A DNA stretch of 64,000 bases from Closterium sp. NIES-65 (lineage: Eukaryota; Streptophyta; Zygnematophyceae; Desmidiales; Closteriaceae): the NCBI GenBank assembly GCA_948144175.1, contig CANXME010000387.1:710501-774500 (forward strand), written 5' to 3'. Under the pieces are notes generated by a model. The model was not told the DNA's origin, did no database searches, and worked only from the letters and a program-made list of their open reading frames with translations. Shown in pieces: positions 1 through 64,000 of the stretch; the first letter of the stretch is position 1, and each line of letters opens with the position of its first letter. The position numbers and the translations under genes were made by a program.

Positions 1-2370
1 AGTGACATCACCCTTGCTGCGCAAGGGGAAGACTGTGGTGTAGCGCGAGTAGTCGTCTACCACCAACAGGAAGTAGGGCTCGTGACCGAGTCCACGGACG
101 CGGGCAGGGCCCCACACGTCCATGTGAAGCGTCTGCAACGGAGCCTCTGTCGGAGGAAACTGGGAGGAGTGAGGGGCAGCACGCTGGCGCCCCTCGACAC
201 AGGGGACACAGGCAGGGCCAGGGCCCTGAGGAAGGGGAGGGAGGGACCGGGGGAGACCAGACACAAGAAGACGGGAGGCCATGCCTCTGAGCCGAAGCAG
301 AGAGGGGTGGCCAAGGCGGTGGTGCCAGAGGAGGGTCTCGTGAGACAGACGGCGACACGAACAGGGGGCAGACTCAGGACCAGACCTGGACGCTGCAGCA
401 AACACTTGACCAGACGAAGGGACTCTACCAGACTCAGCACTTGGAGGAGAAGCAGTGGTCTGTGTGTACAGGCTCGACCCTGGCTGACGTGTAAACGTGG
501 CCAGGTGACGACCCATGCTAGCCTCTGTGCAGTGCATCACTCGATGACGAGCAGGGGTGAACTGGTGGACTCCCACATTTTGTAGGTCAGCACCACTCAC
601 CAAGTTCGTAGAGAACGAGGGGAGGTAGAGACCAGACAGGGTGCCAGAGGGAGCCGCCGGACACAGGAGGACTGTGGAGAAGCGAGACACGACAGGACCC
701 CTAGAGGGGTCAGCCAGGGAAACCGCAACCGGCCGACTAAGCGGCGTGAGTGTGGTGCGGTCCCGAAAGAAAGAGCGAGACGCTCCAGAGTCAAGAGTGA
801 AGGTGTGGGAGGCCGAAGCCGACGCAGTACCTGGGAGCGCAGACGCACTAGTACCTGAGAGAGCAGCCTCACCAGCACCTGAGAGCACAGACGCACTGGC
901 ACCAAGAGCAGAAGCCTCACCGGCACCTGGAGCAGCAGTACCAATGCCCGGGTCGGGCGGGAAACACCGGTAACAGTCACCCTCATCACTAATGGTCACA
1001 GCATACATGGCAGCAAGGATAGCATCAAAATCAAGATCAAAGATAGCTACACCAGCCCTAGACAGCTCTCCCCAGCGGGGGATCTCCGCGGCCACCGGGA
1101 ACTGCTGGCGCCAAGCGTCCGTCAGGCGGCCAAAGCAGCGCTGGGCGGTGTGGGTGCCCCCACACTGCTCTCCTGTGCGGTCGCTAGTGCGGAGAACGTA
1201 GGTGCAGGGACCAAAACCCCCACCGCGCTGACGCTGCGTGTACCACTCACAGAGCTGCTGAGGGGTGGGGACGTCGCGAGAACGCTGCTGCTGCTGCTGC
1301 TGCTGCTGGCGCTGACCTCCCCCAGTGCTGCTTCACTGCGAAGCTCCACTCCGACCACCTCCACCTCCGCCACCCCCGCCTCCGCCTCCACCGCCCCCGC
1401 CTCTGCCTCCACTGCCGCCACCTCCACCACCTCCGCTACCACCGCCACCGCCGCCGCCACCCCCGCATCCACTGCCGCCACTAGCACCCCCACCCCCGCT
1501 ACCACCACCACCGCCACCCCCACTCCCTCCGCCGCCTCCACCTCCACCTCCACCGCCCCCACTGGCCCCACCCGCTCCCTTGCCTCCCTTGCCCTTGCCA
1601 GAGCGGCGTCTCCCGCTAGGGGCAGACGCCACACCGACCGACTCAAGGCCAACGAGGTCGGCCGCAGCGGCAGAGGCGACAGAGGGCAGGAGAGGGGAAG
1701 GAGAACACCCCTCAAAGATGGGGGCGCGGGGGTCACCTCGAGAGGCACCTACAGCGACTATGCTCTTCTCTGCCGCAAGGAGGGCCTTCTCTAGGCTGTC
1801 GACTGTGAGGGTGGTAGGACTGACTGCGAGGAAGTGGTCTCGGACTACACGAAGGGAGTCAGGGAGGCGAGTGACTAAGAAGTAGAGAGTGATGTACATG
1901 GGGGGGGGGTTCTTGGCGCAAATTTCAGCAGGAAGCGCAGCGCGGTAGCGAGTGTCACTAGTGCGGAGGTGCGTGATAAGATCAGCGACAGTGGGAAAGG
2001 CGGCAAGGTCAGGGAAGAGGAAGGGGAGCATGAGGCGGCTCAGTGCAGCAGTGGCAGGGGAGGAGTAGCGCGCAACTACAGCGTCGTACAAGGTCTGAGC
2101 ACTCTTGTACTTGCTAAAGTGCGCGCGCTCAGCGGTAGGCAAGTGGCGACGCACAGCAAGACGTGCAGAAGCATCGCGCGTGGCCCACTGCGAGCGAACA
2201 GTGGCGTCAGCATCAGCAGCAGGGGAAGGGACGGCGCCAGAGGTGAGGTCAAAGAGAGACAGACCGTCCGCCCTATCGCACTGTAAAAACAGCTGCAGGT
2301 CGTCTAGCCAGACCTCGAAGTCTACGGCTCGACCCTCAGCGTCAAAAGCGAGGACACTAGGGGTAGCCAT
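1..2370 (-). pseudogene. copia A gag-protease-integrase, one in-frame stop
   Basis: The reading frame starts at the ATG at 2370 (MATPSVLAFDAEGR) and stays open to the window edge except for one TGA at 1335-1333, just after a long Gly-rich run. Gag comes first, about 180 residues typical of this copia family. A Ser/Gly-rich linker follows, then a Gln run and an unusual zinc-binding motif near 1200-1130 (Cys, 13 residues, then CGGTHTAQRC). The aspartic protease site is FTLDSGASRSFF near 800-770. GAG-pre-integrase (HHRLGHPSL, about 320) and integrase (HMDVWGPARV, about 115; LVVDDYSRYTT, about 60) follow. The TGA may be a nonsense mutation rather than programmed readthrough, because copy C is open at the equivalent point. 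Confidence 0.85.
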
Positions 2371-2539
2371 GACGACGACAGTGAAGCAGTGCAAGCAGTA
2401 GGGGAAGGGCACGCAGTGACAGCGGTACAGTGCTCACCGGGCAGGGCAGGTCGGGCGACTCGGTAGAAAAGGCGGCTCGGCTACTCAGCAACTCGGCTCC
2501 CGGGCGGCTCGGCTCCCAGGTGGCTCGGCGGTAGGGCGG

Positions 2540-3140
2540 CTCGGCTGCCAGGCGGCTCGGGTGCAAGGGCGGCTCGGCTGCACTGCTGCTCGGCGGTCGG
2601 GCGGCTCGGCTGCTGCAGTTGGGCGGCGCGAGAGCAAGGGGCGGCGGGGCCGTGAGATCAGGGACGGCGAGGCCGCGTATCAGGGGCGGCGGGGCCGGGA
2701 GCGCTGGGACGGCGGGGCCGTGTAACAGGGGCGACGGGGCCTAGCGCTGGGGCGGCGGGGCCGCGTAACAAGGACGGCGGGGCCGGGAGCGCTGGGGCGG
2801 CGGGGCCGCGAGATCAGGGGCGGCGGGGCCGTGAGCGCTGGGGCGGCGGGGCCGTGAGATCAGGGACGGCGGGGCCGCGAGCGCTGGGGCGGCGGGGCCG
2901 CGTATCAGGGGCGGTGGGGCCGGGAGCGCAGGGGCGGCGGGGCCGCGAGATCAGAGACGGCGGGGGGGTCCGCGAGCGCTTGGGCGGCGGGGCCGCGTAT
3001 CAGGGGCGGCAGGGCCGGGAGCGCTGGGGCGGCGGGGCCGCGAGATCAGGGACGGCGGGGGGGCCGCGAACGCTGGGGCGGCGGGGCCGCGAGAGAAGAG
3101 GCGGCGGGGCCGCGTTCACTGGGTGGCGGGGCCGCGAGGG
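2540..3140. repeat. GC-rich imperfect tandem repeat in copia A leader
   Basis: Imperfect repeats of about 20-25 bp built on GGCGGCGGGGCCGCGAGATC and variants ending GAGCGCTGGG, lying between the PBS and the gag start of copy A. Units vary in length and sequence, so this is an older array than the perfect ones elsewhere in the window. The long ORFs that cross it are low-complexity artefacts. Confidence 0.75.
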
Positions 3141-3278
3141 TAAGGCCGGCCGCTAGGGCGGCTCCGGGAAGGAGTGGCCCGAGGCGCGACTCGGGATGAG
3201 TGCGCTTCGGGCAGGAAAAAAAAATTTCGAGTGGTGGGCCCTGGGCACAGTTCCCACAGGGGAACCTGCTCGATACCA

Positions 3279-3411
3279 TGTGGAAAACTGAACGAGAATG
3301 AATGCACTATCAAATGAACTGAGCAAAAATATGAAACCCTAATTGGGTTGTACCCCCTATGGGATACCCCACTATAGCCTACAGAAAAGAGTAAGCTATA
3401 ATGTTCTGACA
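3279..3411 (-). repeat. 5' LTR of copia copy A with adjacent PBS
   Basis: Read on the minus strand, the LTR starts TGTCAGAACATT and ends TTTTCCACA. It is followed at once by TGGTATCGAGC (3278-3268), a one-base variant of the common plant PBS TGGTATCAGAGC. Length (133 bp) and sequence match the LTRs of copy B (133 bp) and copy C (130 bp). Confidence 0.9.
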
Positions 3412-5603
3412 GACGCTGGGGGTGCTGGTGCTGTCCCTGCTGGTTCTGGAGGTGCTGCGCGGTCACGGCCGTACTTCGTTCCGCTCCTTGAGCAGGTTCT
3501 TGGTCTTTCGCCCTCTACTGGTCCTGCTCCTCCCTTAAATTGTCCACCGCCTGTCCATTCCGAGTCACAGATACAGCCCGCCTCCCCACTACCTGCTCCT
3601 TCTCCCAACACTGGCCCTACTGGAGGTCTTGCTGAGCGTCGTGAGCCTGGGTCTCGTCCTACGTTGCCTGTTCATGCTGCTCGCACTGGTCATCGTGTTC
3701 CGCGTCAGCGTCCTCCTGCGGTCTCGGGCACGCACCAGATGGCACTGCGTCCCTCCATTGCTCCACAACGTGTCCCCTTGCCGTCTCCTCCAGAGTCCTC
3801 TCTTCCTGCCCTTGCTGACCCGGAGTCTGACTCCCTTCGTGCTGCCAGTCCTACTGTCACGCAACTCTTAGCTACTGTTGTTAGTGACCCTTCCTTTGAG
3901 TCCACTGCTGCGTTTGCCTTGGTTGCTGAGCTTGTCAACTTCGCGTCTCGCTGTCGTGTAGACTACGCTGCTAGTCTTGTTGCTGAGTCTGAGTCTTTCT
4001 GTCCTCCGTCCGTCGGGGGTGAGTCTGCTCTTAGCACGGACGACCTTGAGGACAGCCAGGAGGAGTTCCAGTGTTTTGCTGCTGCTTTACCTCATCTCGT
4101 GTCCATGCTAGTTGCCCCTAAGGGAGACCCGGATGCACCAAACATCCCGACCCCGCGCTCTTACGCAGAGGCGATAGAGAGTCCCTACTCCTCTCAGTGG
4201 CAGTCAGCCATGGACACACAGATGGCTTCCTGGAAGCCCACAAGCACCTACGTCGACGAGGTTTCCCCACCTGGGGCGAACATCGTCAGCGACATGTGGA
4301 TTTTCAGGGTGAAGCGGCCGCTGGGTTCTCCGCGTGTCTTCAAGGCGCGTTACGTGGCTCGAGGCTTCAGTCAGCGGCCGGGAGTTGACTACTTTCATAC
4401 CTTCTCTCCCACCTCGAAGATGACCACTCTTTGGGTGCTGCTATACATAGCCGCTTAGAGCGACTACGAGCTTTACTCTCTTCACTTCAACATTGCTTTC
4501 CTACAAGGCAACCTGCACAAGGAGATCTAGCTGCGCTGCCCACTTGGCTTCACTGGGTCGCTTCCTCCTAGTACCGAGTGGAGCCGGCGGCGGCCAGTCT
4601 ACGGTCTCCGCCATGCGCCCCGTGAGTGGCACGACACACTGAGGACTACTCTGGCGGCTCTTGGGTTTGCTCCTACTGCCTACCCGTCGCTGTTTCTACG
4701 CATCGACAACTCTTCGCCGCCGTTCTACGTCCTCGTGTACATCGACGACTTGTTCTTTGCCACAGCTGACACTGCTGGACTCGCCCACGTGAAGTCCGAG
4801 CTGCAGAAGAGACACACGTGCACAGACGTGGGTGAACTGCGCAGCTACCTTGGCTTGCAGATCACCCGGGACACAGCACGGCACACCATTACCCTAACTC
4901 ACTCACACATGGTGCAGCAGGTTCTTCAGCGCTTCGACTTCACAAACTCCTCGCCTCAGGCCACTCCTCTGTCTACTCTCCACTCGCTCTCAGCTCTGCC
5001 TTCGGATGAGTCCGTTGAGCCAAGTGGCCCGTACCCAGAGCTTGTTGGCTGCCTCATGTACTTGATGACCTGCACTCGACCTGACATGGCATACCCTCTT
5101 AGCATCTTGGTACGCTATGTTGCTCCTGGGAGACACCGACCAGAGCACATGGCTGCAGTGAAGAGGGTGTTGCGCTACTTGTGCAGTACGTCGGGCATGG
5201 GGCTCGTGCTTGGAGGGCGTAGTCCGGTGGTCCTCATTGGTCACGGAGACGCGCCTTGGGTTGACGACTTGGCTACCCAGCGGTCGTCACAGGGTTACAC
5301 CTTCAGCCTTGGTTCCGGCTCTGTTTCGTGGCGGTCTACTCGCTCGTCTTCTTTTCTCAGCTCCAGCTGTGAGGCTGGGATCTATGCAGGGGCCATGGAT
5401 GCACAGGAGTTATGCTGGCTCACCTACCTGCTGACTGACCTAGGAGAGCCGCCTCGCTCTCCTCCAGTTCTGTACGTAAACAACAAGGCCATGCTGGCCT
5501 TGTGTCAGGAGCACAGACTGGAGCACAAAACGAAGCACATTGCTCTTCGCTACTTCCTTGCTCGTGAGCTACAGCAGCGTGGTCAGCTGCGCCTTGCTTA
5601 CGT
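3412..5603 (+). pseudogene. copia copy D, decayed pol fragment (RT-RNase H)
   Basis: Plus-strand remnant of the same copia family. It starts abruptly at the inserted LTR of copy A, in the integrase-RT linker (SRPYFVPLLEQVLGLSP), and continues through reverse transcriptase (WIFRVKRPLGSPRVFKARYV near 4300; LVYIDDLFFATADTAG near 4735, where YIDD replaces YVDD) and RNase H (SSCEAGIYAGAMDAQE near 5370). It breaks off at RGQLRLAYV near 5603, before the usual C-terminus. In-frame stops lie at 4456-4458 (TAG where copy B has CAG, Gln) and 4528-4530 (TAG where copy C has TGG, Trp). This is the oldest member of the family here. Its 5' part should lie beyond copy A, outside the window. Confidence 0.85.
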
Positions 5604-6519
5604 GGTCCCAATTGAATGTTGGGGTGCCCCTCCACCCCACTTGGGATGGGGCTTCCGAGCTGCCACCACCGAACTCGGGCTTCCGAGCTGCCACCACCGA
5701 ACTCTTCTTCCCTTCCAAGCTCCCCTTCCAAACCCATTTAACGAGATCGTTTGGCGAGGGGTACTCTCATTTGAGAATGGTCAAACGCGACCACCCAAAA
5801 GTGAGCAAGAATCGAGTCTACGCATTAACTTGACAGTACACGATGAACCAAACGTGTGTGATTTAGGGCACGTACGAGGAGTTAGCTAAGTGTGCGAGAA
5901 TAATTTCCATAAATGATGTGCATCGTTGAAGCGCCGCACTGACAAGAAGACGATACTCGGTAACCTTCCCAGGCTACGTGCAGCTCGGTTCCCTATAAGC
6001 TCGAACATGCAAACTCGAACTTGGGTGTGTGATTGTGCTTCAGCCATGTGCGGGAAAAAAAATCACACTCGCCCTACGAGATCCGCCCGCATGGAATAAT
6101 CAGTTCAAGGCGAGTACACCGAAACTACGATAATTCCACACCTCGTACGCTTCCCTAGCCAGACACCCTAAATAGTTTTTGGTTCCAAGACACGGGCACC
6201 CTGAAAATATGGGTCTATAATTAAATTACCGGAACGTCCAGCCTTACGAAACTTACGCTTTACGGTCAGTTTGAGAGGGGAAATCTCCACATCATACTTG
6301 TACTTCGGGAAATCTCGCCACGGGATTGCGTGAGTGTAACCTATATTTTTTAAATAATGTTGTGAATCACTCTCAAAATCAGACTAGATGAGGGTGTTTA
6401 CCCCGGAGCGTGAAGATAAGGGGCGTGGAAATATCGCAGTTTCGGTGTACTTTCCACCATGGTCACTCATAATATATTACTTAAACCTGAAAGGTTGATA
6501 GCAGTAAAAGTTTCATGAT
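5604..6519. other. AT-richer spacer, no gene seen
   Basis: After the broken end of copy D the sequence becomes AT-richer. A 28-bp direct duplication lies at about 5649-5704 (motif GGGCTTCCGAGCTGCC). The frame that continues from copy D into this stretch is chance readthrough. I see no convincing gene, RNA or element here. Confidence 0.5.
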
Positions 6520-6592
6520 TGGAGACGCGGGGTATCGATCCCCGTACCTATCGCATGCAAAGCGATCGCTCTACCATGTGAGCTACACCCCC
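6520..6592 (-). tRNA. tRNA-Ala (anticodon UGC)
   Basis: A full cloverleaf reads on the minus strand. The 7-bp acceptor stem (GGGGGTG with CGTCTCC) includes the G3:U70 pair that identifies alanine tRNAs, and the discriminator base is A. The D arm is GCTC-ACATGGTA-GAGC, the anticodon arm ATCGC-TTTGCAT-GCGAT with anticodon TGC, and the T arm CGGGG-ATCGATA-CCCCG. The A box (TAGCTCACATGG) is good and the B box (GGATCGATACC) is one base off consensus. A TTTT terminator lies about 10 nt past the 3' end. CCA is not encoded, as expected for a nuclear gene. There is no intron. Confidence 0.93.
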
Positions 6593-6695
6593 ATACTCTC
6601 GTTATTCGAATTGTTAAATGCAAAAACTATTTTTAGTTTTCTTTCCCAGCTGTTTGTCTCATGACACTGATAGCGATAGGATCGAGGACCTGCTG

Positions 6696-9650
6696 ATGAT
6701 CATGGCACGCGCACACGCACGCCATGCTCCATCTAGTCGCCTGCCACTTTCGCTCGCGGCATTCGTCGTGGCGACGATGCTTTGCGACTGGCCGTGCGAT
6801 TTGTCCAGCAAGACTGCATCGACGGTCGTGAGCGCTCTGGAAGGGGCGGCGGGAATGGAGCACGCCATGTCGTTGTATAGGGTGAGACAACAGCGGGAGT
6901 GCTCGCAGGCAGCAGCCACTGTTTTCCCATCCAGCAGCGACCCTCGGTACCGCTGTGAACCGCACTGGCTTGCTTCGTCCGCCACAGCCTTCCACGAACT
7001 GGAAGCGCCCTGCCCACCATCTCCACCGTTCATGGCCCGCCCACCGTCGCCCTCTCGCCTTCTGCCGCCGCCCCTCAACCCCGCTCCTGCAATTCTTCCT
7101 CTCGCCGCCTTAACATGTCCTTCAGTTCCCCCTCTCTATCCTTGCTCGCTCTCCCTCCCCCTTCCCTTCCCCTCTCCCTCCCCATTCGCCTCCCCCATCC
7201 CCCCCCCTCTCTCCCTTCACTCAAACACACCCGCAGGCGTGGGCGGACGCCTACGGGCTCTCCGCCGACTCGCTGCTTCCGCCCTCGCCCCTCTCCCTTC
7301 CGCCCTCCCTCCCCCCCGCCCCTCATCTCGAGGACTGCGCCGCGCTCACAGCGCTGCGCCAGCAGGCGGAGCAGCGGGGGGAAAGGGGAGAACTTCCACC
7401 ATGGGCGGACCCACAGCCCGCTCAAGAAGGAGTGCGAGGGGCGCAAGAGGGAGGGGCGCAGGGGGAAGTGGGGTTGGCGTGCTGCAAGCGCGCAGCCTCT
7501 GGGGAGGCAAGCGGCGAGTTCAAGGCGTCACTGACGGTTGGCGCTGAAGCAGGCGCCTCCGCCTCTCCTCCGCTCCCTACATGCTGCACGTGTGTGCCCC
7601 AGCCGCCCTGGGTGCGTGCGTGGTGCGTGGTGGGCTGGGGATGGTGGGTGGGCAGACGGTCGGGCGGGCGGGCGGGCGGGTGGGTGGGCAGACGGTCGGG
7701 CGGGCAGGCGGGTGGGTGGGTGGCCCGCTGAGGCTGGGCGTGGTGTGTGGCCCTCTGCTACACCTCGGCATCGCCACTCACTCTTGCTGCCACCCCTCAT
7801 CCCCTTCCTCCATTCCCGTCCTCCCTTTCCAACCATTGCCGTCCTTCACACACCCCTGCTTTCCCTTCACACACCCCTGTTTTCCATAACCGCACTCTTC
7901 CCCATGTCTTGCGTTCCTGCTCCGTGCTGTTCCCCCTGTCTCCTGTTCGCAATGGTTGGCAGTTCGCATCGGTAGACAGTGCAGTGAGAATTGGAGCGGT
8001 GCAGAGGGGTGTGTGCAAATGACAGCTCTTCGCTCCTCTTCTCGTCTACTGCTTTTCCCCTCGTCTCCTCGTCTTCTTGTGTACTCATCTCCTCATTTCT
8101 TCGTGTCCGGCGCCCTTGGCCTGGGCGTCACATGGGCAGGTGCGAGGGGCGGACAGTGACAATCTGGCGCTAACCAGAGTGGTGCAGAGGGATGTGTGGG
8201 AGTGGCAGTTCCCCCCCTCCTGTGTCAGCCGCCGCCTGCTGGTGGTGCCATGGCCCGAGGACCAGTGGCATGGCATGGGGTCGCAGGTACACATGCTGGC
8301 ATGGCATGGGGTCGCAGGTACACATGCTGGCATAGCATGGCATGGCATGACATGATGAGGCATGGAATGGCATGACGTGCACCAGTGGGGGCCACGACTG
8401 ATGCTCACGGGCAGTACACGAGGCAACAGTGTGTGCCTCCCTCGCTGGCTGTTGCTTATGCCATCGAATGCGCGGAGGCCGTGCGTCCCACCTCTCCTTG
8501 AGGCGTCCCACCTCTCCTTGAGGCGTCCCACCTCTCCTTGAGGCGTCCCACCTCTCCTTGAGGCGTCCCACCTCTCCTTGAGGCGTCCCACCTCTCCTTG
8601 AGGCGTCCCACCTCTCCTTGAGGCGTCCCACCTCTCCTTGAGGCGTCCCACCTCTCCTTGAGGCGTCCCACCTCTCCTTGAGGCGTCCCACCTCTCCTTG
8701 AGGCGTCCCACCTCTCCTTGAGGCGTCCCACCTCTCCTTGAGGCGTCCCACCTCTCCTTGAGGCGTCCCACCTCTCCTTGAGGCGTCCCACCTCTCCTTG
8801 AGGCGTCCCACCTCTCCTTGAGGCGTCCCACCTCTCCTTGAGGCGTCCCACCTCTCCTTGAGGCGTCCCACCTCTCCTTGAGGCGTCCCACCTCTCCTTG
8901 AGGCGTCCCACCTCTCCTTGAGGCGTCCCACCTCTCCTTGAGGCGTCCCACCTCTCCTTGAGGCGTCCCACCTCTCCTTGAGGCGTCCCACCTCTCCTTG
9001 AGGCGTCCCACCTCTCCTTGAGGCGTCCCACCTCTCCTTGAGGCGTCCCACCTCTCCTTGAGGCGTCCCACCTCTCCTTGAGGCGTCCCACCTCTCCTTG
9101 AGGCGTCCCACCTCTCCTTGAGGCGTCCCACCTCTCCTTGAGGCGTCCCACCTCTCCTTGAGGCGTCCCACCTCTCCTTGAGGCGTCCCACCTCTCCTTG
9201 AGGCGTCCCACCTCTCCTTGAGGCGTCCCACCTCTCCTTGAGGCGTCCCACCTCTCCTTGAGGCGTCCCACCTCTCCTTGAGGCGTCCCACCTCTCCTTG
9301 AGGCGTCCCACCTCTCCTTGAGGCGTCCCACCTCTCCTTGAGGCGTCCCACCTCTCCTTGAGGCGTCCCACCTCTCCTTGAGGCGTCCCACCTCTCCTTG
9401 AGGCGTCCCACCTCTCCTTGAGGCGTCCCACCTCTCCTTGAGGCGTCCCACCTCTCCTTGAGGCGCCCAGACCCAGACCCCAGCTATGTTCAGAAAGACG
9501 CGTCCTGCGTCCTGGACACATGCGTCCAGACGCATGCGTCTAGACGCAGGACGCTGACCCTTGACCTGTAAGACGCACCAAAAGACGCAAGCCCGGGCAG
9601 GGCAAAAAAAAACCCCGGGCAGGCCAAAAAAAATTGTATAGGGCTTGGGA

Positions 9651-9681
<31 letters not shown>

Positions 9682-12600
9682 TGTCATACCACAAAATTTT
9701 CCCCAACCACAAAATTTCCCCCCAATATTGGAGATTAAGGTGAGTCACGTGTCACACATTTCACAAGGTCTCACACACACACATTACGTTCCTAGTGTAA
9801 CGCTTGGGGGGAGAGTCTACGGCATCATCAACACTCTTAGACGCGGTGGAAGAAGAAGAAGGAATGCTCGAGGAAGCCATAGCGGAGTTTAGGTGGTAAG
9901 CTAAGCTAAGACCTAAAACCTCTATGGGTTTACGAAAGAGAATTGGTGAGGGGAAAATGAGAAGCCACAAAAGGTTGCCATGCTAAATGTGCTTGGTGGT
10001 GGTGGGCTACAAAGGTTGGGATTCGTAGATGCTAAGTGGTTGAGAGGTCTGAGTGAAATTCAATTTTGGTTTAGTTGTTAGGGAATGTTAGGGGGGCTGG
10101 TTTTGAATGGCGAATTGGGCTTGGGGTGGGGAAATTTCGCAATTTCGACATTCGCGTCGAAATCGCGAATGCCAAAATCGCAATCGATTTTTTTTCGGGC
10201 TGCCCGAATTTTTTTTCGACGTGCGTCCTGCGTCCTAGCGTCCGGACGCTGCGTCCGGACGCAGGACGCAGCGTCCTAGCTGCGTCTTTCCGAACATAGG
10301 ACCCCAGTGCTTGGGCTCGGTCCTCTCATCATTCCTCTTGTCTCACTCACCTGCCTCTGTTGAAACCACCTGGGATTCACCTGGGCGTCAGGTGCACATC
10401 ATGGCAGTGCTGCTGAGCGTGGCCCTCTCCTCCAATCGCATCCTCGTGCCGCTGCCCGCCTCCTACGGCCGCGCCAACTCCTCCCATTGCCACGGTCAGT
10501 CACCCAGTGCCACGGTCAGTCACCCACCCTTGTGCTCGCACTCGCACCCCACCACCCGCACACCACCAGCCCCACACACCACCAGCCCCACACACCACCA
10601 GCCCCACACACCACCAGCCCCACACACTGCCGGCCCCACGGTGAGTCGCCCTGGGCTAGCCCAGCCCCGGCGAACATCTCCCTCACTACACCTGCTACCA
10701 CTGTGTCATCAACTCGTATTTCGCTTCCCTAGCCTTCCAAGTATTGCCTGTGCTGCTGTGCGACCTGTGCTGCTGTGCCACCTGTGCTCCTGTGCGACCT
10801 GTGCTGCTGTGCGACCTGTGCTCCTGTGCGACCTGTGCTCCTGTGCGACCTGTGCTGCTGTGCGACCTGTGCTGCGTTGCGACCTGTGCTGCTGTGCGAC
10901 CTGTGCTGCGTTGCGACCTGTGCTGCTGTGCGACCTGTGCTGCGTTGCGACCTGTGCTGCTGTGCCACCTGTGCTCCTGTGCGACCTGTGCTGCTGTGCG
11001 ACCTGTGCTCCTGTGCGACCTGTGCTCCTGTGCGACCTGTGCTCCTGTGCGACCTGTGCTGCTGTGCGACCTGTGCTGCGTTGCGACCTGTGCTGCTGTG
11101 CGACCTGTGCTGCGTTGCGACCTGTGCTGCTGTGCGACCTGTGCTGCTGTGCGACCTGTGCTGCTGTGCGACCTGTGCTGCGTTGCAACTCAGTGCATGT
11201 AGTGCGATAGATTTCGTTCATTAAACGAATCCAAAGCCACATCGAAGTGGTACACTATGCACACATCGAAGTGGTACACTATGCACACATCGAAGTGGTA
11301 CACTATGCACACATCGAAGTGGTACACTATGCACACATTCCTTCCTTCGGGAATGTCTCTCTCAAATCTTCGTGTATTCAAGAGACATCCTTATTCGCCT
11401 TGCTTCTGCTGCACCTTGATTGAACGCACGTTGCCAGAGAAGCTTCTCTGTTAAGCTACCTGGTTTGTCAATCAACATGACGCAATGGGCATGTAACACT
11501 GTTGATCACTTCATGATTTGAAGTTGGTGACTCGCATTCTCACTTGATGCAGAGGTACATGCGAATTCAGCCTTGAGGCACTGTTTACAAAATAGTTGAA
11601 AGGAGGTCTTCACATTCAAGCTCATGTCTCCTGCTACAGGCATACTGACATGACACCTCTGCTACAGGCATACTGACATGACACCTCTGCTACAGGCATA
11701 CTGACATGACACCTCTGCTACAGGCATACTGACATGACACCTCTGCTACAGGCATACTGACATGACACCTCTGCTACAGGCATACTGACATGACACCTCC
11801 GCTACAGGCATACTGACATGACACCTCTGCTACAGGCATACTGACATGACACCTCTGCTACAGGCATACTGACATGACACCTCTGCTACAGGCATACTGA
11901 CATGACACCTCTGCTACAGGCATACTGACATGACACCTCTGCTACAGGCATACTGACATGACACCTCTGCTACAGGCATACTGACATGACACCTCTGCTA
12001 CAGGCATACTGACATGACACCTCTGCTACAGGCATACTGACATGACACCTCTGCTACAGGCATACTGACATGACACCTCTGCTACAGGCATACTGACATG
12101 ACACCTCTGCTACAGGCATACTGACATGACACCTCTGCTACAGGCATACTGACATGACACCTCTGCTACAGGCATACTGACATGACACCTCTGCTCCGCA
12201 GTACCCACTCATGTCATGCCCAACGTTGTACCCACTCATGTCATGCCCAACGTTGTACCCACTCATGTCATGCCCAACGTTGTACCCACTCATGTCATGC
12301 CCAACGTTGTTCCCATCCTCATCCCCAACGGCTGCAACCACCCTCATGTCTCCTGCCGCCATCACACCAGTCACAAACAAACGCTTGACCGCAGGCATGC
12401 CTAATGCAATGCCCCACACGCCTCTCAACCCCCACTGCTCATCCCCCTCCGTCCGCCCCACCAGCCATGAGTCACGGCAGCTCCTGGTCCTGCTTCTTCG
12501 CCCCCATCGCCTCCCCTCTCTGCTCCCAAGAGGTCGCCCTCACCCTCTCCGCTAATCAACTACCGCCATGTGTCGCCCCAGCAGAGGGCTACAGGGCGGC

Positions 12601-15042
12601 AGCAGCGGCAGCGGAGAGGGTGGTGTGTGTGAACACGTCGGCCCTCAACGACCTCAAGTTCGAAGCCTCTGCTGCCGGGTCAGTTGCAGAGCGACCTTGG
12701 GCCGGTGAGGATGGGTTCAGTTCGGTTGGATGTGGCAGCAGCAGCAGGTGTGGAGCTTGTGTGCTTCATGGCTGCGATTTGATTCTTGGCGATCCAGAGG
12801 TGACAGGTGGGATCCAGAGGCGGCAGGTGGGATACACAGAAGTGAGTTGAGCTGCTGCCTCACCTGCCCCACCTGCCCCACCTGCCCCACCGGCACGGCA
12901 TGGGATGGCGTGGCATGGCATGGCATGACACGGCACGGCATGGCACGGCATGGCATTGGCATGGCATCGCATTGGCATGGCATGGCATGGCATGGCATGA
13001 GTGGCAGGCTGTGGGGCGAGGCATATGCCAAGGACCCCGATGTGGTGGAGCTGCGAGGGGAGGTGCAGCTGGAGGGGACCGAGCACAAAAAGGTGGGTGG
13101 GAGATGGACCAGAGGTTGAGCAAGGAGCGTGGTACATATGTGTTGAGCAAGGAGCGTGGTGCATATGTGTTGAGCAAGGAGCGTGGTGCATATGTGTTGA
13201 GCAAGGAGCGTGGTGCATATGTGTTTCTGCAACCACACTACACAACACCTCGTTCCCACAGGAACCTTGCACCTCAGTTTCTCTAAGAAAGGCGTACATG
13301 CCATGGCCTCACCCCTTTCGTGAAATTCTTCCTTTCCACGTGTTGCCTCTGTGCCCAACCTTCACTTGTTTCTTGCCGTGTGCTTGTCAGCAGCTGCACT
13401 CCTGGCGGCTGCACTCCTGGCAGCTGCAGTAACCTCATGAGTTTTCAGGGGTATGAGACCCGCTCCCACTCCTCTCTTCTCACTGACTTCCCCTCCTTTT
13501 TTCCCGGTGCGCTGCAGTTACACTGGTGGCGGGCGCAGGCAGTGCGCTTCATGCTGAGGTGGCCATCAGCCCATCTCTGCCACGTCATCAACCAACAGAG
13601 ACACACCGCCTACGGCATGCACGTCGCCAATCGCATTGCGCGGCAAGTGGAGCTTCACTCACAGCTGCAGCAGTCACTGCCACCTCTGCCTCCACACACT
13701 GACTCAAACGCTCCCAGTGCCTCCGCCGCTGCTGAGGCCAGCGCCATCGCTGCAGCAGTTGCAACCGCAGCAGCAGCAAGGTTTGCTGATTCGACTGCCG
13801 ATTCGACTGCCGCTCCTGCCGCTGCTGCTGCAGGTGCTGGAGGTGGTGGAGGTGCGAGTGGGGCATCGCTTGTGTCTGAGCCGTACATAGTGCGGCCCAT
13901 CGTGAGCATGCATGTGAGGCAGAGCGACAAGCAGGTGGAGATGGGTGTGTGGTCGTTCGCCGCCCACATGCTGTTTGCCGCCCGCCTGCAGCGCACCCTC
14001 GTGGACCTCAAGCACGTGTGGCTCTCCACTGAAATGCAGGCGAGTCAGCACGACAAGATCAAGGCACTGCTGCCCATGTGCTCTTTGCCGTTCCCATTCG
14101 TCCCTTCCTCTCTCCTACCATTCTTGCTTCCCTCATTCCACCCTGCTTATCTTCCTCCTCTCCCTCACTGCCTTCCTCTCTCCCTCCTGCCTGCCTGTTT
14201 CGTTTCCTGCTTACCTGCCGGTCTCCCACTCTCCCTCCCTGTGCCCGCAAGTGGTGAGCGCGGGGCCAACCCTCTCTGCTTTTGAGTCGACTCAAGAGTG
14301 GTGAGCGCGGGGCCAACCCTCTCATTGTTGATACCCCCACTCACCACGGGCTGCTTGCCAACTCCCTCACTGCACTCGCGGCACTCAGTGCCCTGCGAAG
14401 CCACCACCCTGCTCCCGTTGCGCCCACACCACACTGCCCCTCCACACGCATACCACCCTGCCCCTCCACACGCATAACACCCTGCCCCTCCACACGCATA
14501 ACACCCTGCCCCTCCACACGCATAACACCCTGCCCCTCCACACGCATAACACCCTGCCCCCACCCTTCCTGCCACCACCCTGCAGTCGGTGATCAACAAG
14601 GCGGCCACACTCACAATTGCACGGGTCTGTGAACGTTCCTCTGCGCGGCCAACGAGCAACGGGGGTGGGCCAGAGGGCGCCCTGGGCCACCACGCGTACG
14701 CCGCGCGCTGCACGCGCCTGTCCTCACCCATCCATCCCTCTCCGCCCTCCCCTCCCAACCACCCTACAGGCAGTGATCAACGAGGCGGCCACGCCGCTCT
14801 ATGCGGGGTGGACCTTCCTCTACGCGGCCAACGGGCGCCTGCCAGAGGGCGCGCTGGACCCGCACGCGTACGACGCGCTGCAGTCGCCCGCTGCCAGCCT
14901 GGCGAGCTTGCTCATTGCAGCGCAGTGCGATGTGTTCATCGGGTCGCTGGGGTCCAACTGGAGTCGCCTCATCAATGAGCTCAGAGCGACCAATGGGCGG
15001 CTGTATAACGGGTTTGTGGCCATGAACCTGGGCGAGTGGTAA
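6696..15042 (+). CDS. Alpha-1,6-fucosyltransferase-like (GT23-like) protein, copy 1, 8 exons
   Basis: Proposed exons: 6696-6881, 7237-7611, 8140-8286, 10392-10494, 12465-12678, 13008-13092, 13518-14039, 14770-15042. All phases agree, giving about 634 aa. The start gives an N-terminal signal anchor (LPLSLAAFVVATML), as in Golgi type II glycosyltransferases. Motifs resemble the GT23 (FUT8/NodZ) fold: GMGSQVH followed by NRILVP in exons 3-4, HWWRAQAVRF and SMHVRQSDKQVEMG in exon 7 (like HVRRTDK of FUT8), and DVFIGSLGSNWSRLINELR in exon 8. The likely role is transfer of fucose from GDP-fucose in the Golgi; substrate unknown. Exon 7 is followed by GCGAGT, so intron 7 would use a GC donor, or the exon extends further. 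Exon 4 (103 nt) and exon 6 (85 nt) match copy 3 exactly. Family assignment is by motif only. Confidence 0.75.
7625..7725. repeat. G-rich tandem repeat in intron 2 of copy 1
   Basis: Short runs of GGGC and GGGT with a duplicated block (GGTGGGTGGGCAGACGGTCG), starting about 15-30 bp after the proposed exon 2 donor at 7611/7612. The strong G-runs could form quadruplexes in the transcript. This is non-coding sequence inside an intron. Confidence 0.6.
8272..8333 (+). repeat. 31-bp duplication spanning the exon 3 / intron 3 junction
   Basis: Two adjacent 31-bp copies. Each holds the last 15 nt of exon 3 (GGCATGGGGTCGCAG) and the first 16 nt of intron 3 (GTACACATGCTGGCAT). The second copy is therefore a second, identical 5' splice site 31 nt downstream. 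Confidence 0.9.
8485..9464. repeat. Perfect 20-bp minisatellite, 49 copies, in intron 3 of copy 1
   Basis: The unit GTCCCACCTCTCCTTGAGGC is repeated head to tail 49 times over 980 bp, with no variant unit that I can see. It is pyrimidine-rich on the sense strand. Because 20 is not a multiple of 3 and the unit lacks stops on the minus strand, three long minus-strand ORFs cross it; none resembles a protein. The absence of variants implies very recent expansion or strong homogenisation, or possibly assembly compression or expansion. Confidence 0.97.
9484..10299. mobile_element. Non-autonomous DNA transposon with 8-bp TSD (hAT-like), 816 bp
   Basis: The ends are inverted: left CTATGTTCAGAAAGACGC, and the right end read in reverse is CTATGTTCGGAAAGACGC (17 of 18 match). 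They are flanked by identical 8-bp direct repeats GACCCCAG at 9476-9483 and 10300-10307. Subterminal regions carry many GACGCAGGACGC-type motifs. An 8-bp duplication is typical of hAT elements (P and Merlin elements are alternatives). Inside are a run of about 28 G near 9653-9680 and a short minus-strand reading frame (MASSSIPSSSSTASKSVDDA, near 9877) that could be the relic of a transposase N-terminus. It lies in intron 3 of copy 1, 20 bp after the 49-copy array. Confidence 0.82.
10488..10527 (+). repeat. 20-bp duplication spanning the exon 4 / intron 4 junction
   Basis: TGCCACGGTCAGTCACCCAG is present twice in tandem. The first copy carries the proposed exon 4 end (TGCCACG) and donor GTCAGT, and the second repeats both 20 nt later. 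Confidence 0.85.
10548..12312. repeat. Five successive minisatellites filling intron 4 of copy 1
   Basis: In order: a 16-bp unit (CACCACCAGCCCCACA) over about 10548-10630; a 17-bp unit (GTGCTGCTGTGCGACCT, with CTCCT and GCGTT variants), about 26 copies, 10744-11190; a 24-bp unit around CGAAGTGGTACACTATGCAC, 4 copies, 11239-11338; a 28-bp unit around CTGCTACAGGCATACTGACA, about 20 copies, 11632-12190; and a 26-bp unit around CTCATGTCATGCCCAACGTT, 4 copies, 12206-12312. Several units contain CTACAGG-like acceptor or GTG-like donor motifs. All of it should be spliced out; the Cys-rich and His-rich ORFs through it are artefacts. Confidence 0.88.
12895..13000. repeat. ATGGC-type pentanucleotide tract abutting the exon 6 acceptor of copy 1
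   Basis: Imperfect repeats of GGCAT/ATGGC run up to the proposed acceptor GTGGCAG at 13007. A similar pentamer tract abuts the exon 5 acceptor of copy 2 (31388-31419). Confidence 0.75.
13111..13224. repeat. 27-bp minisatellite, 4 copies, near the exon 6 donor of copy 1
   Basis: Four copies of a 27-bp unit around GAGCAAGGAGCGTGGTGCAT. The array begins about 20 nt after the exon 6 donor (13092/13093). Confidence 0.85.
14250..14320 (+). repeat. 51-bp direct duplication with palindrome in intron 7 of copy 1
   Basis: GTGAGCGCGGGGCCAACCCT occurs at about 14253 and again at about 14304. Between the two lies the near-palindrome CTTTTGAGTCGACTCAAGAG (14279-14298). A perfect version of that palindrome is in intron 4 of copy 3 (40378-40397). 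Each repeat begins with a donor-like GTGAGC. Confidence 0.75.
14436..14720 (+). repeat. 24-bp minisatellite followed by a decayed duplicate of exon 8
   Basis: About five copies of a 24-bp unit (ACGCATAACACCCTGCCCCT core) occupy 14436-14560. Then 14582-14720 is a diverged partial copy of the start of exon 8: GCAGTCGGTGATCAACAAGG against the real GCAGTGATCAACGAGG, later GGCCAACGAGCAACGGGGG against GGCCAACGGGCG. It has an acceptor-like CTGCAG at its start but an altered frame. The functional exon 8 begins at 14770. Confidence 0.75.
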
Positions 15043-15574
15043 TGCCATGACCATGGCAAGTCCCCTGCCCTTATAACATTGGAGTGAAATAATAAGGTCT
15101 CCTATTTATATTAATGTCATTTTCTCGATAGTAGATATACAAGTACCGTATGTCTTATCTCACACTGCTAATAAGATAGAGGGTGTTTTTTTTTCATATG
15201 GGAAAGGATGAGTTCCATTCCATACAAGCTAATCAACTCTAAGAGAGAACCAACATACGGTATGCCATTAAATTCAGAGGATTGATTTGACATGCATCCA
15301 TCCACACATGGTTTAATGACAATTGCGTGGAAGAAGTTTCTTCGGAGGTACAACTCTTCACAAACCGATGATGCTTACAGAAGGGTCGTAATGGAGGCAG
15401 GGTGTTTGGTCAGGATAGGATGCTGCATAACACTACTTTTAACCACAGCAGAAGTTCATATCAATTGCAGTTCGCAAAACTAACACCACAGCTACCAGCT
15501 TGTGTGCTGCTCATTCCCCATGGCGCTCTTACCACCACCATGACACCTCACAACTCCAACTGCTCACATACAGG
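15043..15574. other. AT-richer interval after copy 1, no gene seen
   Basis: This stretch probably holds the 3' UTR of copy 1; AATAA-like motifs follow the stop (GAAATAATAAGG near 15085). Nothing else recognisable. Confidence 0.5.
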
Positions 15575-16055
15575 GTGCTTTTGCAGCACATGCCATATAG
15601 CACACACCATGCGACACATGCCATATAGCACACACCATGCGCCACATGCCATATAGCACACACCATCCGCCACATGCCATATAGCACACACCATGCGCCA
15701 CATGCCATATAGCACACACCATGCGCCACATGCCATATAGCACACACCATGCGCCACATGCCATATAGCACACACCATGTGCCACATGCCATATAGCACA
15801 CACCATGCGCCACATGCCATATAGCACACACCATACGCCACATGCCATATAGCACATACCATCCGCCACATGCCATATAGCACACACCATGCGCCACATG
15901 CCATATAGCACACACCATGTGCCACATGCCATATAGCACACACCATGCGCCACATGCCATATAGCACACACCATGCGCCACATGCCATATAGCACACACC
16001 ATGCGCCACATGCCATATAGCACACACCATACGCCACAAGCCATATAGCACATAC
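15575..16055. repeat. 28-bp minisatellite, about 17 copies, next to the LRR gene stop
   Basis: The unit core is CACATGCCATATAGCACACA plus CCATGCGC, with few variants. The array ends about 24 bp beyond the stop codon of the minus-strand LRR gene, so it probably lies in or just past that gene's 3' UTR. The Cys/Trp/Met-rich ORFs on the minus strand are artefacts. Confidence 0.93.
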
Positions 16056-16078
16056 AATGCATCCCAACATAATCTATC

Positions 16079-17701
16079 TCAGTGGGAGTCGATCTCAATC
16101 CAAGCCCGCTGGATCCCACGCACTGTTCGTTCCACGAACCCGCACCCACCTACCCCAAGGCGAGCCACCTTCTTTCCTTCCAGAATCGGCAGCAGCCAAG
16201 CGTGCTGCATGTTGTTGCAGCCCAGATCCAACTCCCGCAGAGAGGGAATGCGGCTGAGATGCTGCACAAACAGCCTGCTCATGCCGCTGCATTGCTGCAG
16301 CTTCAACCGCTCCAGCCGCCCAAGTGCCTGCAGATGCACAGCAGCGCCGTGGCTGATGGCCGCTCCCGACAGGTCCAGCGCCTTCAGCTGTGCCATGCCT
16401 TGGATCACTGACCTCACAGCCCGATCTGCTGCGAACGTGCAGGCAGGTAGGCTGAGGTGTGTGAGCAGGGAGAGGCGAGTCAAGTACAGCAGGTCACCAT
16501 CATGAAGCGCCGTGTCCGTGATGTGGAGGGACTCGAGCCACCTGAGGTTGGAGAGGGATCGCAGTGCTGCCGTGCTGGGCTCTGCTGCGTGCACCTCCAA
16601 GTGCTGCAGGCCCGCTAGCCCACCCACCACCTCCCATATGCTCCCGTCGATGCGGTTGCCAAAATCCTCACTCGCGCAGGCAGCCCCTTTAATGGGAGGC
16701 TTTTGGAAGGTTCTGATTACCTCTGGCAGGCGAGATCTCAAGAAGTCTAGCTTGGGCCCAACTAGCTTGGGCCCAACTAGCTTGGGCCCAACTAGCTTGG
16801 GCCCAAAGCGGTGGCCGGGGAAGGGGTTGCCGAAGTGGTGGCCGTTGGATCCCGGGTGCCTGGTGATGATTGTTGGCGCCACCTGCAGCCTCCTCAGCTT
16901 CACCATTCCCCTGAGGTGGGTCCAGCCCTTAGCACTCACCCCTTTGCTGCACGTGCACGACAAGGCCTCAAGGCTCGTCAGCACCCCCACCTGCTGCAGA
17001 ATAGAGTCAGTCACGCGGCTCACATGCAGCTCTCGCAAGCACTGAAACGGCTGAAATGGCTGGAGATTGCTGATGGTATCACACAGAGGGGACCGGCTGC
17101 CGTGGCGCTTGGGTGGTACGTTGGGAAGCAGGTCAAAGGGGTCAAAGCAGGCTATGACGAGCCGGTGGAGGCGAGGGATGCACTGCAAGAGTGGCAGCGC
17201 ATCTGCATGGATGGAAGTTTCGTGGAAGTGAAGGGCTGTGAGGGAGGGCAGGTGGAGGAGGTGCCTCATGGCGAGCGGCGAGACATGGTTGACCCGGCGG
17301 AGGTCGAGAGTGGTCATGGACGGTAGGCAGTGCGCGTAGCAGAGGGGCGTGAGGTGCAGGTAGCAGAGGGGCGTGAGGTGCAGGTACAAGGCGAGGGAGA
17401 GGTTACAGAGAGTGAGCTCTGTAGCCGTGGGGTCCTGGGAGGAGAGCTGCGACACCACCCAGTCGATCTCCCGGGTAACTCTTTCCTGCCTGTCGGGGCG
17501 GAATTGCAGTATAGCACTGATCCTTCCCTGCAGCCTTGCCCTCACCTCCGCTTTGCTTGCTCTCCCACCAACCGGCCACTGATGCGCTCCCTCCATCTGG
17601 GTTCCCCCTTCTCCCCCCGCCCAGCCTCCCCCTCCTCCCTTGAGGGCGTTCCTCGCCTCCACATTCATTGTGACTGCTCCTCCCGAATCCACTCTCGCCA
17701 C
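16079..17701 (-). CDS. Leucine-rich-repeat protein (RNI-like)
   Basis: Uninterrupted 540-residue frame from an ATG at 17701. The N-terminal 70 residues are Gly-rich and poorly defined. From about residue 90 onward there are degenerate LRRs of the plant F-box/RNI type (LTHLSLPACTF, LKALDLSGAAISHGAAVHL, LERLKLQQCSGM, LRELDLGCNNMQ). No F-box, kinase or signal peptide is evident, so it is probably a cytosolic or nuclear scaffold; I cannot assign a specific function. Two in-frame microduplications are visible: YLHLTPLC twice near residue 110 (24 bp) and GPKLV three to four times near residue 315 (15-bp unit, 16742-16806), the latter in a loop between LRRs. A 28-bp array follows the stop. Confidence 0.7.
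   Translation of the reverse strand: MARVDSGGAVTMNVEARNALKGGGGGWAGGEGGTQMEGAHQWPVGGRASKAEVRARLQGRISAILQFRPDRQERVTREIDWVVSQLSSQDPTATELTLCNLSLALYLHLTPLCYLHLTPLCYAHCLPSMTTLDLRRVNHVSPLAMRHLLHLPSLTALHFHETSIHADALPLLQCIPRLHRLVIACFDPFDLLPNVPPKRHGSRSPLCDTISNLQPFQPFQCLRELHVSRVTDSILQQVGVLTSLEALSCTCSKGVSAKGWTHLRGMVKLRRLQVAPTIITRHPGSNGHHFGNPFPGHRFGPKLVGPKLVGPKLVGPKLDFLRSRLPEVIRTFQKPPIKGAACASEDFGNRIDGSIWEVVGGLAGLQHLEVHAAEPSTAALRSLSNLRWLESLHITDTALHDGDLLYLTRLSLLTHLSLPACTFAADRAVRSVIQGMAQLKALDLSGAAISHGAAVHLQALGRLERLKLQQCSGMSRLFVQHLSRIPSLRELDLGCNNMQHAWLLPILEGKKVARLGVGGCGFVERTVRGIQRAWIEIDSH
16742..16806 (-). repeat. In-frame 15-bp tandem repeat inside the LRR gene
   Basis: AACTAGCTTGGGCCC is repeated about four times and encodes GPKLV in tandem. 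The unit length is a multiple of 3 and keeps the LRR frame open, unlike most arrays in this window. Confidence 0.85.
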
Positions 17702-18191
17702 TTGTTTGCTCCCAGCATTGTGGGCCGCGGAAAGGAGTGGCTGCAGTGGACCAGTGGGGGAATGGGGGAGGGGTGGGATGGGGGCAAGAGCGGGGAGGGG
17801 GAATGGGTGAGGCTTGGGACAAGGGGCAAGAGTGGAAAGAGGGGAGCAACGAGGGAATGCGAGGGAGACTCAGTCATGAATGGTGCGTGTGAATTAGAGG
17901 GGAATTGGGATGGAGTGTGAGCGTTGGCGAGGAACAGAGGAAACAGGAAACGTTCAGCAGATGAGGAGGAAACGGAAGGAGAGGAAAAGACAGGAAAGGA
18001 GAGTCAAGGGGAGGAAAATGAATGAATGGGGCCAGATGGACACGTAAGCAAGTAGCAGGTGAGGGTCTCTGATATGAGGCCCTTGGGACGCGGTACTTGT
18101 AAGATGACAAGGGATTTCTTTCACATTTTCTCATGCTTCTCACCCACTCCAGGTAATCACTGTCACCAACTCCCTCTTGTGCAGATTGCTC

Positions 18192-20309
18192 TCAATCCCC
18201 CTCCAGCCGTCCATCTCTCCTCGTCCCGCTCACCTGCACCATGGGAAGATCGTCAAGACCTTCCTCTTTCACGCCTCTCTCCCTGGCAACCGGCTGCCTC
18301 AATGACTGCCTGTTGGAATCCGCTGCTCGCTCCTCCCATAAACCCTGTTGTGCTCCGTGCCTTACCCCCTGCTCTGCTTCCTGCCCTGTCCCTTGCTCTG
18401 CTTCTTGCCCTCCCCCCTGCTTTGCACCTTGCCCTGTCCCTTGCTCTGCTCCTTGCCCTAACCCCTGCACTGCTCCTTGATCTCCCCCTTGCTCTGCTTC
18501 TTGCCCTCCCCCCTGCTTTGCTCCTTGGTCTGCCCCTTGCTCTGCTTCTTGCATTGCCACGTGATCTGCTGACCCTGTCACCCGCCCTTCCTCTCCCTCT
18601 GCTTCGTTTTCGTGATTCTCCTCTGCCTCGCCGCTTGCTCCTTCCACTTGCGTGGACCCAGCCCCTCCCTCAAACCCGCGCCTGCAAGTCTCATTCCCGA
18701 AAACCTCGAGCCCATCGCCCATCGTCTCATCTACTCCCTTGGTCGTTTCCTCCGCCTCGTCCCTCACCCCCTCTTCCTCCGCCTCGTCCCTCACCACCTC
18801 TTCCTCCGCCTCGTCCCTCACCACCTCTTCCTCCGCCTCGTCCCTCACCACCTCTTCCTCCGCCTCGTCCCTCACCACCTCTTCCTCCGCCTCGTCCCTC
18901 ACCACCTCTTCCTCCGCCTCGTCCCTCACCACCTCTTCCTGCGCCTCGTCCCTCACCACCTCTTCCTGCGCCTCGTCCCTCACCACCTCTTCCTGCGCCT
19001 CGTCCCTCACCACCTCTTCCTGCGCCTCGTCCCTCACCACCTCTTCCTGCGCCTCGTCCCTCACCACCTCTTCCTGCGCCTCCTCCCCCCCCCGCCTCGT
19101 TCTCCTCTTCCCACTGCTTCTGCATCATCTCCTCGTTCTCCTCTCTCAATCTATCCGCCTGAGCCTTCCGACCCTCGAATCCGAATGCCAGCTTCCTCAC
19201 AGCCTGCACCATGGAATGGATGGCCTCCGCATGGGCGGATAGAGCCGTCAGTTGCTGCCACGTGGCCGATCCGACGAATGTGTTAAGGTGGGAATGGGTG
19301 TGTGGGGGAACGAGGGAGAAAGGTGAGCGGATGTTTTCCTGCTTGGTCAGGTTTGCCCGCCTGACTCACACGAGACGACAGGACAGGTGGGTTGGAGTCC
19401 TGCACACCTCACTCTCGGCGTTGCTGACCGAATGGCGTCCGCATAAGCAGAGAGGTTTGCCACACGGTGCAAGAAAAAAAAGGTATGAGAGCCAGGATAA
19501 GCAGCGGGGGGAGGTGGTGCGATGCAGTGATGCAGATGCTGAGTGGCGAGAGGGGGCCAGGAAGGGGGAAGAGACCTATCAATCCCTGTCAGATGGTGCC
19601 GGGCAGGAAAATATATAGGCGGGGAAGGAAACAAGGGCGTGGGACATAGAGAGAGTTGCGATATAACGGACGGGGGATATAAAGCCAAGGAGAGAGAAAG
19701 GAGGTTGTGAAGGTAGGGAAGGCAAGGAAGGGTGGGCGGAGGGGATACGAGAAATGGAGAAAAGGGCGACGCCCATGCGAGAGAATAGAGAGACAATAGT
19801 AGAGAGAGAGGGAGCTTGGAGGCGCGAGAGAGAATGAGAGGGAGGAGGGAAATAAGAAGACGGTAACAGTGGGAAAAAAGAGGGAAGCCGTGGCATGGCA
19901 TGTCTTATCATGGCATGGCATGTCTTATCATGGCATGGCATGATTGCGCGGCGGCATGGCGTGGCCTGACGAGGGCGTTGAACGTGCCGTGAGCTCACCT
20001 CCATCATCATCATCATCATCGGATGCGAGCACGAACCATCCGCCATGCGCTTGCGGCAACTACTGACGACATCGTTCCCACCTTGCGCCCAATCCACTCG
20101 TCCAGCTCCCCCATCGCCCTCTCGCCCTCCCGCACCCCTCCTTCCAGCTCCTCTTCCCGCCGCCTTGCCTCCGCCAACGCCTTCCGCGCTTTCTTCAGTT
20201 CGTCCTTACAATCTCTTTCACCCCTCCACTCCCTTTCGTCCCTCCAATCCCCCTCGTCCCTCCATGCCCTCTCGTTCCCCCCATCTCCAGCTGTCAAAAT
20301 AGTGTCCAT
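18192..20309 (-). CDS. Possible coiled-coil / acidic-repeat protein, uncertain structure
   Basis: Three minus-strand pieces look coding by composition. 20309-20016 starts ATG and encodes a Glu/Lys/Arg-rich coiled-coil segment (KKARKALAEARRREEELEGG). 19290-19075 encodes another (FGFEGRKAQADRLREENEEM). 19067-18192 encodes an acidic array of RDEAQEEVV/RDEAEEEVV followed by a Gln/Gly/Glu-rich tail (QEAEQGADQGAKQGGGQEAE). The last two are in different frames, separated by a G-run near 19085-19092, which could be an indel or a splice. A plausible donor (GGAGGTGAGC, near 20000) follows the first piece. I do not recognise the family; exon joins are a guess, and part of this may be low-complexity artefact. 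Confidence 0.35.
18745..19080. repeat. 27-bp tandem repeat, about 12 copies, possibly coding
   Basis: The unit core is CTCACCACCTCTTCCTCCGC plus CTCGTCC; half the units carry CTGCG and half CTCCG, in two contiguous blocks. Because 27 is a multiple of 3, every frame stays periodic. The minus-strand frame reads RDEAQEEVV. Confidence 0.85.
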
Positions 20310-20814
20310 CTGATCTCAAGTTCTTCACGGCGTCGTTACCTTCGCACGGCACGTCGTAAATATTCGCGCACCAGTCACCTGGGAGCGACCAACGGCTTTC
20401 GACAGACGGGGCGAAGTCGCCACCGAGGGGTGATTGCTGGGCACGGGCGAAGAAATGGCCTTCCCGGTTGGGAGGATTGTCAGTTTTCTAAGCGACAAAC
20501 TTGTGGGAAAAGCGCGTTGAAGAAAGAACGGCGGGAGAGAATGACGGATTGACGCTGGGAGGGCACTACTGACCAGAGCATTCAGCGGGCCAGGGATGCG
20601 ACGCCGCTACCAGACGCATGCAAGCGGGTGAGGGATGAAATTAGGCAGATCGATTGGCTAATTCGTTCATGGAGGGCGGCGTGGCCTAGCTGCAAGGCAG
20701 TAACTATCGTTTCGTCACGAAGTTGATGGTCAAAACTCGGGTAGAAAACCGGGTCCATAAACGGGCTAAGTCTGTTGAAAAGGTGGTCTTTGTGTGGGTT
20801 GGGAGGGTTGTTTC

Positions 20815-21312
20815 TGTTGGAGAATCGAGTCTCTGCCGCCCCAGCCCTTAGCACACAAGGAGCAGCAAGAATGTCGGCGACGGATTGAAGGCTTCGCGAA
20901 AAATCAGAAACTTCCGCAGCAAAATCAGATTGCAGCCGAAGACTCGATACAGTTCGGGATTGCTCTCAAACAGAAGGGTCGACAGTTTCTACAGGTTTCT
21001 ACAAAACAGAATCAGCTATAACAGTACATTCCAGAGATTTCTTATTCATGCACCTCATGTGGCTCTCAAGTCACTCAAGGTTCATGGAATCTGAATTGTG
21101 CCCAAGTTCCCAAGGAAGTTGCCTTGTCTAGCAGCCTAGTTTGAGCTATCAATCTGCATGTTTGTAATGCTTAGGAAGTTGTGCTTTAGTGGGCTTGTTA
21201 ATCTTGATCATAGTGAAGTTTTCTCTCATCAAGCCAAGTCCAGCAGCTCTGTTGAGCTTTTCCAGCCAAGTTTCCAGCCTACCAGTCATCAAAGCTACTC
21301 TGTTTTGCAAGT
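20815..21312 (+). repeat. 5' LTR of copia E
   Basis: 498 bp. It should carry the element's promoter and polyadenylation signal. It differs from the 3' LTR at about four positions, for example CCCTTAGCAC against CCCTTTGCAC and AATGCTTAGG against AATGCTTAAG. The end GCAAGT rather than a plain CA is fixed by the flanking GTTTC target duplication. Confidence 0.93.
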
Positions 21313-21379
21313 TGGTATCAGAGCCCGTCGTTTCGATCAACCGAGCGCCACCACCTTCCTATCCTAGCACAATCCATCC

Positions 21380-24300
21380 ATGGCGGGAGACAACCCATCT
21401 GGCCCTGCACTCCAGTCAGCCGGAGGAGCTTCAGAGTCAACATCAGGAGCTACTAGATTAGTGGAAGCAGTTGCACCAGGCAGTTCTTCAACTACATACT
21501 CACCACTCACCTCCTTCATGCCTAAGCTTCACCTCCCCAAGTTCAACGGCAAAGATTTTCCAACATGGGCAACTCAGTTTGAGCTCACTGCATCCCTTCT
21601 GGATCTCTGGCCTTACTACACTCGAGAAGCAGCCAAACCAGCAGCAGATGCTTCAGAAGCTGAAAAACGACTCTACGAACGGCGCAACAAGGAGGCCTTC
21701 CTCTACCTACTCAATAGCATTCACGAGCAGCACTTGAAGTCGCTCCTACCCTGCTCTACAAAGGCAAACAGCGCAGAGGAAGCATGGAGCCGACTGAAGT
21801 CTATGCACCAGTCAAAATCCGAGAGCAGCCAGGCCGAGATGTGGAGCCGCTTCATGAGTCTCAAGATGGAAGAAGAAGAACCAGCCCAAACCTACCTTCA
21901 ACGAGCTGAAACGATGCTAGAGGAAGCAGCCGCGATCGGCTTGGAGATTCCAGAGTCTCTTTTCAAGACCGTCATCCTCACCGGCCTTACACCGGAGTGG
22001 GACACTTTCCGTGCAACACTACAAGCACTTCCGCAATCAATGAAGACCCGTGCGTTCATCTTCGAAGCCCTTGTCAACGAGCAGCAAAGTCGAGACCTTG
22101 CACGAAACAAGCGGAGTGACGAGGGTGCGTGGAGTGCTGCAGCAGCTACAAGATATGGCAACCAATCCCAGAGGCAAGGAAATTTCAGCCCAAACCGCCC
22201 TCAACCTTACTATGGTACGAATTTTCAGTCACCTTCCAACCCATACAAACCCTCTCGTTTTGCTCAGTCAAGTCCTCCCTATAAGTCAAGTCCCTATGTC
22301 CAGCCAAGGCCTTCTATTCCCAATCAATATCAGCCTAGGAATGCACGAGTCTATACGCCAAGAGTCAATAATTTCAGCCAAGCCTCAAATGCTAAAAAGT
22401 TTAATTTCGAGTGTTTTTGTTGTCATGAGTGGGGTCATCCGTGGTATGCTTGTCCTAAGAAGCCTCCTAATTGGGTTCCCCCACCTCAGCTACTATCCGA
22501 AAAGGGTAAGGCAGCCATAGCAAACATGGCAAGTCATTCTACAAGTCAAAATGAGTCCAAAGATTCTGAAGGTCGTGTCCTTTTCAACGCCGCCACTTGC
22601 ATGCACGTTTTTTCTACTAGTAGTGAGGAGTTTATCCTTGATAGTGGCTGTTCTGAAACCATGACTCCCTATCAGTCCATTCTTAAGGATTTTCAGCCCT
22701 CATATGACTCAAAAGCTGTGACACTTGCTGATCTTGGCAAAGTACCTATCAAAGGAGTCGGCAAGCTTGAGTTCGAAAAGGATGGTAAGCCATTTTGTGT
22801 CAATAAAGCTTTGTTTGTTCCTGATTTGGGAGCAAACTTGCTCTCAGCTGGACAACTTGAAGAGAAAGGTGCCTCTGTACTATTGCAAGGGGGGAAAGCC
22901 AAAGTGTGGGACAGTGCAGGAAATTTGGTGGCTGAAGGCGAGCGTACCGGGCGGCTCTACAAGATGAAGTTGGAGATCAAGCGCGGTTCTAACAATACGA
23001 AGAACGACGTTGTCTCGCTTCCCGCAGTTTCAACCAACAAAGGGAGTATCTCCCAAGCTGAGGTATGGCATGCACGCTTGGGGCACTTGGGAATGCAAGC
23101 ATTGAAAAAGTTGGTGAATCACAAGAGCGTGGAAGGATTGAGTTTGAGTGAAATTGCAGTCAAGTCCCTTTCTTCCGTTCCATGTCCATCTTGTGTTGAG
23201 GGTAAGCTAGCTAGAAAGCCATTTTTCCCTTCTAAGTCTCAGTCAAGGGACCTCCTAGAGTTGGTCCACACTGATGTATTTGGCCCCATGCGAGACCCTA
23301 ATCGAAACGGTAAGAGATATTTGGTGTCTTTCATTGATGACAAGAGTCGTTTCTCGTGGTCATTTTTCATCAACACCAAGGATGAAGTTCACAAGTGTTT
23401 CAAGCAATGGCTAGCACTTGTTGAGAGAGAGTCAGGGAAGAAGTTACTCACCTTGAGGTCGGACCGAGGAGGTGAGTACATGGGAAAAACATTTCAGGGG
23501 GAGTTGTTGGCATTGGGCATCAAACAACAGTTCACTTGTCCTTATAGTCCTCAGCAAAATGGAGTTGCTGAGAGGTTTCATCGCACTATTCAAGCAATAG
23601 CTACCACTTTTCTTCAGTTTAAGGGCCTTGACAAGCTCTGGTGGGGTGAGGCAATCACTATGGCAATCTATGTTCGCAACAGGAGACCCACAGGGCCCCT
23701 ACCGGATGGTGTAACGCCATATGAGGCTTGGTTTGGAGTTAAACCAGATCTGTCTATGCTTCGTGTTTTTGGTTCCATGACCCAATACCGTGTTCCAGAT
23801 GCAAAGAGAGTCAAGCTGGATAGCAGAGCTCATTGGGGCCTCTTCATCGGCATGAGCAACGAGAGCAAGGGATGGGTCCTTTGGGATCCCGTCACCAAGC
23901 GAGAAGTGGTTTCAAGGGATGTGGTCTTCTATGAAGACATGTCCCTTGCAGATTGGCACAAGTTTTCCTCTTCCTCCTCTCTACCACCCTCTCTCCAACA
24001 GGAACCAGCAAGAGCACCTGAGGAAACAACACAAGAGGAGGACGGAGATGACACCAATTCTGACCATAGCGGACCCATCATCGATCTCCCGCAAGCCGTC
24101 GTCAACGAGACCAGCTGCGCCACACTAGTGCCACCAGCAGCTACTCAACCAAGTGGAGATGTGGTTCAGCCGTCAAATGAAGACAATCCACCCCAAGAAG
24201 TCACCGTTACATCACCGCCAAAGGAGCAGCAGCCAACCGTCACCAACCAGCCAGCTACTTCAACACCAACCCCGCAAGTTCAACGTCACCCGGATCAGCC

Positions 24301-26836
24301 CACCACTACACCATCAAACCCATCACCAGCCGTCAATTCAGAGGCAACTACAGAAGCTCACCATCATCCAATGCAGCAGCAACCTACAGCTACAAGACTC
24401 CAAGTACCTACATCAGCACCATCTACAATTCTTCCTACCAACAAGACAACCATTACCGCAACATCTCGTTCTCACACACGTTCATCACTTCAGGTTCCAA
24501 CGTCAAGCCAGCTCATAGCACGAGGATCACTTCAGCGAATCACCACCAACACCAGCTCCAACAGCCCACTTCTTCACCCAAGACCTTTCTCAACTTCACC
24601 CCCACGTCCCGGAATCGGCCGTCATCAGTTACCGCCATCTTCAACACCGAGAAACAGCGCCAATCAGACCAAACCGTCTCCAACTTTCGACAACGCAGCG
24701 TCATCATCAATTCCCAAGCTTCTAGTCTCAAGATCCCCACCAAGAGAATCTTCACAGCCAACTATGCCGACGAACATTTCAGCTTCACCGACACAAGTCA
24801 CCACACCTATTCCTCAAGTCAACACCGATAATCGAGAGAGTTCCACGCCGGGAGAAGATCATGCAGTCGTGCCGCCGTCGCAGCCATTGTCTCAGCCGCA
24901 GATGACCGTGTCAATGCATCCAACCACTGTGAGACCGAACCCTACCATTGATTTGTCTCAGCCAAGTGAGGCTTTGGGTAAAGGTAAACGAGTCCGCAAG
25001 GTAAAAAAGCCATTCACATTCATGGTTGACATGTCATCAAGGTGCACATGTGAGGAGAGCGAGGATTGCATTCACAAGAAGGTAGAGGCAATATGCATGG
25101 CAGCGTCACACCTTCCACGAGAGCCATTGAGTCGTCATGAGGCAGTGGCAAGTCCCGAGAGAGAGCAATGGTTGAAGGCCGAGGAAGAAGAGATTGAGAG
25201 TCTCATGAAGAGAGGTACATGGCGTCTTGTTGAGCCACCTCCAGGGAAGAAGGTAATTGGTGTCAAGTGGGTGTACAAGATTAAGGTAAAAGGTGATGGT
25301 ACACTTGATAGGTACAAGGCAAGGTTAGTGGCAAAAGGTTATTCCCAAATTCCAGGTCTAGACTTCACCGAAACCTTTGCTGCAGTAGCGAAGTACACCA
25401 CGGTACGAGTCCTCCTCGCCATAGCCGCATATCTTGGTCTCCATATCCATCAAATGGATGTCAAGAACGCATTTCTCTACGGTGTCTTGGAAGAAGAGGT
25501 ATACATGGCACAACCCGAAGGTTATGATGATGGTACGAGTCGAGTTTGTCGCTTGGTAAAGTCCCTTTATGGTCTCAAACAGTCCCCACGTGTATGGTAT
25601 CATGCTCTTGAGAAGGTACTCTTCAAGCACGGTTTCACAAGGTCCATGAGAGACAACGCGTTGTACTTCATGCACACGAGTGAGGGGGAGTACATTTGGC
25701 TCTTGGTATATGTCGATGATCTCCTCCTAGTCTCAGGTTCTCTTGATCTCCTCAACAAGGTGAAAGGTATTCTCATGAGTGCATTCACAATGACCGATCT
25801 TGGTGAGCCGAGTCATTATCTTGGTATGAACATTGTGAGAGATCATAAGTCACGGTCCATCTTCCTATTCCAGCAAAGGTACATCCAAAAGGTCCTTGAG
25901 AGGTTTGGTCTTGATGATAGCAAGCCATCACCTACCCCACTTCCTACCAACTTTGTCCCTTTGTCTTCACATCAGCCCTTTGAGGAGAGAGAGTCAAGCC
26001 TGGATATCACGGGTATTGAGGAGTTGTGTCTTGAGGAGAGTGAGCATCATGGTGAGAATTCACCCAAGGTATCCCCACAAGACCTAGCTCTCTACCAAAG
26101 TCAGGTTGGGTGTCTCATGTATGCAGCCCTATGCACAAGGCCCGACCTAGCATTCACGGTATCCAAGCTCGCTCAACACATGAGTGCCCCATCACCTATC
26201 CATATGCATGCAGCCAAGCGAGCTATTCGGTATCTCAAAGGTACTTCTAATCATGGTCTTCTCTTCCAAGCCAGCCCACATGCAAGCTCCCTCCAAGGCT
26301 TTACCAATGCAGATTGGGCGGGAGATTTGAGCACACGCAAGTCCACCGGTGGCTATATCTTCCTTATGTGCGGTGCCGCTGTTTCTTGGCAATCGCGCAA
26401 GCAAAGTTGTGTGGCGCTTTCTACAACCGAAGCTGAGTACATGGCAATGACCGAAGGAGCAAGGGAGGCAATTTGGTTACGTGGACTCTTGGAGGACTTG
26501 AGGCAGCCGCAAACTCAACCAACTCCGCTCTACGTGGACAACACTTCAGCTATCGCCCTCTCCAAGAATCCGGTTCATCATGGGCGTACAAAACACATCG
26601 AGGTGCAGTACCATTTCATTCGTGAGCAACTAGAGAAGGGAGTTCTCGCCGTCAACTTTTGCCGTTCATTCGACCAAGCGGCAGATTTCATGACTAAGGT
26701 TCTTCCACATGATGCATTCAACATGTGCAAGGCAAGAGCAGGTCTCATGACACTTCATGAAGCAGTGCAGCAGTTTGAGGAGAATGAGGAGAAGCAACAT
26801 GGGCAGCAGCATGGAGTGTATGCCAAGGAGATGTAA
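21380..26836 (+). CDS. copia E gag-pol polyprotein (intact, 1818 aa)
   Basis: A single frame with all Ty1/copia domains in order. Gag occupies about residues 1-330. A zinc knuckle near 344 (CFCCHEWGHPWYAC, fitting C-x2-C-x4-H-x4-C) follows. The protease site is FILDSGCSETMT near 416. GAG-pre-integrase is near 560 (WHARLGHLGM). Integrase has catalytic Asp in VHTDVFGPM (about 630) and SDRGGEY (about 694), with SPQQNGVAERFHRT supplying Glu. A Pro/Thr/Ser/Gln-rich linker of roughly 400 residues comes next. Reverse transcriptase has QMDVKNAFLYG and LLVYVDDLLLVSG (about 1444), and RNase H has ADWAGDLSTRKSTGGY (about 1643) and STTEAEYMAM. Length and order match autonomous copia elements. The ATG at 21380 lies 55 bp after the PBS. 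Confidence 0.96.
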   Translation: MAGDNPSGPALQSAGGASESTSGATRLVEAVAPGSSSTTYSPLTSFMPKLHLPKFNGKDFPTWATQFELTASLLDLWPYYTREAAKPAADASEAEKRLYERRNKEAFLYLLNSIHEQHLKSLLPCSTKANSAEEAWSRLKSMHQSKSESSQAEMWSRFMSLKMEEEEPAQTYLQRAETMLEEAAAIGLEIPESLFKTVILTGLTPEWDTFRATLQALPQSMKTRAFIFEALVNEQQSRDLARNKRSDEGAWSAAAATRYGNQSQRQGNFSPNRPQPYYGTNFQSPSNPYKPSRFAQSSPPYKSSPYVQPRPSIPNQYQPRNARVYTPRVNNFSQASNAKKFNFECFCCHEWGHPWYACPKKPPNWVPPPQLLSEKGKAAIANMASHSTSQNESKDSEGRVLFNAATCMHVFSTSSEEFILDSGCSETMTPYQSILKDFQPSYDSKAVTLADLGKVPIKGVGKLEFEKDGKPFCVNKALFVPDLGANLLSAGQLEEKGASVLLQGGKAKVWDSAGNLVAEGERTGRLYKMKLEIKRGSNNTKNDVVSLPAVSTNKGSISQAEVWHARLGHLGMQALKKLVNHKSVEGLSLSEIAVKSLSSVPCPSCVEGKLARKPFFPSKSQSRDLLELVHTDVFGPMRDPNRNGKRYLVSFIDDKSRFSWSFFINTKDEVHKCFKQWLALVERESGKKLLTLRSDRGGEYMGKTFQGELLALGIKQQFTCPYSPQQNGVAERFHRTIQAIATTFLQFKGLDKLWWGEAITMAIYVRNRRPTGPLPDGVTPYEAWFGVKPDLSMLRVFGSMTQYRVPDAKRVKLDSRAHWGLFIGMSNESKGWVLWDPVTKREVVSRDVVFYEDMSLADWHKFSSSSSLPPSLQQEPARAPEETTQEEDGDDTNSDHSGPIIDLPQAVVNETSCATLVPPAATQPSGDVVQPSNEDNPPQEVTVTSPPKEQQPTVTNQPATSTPTPQVQRHPDQPTTTPSNPSPAVNSEATTEAHHHPMQQQPTATRLQVPTSAPSTILPTNKTTITATSRSHTRSSLQVPTSSQLIARGSLQRITTNTSSNSPLLHPRPFSTSPPRPGIGRHQLPPSSTPRNSANQTKPSPTFDNAASSSIPKLLVSRSPPRESSQPTMPTNISASPTQVTTPIPQVNTDNRESSTPGEDHAVVPPSQPLSQPQMTVSMHPTTVRPNPTIDLSQPSEALGKGKRVRKVKKPFTFMVDMSSRCTCEESEDCIHKKVEAICMAASHLPREPLSRHEAVASPEREQWLKAEEEEIESLMKRGTWRLVEPPPGKKVIGVKWVYKIKVKGDGTLDRYKARLVAKGYSQIPGLDFTETFAAVAKYTTVRVLLAIAAYLGLHIHQMDVKNAFLYGVLEEEVYMAQPEGYDDGTSRVCRLVKSLYGLKQSPRVWYHALEKVLFKHGFTRSMRDNALYFMHTSEGEYIWLLVYVDDLLLVSGSLDLLNKVKGILMSAFTMTDLGEPSHYLGMNIVRDHKSRSIFLFQQRYIQKVLERFGLDDSKPSPTPLPTNFVPLSSHQPFEERESSLDITGIEELCLEESEHHGENSPKVSPQDLALYQSQVGCLMYAALCTRPDLAFTVSKLAQHMSAPSPIHMHAAKRAIRYLKGTSNHGLLFQASPHASSLQGFTNADWAGDLSTRKSTGGYIFLMCGAAVSWQSRKQSCVALSTTEAEYMAMTEGAREAIWLRGLLEDLRQPQTQPTPLYVDNTSAIALSKNPVHHGRTKHIEVQYHFIREQLEKGVLAVNFCRSFDQAADFMTKVLPHDAFNMCKARAGLMTLHEAVQQFEENEEKQHGQQHGVYAKEM

Positions 26837-26888
26837 GAGGAGAGTAAGAATGGGCGTATGTGTGCTTCGGGTCTGGTGCGAGGGGGAG

Positions 26889-27386
26889 TGTTGGAGAATC
26901 GAGTCTCTGCCGCCCCAGCCCTTTGCACACAAGGAGCAGCAAGAATGTCGGCGACGGATTGAAGGCTTTGCGAAAAATCAGAAACTTCCGCAGCAAAATC
27001 AGATTGCAGCCGAAGACTCGATACAGTTCGGGATTGCTCTCAAACAGAAGGGTCGACAGTTTCTACAGGTTTCTACAAAACAGAATGAGCTATAACAGTA
27101 CATTCCAGAGATTTCTTATTCATGCACCTCATGTGGCTCTCAAGTCACTCAAGGTTCATGGAATCTGAATTGTGCCCAAGTTCCCAAGGAAGTTGCCTTG
27201 TCTAGCAGCCTAGTTTGAGCTATCAATCTGCATGTTTGTAATGCTTAAGAAGTTGTGCTTTAGTGGGCTTGTTAATCTTGATCATAGTGAAGTTTTCTCT
27301 CATCAAGCCAAGTCCAGCAGCTCTGTTGAGCTTTTCCAGCCAAGTTTCCAGCCTACCAGTCATCAAAGCTACTCTGTTTTGCAAGT
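26889..27386 (+). repeat. 3' LTR of copia E
   Basis: 498 bp, directly after the polypurine tract AGGGGGAG, followed by the GTTTC target duplication. Confidence 0.95.
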
Positions 27387-27391
27387 GTTTC

Positions 27392-28173
27392 GTTCTTGTG
27401 TGTTGAGCTTGCGGATAAAGCGCATGGCGTGAAAAGCAAGGTCGCGAAGGGAGAACTGAACATCCAGAGGGAGAAGAAAAACCCAGAGACGCGTTCTTGC
27501 ACCGACAGTTGAACTGTAAGATTGTCACAAACACCATCACAAGGATGCTATTCTCTAAGGATGCTTGTGAACCGGTGACGGATTTCGCACTGAGGTGCAT
27601 GCAATCTACCTCACATGGAATGTGTCTTCGAATGCAATACGGCGCCGCGTATTCCGCTTTGTCAGCGCCAAAACTTGAAAGTCAAATTTCGTGTTTCCAA
27701 ACCAGGGTTCGCGATATAAGACGAAACTGATCTGATCGGTATGACTTTTGTGCTCTCCTGAGCTCAGATTACCTACATGTCTGTCCCAGGGTTGTTTGAA
27801 TATGTCGGCCATGAACATGGTGATGTGATGGGTGTGACCCTGTGAACGCAGTACCCATTGCCAGTGCTGAGTGGGATGAGCTAGTGGGCCGAACAATGGG
27901 GTTGTGGATTTATGAAATTGATGTGATTTATGACATTGATACATTCAGTATGGTGAATGTTCCTACCACTTGTGTGCCACAGCAGGAGTCTCCCCCACAG
28001 AATGGAGTGGATGATGTGGTTGCATACGGGTTGATGCCAAGCACCCAGCATAATGCTGCCTTGCATGGGCACGCACAGTGCTGCCTTGCATGGGCACGCA
28101 GAGATACGGCATTGCTTAATACAGCATATACAAAACAATACACTTCTCATCTCATCTCACCACACGGTACGCA
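27392..28173. other. Spacer between copia E and GT23-like copy 2, no gene seen
   Basis: Unique-looking sequence with a small tandem duplication (TGCCTTGCATGGGCACGCA, near 28062-28100). It probably includes the 3' UTR of copy 2. No ORF with recognisable features. Confidence 0.5.
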
Positions 28174-28866
28174 TCATGGAACATTAATGAACACGAACCG
28201 CGACTGTCTTCTACCCCCAGTGCACCTCATCTCATCCAAAAGCTCAGCCCACTCATCCCCATGCATGCCCACGAACGCATCGCACTGCGCCGCCACCACC
28301 AGCCGTGCCATCCGCTCCCCATCCCCCCACCCATCTCCTCCCGCCTCCACTGCCCCGTCCATACTCCCTCCTCCGGCACCCTCGCTCCCACCACTCTCAC
28401 CACCACCCACTGTGCTGCCTGCACCGGCCGCAGGGGCAGCCGGCCCTATTGCAGCTGCAGCGCTCTCAGAAGCAGGGGAAGAGGACAGCGCTGCTGTGCC
28501 GGCAGCAGGGGCAGGTGGTGCTTGCTGCTGGAGGAGGTGGTGTGGGGTGGATGGCGAGGAGGGGAGGGTGGGTGGGGGCGAGGGCGAGGGCATGTAGAGG
28601 GTCCAGTCGGGCAGGTGCATGGTGTTGGGCGGTGGCAGCTGGGCAGGGGAGAGATGGGAGTAGGAAGGGGAAGGTTGGGAAGGAAGGGAGGAGCAGAATG
28701 AGAAGTGAATTCTTGTGTGGAATGAGCATGCTGAAGCCAGAACACTGCAGCCACACTCCTCTCTCGCTCTCGCCCATGGCCCTCACTACAATACCTACGC
28801 CCCAAATTACAATGCCCACACCACACCCAGCTTTGCCAGTGCCATGTGCACCCTCACCCTCACCCT

Positions 28867-29362
28867 CACCTACGCATGCCAGCTGACCCACATGTGCCTC
28901 ACCTGCGCATGCCAGCTGACCCACATGTGCCTCACCTGCGCATGCCAGCTGACCCACATGTGCCTCACCTGCGCATGCAAGCTGACCCACATGTGCCTCA
29001 CCTGCGCATGCCAGCTGACCCACATGTGCCTCACCTGCGCATGCCAGCTGACCCACATGTGCCTCACCTGCGCATGCAGCTGACCCACATGTGCCTCACC
29101 TGCGCATGCCAGCTGACCCACATGTGCCTCACCTGCGCATGCCAGCTGACCCACATGTGCCTCACCTGCGCATGCCAGCTGACCCACATGTGCCTCAACT
29201 GCGCATGCCAGCTGACCCACATGTGCCTCACCTGCGCATGCCAGCTGACCCACATGTGCCTCACCTGCGCATGCCAGCTGACCCACATGTGCCTCACCTG
29301 CGCATGCCAGCTGACCCACATGTGCCTCACCTGCGCATGCCAGCTGACCCACATGTGCCTCA
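28867..29362 (-). repeat. 33-bp minisatellite, about 15 copies, at the exon 7 donor of copy 2
   Basis: The minus-strand unit is GTGAGGCACATGTGGGTCAG plus CTGGCATGCGCAG. The first unit is the end of exon 7: VRHMWVSWHAQ aligns without gaps to the exon end of copy 3 (LRHAWINTESQ). Every unit ends CAG and is followed by GTGAGG, so each junction is a consensus 5' splice site. One unit is 1 bp short, near 29071. Confidence 0.92.
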
Positions 29363-30141
29363 CGTCCACATCGCTCAGCCGCAGCACACTCGCTGCCATC
29401 ACATGCACTCCCACTCCCATCCCTGATGACGTCAGCACACCTCTTCCTCCTCTTCCTTCCTCCCCTCGTCCTCCTCCACCAACCCCCGTGCCCCCACTCC
29501 CCCCCATCACCACGCCCACCATGGGTCGCACCACAAACAGCGGCTCCCCTCCTACTCGACCATACTCGCCCATCCCCACCCCTCTGCACCGCTCACTGCA
29601 CCTGTCGAACCCCCTCGCTCCCCACACTCGCGCCTCCAATCCCACCCCCATGCTGCTCGCCCTTGGCTGTGAGTCGGGATTTGATCCCGGAATCAGATCT
29701 AGCGTTGAAAGATCTGATGCTTCAGCTGACAAGGGGAGGTTCTGGGCGGCGGCTGGGCCTGCTGAGGTGGCAGCTACTGATTGGAGGATGGAGGCGTAGA
29801 TGGCTGGGAGGGAAGCAATGTGATTGGCCACGTGCATGCCATAGGCGGTGTGTCTCTGTTGGTTGATGACGTGGCAGAGATGGGCTGATGGCCACCTCAG
29901 CATGAAGCGCACCGCCTGCGCCCGCCACCAGTGCAGCTGAGGGAGGGGGCGAGGCGAGGGGGAAGGCAGAATAAATGGGCAGGGCACCCCATGCCCGCCA
30001 CCAGTGCACGTTGCTTGGGAGTTGGGAGGTAGAGGGGCCAAGACAAAAGCAAGAGTAAGGAGACTGCACAGGTGCACGGTGCCTGCCAGGCCAGCAGTGC
30101 ACATGGTGGGCAAGCATGAGGACAACTCATTGCTTATCAAC

Positions 30142-30538
30142 AGCCCACCAGCGGTGCCCACCAGCGGTGCCCACCAGCGGTGCCCACCAGCGGTGCCCAC
30201 CAGCGGTGCCCACCAGCGGTGCCCACCAGCGGTGCCCACCAGCGGTGCCCACCAGCGGTGCCCCACCAGCGGTGCCCACCAGCGGTGCCCACCAGCGGTG
30301 CCCACCAGCGGTGCCCACCAGCGGTGCCCACCAGCGGTGCCCACCAGCGGTGCCCACCAGCGGTGCCCACCAGCGGTGCCCACCAGCGGTGCCCACCAGC
30401 GGTGCCCACCAGCGGTGCCCACCAGCGGTGCCCACCAGCGGTGCCCACCAGCGGTGCCCACCAGCGGTGCCCACCAGCGGTGCCCACCAGCGGTGCCCAC
30501 CAGCGGTGCCCACCAGCGGTGCCCACCAGCGGTGCCCT
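30142..30538. repeat. 13-bp minisatellite, about 30 copies, in intron 6 of copy 2
   Basis: The unit is CCAGCGGTGCCCA, nearly perfect, with a single +1 insertion near 30262. All six frames are open, which produces spurious ORFs. It begins about 250 bp after the proposed exon 6 donor in transcript order. Confidence 0.93.
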
Positions 30539-31387
30539 TCATTGTGCCGCGCAAAGGTGGCCTCGTTGCCAGGGTAGACAGGAGGGGTGGATGGAGCGGC
30601 ATGGATCAACAGCAAGTGGGAGGACTCCACCACTCAGACACACGGATGCTTTGCAAGTAGCACACCGGCACTTGCATGCCCAAGGAACCGTCACCGCTCA
30701 GCACCATTCATCACCAGTCACCGTTTTTCACCAGTAATCGTTTTCCACAACTCACAGAATGCTCGTTTCCGTGCCCCACGTACCTGCTGTCTGAAATCAT
30801 CTGTGGGTGGCACCTCCCCCAGATACTCCCTCTGTGCCTGCTGCTCCAGATGCGGCCTTCCCCAGCTGGCGGGAGAAAAGGCAGGCCACGGGGCGAAGAG
30901 GCACAGGGGGTACAGGGGGGTGGGTGAGCAGGATGGGATGAGGGGGTATGGGGGAGAGATAGAGAGGGGCACGGTAGTGTGAGCAGGCACGCAGAGAAGC
31001 AAGGCAGCGCAGCGCCAATCAGTGAGCACAGGCAGCATGGATGGAATAGAACTCCTGTGTCACTACAATACATACACCATATACAAGTATAGCACATAAG
31101 CTACAGAGATCAAACACGTACATTTTGGTTACTCGGGCCTCCACCGATGAGAGAGCAGCACTGCTGGATTGGTCCACGTCAGACACATCCAAACACACCA
31201 CCCTATCTGCTGACGTGGCCAGCTGCTCGAACTGAGAGGTGTCGCTTTGACATGGCGGCATGCGACTGGCTGCCATAGCAGCGCTGATGTCAGCAGAGCA
31301 GTGAGGGGAGGCGATGGGGAAGAAGAAGCAGCCCCAGTCGCCCACGCTACCATCGCTGCCCATGCCGCCCATTGGCTGGAACTCTGC

Positions 31388-31419
31388 CATGCCATGCCAT
31401 GCCATGCCATGCCATGCCA
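31388..31419. repeat. Pentanucleotide tract abutting the exon 5 acceptor of copy 2
   Basis: The minus strand reads (ATGGC)n running directly into the acceptor ATGGCAG at 31390-31384, so the AG of the splice site lies inside the last repeat. Confidence 0.85.
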
Positions 31420-31499
31420 TATTATTCCAATCCATGCCATCCAACGCCAGGATATACAAGAACACAACCTCATGCCATGAGTAGATTGTGTGTGATGTG

Positions 31500-31850
31500 A
31501 AGAGGACACACTAGAGCCATTGTGAGGAGCGGGGCCAGGCTTTCGGAAATCCATACGAGCCAGGGACGCCACACGGATGAACAGGCGGCACAGGGATGAA
31601 CAGGCGGCACAGGGATGAACAGTATCGGAATCGGGGGGGGGGGGGGGGGGAATAAGCTTCTAAGCTTAGAGAATGGGATGCGTTTCGGAAGGCAGTAGCC
31701 CTAACCTGCCTAGTGATTGGGGCTAGTGCCCCTTCAAGCACAAGCACGTTCCCAAAAAGTTTTGATCCTTTCATTTTCTGCACTTTCACGGAACTACTGC
31801 TTCGATTGAAGTTGTCAAACACTCACATGATGACTTGGGGACGTACGGTC
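31500..31850. other. Part of intron 4 of copy 2 with G-homopolymer and short repeats
   Basis: Contains a short direct repeat (GATGAACAGGCGGCACAGG, near 31575-31610) and a run of about 19 G near 31635. No element ends are recognised. Confidence 0.5.
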
Positions 31851-31885
31851 GCATGCATGGCGCCCACCCACACGTGCTGCCTGCA

Positions 31886-32113
31886 CTGTCAACGGTGCCC
31901 ACCTGTCAACGGTGCCCAGCTGTCAACGGTGCCCACCTGTCAACGGTGCCCACCTGTCAACGGTGCCCACCTGTCAACGGTGCCCAGCTGTCAACGGTGC
32001 CCACCTGTCAACGGTGCCCAGCTGTCAACGGTGCCCAGCTGTCAACGGTGCCCACCTGTCAACGGTGCCCAGCTGTCAACGGTGCCCAGCTGTCAACGGT
32101 GCCCAGCTGTCAA
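31886..32113 (-). repeat. 17-bp minisatellite, about 13 copies, starting 8 nt into intron 4 of copy 2
   Basis: The minus-strand unit is GTTGACAGCTGGGCACC, or a variant with GACAGGTGGGCACC. The array starts eight bases after the exon 4 donor (GCAGAG/GTGCGTG at 32122/32121). The second variant makes a CAG/GTGGG donor-like junction. Confidence 0.92.
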
Positions 32114-32224
32114 ACACGCACCTCTGCACACCTGGTTGTTGGCTGGCTGGAAGGTTCCTGGAAGTGGCACGAGGGTTCTGTTGTGGAGCATGGCGAGGGC
32201 GAGCAGCGCCGCCATTCCGTGCAG

Positions 32225-32600
32225 CTGAGGGCGATGGGGATGGGAGCGATGGGGATGGGGGCGATGGGGATGGGGGCGATGGGGATGGGGGCGATGGGGA
32301 TGGGAGCGATGGGGATGGGGGCGATGGGGATGGGGGCGATGGGGATGAGGGCGATGGGGATGGGGGCGATGGGGATGGGGGCGATGGGGATGGGGGCGAT
32401 GGGGATGGGGGCGATTGGGATGGGGGCGATGGGGATGGGGGCGATGGGGATGGGGGCGATGGGGATGGAGGCGATGGGGATGGGGGCGATGGGGATGGGG
32501 GCGATGGGGATGGGAGCGATGGGGATGGGGGCGATGGGGATGGGGGCGATGGGGATGGGGGGCGATGGGGATGGGGGGCGATGGGGATGGGGGGCGATGG
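32225..32600 (-). repeat. 15-bp minisatellite, about 24 copies, abutting the exon 4 acceptor of copy 2
   Basis: The minus-strand unit ATCGCCCCCATCCCC forms a C-rich pyrimidine tract that ends in the acceptor GCCCTCAG at 32225. The array therefore supplies the polypyrimidine tract of intron 3. ORFs such as (GDGDG)n or (PSPPS)n are artefacts. Confidence 0.92.
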
Positions 32601-33283
32601 GGATGGGGTTGTGGTGAGGGGCATGCAGGGTGCGGGTGGTGAGGAGGAGTGAGGGGCGAGGATGGTGGGTATGACAGGCTGCCAAGCACAGAGCAGGTGG
32701 GCGGAGTGAACCGCCACCGCACCCACACTTCCAATTGCTCAACCTCCCCCTACTGCAGTTGCGCCACAAGGTTCCGACACGCAGCCCAAGTCAAACCCTC
32801 GTGCAAAAAATACGAAACGCACAACACCCAAGTTCCGACGCCTCGCTGACGTCGCCAACCACGCCGACGAAATTACAGCCCCATGATCGAATTCGCTCGC
32901 CGCCCAATCCCGCATCGCAATCAATCTCTGAGTTTTCACGGCAAGGTTCATTTCTAAGGGGTTGAGTTACCAAAAAGATATTCAGAGTGTCGTGACTCGG
33001 TAGTGCGAATCAATTTGTGAATGCATCCTATAGGATTGTATTTGGATGGGCTTGAGGGGCGAGGGCGGTGGGGTTGAGGGGGAGGTGGATGGGGGTGAGG
33101 GGACAGAGGAGTTAGGGAGATGGGATGAGGAAGGAAGAAGGCGAGGTGCGGTGGATGGAGGGCGAGGTGGAAAGGGTGCATGGGGACGCGGATGGGATGG
33201 CATGATAGCAGCACATGATGAGCGCGCACACACCAGAAAAGCACATGGAGTGCGGCTGAGACACACGTCAACACAATAGAGGA

Positions 33284-33426
33284 GCACCTGAGGGCAGGTG
33301 GAGAGGCACCTGAGGGCAGGTGGAGAGGCACCTGAGGGCAGGTGGAGAGGCACCTGAGGGCAGGTGGAGAGGCACCTGAGGGCAGGTGGAGAGGCACCTG
33401 AGGGCAGGTGGAGAGTGGAGAGGCAC
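33284..33426 (-). repeat. 22-bp minisatellite, about 6 copies, starting at the exon 3 donor of copy 2
   Basis: The minus-strand unit is GTGCCTCTCCACCTGCCC plus TCAG. Exon 3 ends ACGTCAG and the intron begins GTGCCT; each later unit also ends TCAG and is followed by GTGCCT. The unit's CTCCACCTGCCCTCAG equally resembles a 3' splice site, so each junction is both donor-like and acceptor-like. Confidence 0.92.
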
Positions 33427-33589
33427 CTGACGTGCAAGGGAGAAGCGAGAGGCGTCAGGCCAAGGCGCAACCAGCAGGCGCCTGTCCTGGCAGCCACGTG
33501 GCGGCATCTGATTGGTCCATATGTCCCTTTGTGCCTCCCTTGTGTGCGCCAGGCTGTCAGCATCTGAGCCGCGCACCTGCCATGCCATA

Positions 33590-33912
33590 GGGTGAGGGGA
33601 CATGCCATGGGGTGAGGTGAGGGGACATGCCATGGGGTGAGGGCACATGCCATGGGGTGAGGGCACATGCCATGGGGTGAGGGGACATGCCATGGGGTGA
33701 GGGCACATGCCATGGGGTGAGGGCACATGCCATGGGGTGAGGGGACATGCCATGGGGTGAGGGCACTTGCCATGGGGTGAGGGGACATGCCATGGGGTGA
33801 GGGCACTTGCCATGGGGTGAGGGCACATGCCATGGGGTGAGGGCACATGCCATGGGGTGAGGGCACTTGCCATGGGGTGAGGGCACTTGCCATGGGGTGA
33901 GGGCACATGCCA
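33590..33912 (-). repeat. 20-bp minisatellite, about 16 copies, next to the exon 3 acceptor of copy 2
   Basis: The unit is GAGGGCACATGCCATGGGGT on the plus strand, with G/C and T/A variants in a few units. It ends about 14 bp from the exon 3 acceptor (ATGGCAG at 33577). The last partial unit, CCTATGGCATGGCAG, contains the acceptor. Confidence 0.9.
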
Positions 33913-33939
33913 TGCCGCCACCAGGGGGCAGAGGCGCGC

Positions 33940-34125
33940 AGGGAGGGGCAGCAGGGAGGGACGGCAGGGAGGGACGGCAGGGAGGGACGGCAGGGAGGGA
34001 CGGCAGGGAGGGACGGCAGGGAGGGACGGCAGGGAGGGACGGCAGGGAGGGACGGCAGGGAGGGACGGCAGGGAGGGACGGCAGGGAGGGACGGCAGGGA
34101 GGGACGGCAGGGAGGGGCAGGCAGA
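33940..34125. repeat. 13-bp minisatellite, about 14 copies, in intron 2 of copy 2
   Basis: The unit GGCAGGGAGGGAC is nearly perfect and purine-rich on the plus strand (pyrimidine-rich in the sense of the gene). Confidence 0.9.
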
Positions 34126-34414
34126 AGGTGACGAGGGTGCTGCTGTGTGGTCGGGATGGGGCATGAGGGCAATGGGAGGGGTAGTGCGCTCCGAGCAGAG
34201 GAGGAACGGCACGAGGAGAGTAGGGCAGCAAGCACAGAGGAGAGACAGGGCGGAGAGAGGAACGGAGGGAAGTGCAGAAACTGGAGAAAGGAGGAGCAAG
34301 GCAGGAGCTGACAGGTGCGGTGTAGCACGGTGCAGAGCGGCACGGCTCGGATCAAGCAGCGCTGTGGCAGGAGGGCTGTGGCGCTGTGAGTAGAGCCTGG
34401 GATGGAGAAACTGG

Positions 34415-34630
34415 AGTGTGACTATACCCACGGTGTCTGTGACTATACCCAGGGTGTCTGTGACTATACCCAGGGTGTCTGTGACTATACCCAGGGTGTC
34501 TGTGACTATACCCACGGTGTCTGTGACTATACCCAGGGTGTCTGTGACTATACCCAGGGTGTCTGTGACTATACCCAGGGTGTCTGTGACTATACCCAGG
34601 GTGTCTGTGACTATACCCAGGGTGTCTGTG
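34415..34630 (-). repeat. 21-bp minisatellite, about 10 copies, starting at the exon 2 donor of copy 2
   Basis: The minus-strand unit is CACAGACACCCTGG (14 nt matching the exon end) plus GTATAGT (7 nt of intron). The real exon ends ACACCCTGG at 34617, matching the PPW/GT boundary of copies 1 and 3, and each further unit repeats exon end and donor. Confidence 0.93.
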
Positions 34631-35045
34631 GCGAGCAGTGGCAGCAAGAGGGCTGCACCGCCCATTTCGGCAAACCCCCCTCCCCTTCCCCTCCGCCTCC
34701 CCCTCCGCTCCGGTCCTCCGCGATGAAGCGGTAGAACGACGCCTGCGCGCAGTCCTCCAGGTGCGGGGCTGGCGGAACGTTCGCGGGGAGTGCGAGTGGG
34801 GAGGGGGGGAGCGCAGAGCGCGGGTCGTCCGCGAGGCCGTACGCGGCGGTCCACGCGCGGAACAGCGACATGCCGTGCTCCATTGCGCCCGCCTCGCCCG
34901 CCACCGCGCTCGCGAGTTGCACGGCGGCACATGCGCAAATGCAGAGGCAGAGCGGCGACGGTATTGTGAAGGTTGTTGGCGACGCTTTCGGGCGATGCGG
35001 AGGCCCATCGCCGTGCGGCGTGTGACGCGCGGTGTTTCTGTGCAT

Positions 35046-35834
35046 GGCGGCTGCGTGAAAGGTGCGCCGCTTTATGCGGCGCCCTGTGCAGCGAAGCAAG
35101 TGGGTCAGGCGATCGTGTGGGATCTGAAAGTTACCAGCGAAAACCATTCAATAATGGCAGCTACGTGACGAAATTGCAATGGGAAATGAAACGAGGAGGG
35201 CTTGTACAGTACGCGGTGCGGATCTGTGCTTCCTTCCCCGTTCGTTTTGGAAATCACGATCAATTCGTATCCAATATGCGTTTCTCTGGAAGTTGAAGGA
35301 TCATTCACGAAGCATCGCGAAGGTGCACGAAAGTTGTCTAAGCGAGTCATCTGTTGCTTGTGATTTCGCAATCTTCATTGCGGTAGAACCACCAGCAACC
35401 ACTTGGTGCTGCTGGATCGCCTCATCCCGAAGGTCCCAAAGTCCCCTGCTTCAAGTGGTTGAGTACGATAATGTGCAATCCTGAGCAGGTTCCTCACTTC
35501 ACCACTCTAAACCGCGCTACTGCGCAGCCTGAACATTCATGAAAAGCTCGTGGACGAACTTTCAGTCATCTATGTGCCAATTCATTTATTGAATGAATTC
35601 ACTTCATTCAAATCACCGCGTCAGAAACAATCTTGTTAGGCCGCCATAGTGTATACTCCTCGCACCGACGCCCATCCGCGCCTGTCGCTGCGACTTCTGC
35701 CGATTAGCCCCACGCCCGCTCATCTCGAGCCAGGCCGCACCTCGACCACTGACATCGATTCCGTCTCGTGATCGCCACTCTCCGTGCCTTGCTTTCGCGC
35801 CGCGCCTCGCCGTGACACTCAAGTGCGCGCGGCC
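35046..35834. other. Interval between divergent genes (copy 2 and HIKESHI)
   Basis: About 790 bp separating two divergently transcribed starts, so probable promoters of both. No canonical TATA placement was confirmed. No other gene seen. Confidence 0.5.
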
Positions 35835-36574
35835 ATGTTCGGGGTGCTCTTCCCCAATCGCAGTTTCCCTTTGGACGTGTCGCGTTTCAAGCAGGTCGAC
35901 ACCTTCCATTGGGTGCTCGAGATGAACATGTTTGTAGGTAAGCTTTTCAATAAGTAGGCCATCAAGCTTTTTTTTTTACTTTAATACCCTTATAGTGTCT
36001 CAGCAGGACACCCGCAGTTAGCAGCTTCCTCTACCTACGCCGGTCCCTCAATCAAGCATGATCCTTTGCGCCACATGTCCTGTCAATCCACGTGGCAGGC
36101 GACGCGTATGACCAGGTGAAGGAGATATGCATCTTTCTGCTCAACGAGGCGGCCCTGCCGCCAGGCCAGGCGCTCGCCGTGTACGTGCAGGCGCCCGGCT
36201 CGCCCTTCGAGTACCGCGGCGCCGTCCACCTCGGCTGCCCCTCCGCCGTCCTCCCCCTCCTCTGGCCGCCCGCCGTCGCCCCTACCGGCGCCGTCCTGCC
36301 GGCCTTGCCGCCCGGCGGCGTCCCCCCGACGGCGCAGATCGGCATTTCGGTGGAGCCTCTAGCATCGCTGCCGCTGCAGAGCGTGGGGTGGCAGCGGCGG
36401 GTGGAGGAGATGGCGCTGAAGGTGGGGCAGAACCTGTTCAACTACATGCAGTCGTTCAGCACCGTGCAGGGTTCCATGCTGCTCGTCCCCTCCGATATTC
36501 TCGACCGCTGGTTCAAAAAGTTTCAGGATAAAGCGAAAATGGACCCTGATTTTTTGAATAGGTTTAATGTATAG
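35835..36574 (+). CDS. HIKESHI: HIKESHI (OPI10) family nuclear-import carrier
   Basis: Two exons: 35835-35937 (ends GTTTGTAG before GTAAGC) and 36099-36574 (after CGTGGCAG), phase 1, about 192 residues; human HIKESHI is 197. It begins MFGVLFPNRSFPLDVSRF, like the MFG start of the family. AQIGISVEPL in the C-terminal part matches the highly conserved AQIGISVELL of HIKESHI, and WFKKFQDKAKMDPDF matches the C-terminal WYENFQRRLAQNPLF. In animals the protein carries ATP-bound Hsp70 through nuclear pores during heat stress; plant homologues are known. The middle is Pro/Ala-rich and GC-rich. The only low-copy housekeeping gene I recognise here, and intact. Confidence 0.9.
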
Positions 36575-36952
36575 CCGGCTGCTCCCCTGCAGCACTGTGG
36601 CATCTGTGCTCCGCAATGTGTCCGACTTGCTGCTTCTCTCCCTTGTTCTGCACCGTGCCATCCCCTCTCCCGTGTGCATGCATGTGCATCCGTTACTTTC
36701 CCACACATGCCATGGCTTGCCTTGGATGCATTTATGCCGCTTCCTGCCCACCCATCATCTCCCTCCTACCCCAGCCCCGCTCTCCCCGCCATCCCTCAAC
36801 CCTACGGTCGTCTGACTCGCGCCTCTCAGCCTCCAGACTCCTCCCATCCTACACTCCACTCCACCAGCCCCCCTTGCAGTCTTGCTCAACCCTCCCTCCT
36901 GCTGCTGCCGTTCCTCTCCCACTTCTGCCATCATTGCTCGCTCGTGTGTCTC

Positions 36953-38181
36953 CGCACTCCTCCACACCTGTCAGCCACTCCTCCACACCTGTCAGCCACT
37001 CCTCCACACCTGTCAGCCACTCCTCCACACCTGTCAGCCACTCCTCCACACCTGTCAGCCACTCCTCCACACCTGTCAGCCACTCCTCCACACCTGTCAG
37101 CCACTCCTCCACACCTGTCAGCCACTCCTCCACACCTGTCAGCCACTCCTCCACACCTGTCAGCCACTCCTCCACACCTGTCAGCCACTCCTCCACACCT
37201 GTCAGCCACTCCTCCACACCTGTCAGCCACTCCTCCACACCTGTCAGCCACTCCTCCACACCTGTCAGCCACTCCTCCACACCTGTCAGCCACTCCTCCA
37301 CACCTGTCAGCCACTCCTCCACACCTGTCAGCCACTCCTCCACACCTGTCAGCCACTCCTCCACACCTGTCAGCCACTCCTCCACACCTGTCAGCCACTC
37401 CTCCACACCTGTCAGCCACTCCTCCACACCTGTCAGCCACTCCTCCACACCTGTCAGCCACTCCTCCACACCTGTCAGCCACTCCTCCTCACCTGTCAGC
37501 CACTCCTCCTCACCTGTCAGCCACTCCTCCTCACCTGTCAGCCACTCCTCCTCACCTGTCAGCCACTCCTCCTCACCTGTCAGCCACTCCTCCACACCTG
37601 TCAGCCACTCCTCCTAACCTGTCAGCCACTCCACACCTGTCAGCCACTCCTCACCTGTCAGCCACTCCTCACCTGTCAGCCACTCCACACCTGTCAGCCA
37701 CTCCTCACCTGTCAGCCACTCCTCACCTGTCAGCCACTCCTCACCTGTCAGCCACTCCTCACCTGTCAGCCACTCCTCACCTGTCAGCCACTCCTCACCT
37801 GTCAGCCACTCCTCACCTGTCAGCCACTCCTCACCTGTCAGCCACTCCTCACCTGTCAGCCACTCCTCACCTGTCAGCCACTCCTCACCTGTCAGCCACT
37901 CCTCACCTGTCAGCCACTCCTCACCTGTCAGCCACTCCTCACCTGTCAGCCACTCCTCACCTGTCAGCCACTCCTCACCTGTCAGCCACTCCTCACCTGT
38001 CAGCCACTCCTCACCTGTCAGCCACTCCTCACCTGTCAGCCACTCCTCACCTGTCAGCCACTCCTCACCTGTCAGCCACTCCTCACCTGTCAGCCACTCC
38101 TCACCTGTCAGCCACTCCTCACCTGTCAGCCACTCCTCACCTGTCAGCCACTCCTCACCTGTCAGCCACTCCTCACCTGTC
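36953..38181. repeat. Compound minisatellite: 21-bp then 18-bp related units, over 1.2 kb
   Basis: 36953-37620 has about 32 copies of ACTCCTCCACACCTGTCAGC plus C (21 bp, a few CTCA variants). 37620-38181 has about 30 copies of the 3-bp-shorter form ACTCCTCACCTGTCAGCC (18 bp). The switch passes through mixed units (37618-37700), showing the short unit arose by deletion of 3 bp from the long one and then expanded separately. It starts about 380 bp after the HIKESHI stop. Confidence 0.95.
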
Positions 38182-38697
38182 AGTGCACATCGCCTACCGG
38201 CACTTGTCTCTCTCACCCACTGGGCCTCTGCCCATCCCCTTCCCACCTTCCGCCAGCCATCATTTCCGCAGCCACTAATTTTCCCGTCCACAGACATTCA
38301 AATCAGGTGCGCTCAGCCCATATCAATACGCGCCAAAACAATACGCAACGGTGATATCAACAAAACAAAATGAGGTGCCAACTGGACGGAATGAGTAACA
38401 GTCTGATAAAACAAATGGTGGACATACTGCAGAGCGTTTTTCGCTGGGTGTACAAATCATCACTTTAGCATGTATCGAGATTTGCGCATTTAGTGACGTT
38501 CGGATCCTCTGCATTCCGAGCAAGCCAAGAAAACATTCGTCCACTCTTTCCCAAGCGCGCTGTGCGGACCGTGCTTCTATGCCACGGTCGTGCAACCACC
38601 CCGCTGCGGTTGCGCCCTTCCCCATCCACATGCGCCTGATGCCCGTGCGCTCGTTACGGTGACGGCACGCTGGAACGCCTCGCGCGTGTCCGCCGCT

Positions 38698-38781
38698 GCC
38701 CGCGTCACCCGCGCAGAGCCACCCGCGCAGAGTCACCCGCGCAGAGCCACCCGCGCATAGTCACCCGCGCAGAGCCACCCG
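38698..38781. repeat. 16-bp tandem repeat just upstream of copy 3
   Basis: About five copies of GAGCCACCCGCGCAGA and variants (GTCACCCGCGCA), ending a few bases before the proposed ATG at 38788. They would lie in the promoter or 5' UTR of copy 3. Confidence 0.8.
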
Positions 38782-38787
38782 CCTGCC

Positions 38788-41700
38788 GTGGCGGCGGAAC
38801 GCGTCGCTGCGCGCATGGCGTCCCGCCTGGCGGCGCGCGCCCTCCCGCCGTCAGCACCACAGTCGTGGCTGCGGCTTCTCGCGGCGGCGCTTCTCGTGCT
38901 GCTGGTGGTGGCGCGCACGGCTCCGCGTGGTCTGGCGGCGGGGTTGCGCGAATTCTCCGTGGGCGGAGAGGCGGGCCCCGAGCACGTCCTCTCGCTGTAC
39001 CGTGTTGAGTACCCCCTCGCGTTCTTCCCCCTCCCTGTGCATCGTTCCCCGTGTCCTCGTTGCCACTTGCCTTGCCCAAGTGATGGCGCGAAAATTTATC
39101 GTCCGCCCTCCCACTCTTACGTTTCCCCTTTCCCCTCTCCTCCCTTCCGTTCCATTCCCCTCCTCTGCCATCGGTCCTCCCCCGCTCTCTCCTCCCGCTT
39201 CCCCACCTACCCTTCTCCTTCCCGCAGGCCTGGGCGGACGCCTACGGGCTCTCCGCCGACTCGCTGCTTCCGCCCTCGCCCCTCTCCCTTCCGCCCTCCC
39301 TCCCCCCCGCCCCTCATCTCGAGGACTGCACCGCGCTCACAGCGCTGCGCCAGCAGGCGGAGCAGCGGGGGGAAGGGGGGGAGCTCCCCCTATGGGCGGA
39401 GCCCCTAGACTCGTGCAACCCCTCGCCTCACCCCCCTTGGGTACGCCACTTGGTACCCTGCCCACCTCCCCTTTCCCCTCCCCCACCCTCCCCTTCCGCC
39501 TTTGTCACCCTCCCACCACCTCTGATGTTCCTGCCTCCCTCCTTTGCCATCCCGCCATCACTCCCCCCTCCTCCCCCACCCAACCCTCTGTTACCCATCG
39601 CGATTTTAAACCGACTCAACCCCCCCCCCCCCCCCTCCCCCCTGCTGCCCATCCCTACACCCAACCCCCCGTCACCATGCAGGTTCGCGGGACGGACGTG
39701 GCCAATCTGGCGATGACACGTGTCGTGCAGAGGGACATTTGGGCGAACCAGTTCCCAGGCGGCACTTGTGCGGACAGGCGCCTGCTGGTGGTGTCGTGGC
39801 CGCCCGACTTCCAGCATGGGGTGGGGTCGCAGGTACGCGCGTGCTTGTGAGTGTGTGTGTGGGAAGGCGGACAGGGGGACACACTGACAGGTGCATGTGA
39901 TGTGATGTGATGAGTGCTCTCCTCCCTCCCCTCCATGCTCCCACTCACAGGTGCATGTGATGTGATGAGTGCTCTCCTCCCTCCCCTCCATGCGCACATG
40001 CATGCACAGGTGCATGTGATGACGTCATTCCTCAGCATAGCCATGCGCCACAATCGCACACTCGTGCCCGACCCTTTGAACTACAACCGCGCTTACACGG
40101 ACCAGTGCGCAGGTGAGGCGCGGTCACAACATAGTCATGCGCAGTGCTCACCACTCTGTCATCCCCATTGACATGCACGCCCATGCCTATCACCCTCAAC
40201 TCCCTTGCTTCATGTCCGTCCGCCCACCCCACACCCATCACACTGCCTCTCCACTCCATTGCTATCCCACGCGTCGTGCTCGCTGCTGCACTTCTCGTAC
40301 CCATCCCGTGACCATCCATAGCTTCTTGCTGTACATCTATCTGCTCTTGCCCCAGATCACTCGCAAGGGAATGAAACCTTTTGAGTCGACTCAAAAGTCA
40401 TCAGCGGTGCCTCTCCTCCGCCCTCACCATCCTCTTGGCCCAGACATGGGCAAGGCAGGGCAGTGGGACTGCTACTTCTTCCCGATCGTGGCGCCGGACT
40501 GTGAGCACGTGGTGATGGCTGCCAAGGACGCCAACAACGTGGTGTGGGGCAAGGAAGGCGTGGGGGCGCTGTGTGCATCGCAGCACCGCGTGGTGGGCGT
40601 GGAGGGCATGCCGTACCTCGACCTCGACCACGAGGCCTCCGCTGCCCTGTGCGTGGGGGAGTGCGTGGGGGAGTGCGTGGGCAGCGGGGCACGAGTGCAT
40701 GCGTGAGTGAGTGCGTGAGTGCGTGAGTGAGTGCGTGAGTGAGTGCGTGAGTGAGTGCATTGGGGAGGTGCATTCACGACTGGAGGGCATGCCGTACCTC
40801 GAGCTCGAGCACGAGGCCAGCATTGCCCTGTGCGTGCATGACTGCATGGGATGGGGGAGTGCATGGGATTGGGGAGTGTATGGGATGGGGGAGTGCATGG
40901 GATTGGGGAGTGTATGGGATGGGGGAGTGCATGTGTGAGTACACACGTGCATAGTATTGGACCTCAAATTGAACCGGTTGGACTTCGTTCGTTTGTTTTG
41001 AAGCCAAAACTGATCAGCTTGAACCAACTGCAGTTCGAATCGAAACAGTTGGTTGAGTTGGCCTTATATAGCCGAGGCGCGTCTATGGAGAATGTTTTTT
41101 TAAGGGAGAGCTGAATTGCGTGGGACGCACAGTCAGATTTCTGGCAATGATTCTTGACAGAGTGTTGGAATGCCTTGGTAGAATTCAAGCATAATTTCAC
41201 TACAATTTTTTGATAGAACAAGATTATGGTACATGGAAGGAGAACCAAATAGCAAAGACAAAAAACCCTGGAGAAACGTACCTCGACAAGCTAACACCTT
41301 TGCCGAGTCAGAAATGGCAAGTGAAACGACAAGCACATGTCTTTCACCTGAATTGGCAGTTTCTCAGGTTTACAACTTTCAGAGTTATTTGCGGTTTTAC
41401 TGTTAGTAAAAACATGCCTCAGGTTCAGATTCCTTACTGATTCGAAATTTCATGGGGAGTACAATTTTCGAAATGCTCTGATTGGTCGAAATTTGTTGTT
41501 TCGCGATTTGTCGAAATTCGTGCACATTGCAAAATTCGGAGACAAGTAATTTCGGACGACCAGAATCGCTCTGCTCGACAATGCCTCTTTCGAGCTTAAA
41601 GCTCGCGGCCCAAATTGTTCAACCTTAGTAAGGTTGACCTTTGGGTGGTGGGAGAAGAAGTTGACTTGTTGGGAGTTGGGCTGTTTCCTTTCGCCCAGTT

Positions 41701-44561
41701 TCGCGCTAGACCCTTGGGGTTTTCGTTGACACGGCAAACCCCTGGGAGCAACCTGGGTTTGCTTCGAGAGTCCCAAATTGCAATCAACATATTGTTGTTC
41801 CCTGCTCTCCCATTCGACAAAAAAATACTGGCCAATCAGATTGCATCTCACTTCTCGTAACCACCCTTCGCAACCCAAACAGCACTCAAAACATCACCCC
41901 CGTCAACCTTAGTAAGCTTGGCCAGCGCGCCCCGCAATTTGGGCCGCGAGCTTTAATTCTGTCTAAACTTTGTTTTCTTCAATTCCGTCGACCCGCGAGG
42001 CTGGATTTCGACGCCGATTTCCTCACGTCGACAAGTGCCTCGTCGACGTGCAGTTGCGTGGAGCAGAAACAACACTTCAATTTCGACGAATTAATTTCGT
42101 CGAAAATCGACCCGTCGCACAGAGATTAGAGTCCCAGATAGAAGTTCCCGAAGTCGCCGATGACCACGAAATGAACACCGTTGTGCTCCGAAAAGCATGG
42201 CCGACTTTGCCCAAGCGAGGGCGGGGCCTTTTCTGTTGAACCGAACCAATCCAGCCTCATGGCGGACAGGTCATTCGTGAAACTGGCAAGTACACCGCCC
42301 CGTCCTGCTGACTGTGTGGCTTTGCTCACACACCACCCCCCAGCTGGGAAACCGTTGCTGTGGTGCATTGAGATGCTTCCTTACTCTCCTTCCTCATCCC
42401 GCCATCCCTCCCTTTCCCTCTTTCCTCCCTCCCTCTTCTCTCAGGCAGTGGGGGCGGCCACACTTGGGCCGGCCCAGCACGGTGTGGTTCCCCCCGGGCG
42501 CCGCGGCCAACGATGACAGGACCCCTCAGGTGCGCACAACATAAAAAAGCTTCTCACATGGTCACAACAGCACTTGATTCGTCGCCATGCTCAGCCATCA
42601 GCACCTGCACTGCACTGCTGCCAGGCACACGGTGCGCCTCTGCGCTTGCTTAATGGCTTTTTCTGTTTTCGCCCCTCCCCCTCCTTCCGCCGCTCTCAAT
42701 GACATGAAGGTGCGCTGGTGGGGGGCACATTGTTCAACTGTGCACTTGCGGATTCTTTTTCTTGCTCTCACCCCTCCCCGCCACCCCCCCCAGGACATTA
42801 AGGTGCGCTGGTGGCGGGTGCAGGTGGCGGACATCAACAGCGAATTTCTCAAAGCTGTTTTCACTCAATCCATGAATTCGCCTCCCACCTCTCTCCCTTC
42901 CCCCCACTGAAGGTGCACTGGTGGCGGGCGCAGGCGGTGCGCTTCATGCTGAGGTGGCCATCAGCCCATCTCTGCCACGTCATCAACCAACAGAGACACA
43001 CCGCCTACGGCATGCACGTCGCCAATCGAATCGCTCGCTTCGCCGAAACCCAATCAGATTTGATCGCTGCAATCAAAGCCACCTCTCACAACAGCACCAG
43101 CAGAGCCGCCAGCACAAACAGTACCCCGGGCACCAACAGCAGGAACAGCAGCACCAGCGCCAGCACCGAGAGCAGCGATGGCAGCCTGCCTGCGGAAGCG
43201 GCAGCAGTGGGTGGCATGTCATTTGCATCGCCTGGCGTGCGCGCCGTACTGGCTCGCGCACCCTGGCCGTTCCACTCCCCGGCCCCCTCCCTTGCCCCGG
43301 ACCGCCAGCAAGCAGCACTGGGAGAGGGGGTGCAGGGCGTGGGGATGGGTGGTGAGGCTGTGGGGGAATCGGGCAGTGGTGGTTGGAGGCGGTGCGATGC
43401 GGAGGGAGGAAGCAGTGGCCGTGCTGCCGAGGCTGTCAGCAGGCTGGCTGGTGAGGTGAGGCGAGGAGAGGAGAGGCGAGGAGAGGAGAGGCGAGGAGAG
43501 GAGAGGAGAGGCGAGGAGAGGAGAGGAGAGAAGAGGAGAGGAGAGGCGACGAGAGGAGAGGCGAGGAGAGGAGAGGAGAGGAGAGAAGAGGAGAGGAGAG
43601 GAGAGGAGAGGCGAGGAGAGGAGAGGAGGGATGAGGAGAGGGGGGTTGAGAAAAGCAACTGCGGAGGTGAATGAGGTGCTCAATCCCATTTCATGCGGAA
43701 CAGCATGCTGAAGCAACCCCACTGCCCCTCTCCATCTCCTTGTGCCCCCCTCTGATCGAGCAGGTGGCCCATGAGGCATACATGGTGCGACCGCTGGTGG
43801 CAGTGCATGTGAGGGGCAGCGACAAGGAGGAGGAGATGGGGCTGCTGGGGCTGCCCGTGTACATGTACTTCGCCCACCAGCTCCGCCTGCTGCTGCCCGA
43901 CCTCAGGCACGCGTGGATCAACACCGAGTCCCAGGTGCTTGCTGCATGGCGCCCTCACATGTGCTGCATGGCGCCCTCACATGTGCTGCATGGCGCCCTC
44001 ACATGTGCTGCATGGCGCCCTCACATGTGCTGCACAGCGCCTTCACATGTGCTGCACAGCGCCCTCACACACACCGGAGCACATACGTGCACATGCGAGT
44101 GCATGTGCTCTTGTTCGCCTTAGTTTTTCTTCACTTCCACCATGCAAGGCACGTGGCAGCATGCCTGCACATGTGTGTATCCAGTGAGCTGCAGGAATGT
44201 TTCTAAGTAAGTGGTTCACCCCACCGTTTCCCACCGTTAGCGGTTTCTCCGTGAATGATGTCGTATTCCCACATGTCCACACCCATCACGTCAGGCTGTG
44301 ATTGACAGCCTCACCTCGTACCGCGAGTGGACGTTTCTCTACAGCAGCAACGCGCGGCAAGCATCCTCTTCCAACAACACGAGGGAGTACGACGACAAGC
44401 AGTCCGTGGCGGCCAGCTTTGCCAGCCTTCTCATAGCGTCGCAGGCTGACGTGTTCATCGGCACTCTGGGCTCCAATTGGAGCCGCCTGATGAATGAGCT
44501 GCGCTCCACCAATGGCCGGCTCTTCAACACGTTCATTGCACTCAATGATGGGGAGTGGTGA
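38788..44561 (+). CDS. Alpha-1,6-fucosyltransferase-like (GT23-like) protein, copy 3, 9 exons
   Basis: Exons: 38788-39003, 39228-39440, 39683-39832, 40010-40112, 40444-40648, 42445-42529, 42913-43455, 43764-43934, 44295-44561. All phases agree, giving about 650 aa. The N-terminus has a strong signal anchor (WLRLLAAALLVLLVVA), fitting a type II Golgi enzyme. Key motifs: GVGSQVH and RTLVP (exons 3-4), QWDCYFFPIVAPDC (exon 5), HWWRAQAVRFMLRWP (exon 7a), AVHVRGSDKEEEMG and HAWINTES (exon 7b; compare HVRRTDK and RVYLATDD in FUT8), DVFIGTLGSNWSRLMNELRS (exon 8). Compared with copy 1 it has one additional intron inside exon 7. Exon 2 is nearly identical to that of copy 1, whereas exon 1 is unrelated beyond the last residues. 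Substrate unknown; GT23 placement rests on motifs. Confidence 0.78.
39885..40020 (+). repeat. About 60-bp repeats carrying the exon 4 acceptor and exon start of copy 3
   Basis: ACAGGTGCATGTGATG occurs three times (about 39889, 39947, 40007), each after a C/T-rich stretch. Only the last continues into exon 4 (GTGCATGTGATGACGTC). The first two are duplicated 3' splice sites plus the first exon bases. Confidence 0.85.
40649..40940 (+). repeat. Donor-anchored repeats and duplicated exon 5 end in intron 5 of copy 3
   Basis: Intron 5 starts at 40649 with GTGCGTGGGGGA repeated three times in part, then (GTGAGTGC)-type repeats (40703-40760). At about 40786-40838 lies a second, mutated copy of the last 50 bp of exon 5 (GGCATGCCGTACCTCGA ... 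GCCCTGTGCGTG). After that come further repeats of GGGGGAGTGCATGGGAT. Confidence 0.83.
41600..41952. mobile_element. 353-bp MITE with TTAA target duplication (piggyBac-like)
   Basis: Perfect terminal inverted repeats of 18 bp (AGCTCGCGGCCCAAATTG and its reverse complement) flanked by TTAA on both sides (41596-41599 and 41953-41956). Subterminal CAACCTTAGTAAGGTTG repeats occur at both ends. TTAA duplication suggests a piggyBac-type source, although the TIR does not start with the usual CCC. It is non-coding and lies in intron 5 of copy 3. Confidence 0.8.
42699..42912 (+). repeat. Two partial duplicates of the exon 7 start in intron 6 of copy 3
   Basis: GACATGAAGGTGCGCTGGTGG near 42700 and GACATTAAGGTGCGCTGGTG near 42794 both resemble the real exon 7a start (CACTGAAGGTGCACTGGTGG at 42905-42924), each preceded by a C/T-rich run. 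Together with 42913 this makes three acceptor-plus-exon-start copies at a spacing of about 90-120 bp. A similar decoy lies in copy 2, near 30010-29996. Confidence 0.8.
43456..43645 (+). repeat. GAGGAGAGGC purine repeat starting at the exon 7a donor of copy 3
   Basis: Exon 7a ends GGTGAG at 43455 and the intron begins GTGAGGCGAGGAGAGG. Irregular GAGGAGAGGC/GAGGAGAG repeats then run for about 190 bp. This array starts at the donor itself. It is a strong polypurine strand and may form a triplex. Confidence 0.85.
43935..44065 (+). repeat. 22-bp minisatellite, about 5 copies, starting at the exon 7b donor of copy 3
   Basis: The unit is GTGCTGCATGGCGCCCTCAC plus AT. The first unit is the intron start (CCCAG/GTGCTTGCTGCATGG at 43934/43935), so the array phase coincides with the splice donor. 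Confidence 0.88.
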
Positions 44562-45321
44562 TTGGAAACCACATGCTGAAATAGTGGAGGGTAAGCAATG
44601 AGCAAGGCCAGGAGAAAGACTGGCAGATTCGCGTTGTCACACCTTCCTTGCCGCCTGCTGCCCCATCCCCGCCTGTTGTCTCCCCCCTCCCTCATCGCCA
44701 CGCCCCATCCTTGCCGCGCTGGCCCATCCACGGGACTACATCACCGTCTATCCCAGGCCCCACCCTGCCTTCGCCCACTCCCAGCCGCTGCACTTCCAAA
44801 CCCACCCCCTCCACTCACCCGTCCACAATCTCAGCACTCAACTCAGCGGTTGGTAATACCCACTTGGACCTTTGAGTTGCTGCTGCAACTGGGATGACCG
44901 CAGCAGCATGAGCACCGTACGGGCTCTCGTCGCTGAGCAGCAGTCGCTAGATCAGCCAATGTGTGAGCCATACTGTAACAGATGGTACTAACCACCAACA
45001 ACAGATCGGAGAATCTCAGAATGTACCCCACTAACCATCATGCTTCTTCTTGATGGCACAGCATTGTCATCAAGGCATATGGTTCTCTTCTCCAGTTGTC
45101 ATTGCTAGGTTTCCTTCATCCATTCATTCATTGCAAGACGGCTACAGAACAAAGGCCAAAAGTAGATTGCCTGCACGTCTCACAGGTTCCCACAAAGAGG
45201 GTTGATAAGGAAAAGGAAAAGCGAGAGAGAAAAACAAAACAAAACAACAAATTGGCAAGCAAACTAGTCAAATTGGCAAGCAAACTAGTCAAATAAGCAA
45301 GCAAACAAAGAGACTCTCAAG
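44562..45321. other. Spacer after copy 3, no gene seen
   Basis: Probable 3' UTR of copy 3, then unique sequence. A short tandem repeat (AATTGGCAAGCAAACTAGTC, near 45249-45290) lies just before the CA-repeat tract. Confidence 0.5.
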
Positions 45322-45950
<629 letters not shown>

Positions 45951-46273
45951 GCCGACCCAGGAAGCGGTAGCGACAACAGATGTTGCTCCCAGAAGAACGG
46001 TCGACGTGGCAGCTGCTGCGACGCACCCCCTGACCCAGCTCCTCCAGCACGAACGCCAGGACCGCCAGTCCCAGGAACACCTCTAGCACCATCACGACCA
46101 ACACTCTCAAAATCAGCACCTCTGGCTCCAGCTCTAGCACCTCCAGCTCCAACACCTCTATCTCCAACACCAGTCTCGCCTGTACCCTCAGTGCCGTACA
46201 ACACCCTTCCTCCGGCACCTGCTCTACTTCCTGTTGCCATTCTGCTTTCTTTCCTTGCGTGTGGTGCTTCACC

Positions 46274-47579
46274 TCAGCCACTCCCTACCCCCTCCTGTGT
46301 CCGTGCTCGAGCAACTTGAGCTCGGGTCACAGGACCACTCTGCTGAGGCTTAGCTCCTTGGATCACTGCCGTGTTGGTCTGACGCTCCTTCAGCTGCGCT
46401 CCCTTCTCGTTCTCCAGTCCCAGCACCCCGGATGGGCGCACTTCCTTTACCCTCCAACTTTCTGTCCCCAACCCAACATCCAGCGTGTCTTGCTTCGCCC
46501 GTTTTAGGTACACTTCTTGACCCTCGTTGACTCCCTTCTTTGCCTTTCCCGACCCCTGTTGCTGCAGCTGCTCATAGCGTCTCGCATCCCTCAGCTGCTC
46601 GGTGGGGAGGTTTTCCACTGCTGCTGGCATCATGACCCGCAGGTACCTTGCTCTGACTTCAGTTAGTGCCATCCGGTTATCTATGGTGCACGCTGTTACT
46701 GTATCTGTCAGGACCCGTGGAGCTCCCACAGGCAGTACTAGCTCGCATCCGAACAAGAGGCTGTACAATGAGTGATCTTGCTGGGCTGCTTGCTTCCCAA
46801 ACTGGTACCCTGCTGCAATCCAATGCAGCTCGTCATCCCAGTCCCTCCTTTCCCCATATGCCCGCAATCCTCCCTTTATGGTCTGCACCAAGCGCGCAGT
46901 TAACCCGTCACTCTGAGGATGGTAGCGGGAGGTGCGGGGTGGGTTATGCCTGCCTCCTCTAGCGTTTTCTTGAACTCCCCTTGGCATTCATTCCCCTGGT
47001 CCGTGAGGATCTCTCCGCACACCCCAAATCTGCACAGCACTTTCTCCTTAAACGCTGTTGCTACATGCCTTGAGTTTTTGCTTGGGATCACCCTGACCTC
47101 TAACCACTTGCTCACGTGCTCCACCATGAGCACAATGTATTGTTTCCCTCCTCGACTCCGGAGCAACTCTCCCGCCAAATCCAGGGACCACCTAAAGCCC
47201 AGGCCGCGGATGTGCAGCGTCTGCAGCTCGGCCTTAGCTTGCATCAGGTTCGCCCTGCTTCTATAGCATGCTTCACAACTCTCCACCCTCTTCTTCACCT
47301 GCATTTGCATTCCTTCCCACCACCAATGTGTCTTCAACAGCTGCACGTCCTTTCATGCCCATAGTGGCCCAGCTTGGTGTGCACTTCTTGTATCACTGCC
47401 TCCCTCTCGCCTGGTGCTGGCACTAGCTTCCACCCATCCTCCGTCTGCATTTGCAGCTGCTGATGGTACTACCTGTAGTGGTGCCCCGTTGCCCTTACCC
47501 TCTCCGTCATCTCCTCATCCTCATCCGTTTCTGCCTTCACCCACCCGATAGCCGGTTCATCCTCCCAGATGACTTTCCT

Positions 47580-47631
<52 letters not shown>

Positions 47632-50600
47632 ACCTCTACCTGCTTTGCCAGCAGGATCAGTGTCGTCGTGGGCTCTGGTGGTGGCGGGTTGCGGGAGAGG
47701 CCGTCCATGTGCTGCAAGGTTTTCCCGGGCCTGTGCCGGATTCTGAAGTCGTACTCCAGTATTATTCATGGCCCACCGTGCGTTCCAGTCTGTTAGCCTC
47801 GGTGTGGTCATCAACCACGTTATTGGCTGGTGGTCCGTCACCAAACTCACGGCCCTCTAGGTACACCCTGAAGTGGCCCACAGCCCATACTGCTGCTAAT
47901 CCTTCCCCTATGTATGAGATGTACTGTACCTCTGCCGAGTTACACCTCCTGCTCGCATATGCTACCACTTTCTCATCCCCCTCTACTTCCTCGCAGAGTA
48001 TGGCCCCCATTCCTTGGCTGCTCCAGTCGGCCGACAGTTGCAGCACTGTTGCTGTCTTTACCGCTATCATCAACTCCTTTAGTGCCTCCTTCTGTGCTTC
48101 TCTCCTGTCCTCCCTCAGCATCCCATTCAGCACCATGGCTTGTTTGCTGAAGTTGGGCACTAACCGCTTGTAGTAGTTTAGGAAGCCCAGCGCTGCCTGC
48201 AGCCCCGACTTATCCTTGGGCTCCCGCAGCTTGTCCATGACCTCGACCTTGGTCTGTTGAATCCCAATCTGCCCCCCTGTTTCCTCGTATCCCAGGTACA
48301 GTATGGTCTGCTCTCCCCACCTACACTTCTTCGGGTGGCAGGTGAGTCCTACCCCCTCTATTGCACTCAATGTCCTCTCCACATCCTATAAGTGCTGTTG
48401 CTCTGTGGCGCTGAAGATCACCACTTCGTCAATGTAGCATGCACCACACTCCACACCACACAGGACTGCATCCATGACCCTCTGAACACAGCAAAGGCGT
48501 TCCTCAATCAAAGGGCATGTACAACCACTCGTACAGCCCATCTGGCCCATGAAAAGCAGTCTAATCGACATCTTCCTCTCTAATCTTGATCTGATTGAAC
48601 CCTTGTCGCAGGTCCAGCGTCGTGAACAAGACCCCGTCCGCCAGCTTATCAAAATTCTCTTCTACCATCGGCATCGGGTACCTGTCCGGTATGGTGATTT
48701 TGTTGAGTGCCCTATAATCACCACACATCCTCCTGCTCAGAATTTCCCCCATCAGGTCCTTTCTTGCAGCTACCACGGTCGGTGTAGCGTACTCCGACTC
48801 TAACCGCCTAATCAGCCCCGCTTCCAGCAGCTCTTTGATCTTCTCCTTACAAATCTCCTCATCCCCATGTGGCATCTTCCTCCTTCGGTGGAACACGGGC
48901 TCCGTGCTACTCAACTTCAGCTCCATCTCCTTTACCTTGCACCTTCCCAACTCTTGCAGGTTGAAGGCGAAGCACTTCCTGTGCTTGGCCAGCAGCTGTT
49001 GCGTGGCTTCCTTCCCCTCCTCACTAATCGTGTCTCCTATTGTCCACCTTTCTTTCTCTCCCTCCTGGCAGCTCCATGCTCCTTGTAGGGCGGACGCAGC
49101 CTCCTTCTCTTCTTCCCCGTGCCCCCAGCTCGGAACCGTCTCTCGCCACATCCGCTGAACCAGCCACCTCAGCATGTGGCTGTTCATGGCATTCCCTAGC
49201 GCCCTCCTCCTCTCTCCCTCGCTCACTCCCAGGGCTGCCGTGGCATCCTCTCCATATCCCATGGCTAGCTCCCGTTCCAGCGCGGTTGGCTCCTCCCACT
49301 GCCGTTTCTTGTGGTCATACACCAGGCCTGGCCTCGGCTTCTCTCCTTCCCACTTACAACCGGCTGCCCCCTCATTGGCGACCAGGGTGGGCGGAGCTCG
49401 TCTGTCCTGCCCCACCTGGTTGCATGGGTATAGTCTTCTGTAGCTTTTCCTGCACACCGATGCTGGGGTCCATCCGAGCTCTAGGATGTCCTGTACTTTC
49501 CTCCCCGAATCTATCCTCACCCCATCTGCCTCCTCCTGCTGCTTCTGCACTGGCACAACATTCTGCCAGTACATCCGTAGCCGATGTGCATACAACCCTA
49601 CCCTTGCCGCATCACAACTCACCCCCTTGCCCAACTGTTTCTTTATCCCTTCCTTCACCAGCCAAATTGGCTCTCTGCTGTCCCTTTCCAAGTCAAGATT
49701 CTCTAGTAGGTACGCCACCCTGCCTTGCCACCCTGCCTTGCCTCTCCTGCAGCCTATCCAAAATGCAGAACAGGTCCTCCACCAGTGTCGTCCTAGGGTC
49801 CAGTTCTCCTTTCCCCTTTCCCGCCCATGATACCCCTTGACATTCCCATCCTGCCACTAGCAGGTCCACCTGCCCCCAGGTGTCCACCTCTGCCTCTGTC
49901 ACTTCCCTCACATCATGAATGGTTCTGCCCATTGCCCCCTGAATCATTTCACTGCTCAGGAACTCCGGGAACTCTGCATGTAACTTCCACGCGTGGTGCT
50001 CAACCATCTTCCTTACTGCTAGCAACTTGTCTACGTATATCCACTGCCTCACCGCAATTCCACTGCCACTAGCCCTGCCCCAATTCCCCCATATAGCTCC
50101 ACCAGTCGGATAGGTTGCTGCCATTTTGCCTGTTGCCTCTGCTCGTCCATGTGCTTCATCTTGAGCACTCCCCCTGTTTTAGTCGGTCCTCTCTGTCCCC
50201 TTGCCTGCTGCTCCCCTAGTGTCTGCCCCGCAGTGGCCTGGTACGACCTCTTTGGCTCCATCTTCACGAACTGCCCGAGCAGCTGCCCCAGGGGCCTCTC
50301 CTTTTTCCAGTATCTCGTCCGAAACTCCTCTCTCCGTCCATGTGCATGTTGTCATCCCCACCGCATATACCAGCTCTGTGCCTACCAGCACATCAAAGTC
50401 TTCCGAGTCCAAGATACCGCACTTCATCCTAATCTTGGTCTCATGCTCCTCCCCCGGCAGCAACGTCAGTTCTATGGGTGTTCGCGTGCACGGCATCCAC
50501 TTCGGTTCCCCCCCTTCGGCCATCATCACCAGCATTCCCTTCGCCACGTGCTTCTCTAAGACCATCAACCCTAACTTCTCAGCCATGCCCTTGCCCATCA

Positions 50601-50661
50601 TCACACTTTGTGCCCCGGTATCTATGATGGCCGTGCTCACCCTCTCCCCTTCCACTTTCAT
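46274..50661 (-). pseudogene. Ty3/gypsy pol (protease, RT, RNase H, integrase), broken
   Basis: Protease: STAIIDTGAQSVMMGKGMA near 50635-50580, continuing through DVLVGTELVYAVGM. RT: SEYATPTVVAARKDLMG, CGDYRALNKITIPDRYPMPM and TTLDLRQGFNQIKI (48830-48600), then CYIDEVVIFS near 48430, where the catalytic YxDD reads YIDE. RNase H: LQLSADWSSQGMGAIL and VVAYASRRCNSAEVQY (48030-47900). Integrase: HWWWEGMQMQVKK with paired Cys, RWSLDLAGELL, and ILTDQGNECQGEF (47320-46960), then YHPQSDGLTARLVQT in another frame. Frame changes near 48560, 48385 and 46950 and a 50-bp poly-C tract between RNase H and integrase show it is dead. Confidence 0.85.
47582..47631. repeat. Poly(C) homopolymer, about 50 bp
   Basis: An uninterrupted run of C on the plus strand (G on the coding strand) inside the gypsy pol remnant. 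It is among several long G/C homopolymers here (about 9653-9680, 31635-31652, 63787-63806). Its length may be affected by sequencing error. Confidence 0.9.
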
Positions 50662-50767
50662 TGCATCCTCCTTTTACCAGCAGCACAGAGGTCTGACATG
50701 CAAACCTCTCCTGTGGGTGGCGCGGTGGAGGATTTTTCTGCTCCTGCCCTTTTGCTTCTGTTCCTCA

Positions 50768-51000
<233 letters not shown>

Positions 51001-51206
51001 CACCCCCATAGGCAAAGTGGGGGAGAACAAGGGGTCACAAGACCAGTCAAGAAAAGCAAAGCAAGCTCAGGGTGGATCACAAAGTCACCACACAGTCCGA
51101 GCACAAGAGCAGGGCCAGAGGCCAGTTCACATGCAGGAGTACAGACATATATATAAAACTAGACAAGCAAGAGCAGGTATATATATATGTCACAGTACAA
51201 GTGAAG

Positions 51207-54200
51207 TCAAGAGGAGAGCAAGTGAGGCAAGACAGGCACAAGACCCAGCTGGGTGCAAAAGCGCTGATGGTCACAAGGCGCGAGTGCCTTGGTGAACACA
51301 TCAGCAGTGTTGGCCTCAGAGGCCACGTACGCAAGTCGCAACTGACCACGCTGCTGCAGCTCACGAGCAAGGATAGCGCGAAGAGCAATGTGCTTCATTC
51401 TGTGCTCAAGTCTGTGCTCCCGACACAAGGCCAGCATGGCCTTATTGTCTACGTACAGCACTGGAGGAGAACGAGGCGGCTCTCCAAGGTCAGTCAGCAG
51501 GTAGGTGAGCCAGCGAAGCTCCTGTGCAGCGTAGATGTCGGCCTCACAACTGGAGCCGAGAACCGAAGACGAGCGAGTAGACCGCCACGAGACAGAGCCG
51601 GAACCAAGGCTGAAGGTGTAACCCTGTGACGACCGCTGCGTAGCCTGGTCGTCAGCCCAAGAAGCGTCCGCGTGGCTGGTAAAGACCACTGGACTCCGCC
51701 CTCCAAGCACTAGCCCCATGCCCGACGTACTGCACAGGTAGCGCAATACCCTCTTCGCTGCAGCCATGTGCTCTGGTCTGTGTCTCCCAGGAGCAACATA
51801 GCGTGCAAGAATGCTCAGAGGGTATGCAAGGTCAGGTCGTGTGCAGGTCATCAGGTACATGAGGCAGCCAACAAGCTCTGCATACGGACCACTCGACTCT
51901 ACGGACTCATCCGAAGGCAGAGCTGAGAGTGAGTGGCGAGTAGGAAGAGGAGTGGCCTGAGGCGAGGAGTACGTGAAGCCGAAGCGCTGAAGGACCTGCT
52001 GCACCATGTGTGACTGAGTCAAGGTAATGGTGCGGCGTGCTCTGTCCCGAGTGATCTGCAAGCCAAGGTAGCTGCGCAGTTCACCCAGGTCTGTGCACGT
52101 GTGTCTCTTCAGCAGCTCGGACTTCACGTAGGCGAGTCCAGCAGTGTCCGCTGTGGCAAAGACCAAGTCGTCGACGTACACGAGGATGTAGAACGGCGGC
52201 AGGGAAGTGTCGGTGCGAAGAAACAGCGACGGGTCAGCAGTAGAAGGAGCAAACCCAAGAGCCGCAAGCGTAGTCCTCAGTGTGTCGTGCCACTCACGCA
52301 GTGCCTGGCGGAGACCGTAGACTGGCCGTCGGAGGCTCCACTGGGTGCCAGGAGGGAAAGTCCCAGTGAAGCCAGGTGGACGGCGAAGCGAGATCTCCTC
52401 GTGCAGGCTACCCTGCAAGAACGCAGTGCTAAAGTCGAGAGAGTGAAGCTCGTAGTCGCGCTGAGCGGCTATGTGCAGCAGCACCCGAAGAGTAGTCATC
52501 TTCGGGGTGGGAGAGAAGGTCTGAAAGTAGTCAACTCCCTGCCGCTGACTGAAGCCACGAGCAACGTACCGTGCCTTGAAGACAGGTGGAGAGCCCGGCG
52601 GCCGCTTCACCCTGAAGATCCACATGCCACTGACGATGTTCGCCCCAGGAGGGGGAACCGCGTCAACGTAGGTGCCTGTGGACTTCCAGGAAGCCATCTC
52701 TGCATCCATAGCTGCCTGCCACTGAGAGGAGTAGGGACCCTCTACGGCCTCCGCGTAAGAACGCGGAGTCGGGATGTCTAGTGCATCCGGGTCTCCCTCA
52801 GGGGCAAGCAGTACAGACGCGAGATGAGGTGAAGCAGCCGCTAGACACTGTAACTCCTCCTGCCTATCCTCTAGGACGTCCGTGCCAAGAGCACACTCAC
52901 CCCCGACGGACGGAGGACAGACAGACGCAGACTCAGCAACAAGACTAGCAGCGTAGTCGAGACGACAGCGAGCAGCAAAGTCGACGAGCTCAGCGACTAG
53001 AGCAGACGCAGCAGTGGACTCAAAAGAGGAGTCAGTGACGACAGTAGCAAGCAGACGCGTGACAGTAGGACTGGCAGCACGAAGAGAGTCCGACTCAGGG
53101 TCGGCAAGCGCAGGAAGAGAGGATTCAGGAGGAGAAGGCAAAGGGGCACGCAGAGGAGCAGTGGACGGACGCAAAGACATCCGGTGCGTGCCAGGGACAG
53201 GAGGAGGACGCTGACGCGAACTGCGACCACTAGCGCGAGCAGCACGAACAGGCGACGCGGGACGAGACGCAGGCTCACGACGCTCAGCAAGACCTCCAGT
53301 AGGACCAGTGTAAGGAGAGGGAGCAGGCAGTGGAGAGGAAGGCTCCAGCAGGGACTGCGACTGGACAGGCGGTGGACCCTCTACTGGAGGAGAAAGACCA
53401 AGAACCTGCTGCAGGAGCGGAACGAAGTACGGCCGAGGCCGCGCGGCAGCTCCAGACTCAGCAGGGACAGCACCAGCACCCTCAGCGACAGCACCAGCGC
53501 CACCCACACCTCCAGCGGCAGGACCAACAGCAGTAGGCTCAGCACCAACGCCCTCAGCAGCTCCAGCTCCAGGAGGACCAGCAGGTCCAGCAGCTCCGGG
53601 ACCGGCAGCACCCGCACCCTCGACGGTCGAAGAAGCTCCAGCTCCAGCTCCAGCAGCACCTCCAGACTCAGCAGCACGCCTCCAGCGGCGAGCGAACCAC
53701 TCGCGCAGCTCCTGTGGAGAGAGGGGCTCCCGGCGAGACGCAGCAGCAGGAGAAACCCCAGGCTCAGCAGCTCCAGACGCAGCACCCCCAGGCTCAGCAG
53801 CTCCCAGCTCAGCACCCCCAGGCTCAGCAGCTCCCGACCCAGCACCCCCAGACTCAGCACCTCCAGGCAGAGCACCCCCCGGCTCAGCACCCCCAGGCTC
53901 CGCACCCTCCGCAGTAGCACCCTCAGGCCCAGCACCCCCAGCAGTAGCACCCCCAGGCTCAGCACCCCCGCGCACAGCACCCCCAGAGTCAGCACCCCCA
54001 GGCTCAGCACCCGCAGCAGCACCAGAGTCACCAGTAACCTCGACCGGGTCAACGGCGTCTACCTGGGACACACCTGAGGGGGCAGGAACCTGAGGGGGGA
54101 GGGGGTCTACCGGGGGGGGAACCGGCACAAGGAAGTCCGGGGGAGGGGGGAGGGAAGGAGTGCGGTAGGGGAAGAGACGGTAGAAGGGGACCGACGCGTC

Positions 54201-55286
54201 GAACGTGACGTCCTGGGAGGACAGAACACGACGAGAGGAGGGGTGGTAAAACTGCCACCCTGGGGCGTCAGTGGGGAAGCCAAGGAAGACACAGGGAGCA
54301 GCACGAGGGGACAGCTTGTCCGCAGACAAGTCGCGGACAAACGCCCGAGATCCTTAGACACGGAACACAGACGCATCGCCAACCTTCCCCGTCCACAGCA
54401 AGGCTGGGGACATCGCAGGCCGAGAGACCCGGGGGTGAAGGTTGAGCTGATGCGCCGCGTACCTCACCGCAAACGGCCACAGAAAATGGGGGGCAGCCGC
54501 ATGCATCATGGACGTACGAGCGACATCCATGACCATGCCAATGCGGCGCTCAGCAATCCCATTTTGCTGTGGTGAGTCCGGAAGCGTGAAGGTCTGGCGG
54601 ATCCCCCGTGCACGACAGTAGTCTCGCAGAAGGCGAGAAGAGAACTCTCCGCCTCTGTCCGAGTGCAGACGCAGAACAGGAAAGTCCGAGCCGAAGCTCT
54701 TCCTGAGCTGGAGACGAGCCTCGCGGATCCAGTCGATCAGCACCTCAGTGACCGCACCCTTGCTGCGCAAGGGGAGGACTGTGGTGTAACGCGAGTAGTC
54801 GTCAACCACCAACAGGAAGTAGCGCTCGTGACCCTGCCCACGGACGGGGGCTGGGCCCCACACATCCATGTGAAGCGTCTGCAGGGGAGCCTCTGTCGGG
54901 GGGAAGTGGGAGGAGTGAGGAGTAGCCCGGAGGCGACCCTCGACACAGGGGACACAGGAAGGTCCTGGCCCGGAGGGGAGAGGAGGGAGAGACTGGGGAA
55001 GACCAGAGACAAGGACACGGGAAGCCATGCTCCGAAGACGGGGCAAGGAGGGGTGGCCAAGACGGTGGTGCCACAGGAGAGTCTCGTGAGACAGGAGGCG
55101 ACAAGAACAGGGGGCAGACTCAGGACCTGACCGGGACGCAGCAGCAAGCACCTGACCTGACGCATCCACCTGACCAGATGCAGGGACAGGAGGAGACTCA
55201 ACGGTCAGGGTGTAGAGACTCGACCCCGGCCGACGCGAGAACGTGGCCAGGTGTCGGCCTGTGCGTGCCTCCGTGCAGTGGGTCAC
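51207..55286 (-). pseudogene. copia B integrase-RT-RNase H, one internal stop
   Basis: Starts MTHCTEARTGRHLATFSRRP, within the region between protease and integrase. Integrase: HMDVWGPAPV, RLHSDRGGEFSS and SPQQNGIAERRIGMVMDVA. After DASVFRV a TAA (near 54354) replaces the Lys codon AAG found in copy C; the frame then continues (GSRAFVRDLSADKLSPRAAP) for 1040 residues through a linker of GGAEPGG-type repeats, RT (ILVYVDDLVFATADTAGL) and RNase H (SSCEADIYAAQELRW) to ALAPCDHQRFCTQLGL. Apart from the stop and the missing gag/protease the polyprotein looks well preserved. Confidence 0.9.
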
Positions 55287-55336
55287 TCGGTGGGCCCTAA
55301 AAAAAACGGTCCTTAGGAAGGACCCGCTCTATACCA

Positions 55337-55469
55337 TGTGAAAGATAAGAGAACAGGAATGAATGAACTAGCAGTGAAATGAGTACAAGTAGGAAACCCT
55401 AGAATTGTGTACCCCCTATAGGCTAACCCACTGTAGCCTACACAAGCATAACATGTATAATGTTTGACA
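55337..55469 (-). repeat. 5' LTR of copia B
   Basis: 133 bp. Minus-strand ends are TGTCAAACATTATAC and CTTATCTTTCACA, followed by the PBS TGGTATAGAGC. Confidence 0.93.
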
Positions 55470-55897
55470 TAGACAAACCATCATATACTACTATGTATGA
55501 CGTCCTTTATACATAAAGTATTCAGCAATTGTTGCACCAGCATAAGGAGCAAGATATTGCAAAGTAGCAGGTGAGTTAGCTGTTTCGGCTACGATTACAG
55601 TTCCATTGCACCACGTTCTTCGAAGGTGTTTACAACTTGAGCTACAGAAGAAGCCTTTTGTCCAATAGCTACATAGACACAGACAACATTTTGTCCTTTT
55701 TGATTTAGAATTGTATCAGTAGCTACTGCTGTTTTCCCGGTTTGACGGTCTCCAATGATCAATTCTCGTTGGCCACGACCAATTGGAATCATAGCATCAA
55801 TAGCAATAAGTCCTGTTTGCATTGGTTCATAAACAGAGCGTCTAGAGATAATACCAGGAGCAGGAGATTCAATTAAACGATATTCAGAAGCTGCAAT

Positions 55898-56272
55898 TGT
55901 CAGAATCCCAACCATTAGACCATTGGGATAAAAGGGCTTGTTTCAGTAGCGGGTCAGTGCGCCCATAACCCCCTAGGCGAACGCGCCTGTAACCCTCTCC
56001 AGGATCAATCGGGCATCCACAGTGCAGATCTACTGACACCCCCCCACACTGGGAGGACCAGGACTAAGCACAGCGGCAACGGCCTACATGTGCATACACC
56101 GGGAATCGAACCCGAGACCGCTCTGATACCATGTCAGAATCCCAACCATTAGACCATTGGGATAAAAGGGCTTGTTTCAGTAGCGGGTCAGTGCGCCCAT
56201 AACCCCCCAGGCGAACGCGCCTGTAACCCTCTCCAGGATCAATCGGGCATCCACAGTACATAACTACTGACA
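55898..56272 (-). mobile_element. TRIM (terminal-repeat retrotransposon in miniature), 375 bp
   Basis: Two 141-bp direct repeats (55898-56038 and 56132-56272; four differences) with TG...CA ends (minus strand TGTCAGTAG ... TTCTGACA) flank a 93-bp core. In element order (minus) the first LTR is followed by a perfect PBS TGGTATCAGAGC (56131-56120), and the core ends in a G-run (GTGGGGGGG) before the second LTR. The flanks are GCAAT and GCAAA, a 5-bp target duplication with one change. The core has no coding capacity, so it must be mobilised in trans. It sits inside the atpA insert. The LTR-PBS-core junction reads as a tRNA-like unit (see findings). Confidence 0.92.
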
Positions 56273-56553
56273 GCAAAATCTCCTTTGCCATCAATCGGAC
56301 GACCAAGTGCATTAACTACACGTCCCACATAGCCATCACTAACAGGAATTTGAGCGATTTTTCCAGTTGCTTTAACTGAACTACCTTCTTGGATACTTAA
56401 TCCTTCTCCCATAAGTACAGCACCAATATTATCTGCCTCTAGGTTTAGAGCAATTCCAACTGCACCATCTTCAAATTCTAGTAGCTCCCTTGCCATGACT
56501 TTGTCTAGGCCATAAATACAAGCAATACCATCTCCTACTTTGTTACCGTGATC

Positions 56554-57974
56554 TTGCCTCCCGTCTCTCCCTCCGCTTTGTAGCCGCCTCTCTTCCCTGT
56601 CTCTCCAGGCCATGAGCGCACACTGCGGATCCTATTCCACCTCTTCTCCCTCCTCATCCCTGGCGTACATTCCAGCCTCCGCTTCTCGTCTCGGTCCTAA
56701 TGCTTGCACCTGCGACTACAGCCTGTTGATCTGCTGCTCCAGCTCCTCCGGGTTCCTCCTTGCTCCTCCCTCGCGTTGATAGCATTCTTTCACCTTCTAC
56801 CCCTTCTTGCCACAGATGTCACACCCTGGGGCATCATGACAGTTTCTCCTTTGATGCCCTCGCTTACCGTAGCAATCATAGTTCTTACGGTCCCTTTGAA
56901 TGTGCCCCACTTGCCCGCATCTGTGATAGGTTCGGGTATTCAGTCCTGCCCTCCCTTCGAACCTCCGGACTCCCCCTTTCTTCAGGTATCATCATTGTAG
57001 CGCATGTTGGCCTGCGGCTGCGCTCTGACGGCTTGGGCAGGTATGCTTCATACTTCCTCTGCGCGAGCTCTATTTTTTCATCTAGCTTGAACACCTCTTC
57101 CAGGGTCGTATCTGCCCCCAACTCATACACCCTCATCCTTAATCCACCCCCCAAGCTCTCGTCTAGGTCCCTCAGGAACTTGCTAATCAGGAGGCTTGTG
57201 TCTGTGCACGTCACATCCTCCATCACGTTAATCAGTCAGTTATAGTAGGTGAGCAACAATTCCATCCGCCCCCTCCTGAAGTCTTGAAATTCCCTTTTCC
57301 ACTTTGCAGTGTGTCCGAGGAACTGCCGCTGTAGCTGTTGGAGGAACGCCTCTGTGGGGTCTTTTCCGTAATTCACTGCCCTCTCCAACAGCTCGTCCAT
57401 CCTCATTCAATACAATGTCTCTGCCTCCCCTTCCAACGTGTTCGGTAAGCTCAGACAGAAGTCTACCGGGTCCATGCCACTCCTGACGCATTGGTACCGC
57501 ACATTCCCCACTTGCATTAGGCAATTCTTGAGTGAGGGTCCCGTGTGTTGGTCCACTGAGAACCTCGCCGACACCTCCACTCGGGGTGCTGCTGATGCAC
57601 TTCCTCGACCTTCTCCCCAAGATTTGCTTGCTATTTATGCCTGCCTCCCGTGTGTCCCTCTTTCCTTGGCTCTCTCGGTTCCTTCCCTGGCCTCCCTGGC
57701 TCGTTCTGCACTGTACCCCAAACTCCCGCCTCCGCCTCCTTTTGCACGTTTCTCGGGCTCGTCCGCCCTCCTGTGCATCGCCCTTACTGATCTGGAGAGT
57801 AGTGCGACCCTGCTCATTCTCCCCGCAGAGTCTCGCTCCGATGCTTCTCTGGTGCTGGTAACCGCTCGTCCCTCCTTCCTCCATGCCGCTAACGACCGTA
57901 CGACGAGTGCCATCCATCCTCGCGCCTTCCTTCCCACTGTTTGTGCAGTTCTGGCAAGCGGAACGTGCCATCAC
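56554..57974 (-). pseudogene. Ty3/gypsy gag with degenerate zinc knuckles, broken
   Basis: Minus-strand fragments in more than one frame from about 57974. A two-knuckle region at about 56960-56820 reads YHRCGQVGHIQRD and YDCYGKRGHQRRNC; relative to C-x2-C-x4-H-x4-C the first Cys of the first knuckle and both leading Cys of the second are Tyr (TGT/TGC to TAT/TAC). A charged tail follows (RREAEAGMYARDEEGEEVE) and is then joined to atpA at 56553. Stops in the tail confirm decay. Confidence 0.7.
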
Positions 57975-57984
57975 ACCATCCTTC

Positions 57985-58114
57985 TGAGAAGACTAGAACA
58001 AGGAATGAAAATGACTAAGTGAAAGTTGGGTACAAATATGAACCCCTAGAAAGCTGTACCCCATATGTGCTACCCCACTATAGCCTACAATATCTATGTC
58101 ATATAAATCTGACA
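57985..58114 (-). repeat. 3' LTR of copia C
   Basis: 130 bp. Minus-strand ends are TGTCAGATTTATATG and GTCTTCTCA. It aligns along its whole length with the 133-bp LTRs of copies A and B. Confidence 0.88.
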
Positions 58115-58330
58115 CACCCCCATAGGCAAAGTGGGGGAGAACAAGGGGTCACAAGACCAGTCAAGCAAAGCAAAGCAAAGCAAGCTCAGGGTGGATCACA
58201 ACGTCACCACACATTCCGAGCACAAGGTCAAGGCCACAAGGCCAGCTCACATGCAGGAGTACACATATATATAAAAGGCTAGACAAGCAAGAGCAGGCGT
58301 ATATATATATATGTAACATGACAAGCAAGG

Positions 58331-61300
58331 TCAAGAGGTGAGCAAGTGAGGCAAGGCAGGCAAAAGACCCAGCTGAGTACAGAAGCGCTGATCATCACAA
58401 GGTGCAAGTGCCTTGGTGAAGATATCAGCAGTGTTGGCCTCAGAGGCCACGTACGCAAGACGCAGCTGGCCACGCTGCTGTAGCTCACGAGCAAGGAAGT
58501 AGCGAAGAGCAATGTGCTTCGTTCTGTGCTCCAGTCTCTGCTCTCGACACAAGGCCAGCATGGCCTTGTTGTCTACGTATAGAACTGGAGCAGAACGAGG
58601 CGGCTCTCCGAGGTCAGTTAGCAGGTACGTGAGCCAGCGAAGCTCCTGTGCAGCCATGGCCCCGGCGTAGATCTCAACCTCACAACTGGAGCCAAGAACA
58701 GAAGACGAGCGGGTAGCCCGCCACGAAACAGAGCCAGAACCGAGGCTGAAGGTGTAACCCTGTGACGACCGCTGCGTAGCCTGGTCGTCAGCCCAAGAAG
58801 CGTCTGCGTGCCCAGTGAGGACCACTGGACTCTGCCCTCCAAGCACAAGCCCCATGCCCGACGTACTGCATAAGTAGCGCAACACCCTCTTCGCTGCAGC
58901 CATGAGCTCTGGTCGGTGTCTCCCAGGAGCAACATAGCGTGCCAAGATGCTAAGAGGGTATGCAAGGACAGGTCGTGTGCAGGTCATCAGGTACATGAGG
59001 CAGCCAACAAGCTCTGGGTATGGGCCACTCGACTCTACGGACTCATCCGAAGGCAGAGCTGAGAGCGAGTGGCGAGTAGGCAGAGGAGTGGCCTGAGGCG
59101 AGGAGTACGTGAAGCCGAAGCGCTGAAGGACCTGCTGCACCATGTGTGACTGAGTCAGGGTAATGGTGCGGCGTCCTCTGTCCCGGGTGATATGCAAGCC
59201 AAGGTAGCTGCGCAGTTCACCCAGGTCTGTGCACGTGTGTCTCTTCTGCAGCTCGGACTTCACGTGGGCGAGTCCAGCAGTGTCAGCTGTGGCAAAGACC
59301 AAGTCGTCGACGTACACGAGGATGTAGAACGGCGGCAAAGAGGTGTCGGTGCGCAGAAACAGCGACGGGTCGGCAGTAGAGGAAGCAAACCCAAGAGTCG
59401 CAAGCGTAGTCCTCAGTGTGTCGTGCCACTCACGCGGTGCCTCGCGGAGACCGTAGACTGGCCGCCGGAGGCTCCACTGGGTGCCAGGAGGAAAAGTCTC
59501 AGTGAAGCCAGGTGGGCGGCGCAGCCAGATCTCCTCGTGCAGGCTACCCTGCAAAGTAGCAGTGCTGAAGTCAAGAGAGTGAAGCTCGTAGTCGCGCTGA
59601 GGGGCTATGTGCAGTAGCACCCGAAGAGTGGTCATCTTCGGGGTGGGAGAGAAGGTCTGAAAGTAGTCAACTCCCTGCCGCTGACTGAAGCCACGAGCGA
59701 CGTACCGCGCCTTGAAGACAGGCGGAGAGCCTGGCGGCCGCTTCACCCTGAAAATCCACATGCCACTAACGATGTTCACCCCAGGCGGGGGAACCTCGTC
59801 AACGTAGGTGCCTGTGGACTTCCAAGAAGCCATCTTTGCATCCATAGCTACCTGCCACTGGGAGGAGTAGGGACCCTCTATCGCCTCCGGGTAAGAGCGC
59901 AGAGTCGTGATGTCTGGTGCATCCGGGTCTCCCTCAGGGGTTAGCACTACGGACACGAGATGAGGTGAAGCAGCAGCCAGACACTGGAACTCCTCCTGCC
60001 TGTCCCCAAGGACGTCCGTGCCAAGGGCACACTCACCCCCGACGGACGGAGGACAGACAGACGCAGACTCAGCAACAAGACTAGCAGCGTAGTCTAGACG
60101 ACAGCGAGCAGCAAAGTCGACGAGCTCAGCAACTAGGGCATACGCCGCAGTGGACTCAAAAGAAGGGTTACTGACGACAGTAGCAAGGAGACGCGTGACA
60201 ATAGCTGTGGCAGCACGAAGAGAGTCCGACTCCAAGTCGGCAAGAGCAAGAAGAGAGGATTCAGGAGGAGAAGGCAAAGGGGCACGCAGAGGAGCAGTGG
60301 ACGGACGTTGAGACATCCGGTGCGTGCCAGGGACAGGAGGAGGACGTTGACGCGAACCGCGACCACTAGTGCGAGCACCACGGACAGGCGACGCAGGGCG
60401 AGAGGCAGGCTTACGACGCTTTGCAAGACCTCCAGCAGGACCACTGTAGGGAGAAGGAGCAGGCAGTGGGGAGGCTGGCTGTAACTGTAGATGGGACGGG
60501 ACAGGCTGCGGACAATCTAAGGGAGTAGGAGGACCAGTAGAAGGCGGGAGACCAAGAACCTGCTGAAGGAGCGGAACGAAGTACAGCCAAGGCCGCGCGG
60601 TGACTCCGGACACAGCAGGGACAGCACCAGTACCCCCACCAGCAGCACCAGCGCCAACAGCACCTCCTGCAGGACCGACAACAGTAGCCTGAGCGCCAAC
60701 ACCCTCAGAAGCTCCAGCTCCAGTCGTACCCGCAGGCCTAGCAGCTCCAGTACTCCCAGTACGAGCACCTCCGGGACCCGCGGCACCAGCACCCTCAGAA
60801 GCCGAAGAAACTCCAGCTCCAGCAGCACGCCTCCAGCGCCGGGCAAACCACTCGCGCACCTCCTTTGGAGAGAGTGGCTCCCGCCAAGACGAAGCACCCG
60901 GAGAACCTCCAGGCCCAGCCCCCGCAGGCTCCTCACCCCTAGGCTCAGCACCTCCAGCCGTGGCACCCCTAGGCTCAGTACCTCCAGACGTAGCACCCCC
61001 AGGCTCAGCACCCCCACGCTTTGCACCCCCAGGCGTAGTACCCCCAGGCTCAGCACCCCTAGGCTCAGCACCCCCAATCTCAGCACCCTCAGGCTCAGCA
61101 CCCCTTGTAGTAGCACCCGTAGGCTCAGCACCCCCAGGCGTAGCACCCACACACTCAGCACCCCCAGAGTCAACACCCCCAGGCTCAGCACCCCCAGCAG
61201 CACGAGAGTCACCAGTAACCTCGACAGGCTCGACTGCGTCTACCTGGGACACACCTGAAGGGGCAGGACCCAGAGGGGGGAGGGGGTCTATCGGGGGGGG

Positions 61301-64000
61301 ACCTGGAACAAGGAAGAGCGGTGGCGGGGGGAGGGACAGAGTGCGGTAGTGGAAGAGGCGCTAGTAGGGGACCAACTCGTCAAACGTGACGTCCTGGGAG
61401 GACAGAACACGGCGAGAGGTGGGGTGGTAGAACTGCCACCCTGGCGCATCAGGGGGGAAGCCAAGGAAGACGCAAGGAGCAGCACGAGGGGACAGCTTGT
61501 CCGCAGACAAGTCGCGGACAAACGCCCGAGATCCCTTGACACGGAACGCAGACGCATCGCCAACCTTCCCTGTCCACAGCAGAGCTGGGGAGGTCTCCGG
61601 CATGGAGACCCTGGGGTAAAGGTTGATCTGATGCGCTTCGTACCGAACCGCAAACGGCCACAGAAAATGGGGGGCAGCCGCATGCATCATGGACGTACGG
61701 GCGGCGTCCATGACCATGCCAATGCAGCGCTCACCAATCCCATTTTGCTATGGTGAGTCCGGAAGCGTGAAGGTCTAGCGGATACCTCGTGCACGACAGT
61801 AGGCTCGCAGAAGGTCAGAGGAGAACTCTCCGCCTCTGTCAGAGTGCAGACGCAAAACAGGAAAGTCCGAGCCGAAGCTCCGCCTGAGCTGGAGACGAGC
61901 TGCGCGGATCCAGTCGATCAACACCTCAGTGACATCACCCTTGCTGCACAAGGGGAAGACTGTGGTGTAACGCGAGTAGTCGTCAACTACCAGTAGCAAG
62001 TAGCGCTCGTGACCCTGTCCACGGACGCGAGCCGGGCCCCGCACGTCTAGGTGAAGCGTCTGCAGTGGGGCCTCTGTTGGAGGAAACCGGGAGGAGTGAG
62101 GGGCAGCCCGCTGCCGCCCCTCAACACAGGGGACGCAGGTAGGGCCAGGCCCCGGAGGAAGGGGAGGGAGGGACGGGGGAAGACAAGAGACAAGGACACG
62201 GGAGGCCATGCCTCGGAGACGAAGCAGGGAGGGGTGACCAAGGCGGTGGGGGCACAGGAGAGTCTCGTGAGACAGGAGGCGACACGAGCAGGGGGCAGAT
62301 TCAGGACCAGACCTGGACGCTGCAGCAAAAACCTGACCCGACGCAGCTACCTGACCAGACGCAGGGACAGGAGGAGACGCAGTGGTCAGTGTGTACAGGC
62401 TCGACCCCGGCCGACGTGTAAACGTGGCCAAGTGTCGGCCCGTCCGAGCGTCCGTGCAGTGGGTCACCCGCTGGCTCGCAGGAGTGAACTGGTGAACTCC
62501 CCCATCCTGTAGGTCAGCACCAGTCACCAAGTTCGTAGAGAACGAGGGGAGGTAGAGACCAGACAGGGTGCCAGAGGGAGCCGCGGGACACGGGAGGACT
62601 GTGGAGAAGTGAGCAAGGACAAGACCCCCAGAGGGGTCTGCCAGAGAGACTGCAACTGGCCGACCAAGCGGCGTGAGTGTGGTGCTTTCTCGAAAGAAGG
62701 AGCGAGAAGCCCCTGAGTCAAGGGTGAAGGTGAGGGAGGCCGAAGCCGACGCGGAACCTGAGAGCGCAGACTCACCAGCACCTGAGGAAGCAGACGCACT
62801 GGCACCTAGAGCAGCAGCCTCGCTAGCACCTAGAGCAGCAGCCTCACCAGTACCTAGAGCAGCAGTCTCAATGCCCGGGTCGGGCGGAAAACACCCGTAA
62901 CAGTCACCCTCATCACTAATCGTCACAGCATACATGGCAGCAAGAATAGCATCAAAGTCAAGGTCAAAGATAGCTACTCCCGCCCTATACAGCTCACCCC
63001 AGCGGGGGATCTCAGTGGCCCCCGGGAACTAGTGACGCCAAGCGTCCGTCAGGCGGCCAAAGCAGCGCTGGGTGGAGTGTGCACCCCCACACTGCTCACC
63101 CGCGCAGTCGCCGGTGCGGAGGACGTAGGTGCACGGACCAGCACCCCCACCACGCTGACGTGCAGCGTACCACTCACTGAGCTGCTGAGGGGGGAGGATG
63201 TCACGAGTGCGCTGCTGCTGCTGCTGCTGCTGGCGCGGACCACCACCGGAGCCGACCCTCTGCGCAGCGCCACCCCGACCAGCTCCACCTCCTCTTCCAC
63301 TGCCTCCTCCACTGCCGCCACCTCCGCCACCTCCGCTCCCACTGCCACCGCCGCCGCCGCCTCCGCCTCCAGTGCCGCCACCGACACCTCCACCCCTGCC
63401 ACCACTCCCACCGCCACCCCCACTCCCTTCGCCGCCTCCACCGCGGCCTCCACCGCCCCCGCTAGCCCCTCCAGCACCCCTGCCCCCCTTGCCCTTGCCA
63501 GGGCGGCGTCTCCCGCTAGGGGTAGACGCCGCACCGACCGACTCCAGCCCAACGAGGTCGGCCGCAGCAGCAGAGGCAATAGAGGGCAAAAGGGGGGAGG
63601 GGGAACACCCCTAAAAAATGGGGGTGCAAGGGTCACCACGGGAGGCTCCTACAGTGACTATGCTCTTCTCTATCGCTAGGAGAGCCTTCTCGATGAGAGT
63701 GGTGGGGAAAACTGAGAGGAAGTGGTCCCGGACTACGCGAAGAGAGTCAGGGAGCCGGATGACTATGTAGTAGAGGGTGATGTACATGGGGGGGGGGGGG
63801 GGGGGGTTCTTGGCGCAGAACTCAGCAGGAAGCGCAGCGCGGTAGCGAGTGTCACTAGTGCGGAGGTGCGTAATGAGGTCAGCGATTGTGGGAAAGGCAG
63901 CAAGGTCAGGGAAGAGGTACGGTAGCATGAGGCGGCTCAGTGCAGCAGTGGCAGGGGAAGTGTAGCGTGCAACTACAGCGTCGTACAAGGTCTAAGCACT
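58331..64000 (-). pseudogene. copia C gag-pol with several nonsense mutations
   Basis: All domains are present. Gag runs to about 63610, then a Gly-rich region and the Cys motif GPCTYVLRTGDCAGEQCGGA. Protease is FTLDSGASRSFFRE (about 62710), integrase HLDVRGPARV and RLHSDRGGEFSS. The long GGAEP-type linker, RT (ILVYVDDLVFATADTAGL, about 59300) and RNase H (VSWRATRSSSVLGSSCE) follow. Stops lie at about 63611 (TAG after TPIF), 63029 (TAG, Gln in A), 61775 and about 61745 (both TAG, Gln in B) and 61361 (TAG). Three of these are CAG-to-TAG changes. Not functional. Confidence 0.9.

What the first reader, a model, noticed from the sequence alone, without database searches (positions are those of the whole stretch)
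28867..44065. Minisatellites anchored at 5' splice sites across a paralogue family
In the three GT23-like genes many introns begin with a tandem array that starts at, or within a few nt of, the exon/intron junction, and the unit often contains exon end plus GT donor. Copy 2: exon 2 (34617, unit of 14 exon + 7 intron nt, about 10 copies), exon 3 (33427, 22 bp), exon 4 (32122, array from +8), exon 7 (29331, 33 bp, about 15 copies, each CAG/GTGAGG). Copy 3: exon 5 (40648), exon 7a (43455), exon 7b (43934). Copy 1: exon 3 (31 bp x2), exon 4 (20 bp x2). Units are unrelated to each other, so the position rather than the sequence recurs. Inference: slippage or repair events seeded at donor sites repeatedly lengthen introns and create ladders of alternative donors.
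Basis: partly seen in the sequence, partly recalled or inferred. Interest (0 to 1): 0.88.

Follow-up and report, generated by a model that had tools for sequence, protein, structure and literature searches.

The report
Exon-end duplications lengthening introns in Closterium
In a freshwater green alga, DNA repeats pile up against the ends of exons because pieces spanning the exon-intron border keep getting copied into the intron, leaving rows of spare splice sites; copying of this kind is known, but this density is unusual and shows one way introns can grow.

Summary
The window is from the desmid Closterium sp. NIES-65. Spliced alignment to Closterium proteins puts 9 of 21 donors of the three GT23-like genes within 15 nt of, or inside, a tandem array. 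Acceptors are weaker (19 of 106, P = 0.05). Short-unit arrays straddle donors (10) far more than acceptors (1). Ladders hold up to 33 near-identical donors; three donor arrays differ in copy number between closely similar segments.

The arrays are part of something wider. Introns also hold longer imperfect 'echoes' of the neighbouring exon end: donor side 27 of 106, acceptor side 22 of 106, controls 0 of 106 and 0 of 370. Small samples of chaperonin (8 of 19) and kinesin (2 of 4) introns show the same. Best reading: frequent tandem duplications, of which those keeping an intact outer splice site survive, lengthen introns. A donor-specific trigger is possible (excess about 1.5-2.2-fold) but unproven; some echoes look protein-conserved; use of inner sites is not shown.

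The parts
8266..8340 (+). Copy 1, exon 3/intron 3: 31-bp unit x2.4 straddling the donor (first intron base 8287), 2 donors
10483..10526 (+). Copy 1, exon 4/intron 4: 20-bp unit x2.2 straddling the donor (10495), 2 donors
14589..14685 (+). Copy 1, intron 7: acceptor-side echo of the start of exon 8 (72 of 84 aligned nt identical, with six gaps)
28864..29363 (-). Copy 2, exon 7: 33-bp unit x15.2 = last 11 codons of the exon (VRHMWVSWHAQ) with the donor; 15 donors CAG/GTGAGG; first intron base 29330
31886..32113 (-). Copy 2, intron after exon 4: 17-bp unit x13.4, array from about +8 of the donor taken as 32121
33284..33415 (-). Copy 2, intron after exon 3: 22-bp unit x6.0, array from +11 of the donor (33426)
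33581..33914 (-). Copy 2, same intron as the exon-2 array: 20-bp unit x16.5 ending 4 nt before the acceptor (acceptor-side array)
34417..34630 (-). Copy 2, exon 2: 21-bp unit x10.2 (14 exon + 7 intron nt) straddling the donor (34616), 10 donors; the unit read through holds an in-frame TAG
39900..40021 (+). Copy 3, intron 3: 55-bp unit x2.1 straddling the acceptor (last intron base 40009)
40649..40758 (+). Copy 3, exon 5: 12-bp unit x9.3 starting at the inferred donor (40649)
40781..40829 (+). Copy 3, intron 5: echo of the end of exon 5 with its donor (43 of 49 identical), followed by a second, different array at 40843-40933
43453..43641 (+). Copy 3, exon 7a: GAGGA unit x37.8 beginning at the donor (43456); no intron was found at this place in copy 1
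43940..44069 (+). Copy 3, exon 7b: 22-bp unit x5.9 from +5 of the donor (43935)

Best explanation
Introns in this alga grow by recurrent tandem duplication, from about 12 bp up to a few hundred bp. A duplication that spans an exon-intron junction is tolerated because the outer splice site stays intact: a donor-spanning event leaves the first donor and puts the copied exon end plus donor into the intron; an acceptor-spanning event leaves the last acceptor. Short-unit events then expand by slippage or unequal exchange into minisatellites (donor ladders); long-unit events become diverging echoes of the exon end. Short units straddle donors but hardly ever acceptors, most simply because extra AGs just upstream of the real acceptor would be spliced to first, while extra donors downstream of the real one are not used. 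Shown: the anatomy, the positional excess, copy-number differences, recurrence in other genes. Inferred: the mutational mechanism, the role of selection, and that the outer sites are the ones mainly used.
For: Donor-side arrays 29 of 106 introns vs null 13.3 +/- 3.1 (0 of 4000 simulations reached it); outside the window 20 of 85 vs 10.0 +/- 2.7. Array 5' edges: 22 at -15..+14 of donors, 6.9 per kb, against 1.3-2.5 per kb further into the introns. Units contain exon end + donor; ladders of 2-33 donors. Echoes: donor side 27 of 106, acceptor side 22 of 106; reverse complement 0 of 106 on each side; non-adjacent exon ends of the same gene 0 of 370 on each side. 22 of the 27 end exactly at the junction with GT next; 17 of the 22 begin exactly at it with AG before. 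Chaperonin: 8 of 19 donors, cross-pair control 0 of 342. Kinesin: L079 duplicates exon tail plus intron head, L080 a short stretch across the donor. Copy number at donor arrays differs in 3 of 5 pairs of similar segments: 32.7 vs 24.7, 30.8 vs 41.8, 87.2 vs 15.1. Short-unit straddles 10 donor vs 1 acceptor, P = 0.012. The strain's own models use the outer donor at L040 introns 3, 4, 6 and L039 introns 3, 4, and the outer acceptor at L040 introns 1, 3, 6 and L039 intron 3.
Against: The filter model alone underpredicts junction-spanning long events: observed donor/acceptor/internal 33/25/18; expected 21.8/19.1/35.1 with the most generous correction and 12.7/11.8/51.5 with none. Exon/echo mismatches lean to third codon positions (69/67/174), more than my rough hand estimate for a freely decaying echo; 37 of 49 echoes align without any indel, frame-breaking ones being confined to about 10; in chaperonin L066 all 9 differences within 102 nt of the junction are at third positions, and the kinesin L079 echo reads as nearly the same peptide. 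Some echoes may therefore be or have been coding, or stem from a diverged copy. Inner sites are used in some annotated models: L039 intron 1 at its echo acceptor, L039 intron 2 at a donor 33 nt on; P0003, P0074, P0002 and P0011 read into ladders or echoes. No RNA evidence was available here.
Confidence: 0.58

Rival explanations
1. One reading: a mutational process is seeded at donor sites (slippage or repair at or just after the 5' splice site, for example from R-loops or G-rich intron heads), so position itself is hot.
For: Sharp peak of array starts at -15..+14 of donors; donor excess over the filter model, strongest among young long events (identity >= 90%: 12 donor, 4 acceptor, 5 internal; expected 5.4/6.0/9.6 at best; >= 85%: 18/6/10, expected 9.1/9.4/15.5); several donor-flush units are G-rich on the sense strand.
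Against: Acceptors also show array edges (19 of 106) and long echoes (22 of 106); 100 of 148 arrays are intron-internal; the donor/acceptor asymmetry has a simple selection explanation; young-event numbers are small.
Confidence: 0.2
2. Echoes and ladders are functional: alternative donors, acceptors or exon ends kept by selection, used to vary the protein or as spare splice sites.
For: Third-position lean of exon/echo differences, 9 of 9 in L066; 37 of 49 echoes align without indels; 22 of 27 donor-side echoes end exactly at the junction with GT next; 8 of 13 donor-straddling units are multiples of 3 against 36 of 100 internal (P = 0.07); P0011 (Naga37s-1) contains three copies of an exon-7 end (by eye); the own model of L039 uses an echo acceptor.
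Against: 24 of the 28 indels seen break frame; of seven in-frame short ladder units two carry a stop within the first unit; the own models use the outer site at the nine other echo-bearing sites checked in L039 and L040; the annotation relied in part on reads mapped to a repeat-masked genome, so it is weak evidence either way.
Confidence: 0.16
3. No special process: minisatellites fill introns, non-essential sequence between an array and the exon is lost by deletion, so arrays end up flush against both splice sites.
For: Array edges crowd both ends (12 within 0-14 nt on each side); arrays make up about 37% of intron bp.
Against: Does not explain units that contain exon end + donor, ladders, two-copy straddling duplications at donors, or long exon echoes.
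Confidence: 0.06

Closest known systems
Internal tandem repeats at exon-intron boundaries of human segmental-duplication paralogues (De Grassi & Ciccarelli 2009, PMC2812944; outline and found passages read)
   Same: Minisatellite units at exon-intron boundaries in recently duplicated paralogues, variable in copy number, proposed to make alternative or new introns.
   Different: There 27 intron modifications in a genome-wide human set, most with RNA support; here 29 of 106 introns of one algal family carry a donor-side array, mostly at introns shared by paralogues, together with long echoes; no RNA support.
[quoted passage not shown] 2016, PMC4974935; found passages read)
   Same: Tandem duplication that includes splice-site sequence; units with AG/GT; multi-copy cases such as the 24-bp repeats in fission yeasts described there.
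   Different: Most introns here sit at positions shared across paralogues, so they were already present; the duplications lengthen them and add inner sites. Two introns that look paralogue-specific (copy 3 exon 7a/7b; L052 intron 6) could be gains, untested.
Novel intron positions in Drosophila by sliding or tandem duplication (PMC2891723, found passages read)
   Same: Partial exon duplication with proto-splice sites; duplicated sites could allow intron position to shift.
   Different: A few events found by comparing 12 species; here dense, within one genome, without clear position change.
Introner elements
   Same: Repetitive sequence tied to splice sites.
   Different: Dispersed families of similar introns; here units are unrelated and, within a gene, each echo matches only its own neighbouring exon (0 of 370 non-adjacent).

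Membership tests
Tandem repeats at exon-intron boundaries (De Grassi & Ciccarelli type) | Tandem array overlapping an exon-intron boundary | tested here: met
   13 of 148 arrays straddle a donor with at least 6 nt of exon
Tandem repeats at exon-intron boundaries (De Grassi & Ciccarelli type) | Copy number varies between closely similar paralogues | tested here: met
   A donor array differs in 3 of 5 pairs; other donor arrays in the pairs are unchanged
Tandem repeats at exon-intron boundaries (De Grassi & Ciccarelli type) | Changed or alternative transcripts | not testable with these tools
   No RNA reads or cDNA; annotated models disagree
Intron gain by tandem duplication | Unit carries AG/GT so that adjacent copies supply donor and acceptor | tested here: met
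   For some units only, e.g. CAG/GTGAGG at 28864-29363 and the L052 intron 6 unit
Intron gain by tandem duplication | Intron absent from relatives | tested here: not met
   Most array-bearing introns sit at places and phases shared by the paralogues (judged by eye); two possible exceptions not pursued
Introner elements | Similar intron sequence at many unrelated sites | tested here: inconclusive
   Units differ and echoes match only the adjacent exon within a gene, 0 of 370 non-adjacent; no whole-genome search for each unit was done
Mutually exclusive or tandem duplicated exons | Echo keeps an open frame | tested here: inconclusive
   37 of 49 echoes align without indels and 174 of 310 mismatches are at third positions, but 24 of 28 indels break frame
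Mutually exclusive or tandem duplicated exons | Echo spliced into mRNA | not testable with these tools
   No RNA data

The most novel reading that the evidence does not exclude
Splice junctions, donors above all, are true hotspots for tandem duplication in this genome: a junction-linked process (co-transcriptional breaks or slippage, with a typical unit of about 100-200 bp) keeps copying exon ends and donors into introns, making this a main route by which introns lengthen and a continuous source of spare splice sites and spare coding exon ends.
Probability: 0.2. Interest if true: 0.85.

Novelty: new variant of a known kind. Interest (0 to 1): 0.6.

Why it matters
How introns grow and how new splice sites arise is usually reconstructed from rare, old events. 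Here one genome shows what look like all stages at once, from two-copy duplications over a donor to ladders of over 30 donors to diverged echoes: in the 18 genes examined 61 of 106 introns have an array or echo at one end or the other. That makes junction-spanning duplication rates, the donor/acceptor asymmetry and the fate of spare donors measurable, and warns that gene models of this genome need care at exon ends, since the annotation used reads mapped to a repeat-masked genome, beside de novo transcripts.

Tried and rejected
Choosing proteins for spliced alignment by raw summed tblastn score gave poor choices for repetitive loci; replaced by coverage-weighted choice among 30 hand-picked cleaner proteins. 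A first null that let arrays overlap (donor null 10.55) was replaced by a non-overlap null that allows 20 nt of straddle. A bare density comparison of long duplications looked 8-10-fold enriched at junctions; allowing for available start positions, arrays and detection it falls to 1.5-2.2-fold at donors, so I do not claim the larger figure. Frame preference of ladder units (8 of 13 vs 36 of 100, P = 0.07) is only suggestive. Unit length of long duplications clusters at 100-200 bp (45 of 59, median 152; the list was compiled by hand, leaving out five second events in the same intron and two 84-bp array-like ones; with those 45 of 66); no mechanism is offered. A fourth family (actin) did not complete.

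Counting choices: the 106 introns are those with at least 3 of 6 proteins agreeing and at least 60 bp long; the six of copy 2 were set by hand. One intron in a variable region (L040, 4633-4761) is probably not real but was kept. Of the loci matched, 15 beyond the window were fetched and used, plus 5 similar partners; the others were not seen in full. Chaperonin: 20 snippets fetched, 19 tested for donors (L074 left out, being acceptor side); L060 and L062 look like echoes by eye but fell below threshold and are not counted. Kinesin: 11 introns chosen among those of roughly 160 bp or more, 5 fetched; L081 seems to be coding throughout, leaving 4. These two samples are small and not random.

I therefore lowered the best explanation from 0.62 to 0.58 and raised the functional rival from 0.12 to 0.16.

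Literature: nine answered searches on Closterium, intron gain, tandem arrays, minisatellites and exon duplication listed no paper that by title or opening of abstract describes this pattern in Closterium; only four papers were opened. The library lacks most subscription journals.
Full report
WHERE IT IS FROM. The window lies in an 874-Mb, 2400-contig assembly. Contig lengths there equal those given for proteins of Closterium sp. NIES-65 (C387, 1,580,465 bases, is the contig of protein P0074), so the organism is taken to be the desmid Closterium sp. NIES-65 of the C. peracerosum-strigosum-littorale complex. The genome paper (PMC10407611; outline, found passages and its gene-prediction section read) gives mean introns of 485-554 bp in the four genomes tabulated and an annotation built from reads mapped to repeat-masked sequence plus de novo transcripts, so gene models need care at arrays. 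All 77 proteins listed by the homology search, which scored only the 8000 nearest candidates, are from Closterium strains. Three of four scanned match FUT8 (PF19745), below the curated cut-off. 'GT23-like' is fair but not proven.

CHECKING THE EXON ENDS. I wrote a spliced protein-to-DNA aligner and ran it with Closterium proteins. Copies 1 and 3 are well supported, except exon 5 of copy 3, where the donor is weak, the NIES-64 model reads on into the array (P0003) and two of six proteins prefer the echo donor 181 nt downstream. Copy 2 is more diverged: its exon-7 end rests on P0014 and the own model P0074, and its exon-4 end is 32117 by all six proteins, 32121 by the own model.

IS IT MORE THAN CHANCE? 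I fetched 15 more paralogues (L039-L053) and accepted 106 introns in 18 genes with at least three proteins agreeing (copy 2 by hand). TRF arrays (score at least 50, period at least 5) numbered 148 over these introns. Against random non-overlapping placement, donors with an array within 15 nt or across them were 29 of 106 (null 13.3 +/- 3.1, 0 of 4000 simulations); window 9 of 21 (3.3, P = 0.0013); unseen paralogues 20 of 85 (10.0, P = 0.0008). Acceptors: 19 of 106 (13.4, P = 0.05); window 5 of 21 (P = 0.22), others 14 of 85 (P = 0.10). Donor straddles 16 (7.9, P = 0.0025), acceptor straddles 5 (7.9, P = 0.92). Array starts peak sharply at -15..+14 of donors. At acceptors array ends gather 0-29 nt upstream, some of them pyrimidine-rich (5 of 14 flush units are at least 80% pyrimidine). 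Counting units under 60 bp with at least 6 nt of exon, straddles are 10 at donors and 1 at acceptors (P = 0.012).

ANATOMY OF THE LADDERS. Units that straddle donors contain exon end plus GT and, in 12 of 13 cases, repeat it: 10 donors at copy 2 exon 2, 15 at copy 2 exon 7, 10 at L042 intron 3, 8 at L046 intron 2, 30 at L051 intron 4, 33 at L052 intron 3. Two-copy cases lie at copy 1 exons 3 and 4. Five pairs of closely similar segments of the assembly (93-99.8% over the main aligned blocks) were compared: donor arrays differ in three pairs (84-bp unit 32.7 vs 24.7 copies, 19-bp 30.8 vs 41.8, 13-bp 87.2 vs 15.1), while the 21-bp (8.1), 22-bp (2.0) and 17-bp (5.3) donor arrays of the other two pairs are unchanged.

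THE WIDER PATTERN. Looking for copies of each exon's last and first 90 nt inside the adjacent intron, I found donor-side echoes in 27 of 106 introns and acceptor-side echoes in 22 of 106 (score at least 50). Controls were empty: reverse complement 0 of 106 on each side, exon ends of introns at least two places away in the same gene 0 of 370 on each side. 22 of the 27 end exactly at the junction with GT next, and 17 of the 22 begin exactly at it with AG before. Long duplications have units mostly of 100-200 bp (45 of 59 in a hand list). With arrays and echoes together, 46 of 106 introns are marked at the donor, 35 at the acceptor, 61 at either.

OTHER GENES. The chaperonin family (PF00118) was sampled with 20 short snippets: 8 of 19 donors have an echo in the sequence downstream, cross-pair control 0 of 342. 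Kinesins (PF00225), 5 snippets, 4 with an intron: L079 duplicates exon tail plus intron head, L080 a short stretch across the donor, two show none (donors placed by eye). Both samples are small and not random.

ARE THE ECHOES FUNCTIONAL? Differences between exon and echo fall 69/67/174 on codon positions 1/2/3. There are 28 indels in 12 of the 49 echoes, 24 of them frame-breaking; 37 echoes align without an indel. In chaperonin L066 all 9 differences in the 102 nt before the junction are at third positions. A relic decaying beside a constrained exon should show some third-position lean; this seems larger than my rough hand estimate, so a part may be or have been coding, or stem from a diverged copy. 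Own annotated models use the outer donor at L040 introns 3, 4, 6 and L039 introns 3, 4, and the outer acceptor at L040 introns 1, 3, 6 and L039 intron 3; against that, L039 intron 1 is spliced at its echo acceptor and intron 2 at a donor 33 nt further on (set). The Naga37s-1 model P0011 holds three copies of an exon-7 end (by eye); the NIES-65 locus it fits best, L053, has at least one echo there. Copy 2 exon 2 cannot read on to its second donor without meeting a stop.

SEEDED AT DONORS, OR FILTERED BY SELECTION? If duplications fell anywhere and only intronic or junction-spanning ones survived, the expected donor/acceptor/internal split of the 76 long events would be 12.7/11.8/51.5, or 21.8/19.1/35.1 after excluding arrays and halving the detectability of internal pairs; observed 33/25/18. 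For identity of at least 90%: observed 12/4/5, generous expectation 5.4/6.0/9.6. So junctions, donors most, keep an excess of about 1.5-2.2-fold that survival alone does not explain, on small numbers. The avoidance of acceptors by short units fits the rule that the first suitable AG after the branch point is used (established knowledge, not tested here).

VERDICT. The mechanism best supported is frequent tandem duplication plus tolerance of junction-spanning copies. Donor seeding is possible, not shown. Use of ladder donors and echoes is open. Similar events are known one at a time or in small sets (PMC2812944, PMC4974935, PMC2891723; passages read); the nine searches named under Tried and rejected listed no report of this density.

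Noticed in passing
window 21368-26836: A single 1822-aa open frame that reads like the polyprotein of a Copia-type retrotransposon, with similar flanking stretches near 20815-21330 and 26890-27380 (by eye; label recalled, no search made).
   Followed up: no
window 35834-36571: Likely Hikeshi/OPI10-like gene between copies 2 and 3; the Naga37s-1 model P0004, which carries PF05603, joins such a gene to a relative of copy 3.
   Followed up: no
window 43456-43763 and L052 6834-7150: Introns that look specific to one paralogue lineage, both with an array at the donor; possible array-born introns.
   Followed up: partly
G000:C511:712945-713361 and G000:C1052:556971-557362: Kinesin exon copies lying close together on opposite strands.
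   Followed up: no
L066 (G000:C1794:176540-177250): Chaperonin exon end and its echo differ at 9 places in 102 nt, all third codon positions: a candidate for a coding echo or a copy from a diverged relative.
   Followed up: partly
window 14040: Copy 1 exon 7 ends at a GC donor (CAG/GCGAGT), with no array near it.
   Followed up: no
window 36955-38183: A 63-copy array of about 20-21 bp between the Hikeshi-like gene and copy 3, so arrays are also long outside introns.
   Followed up: no
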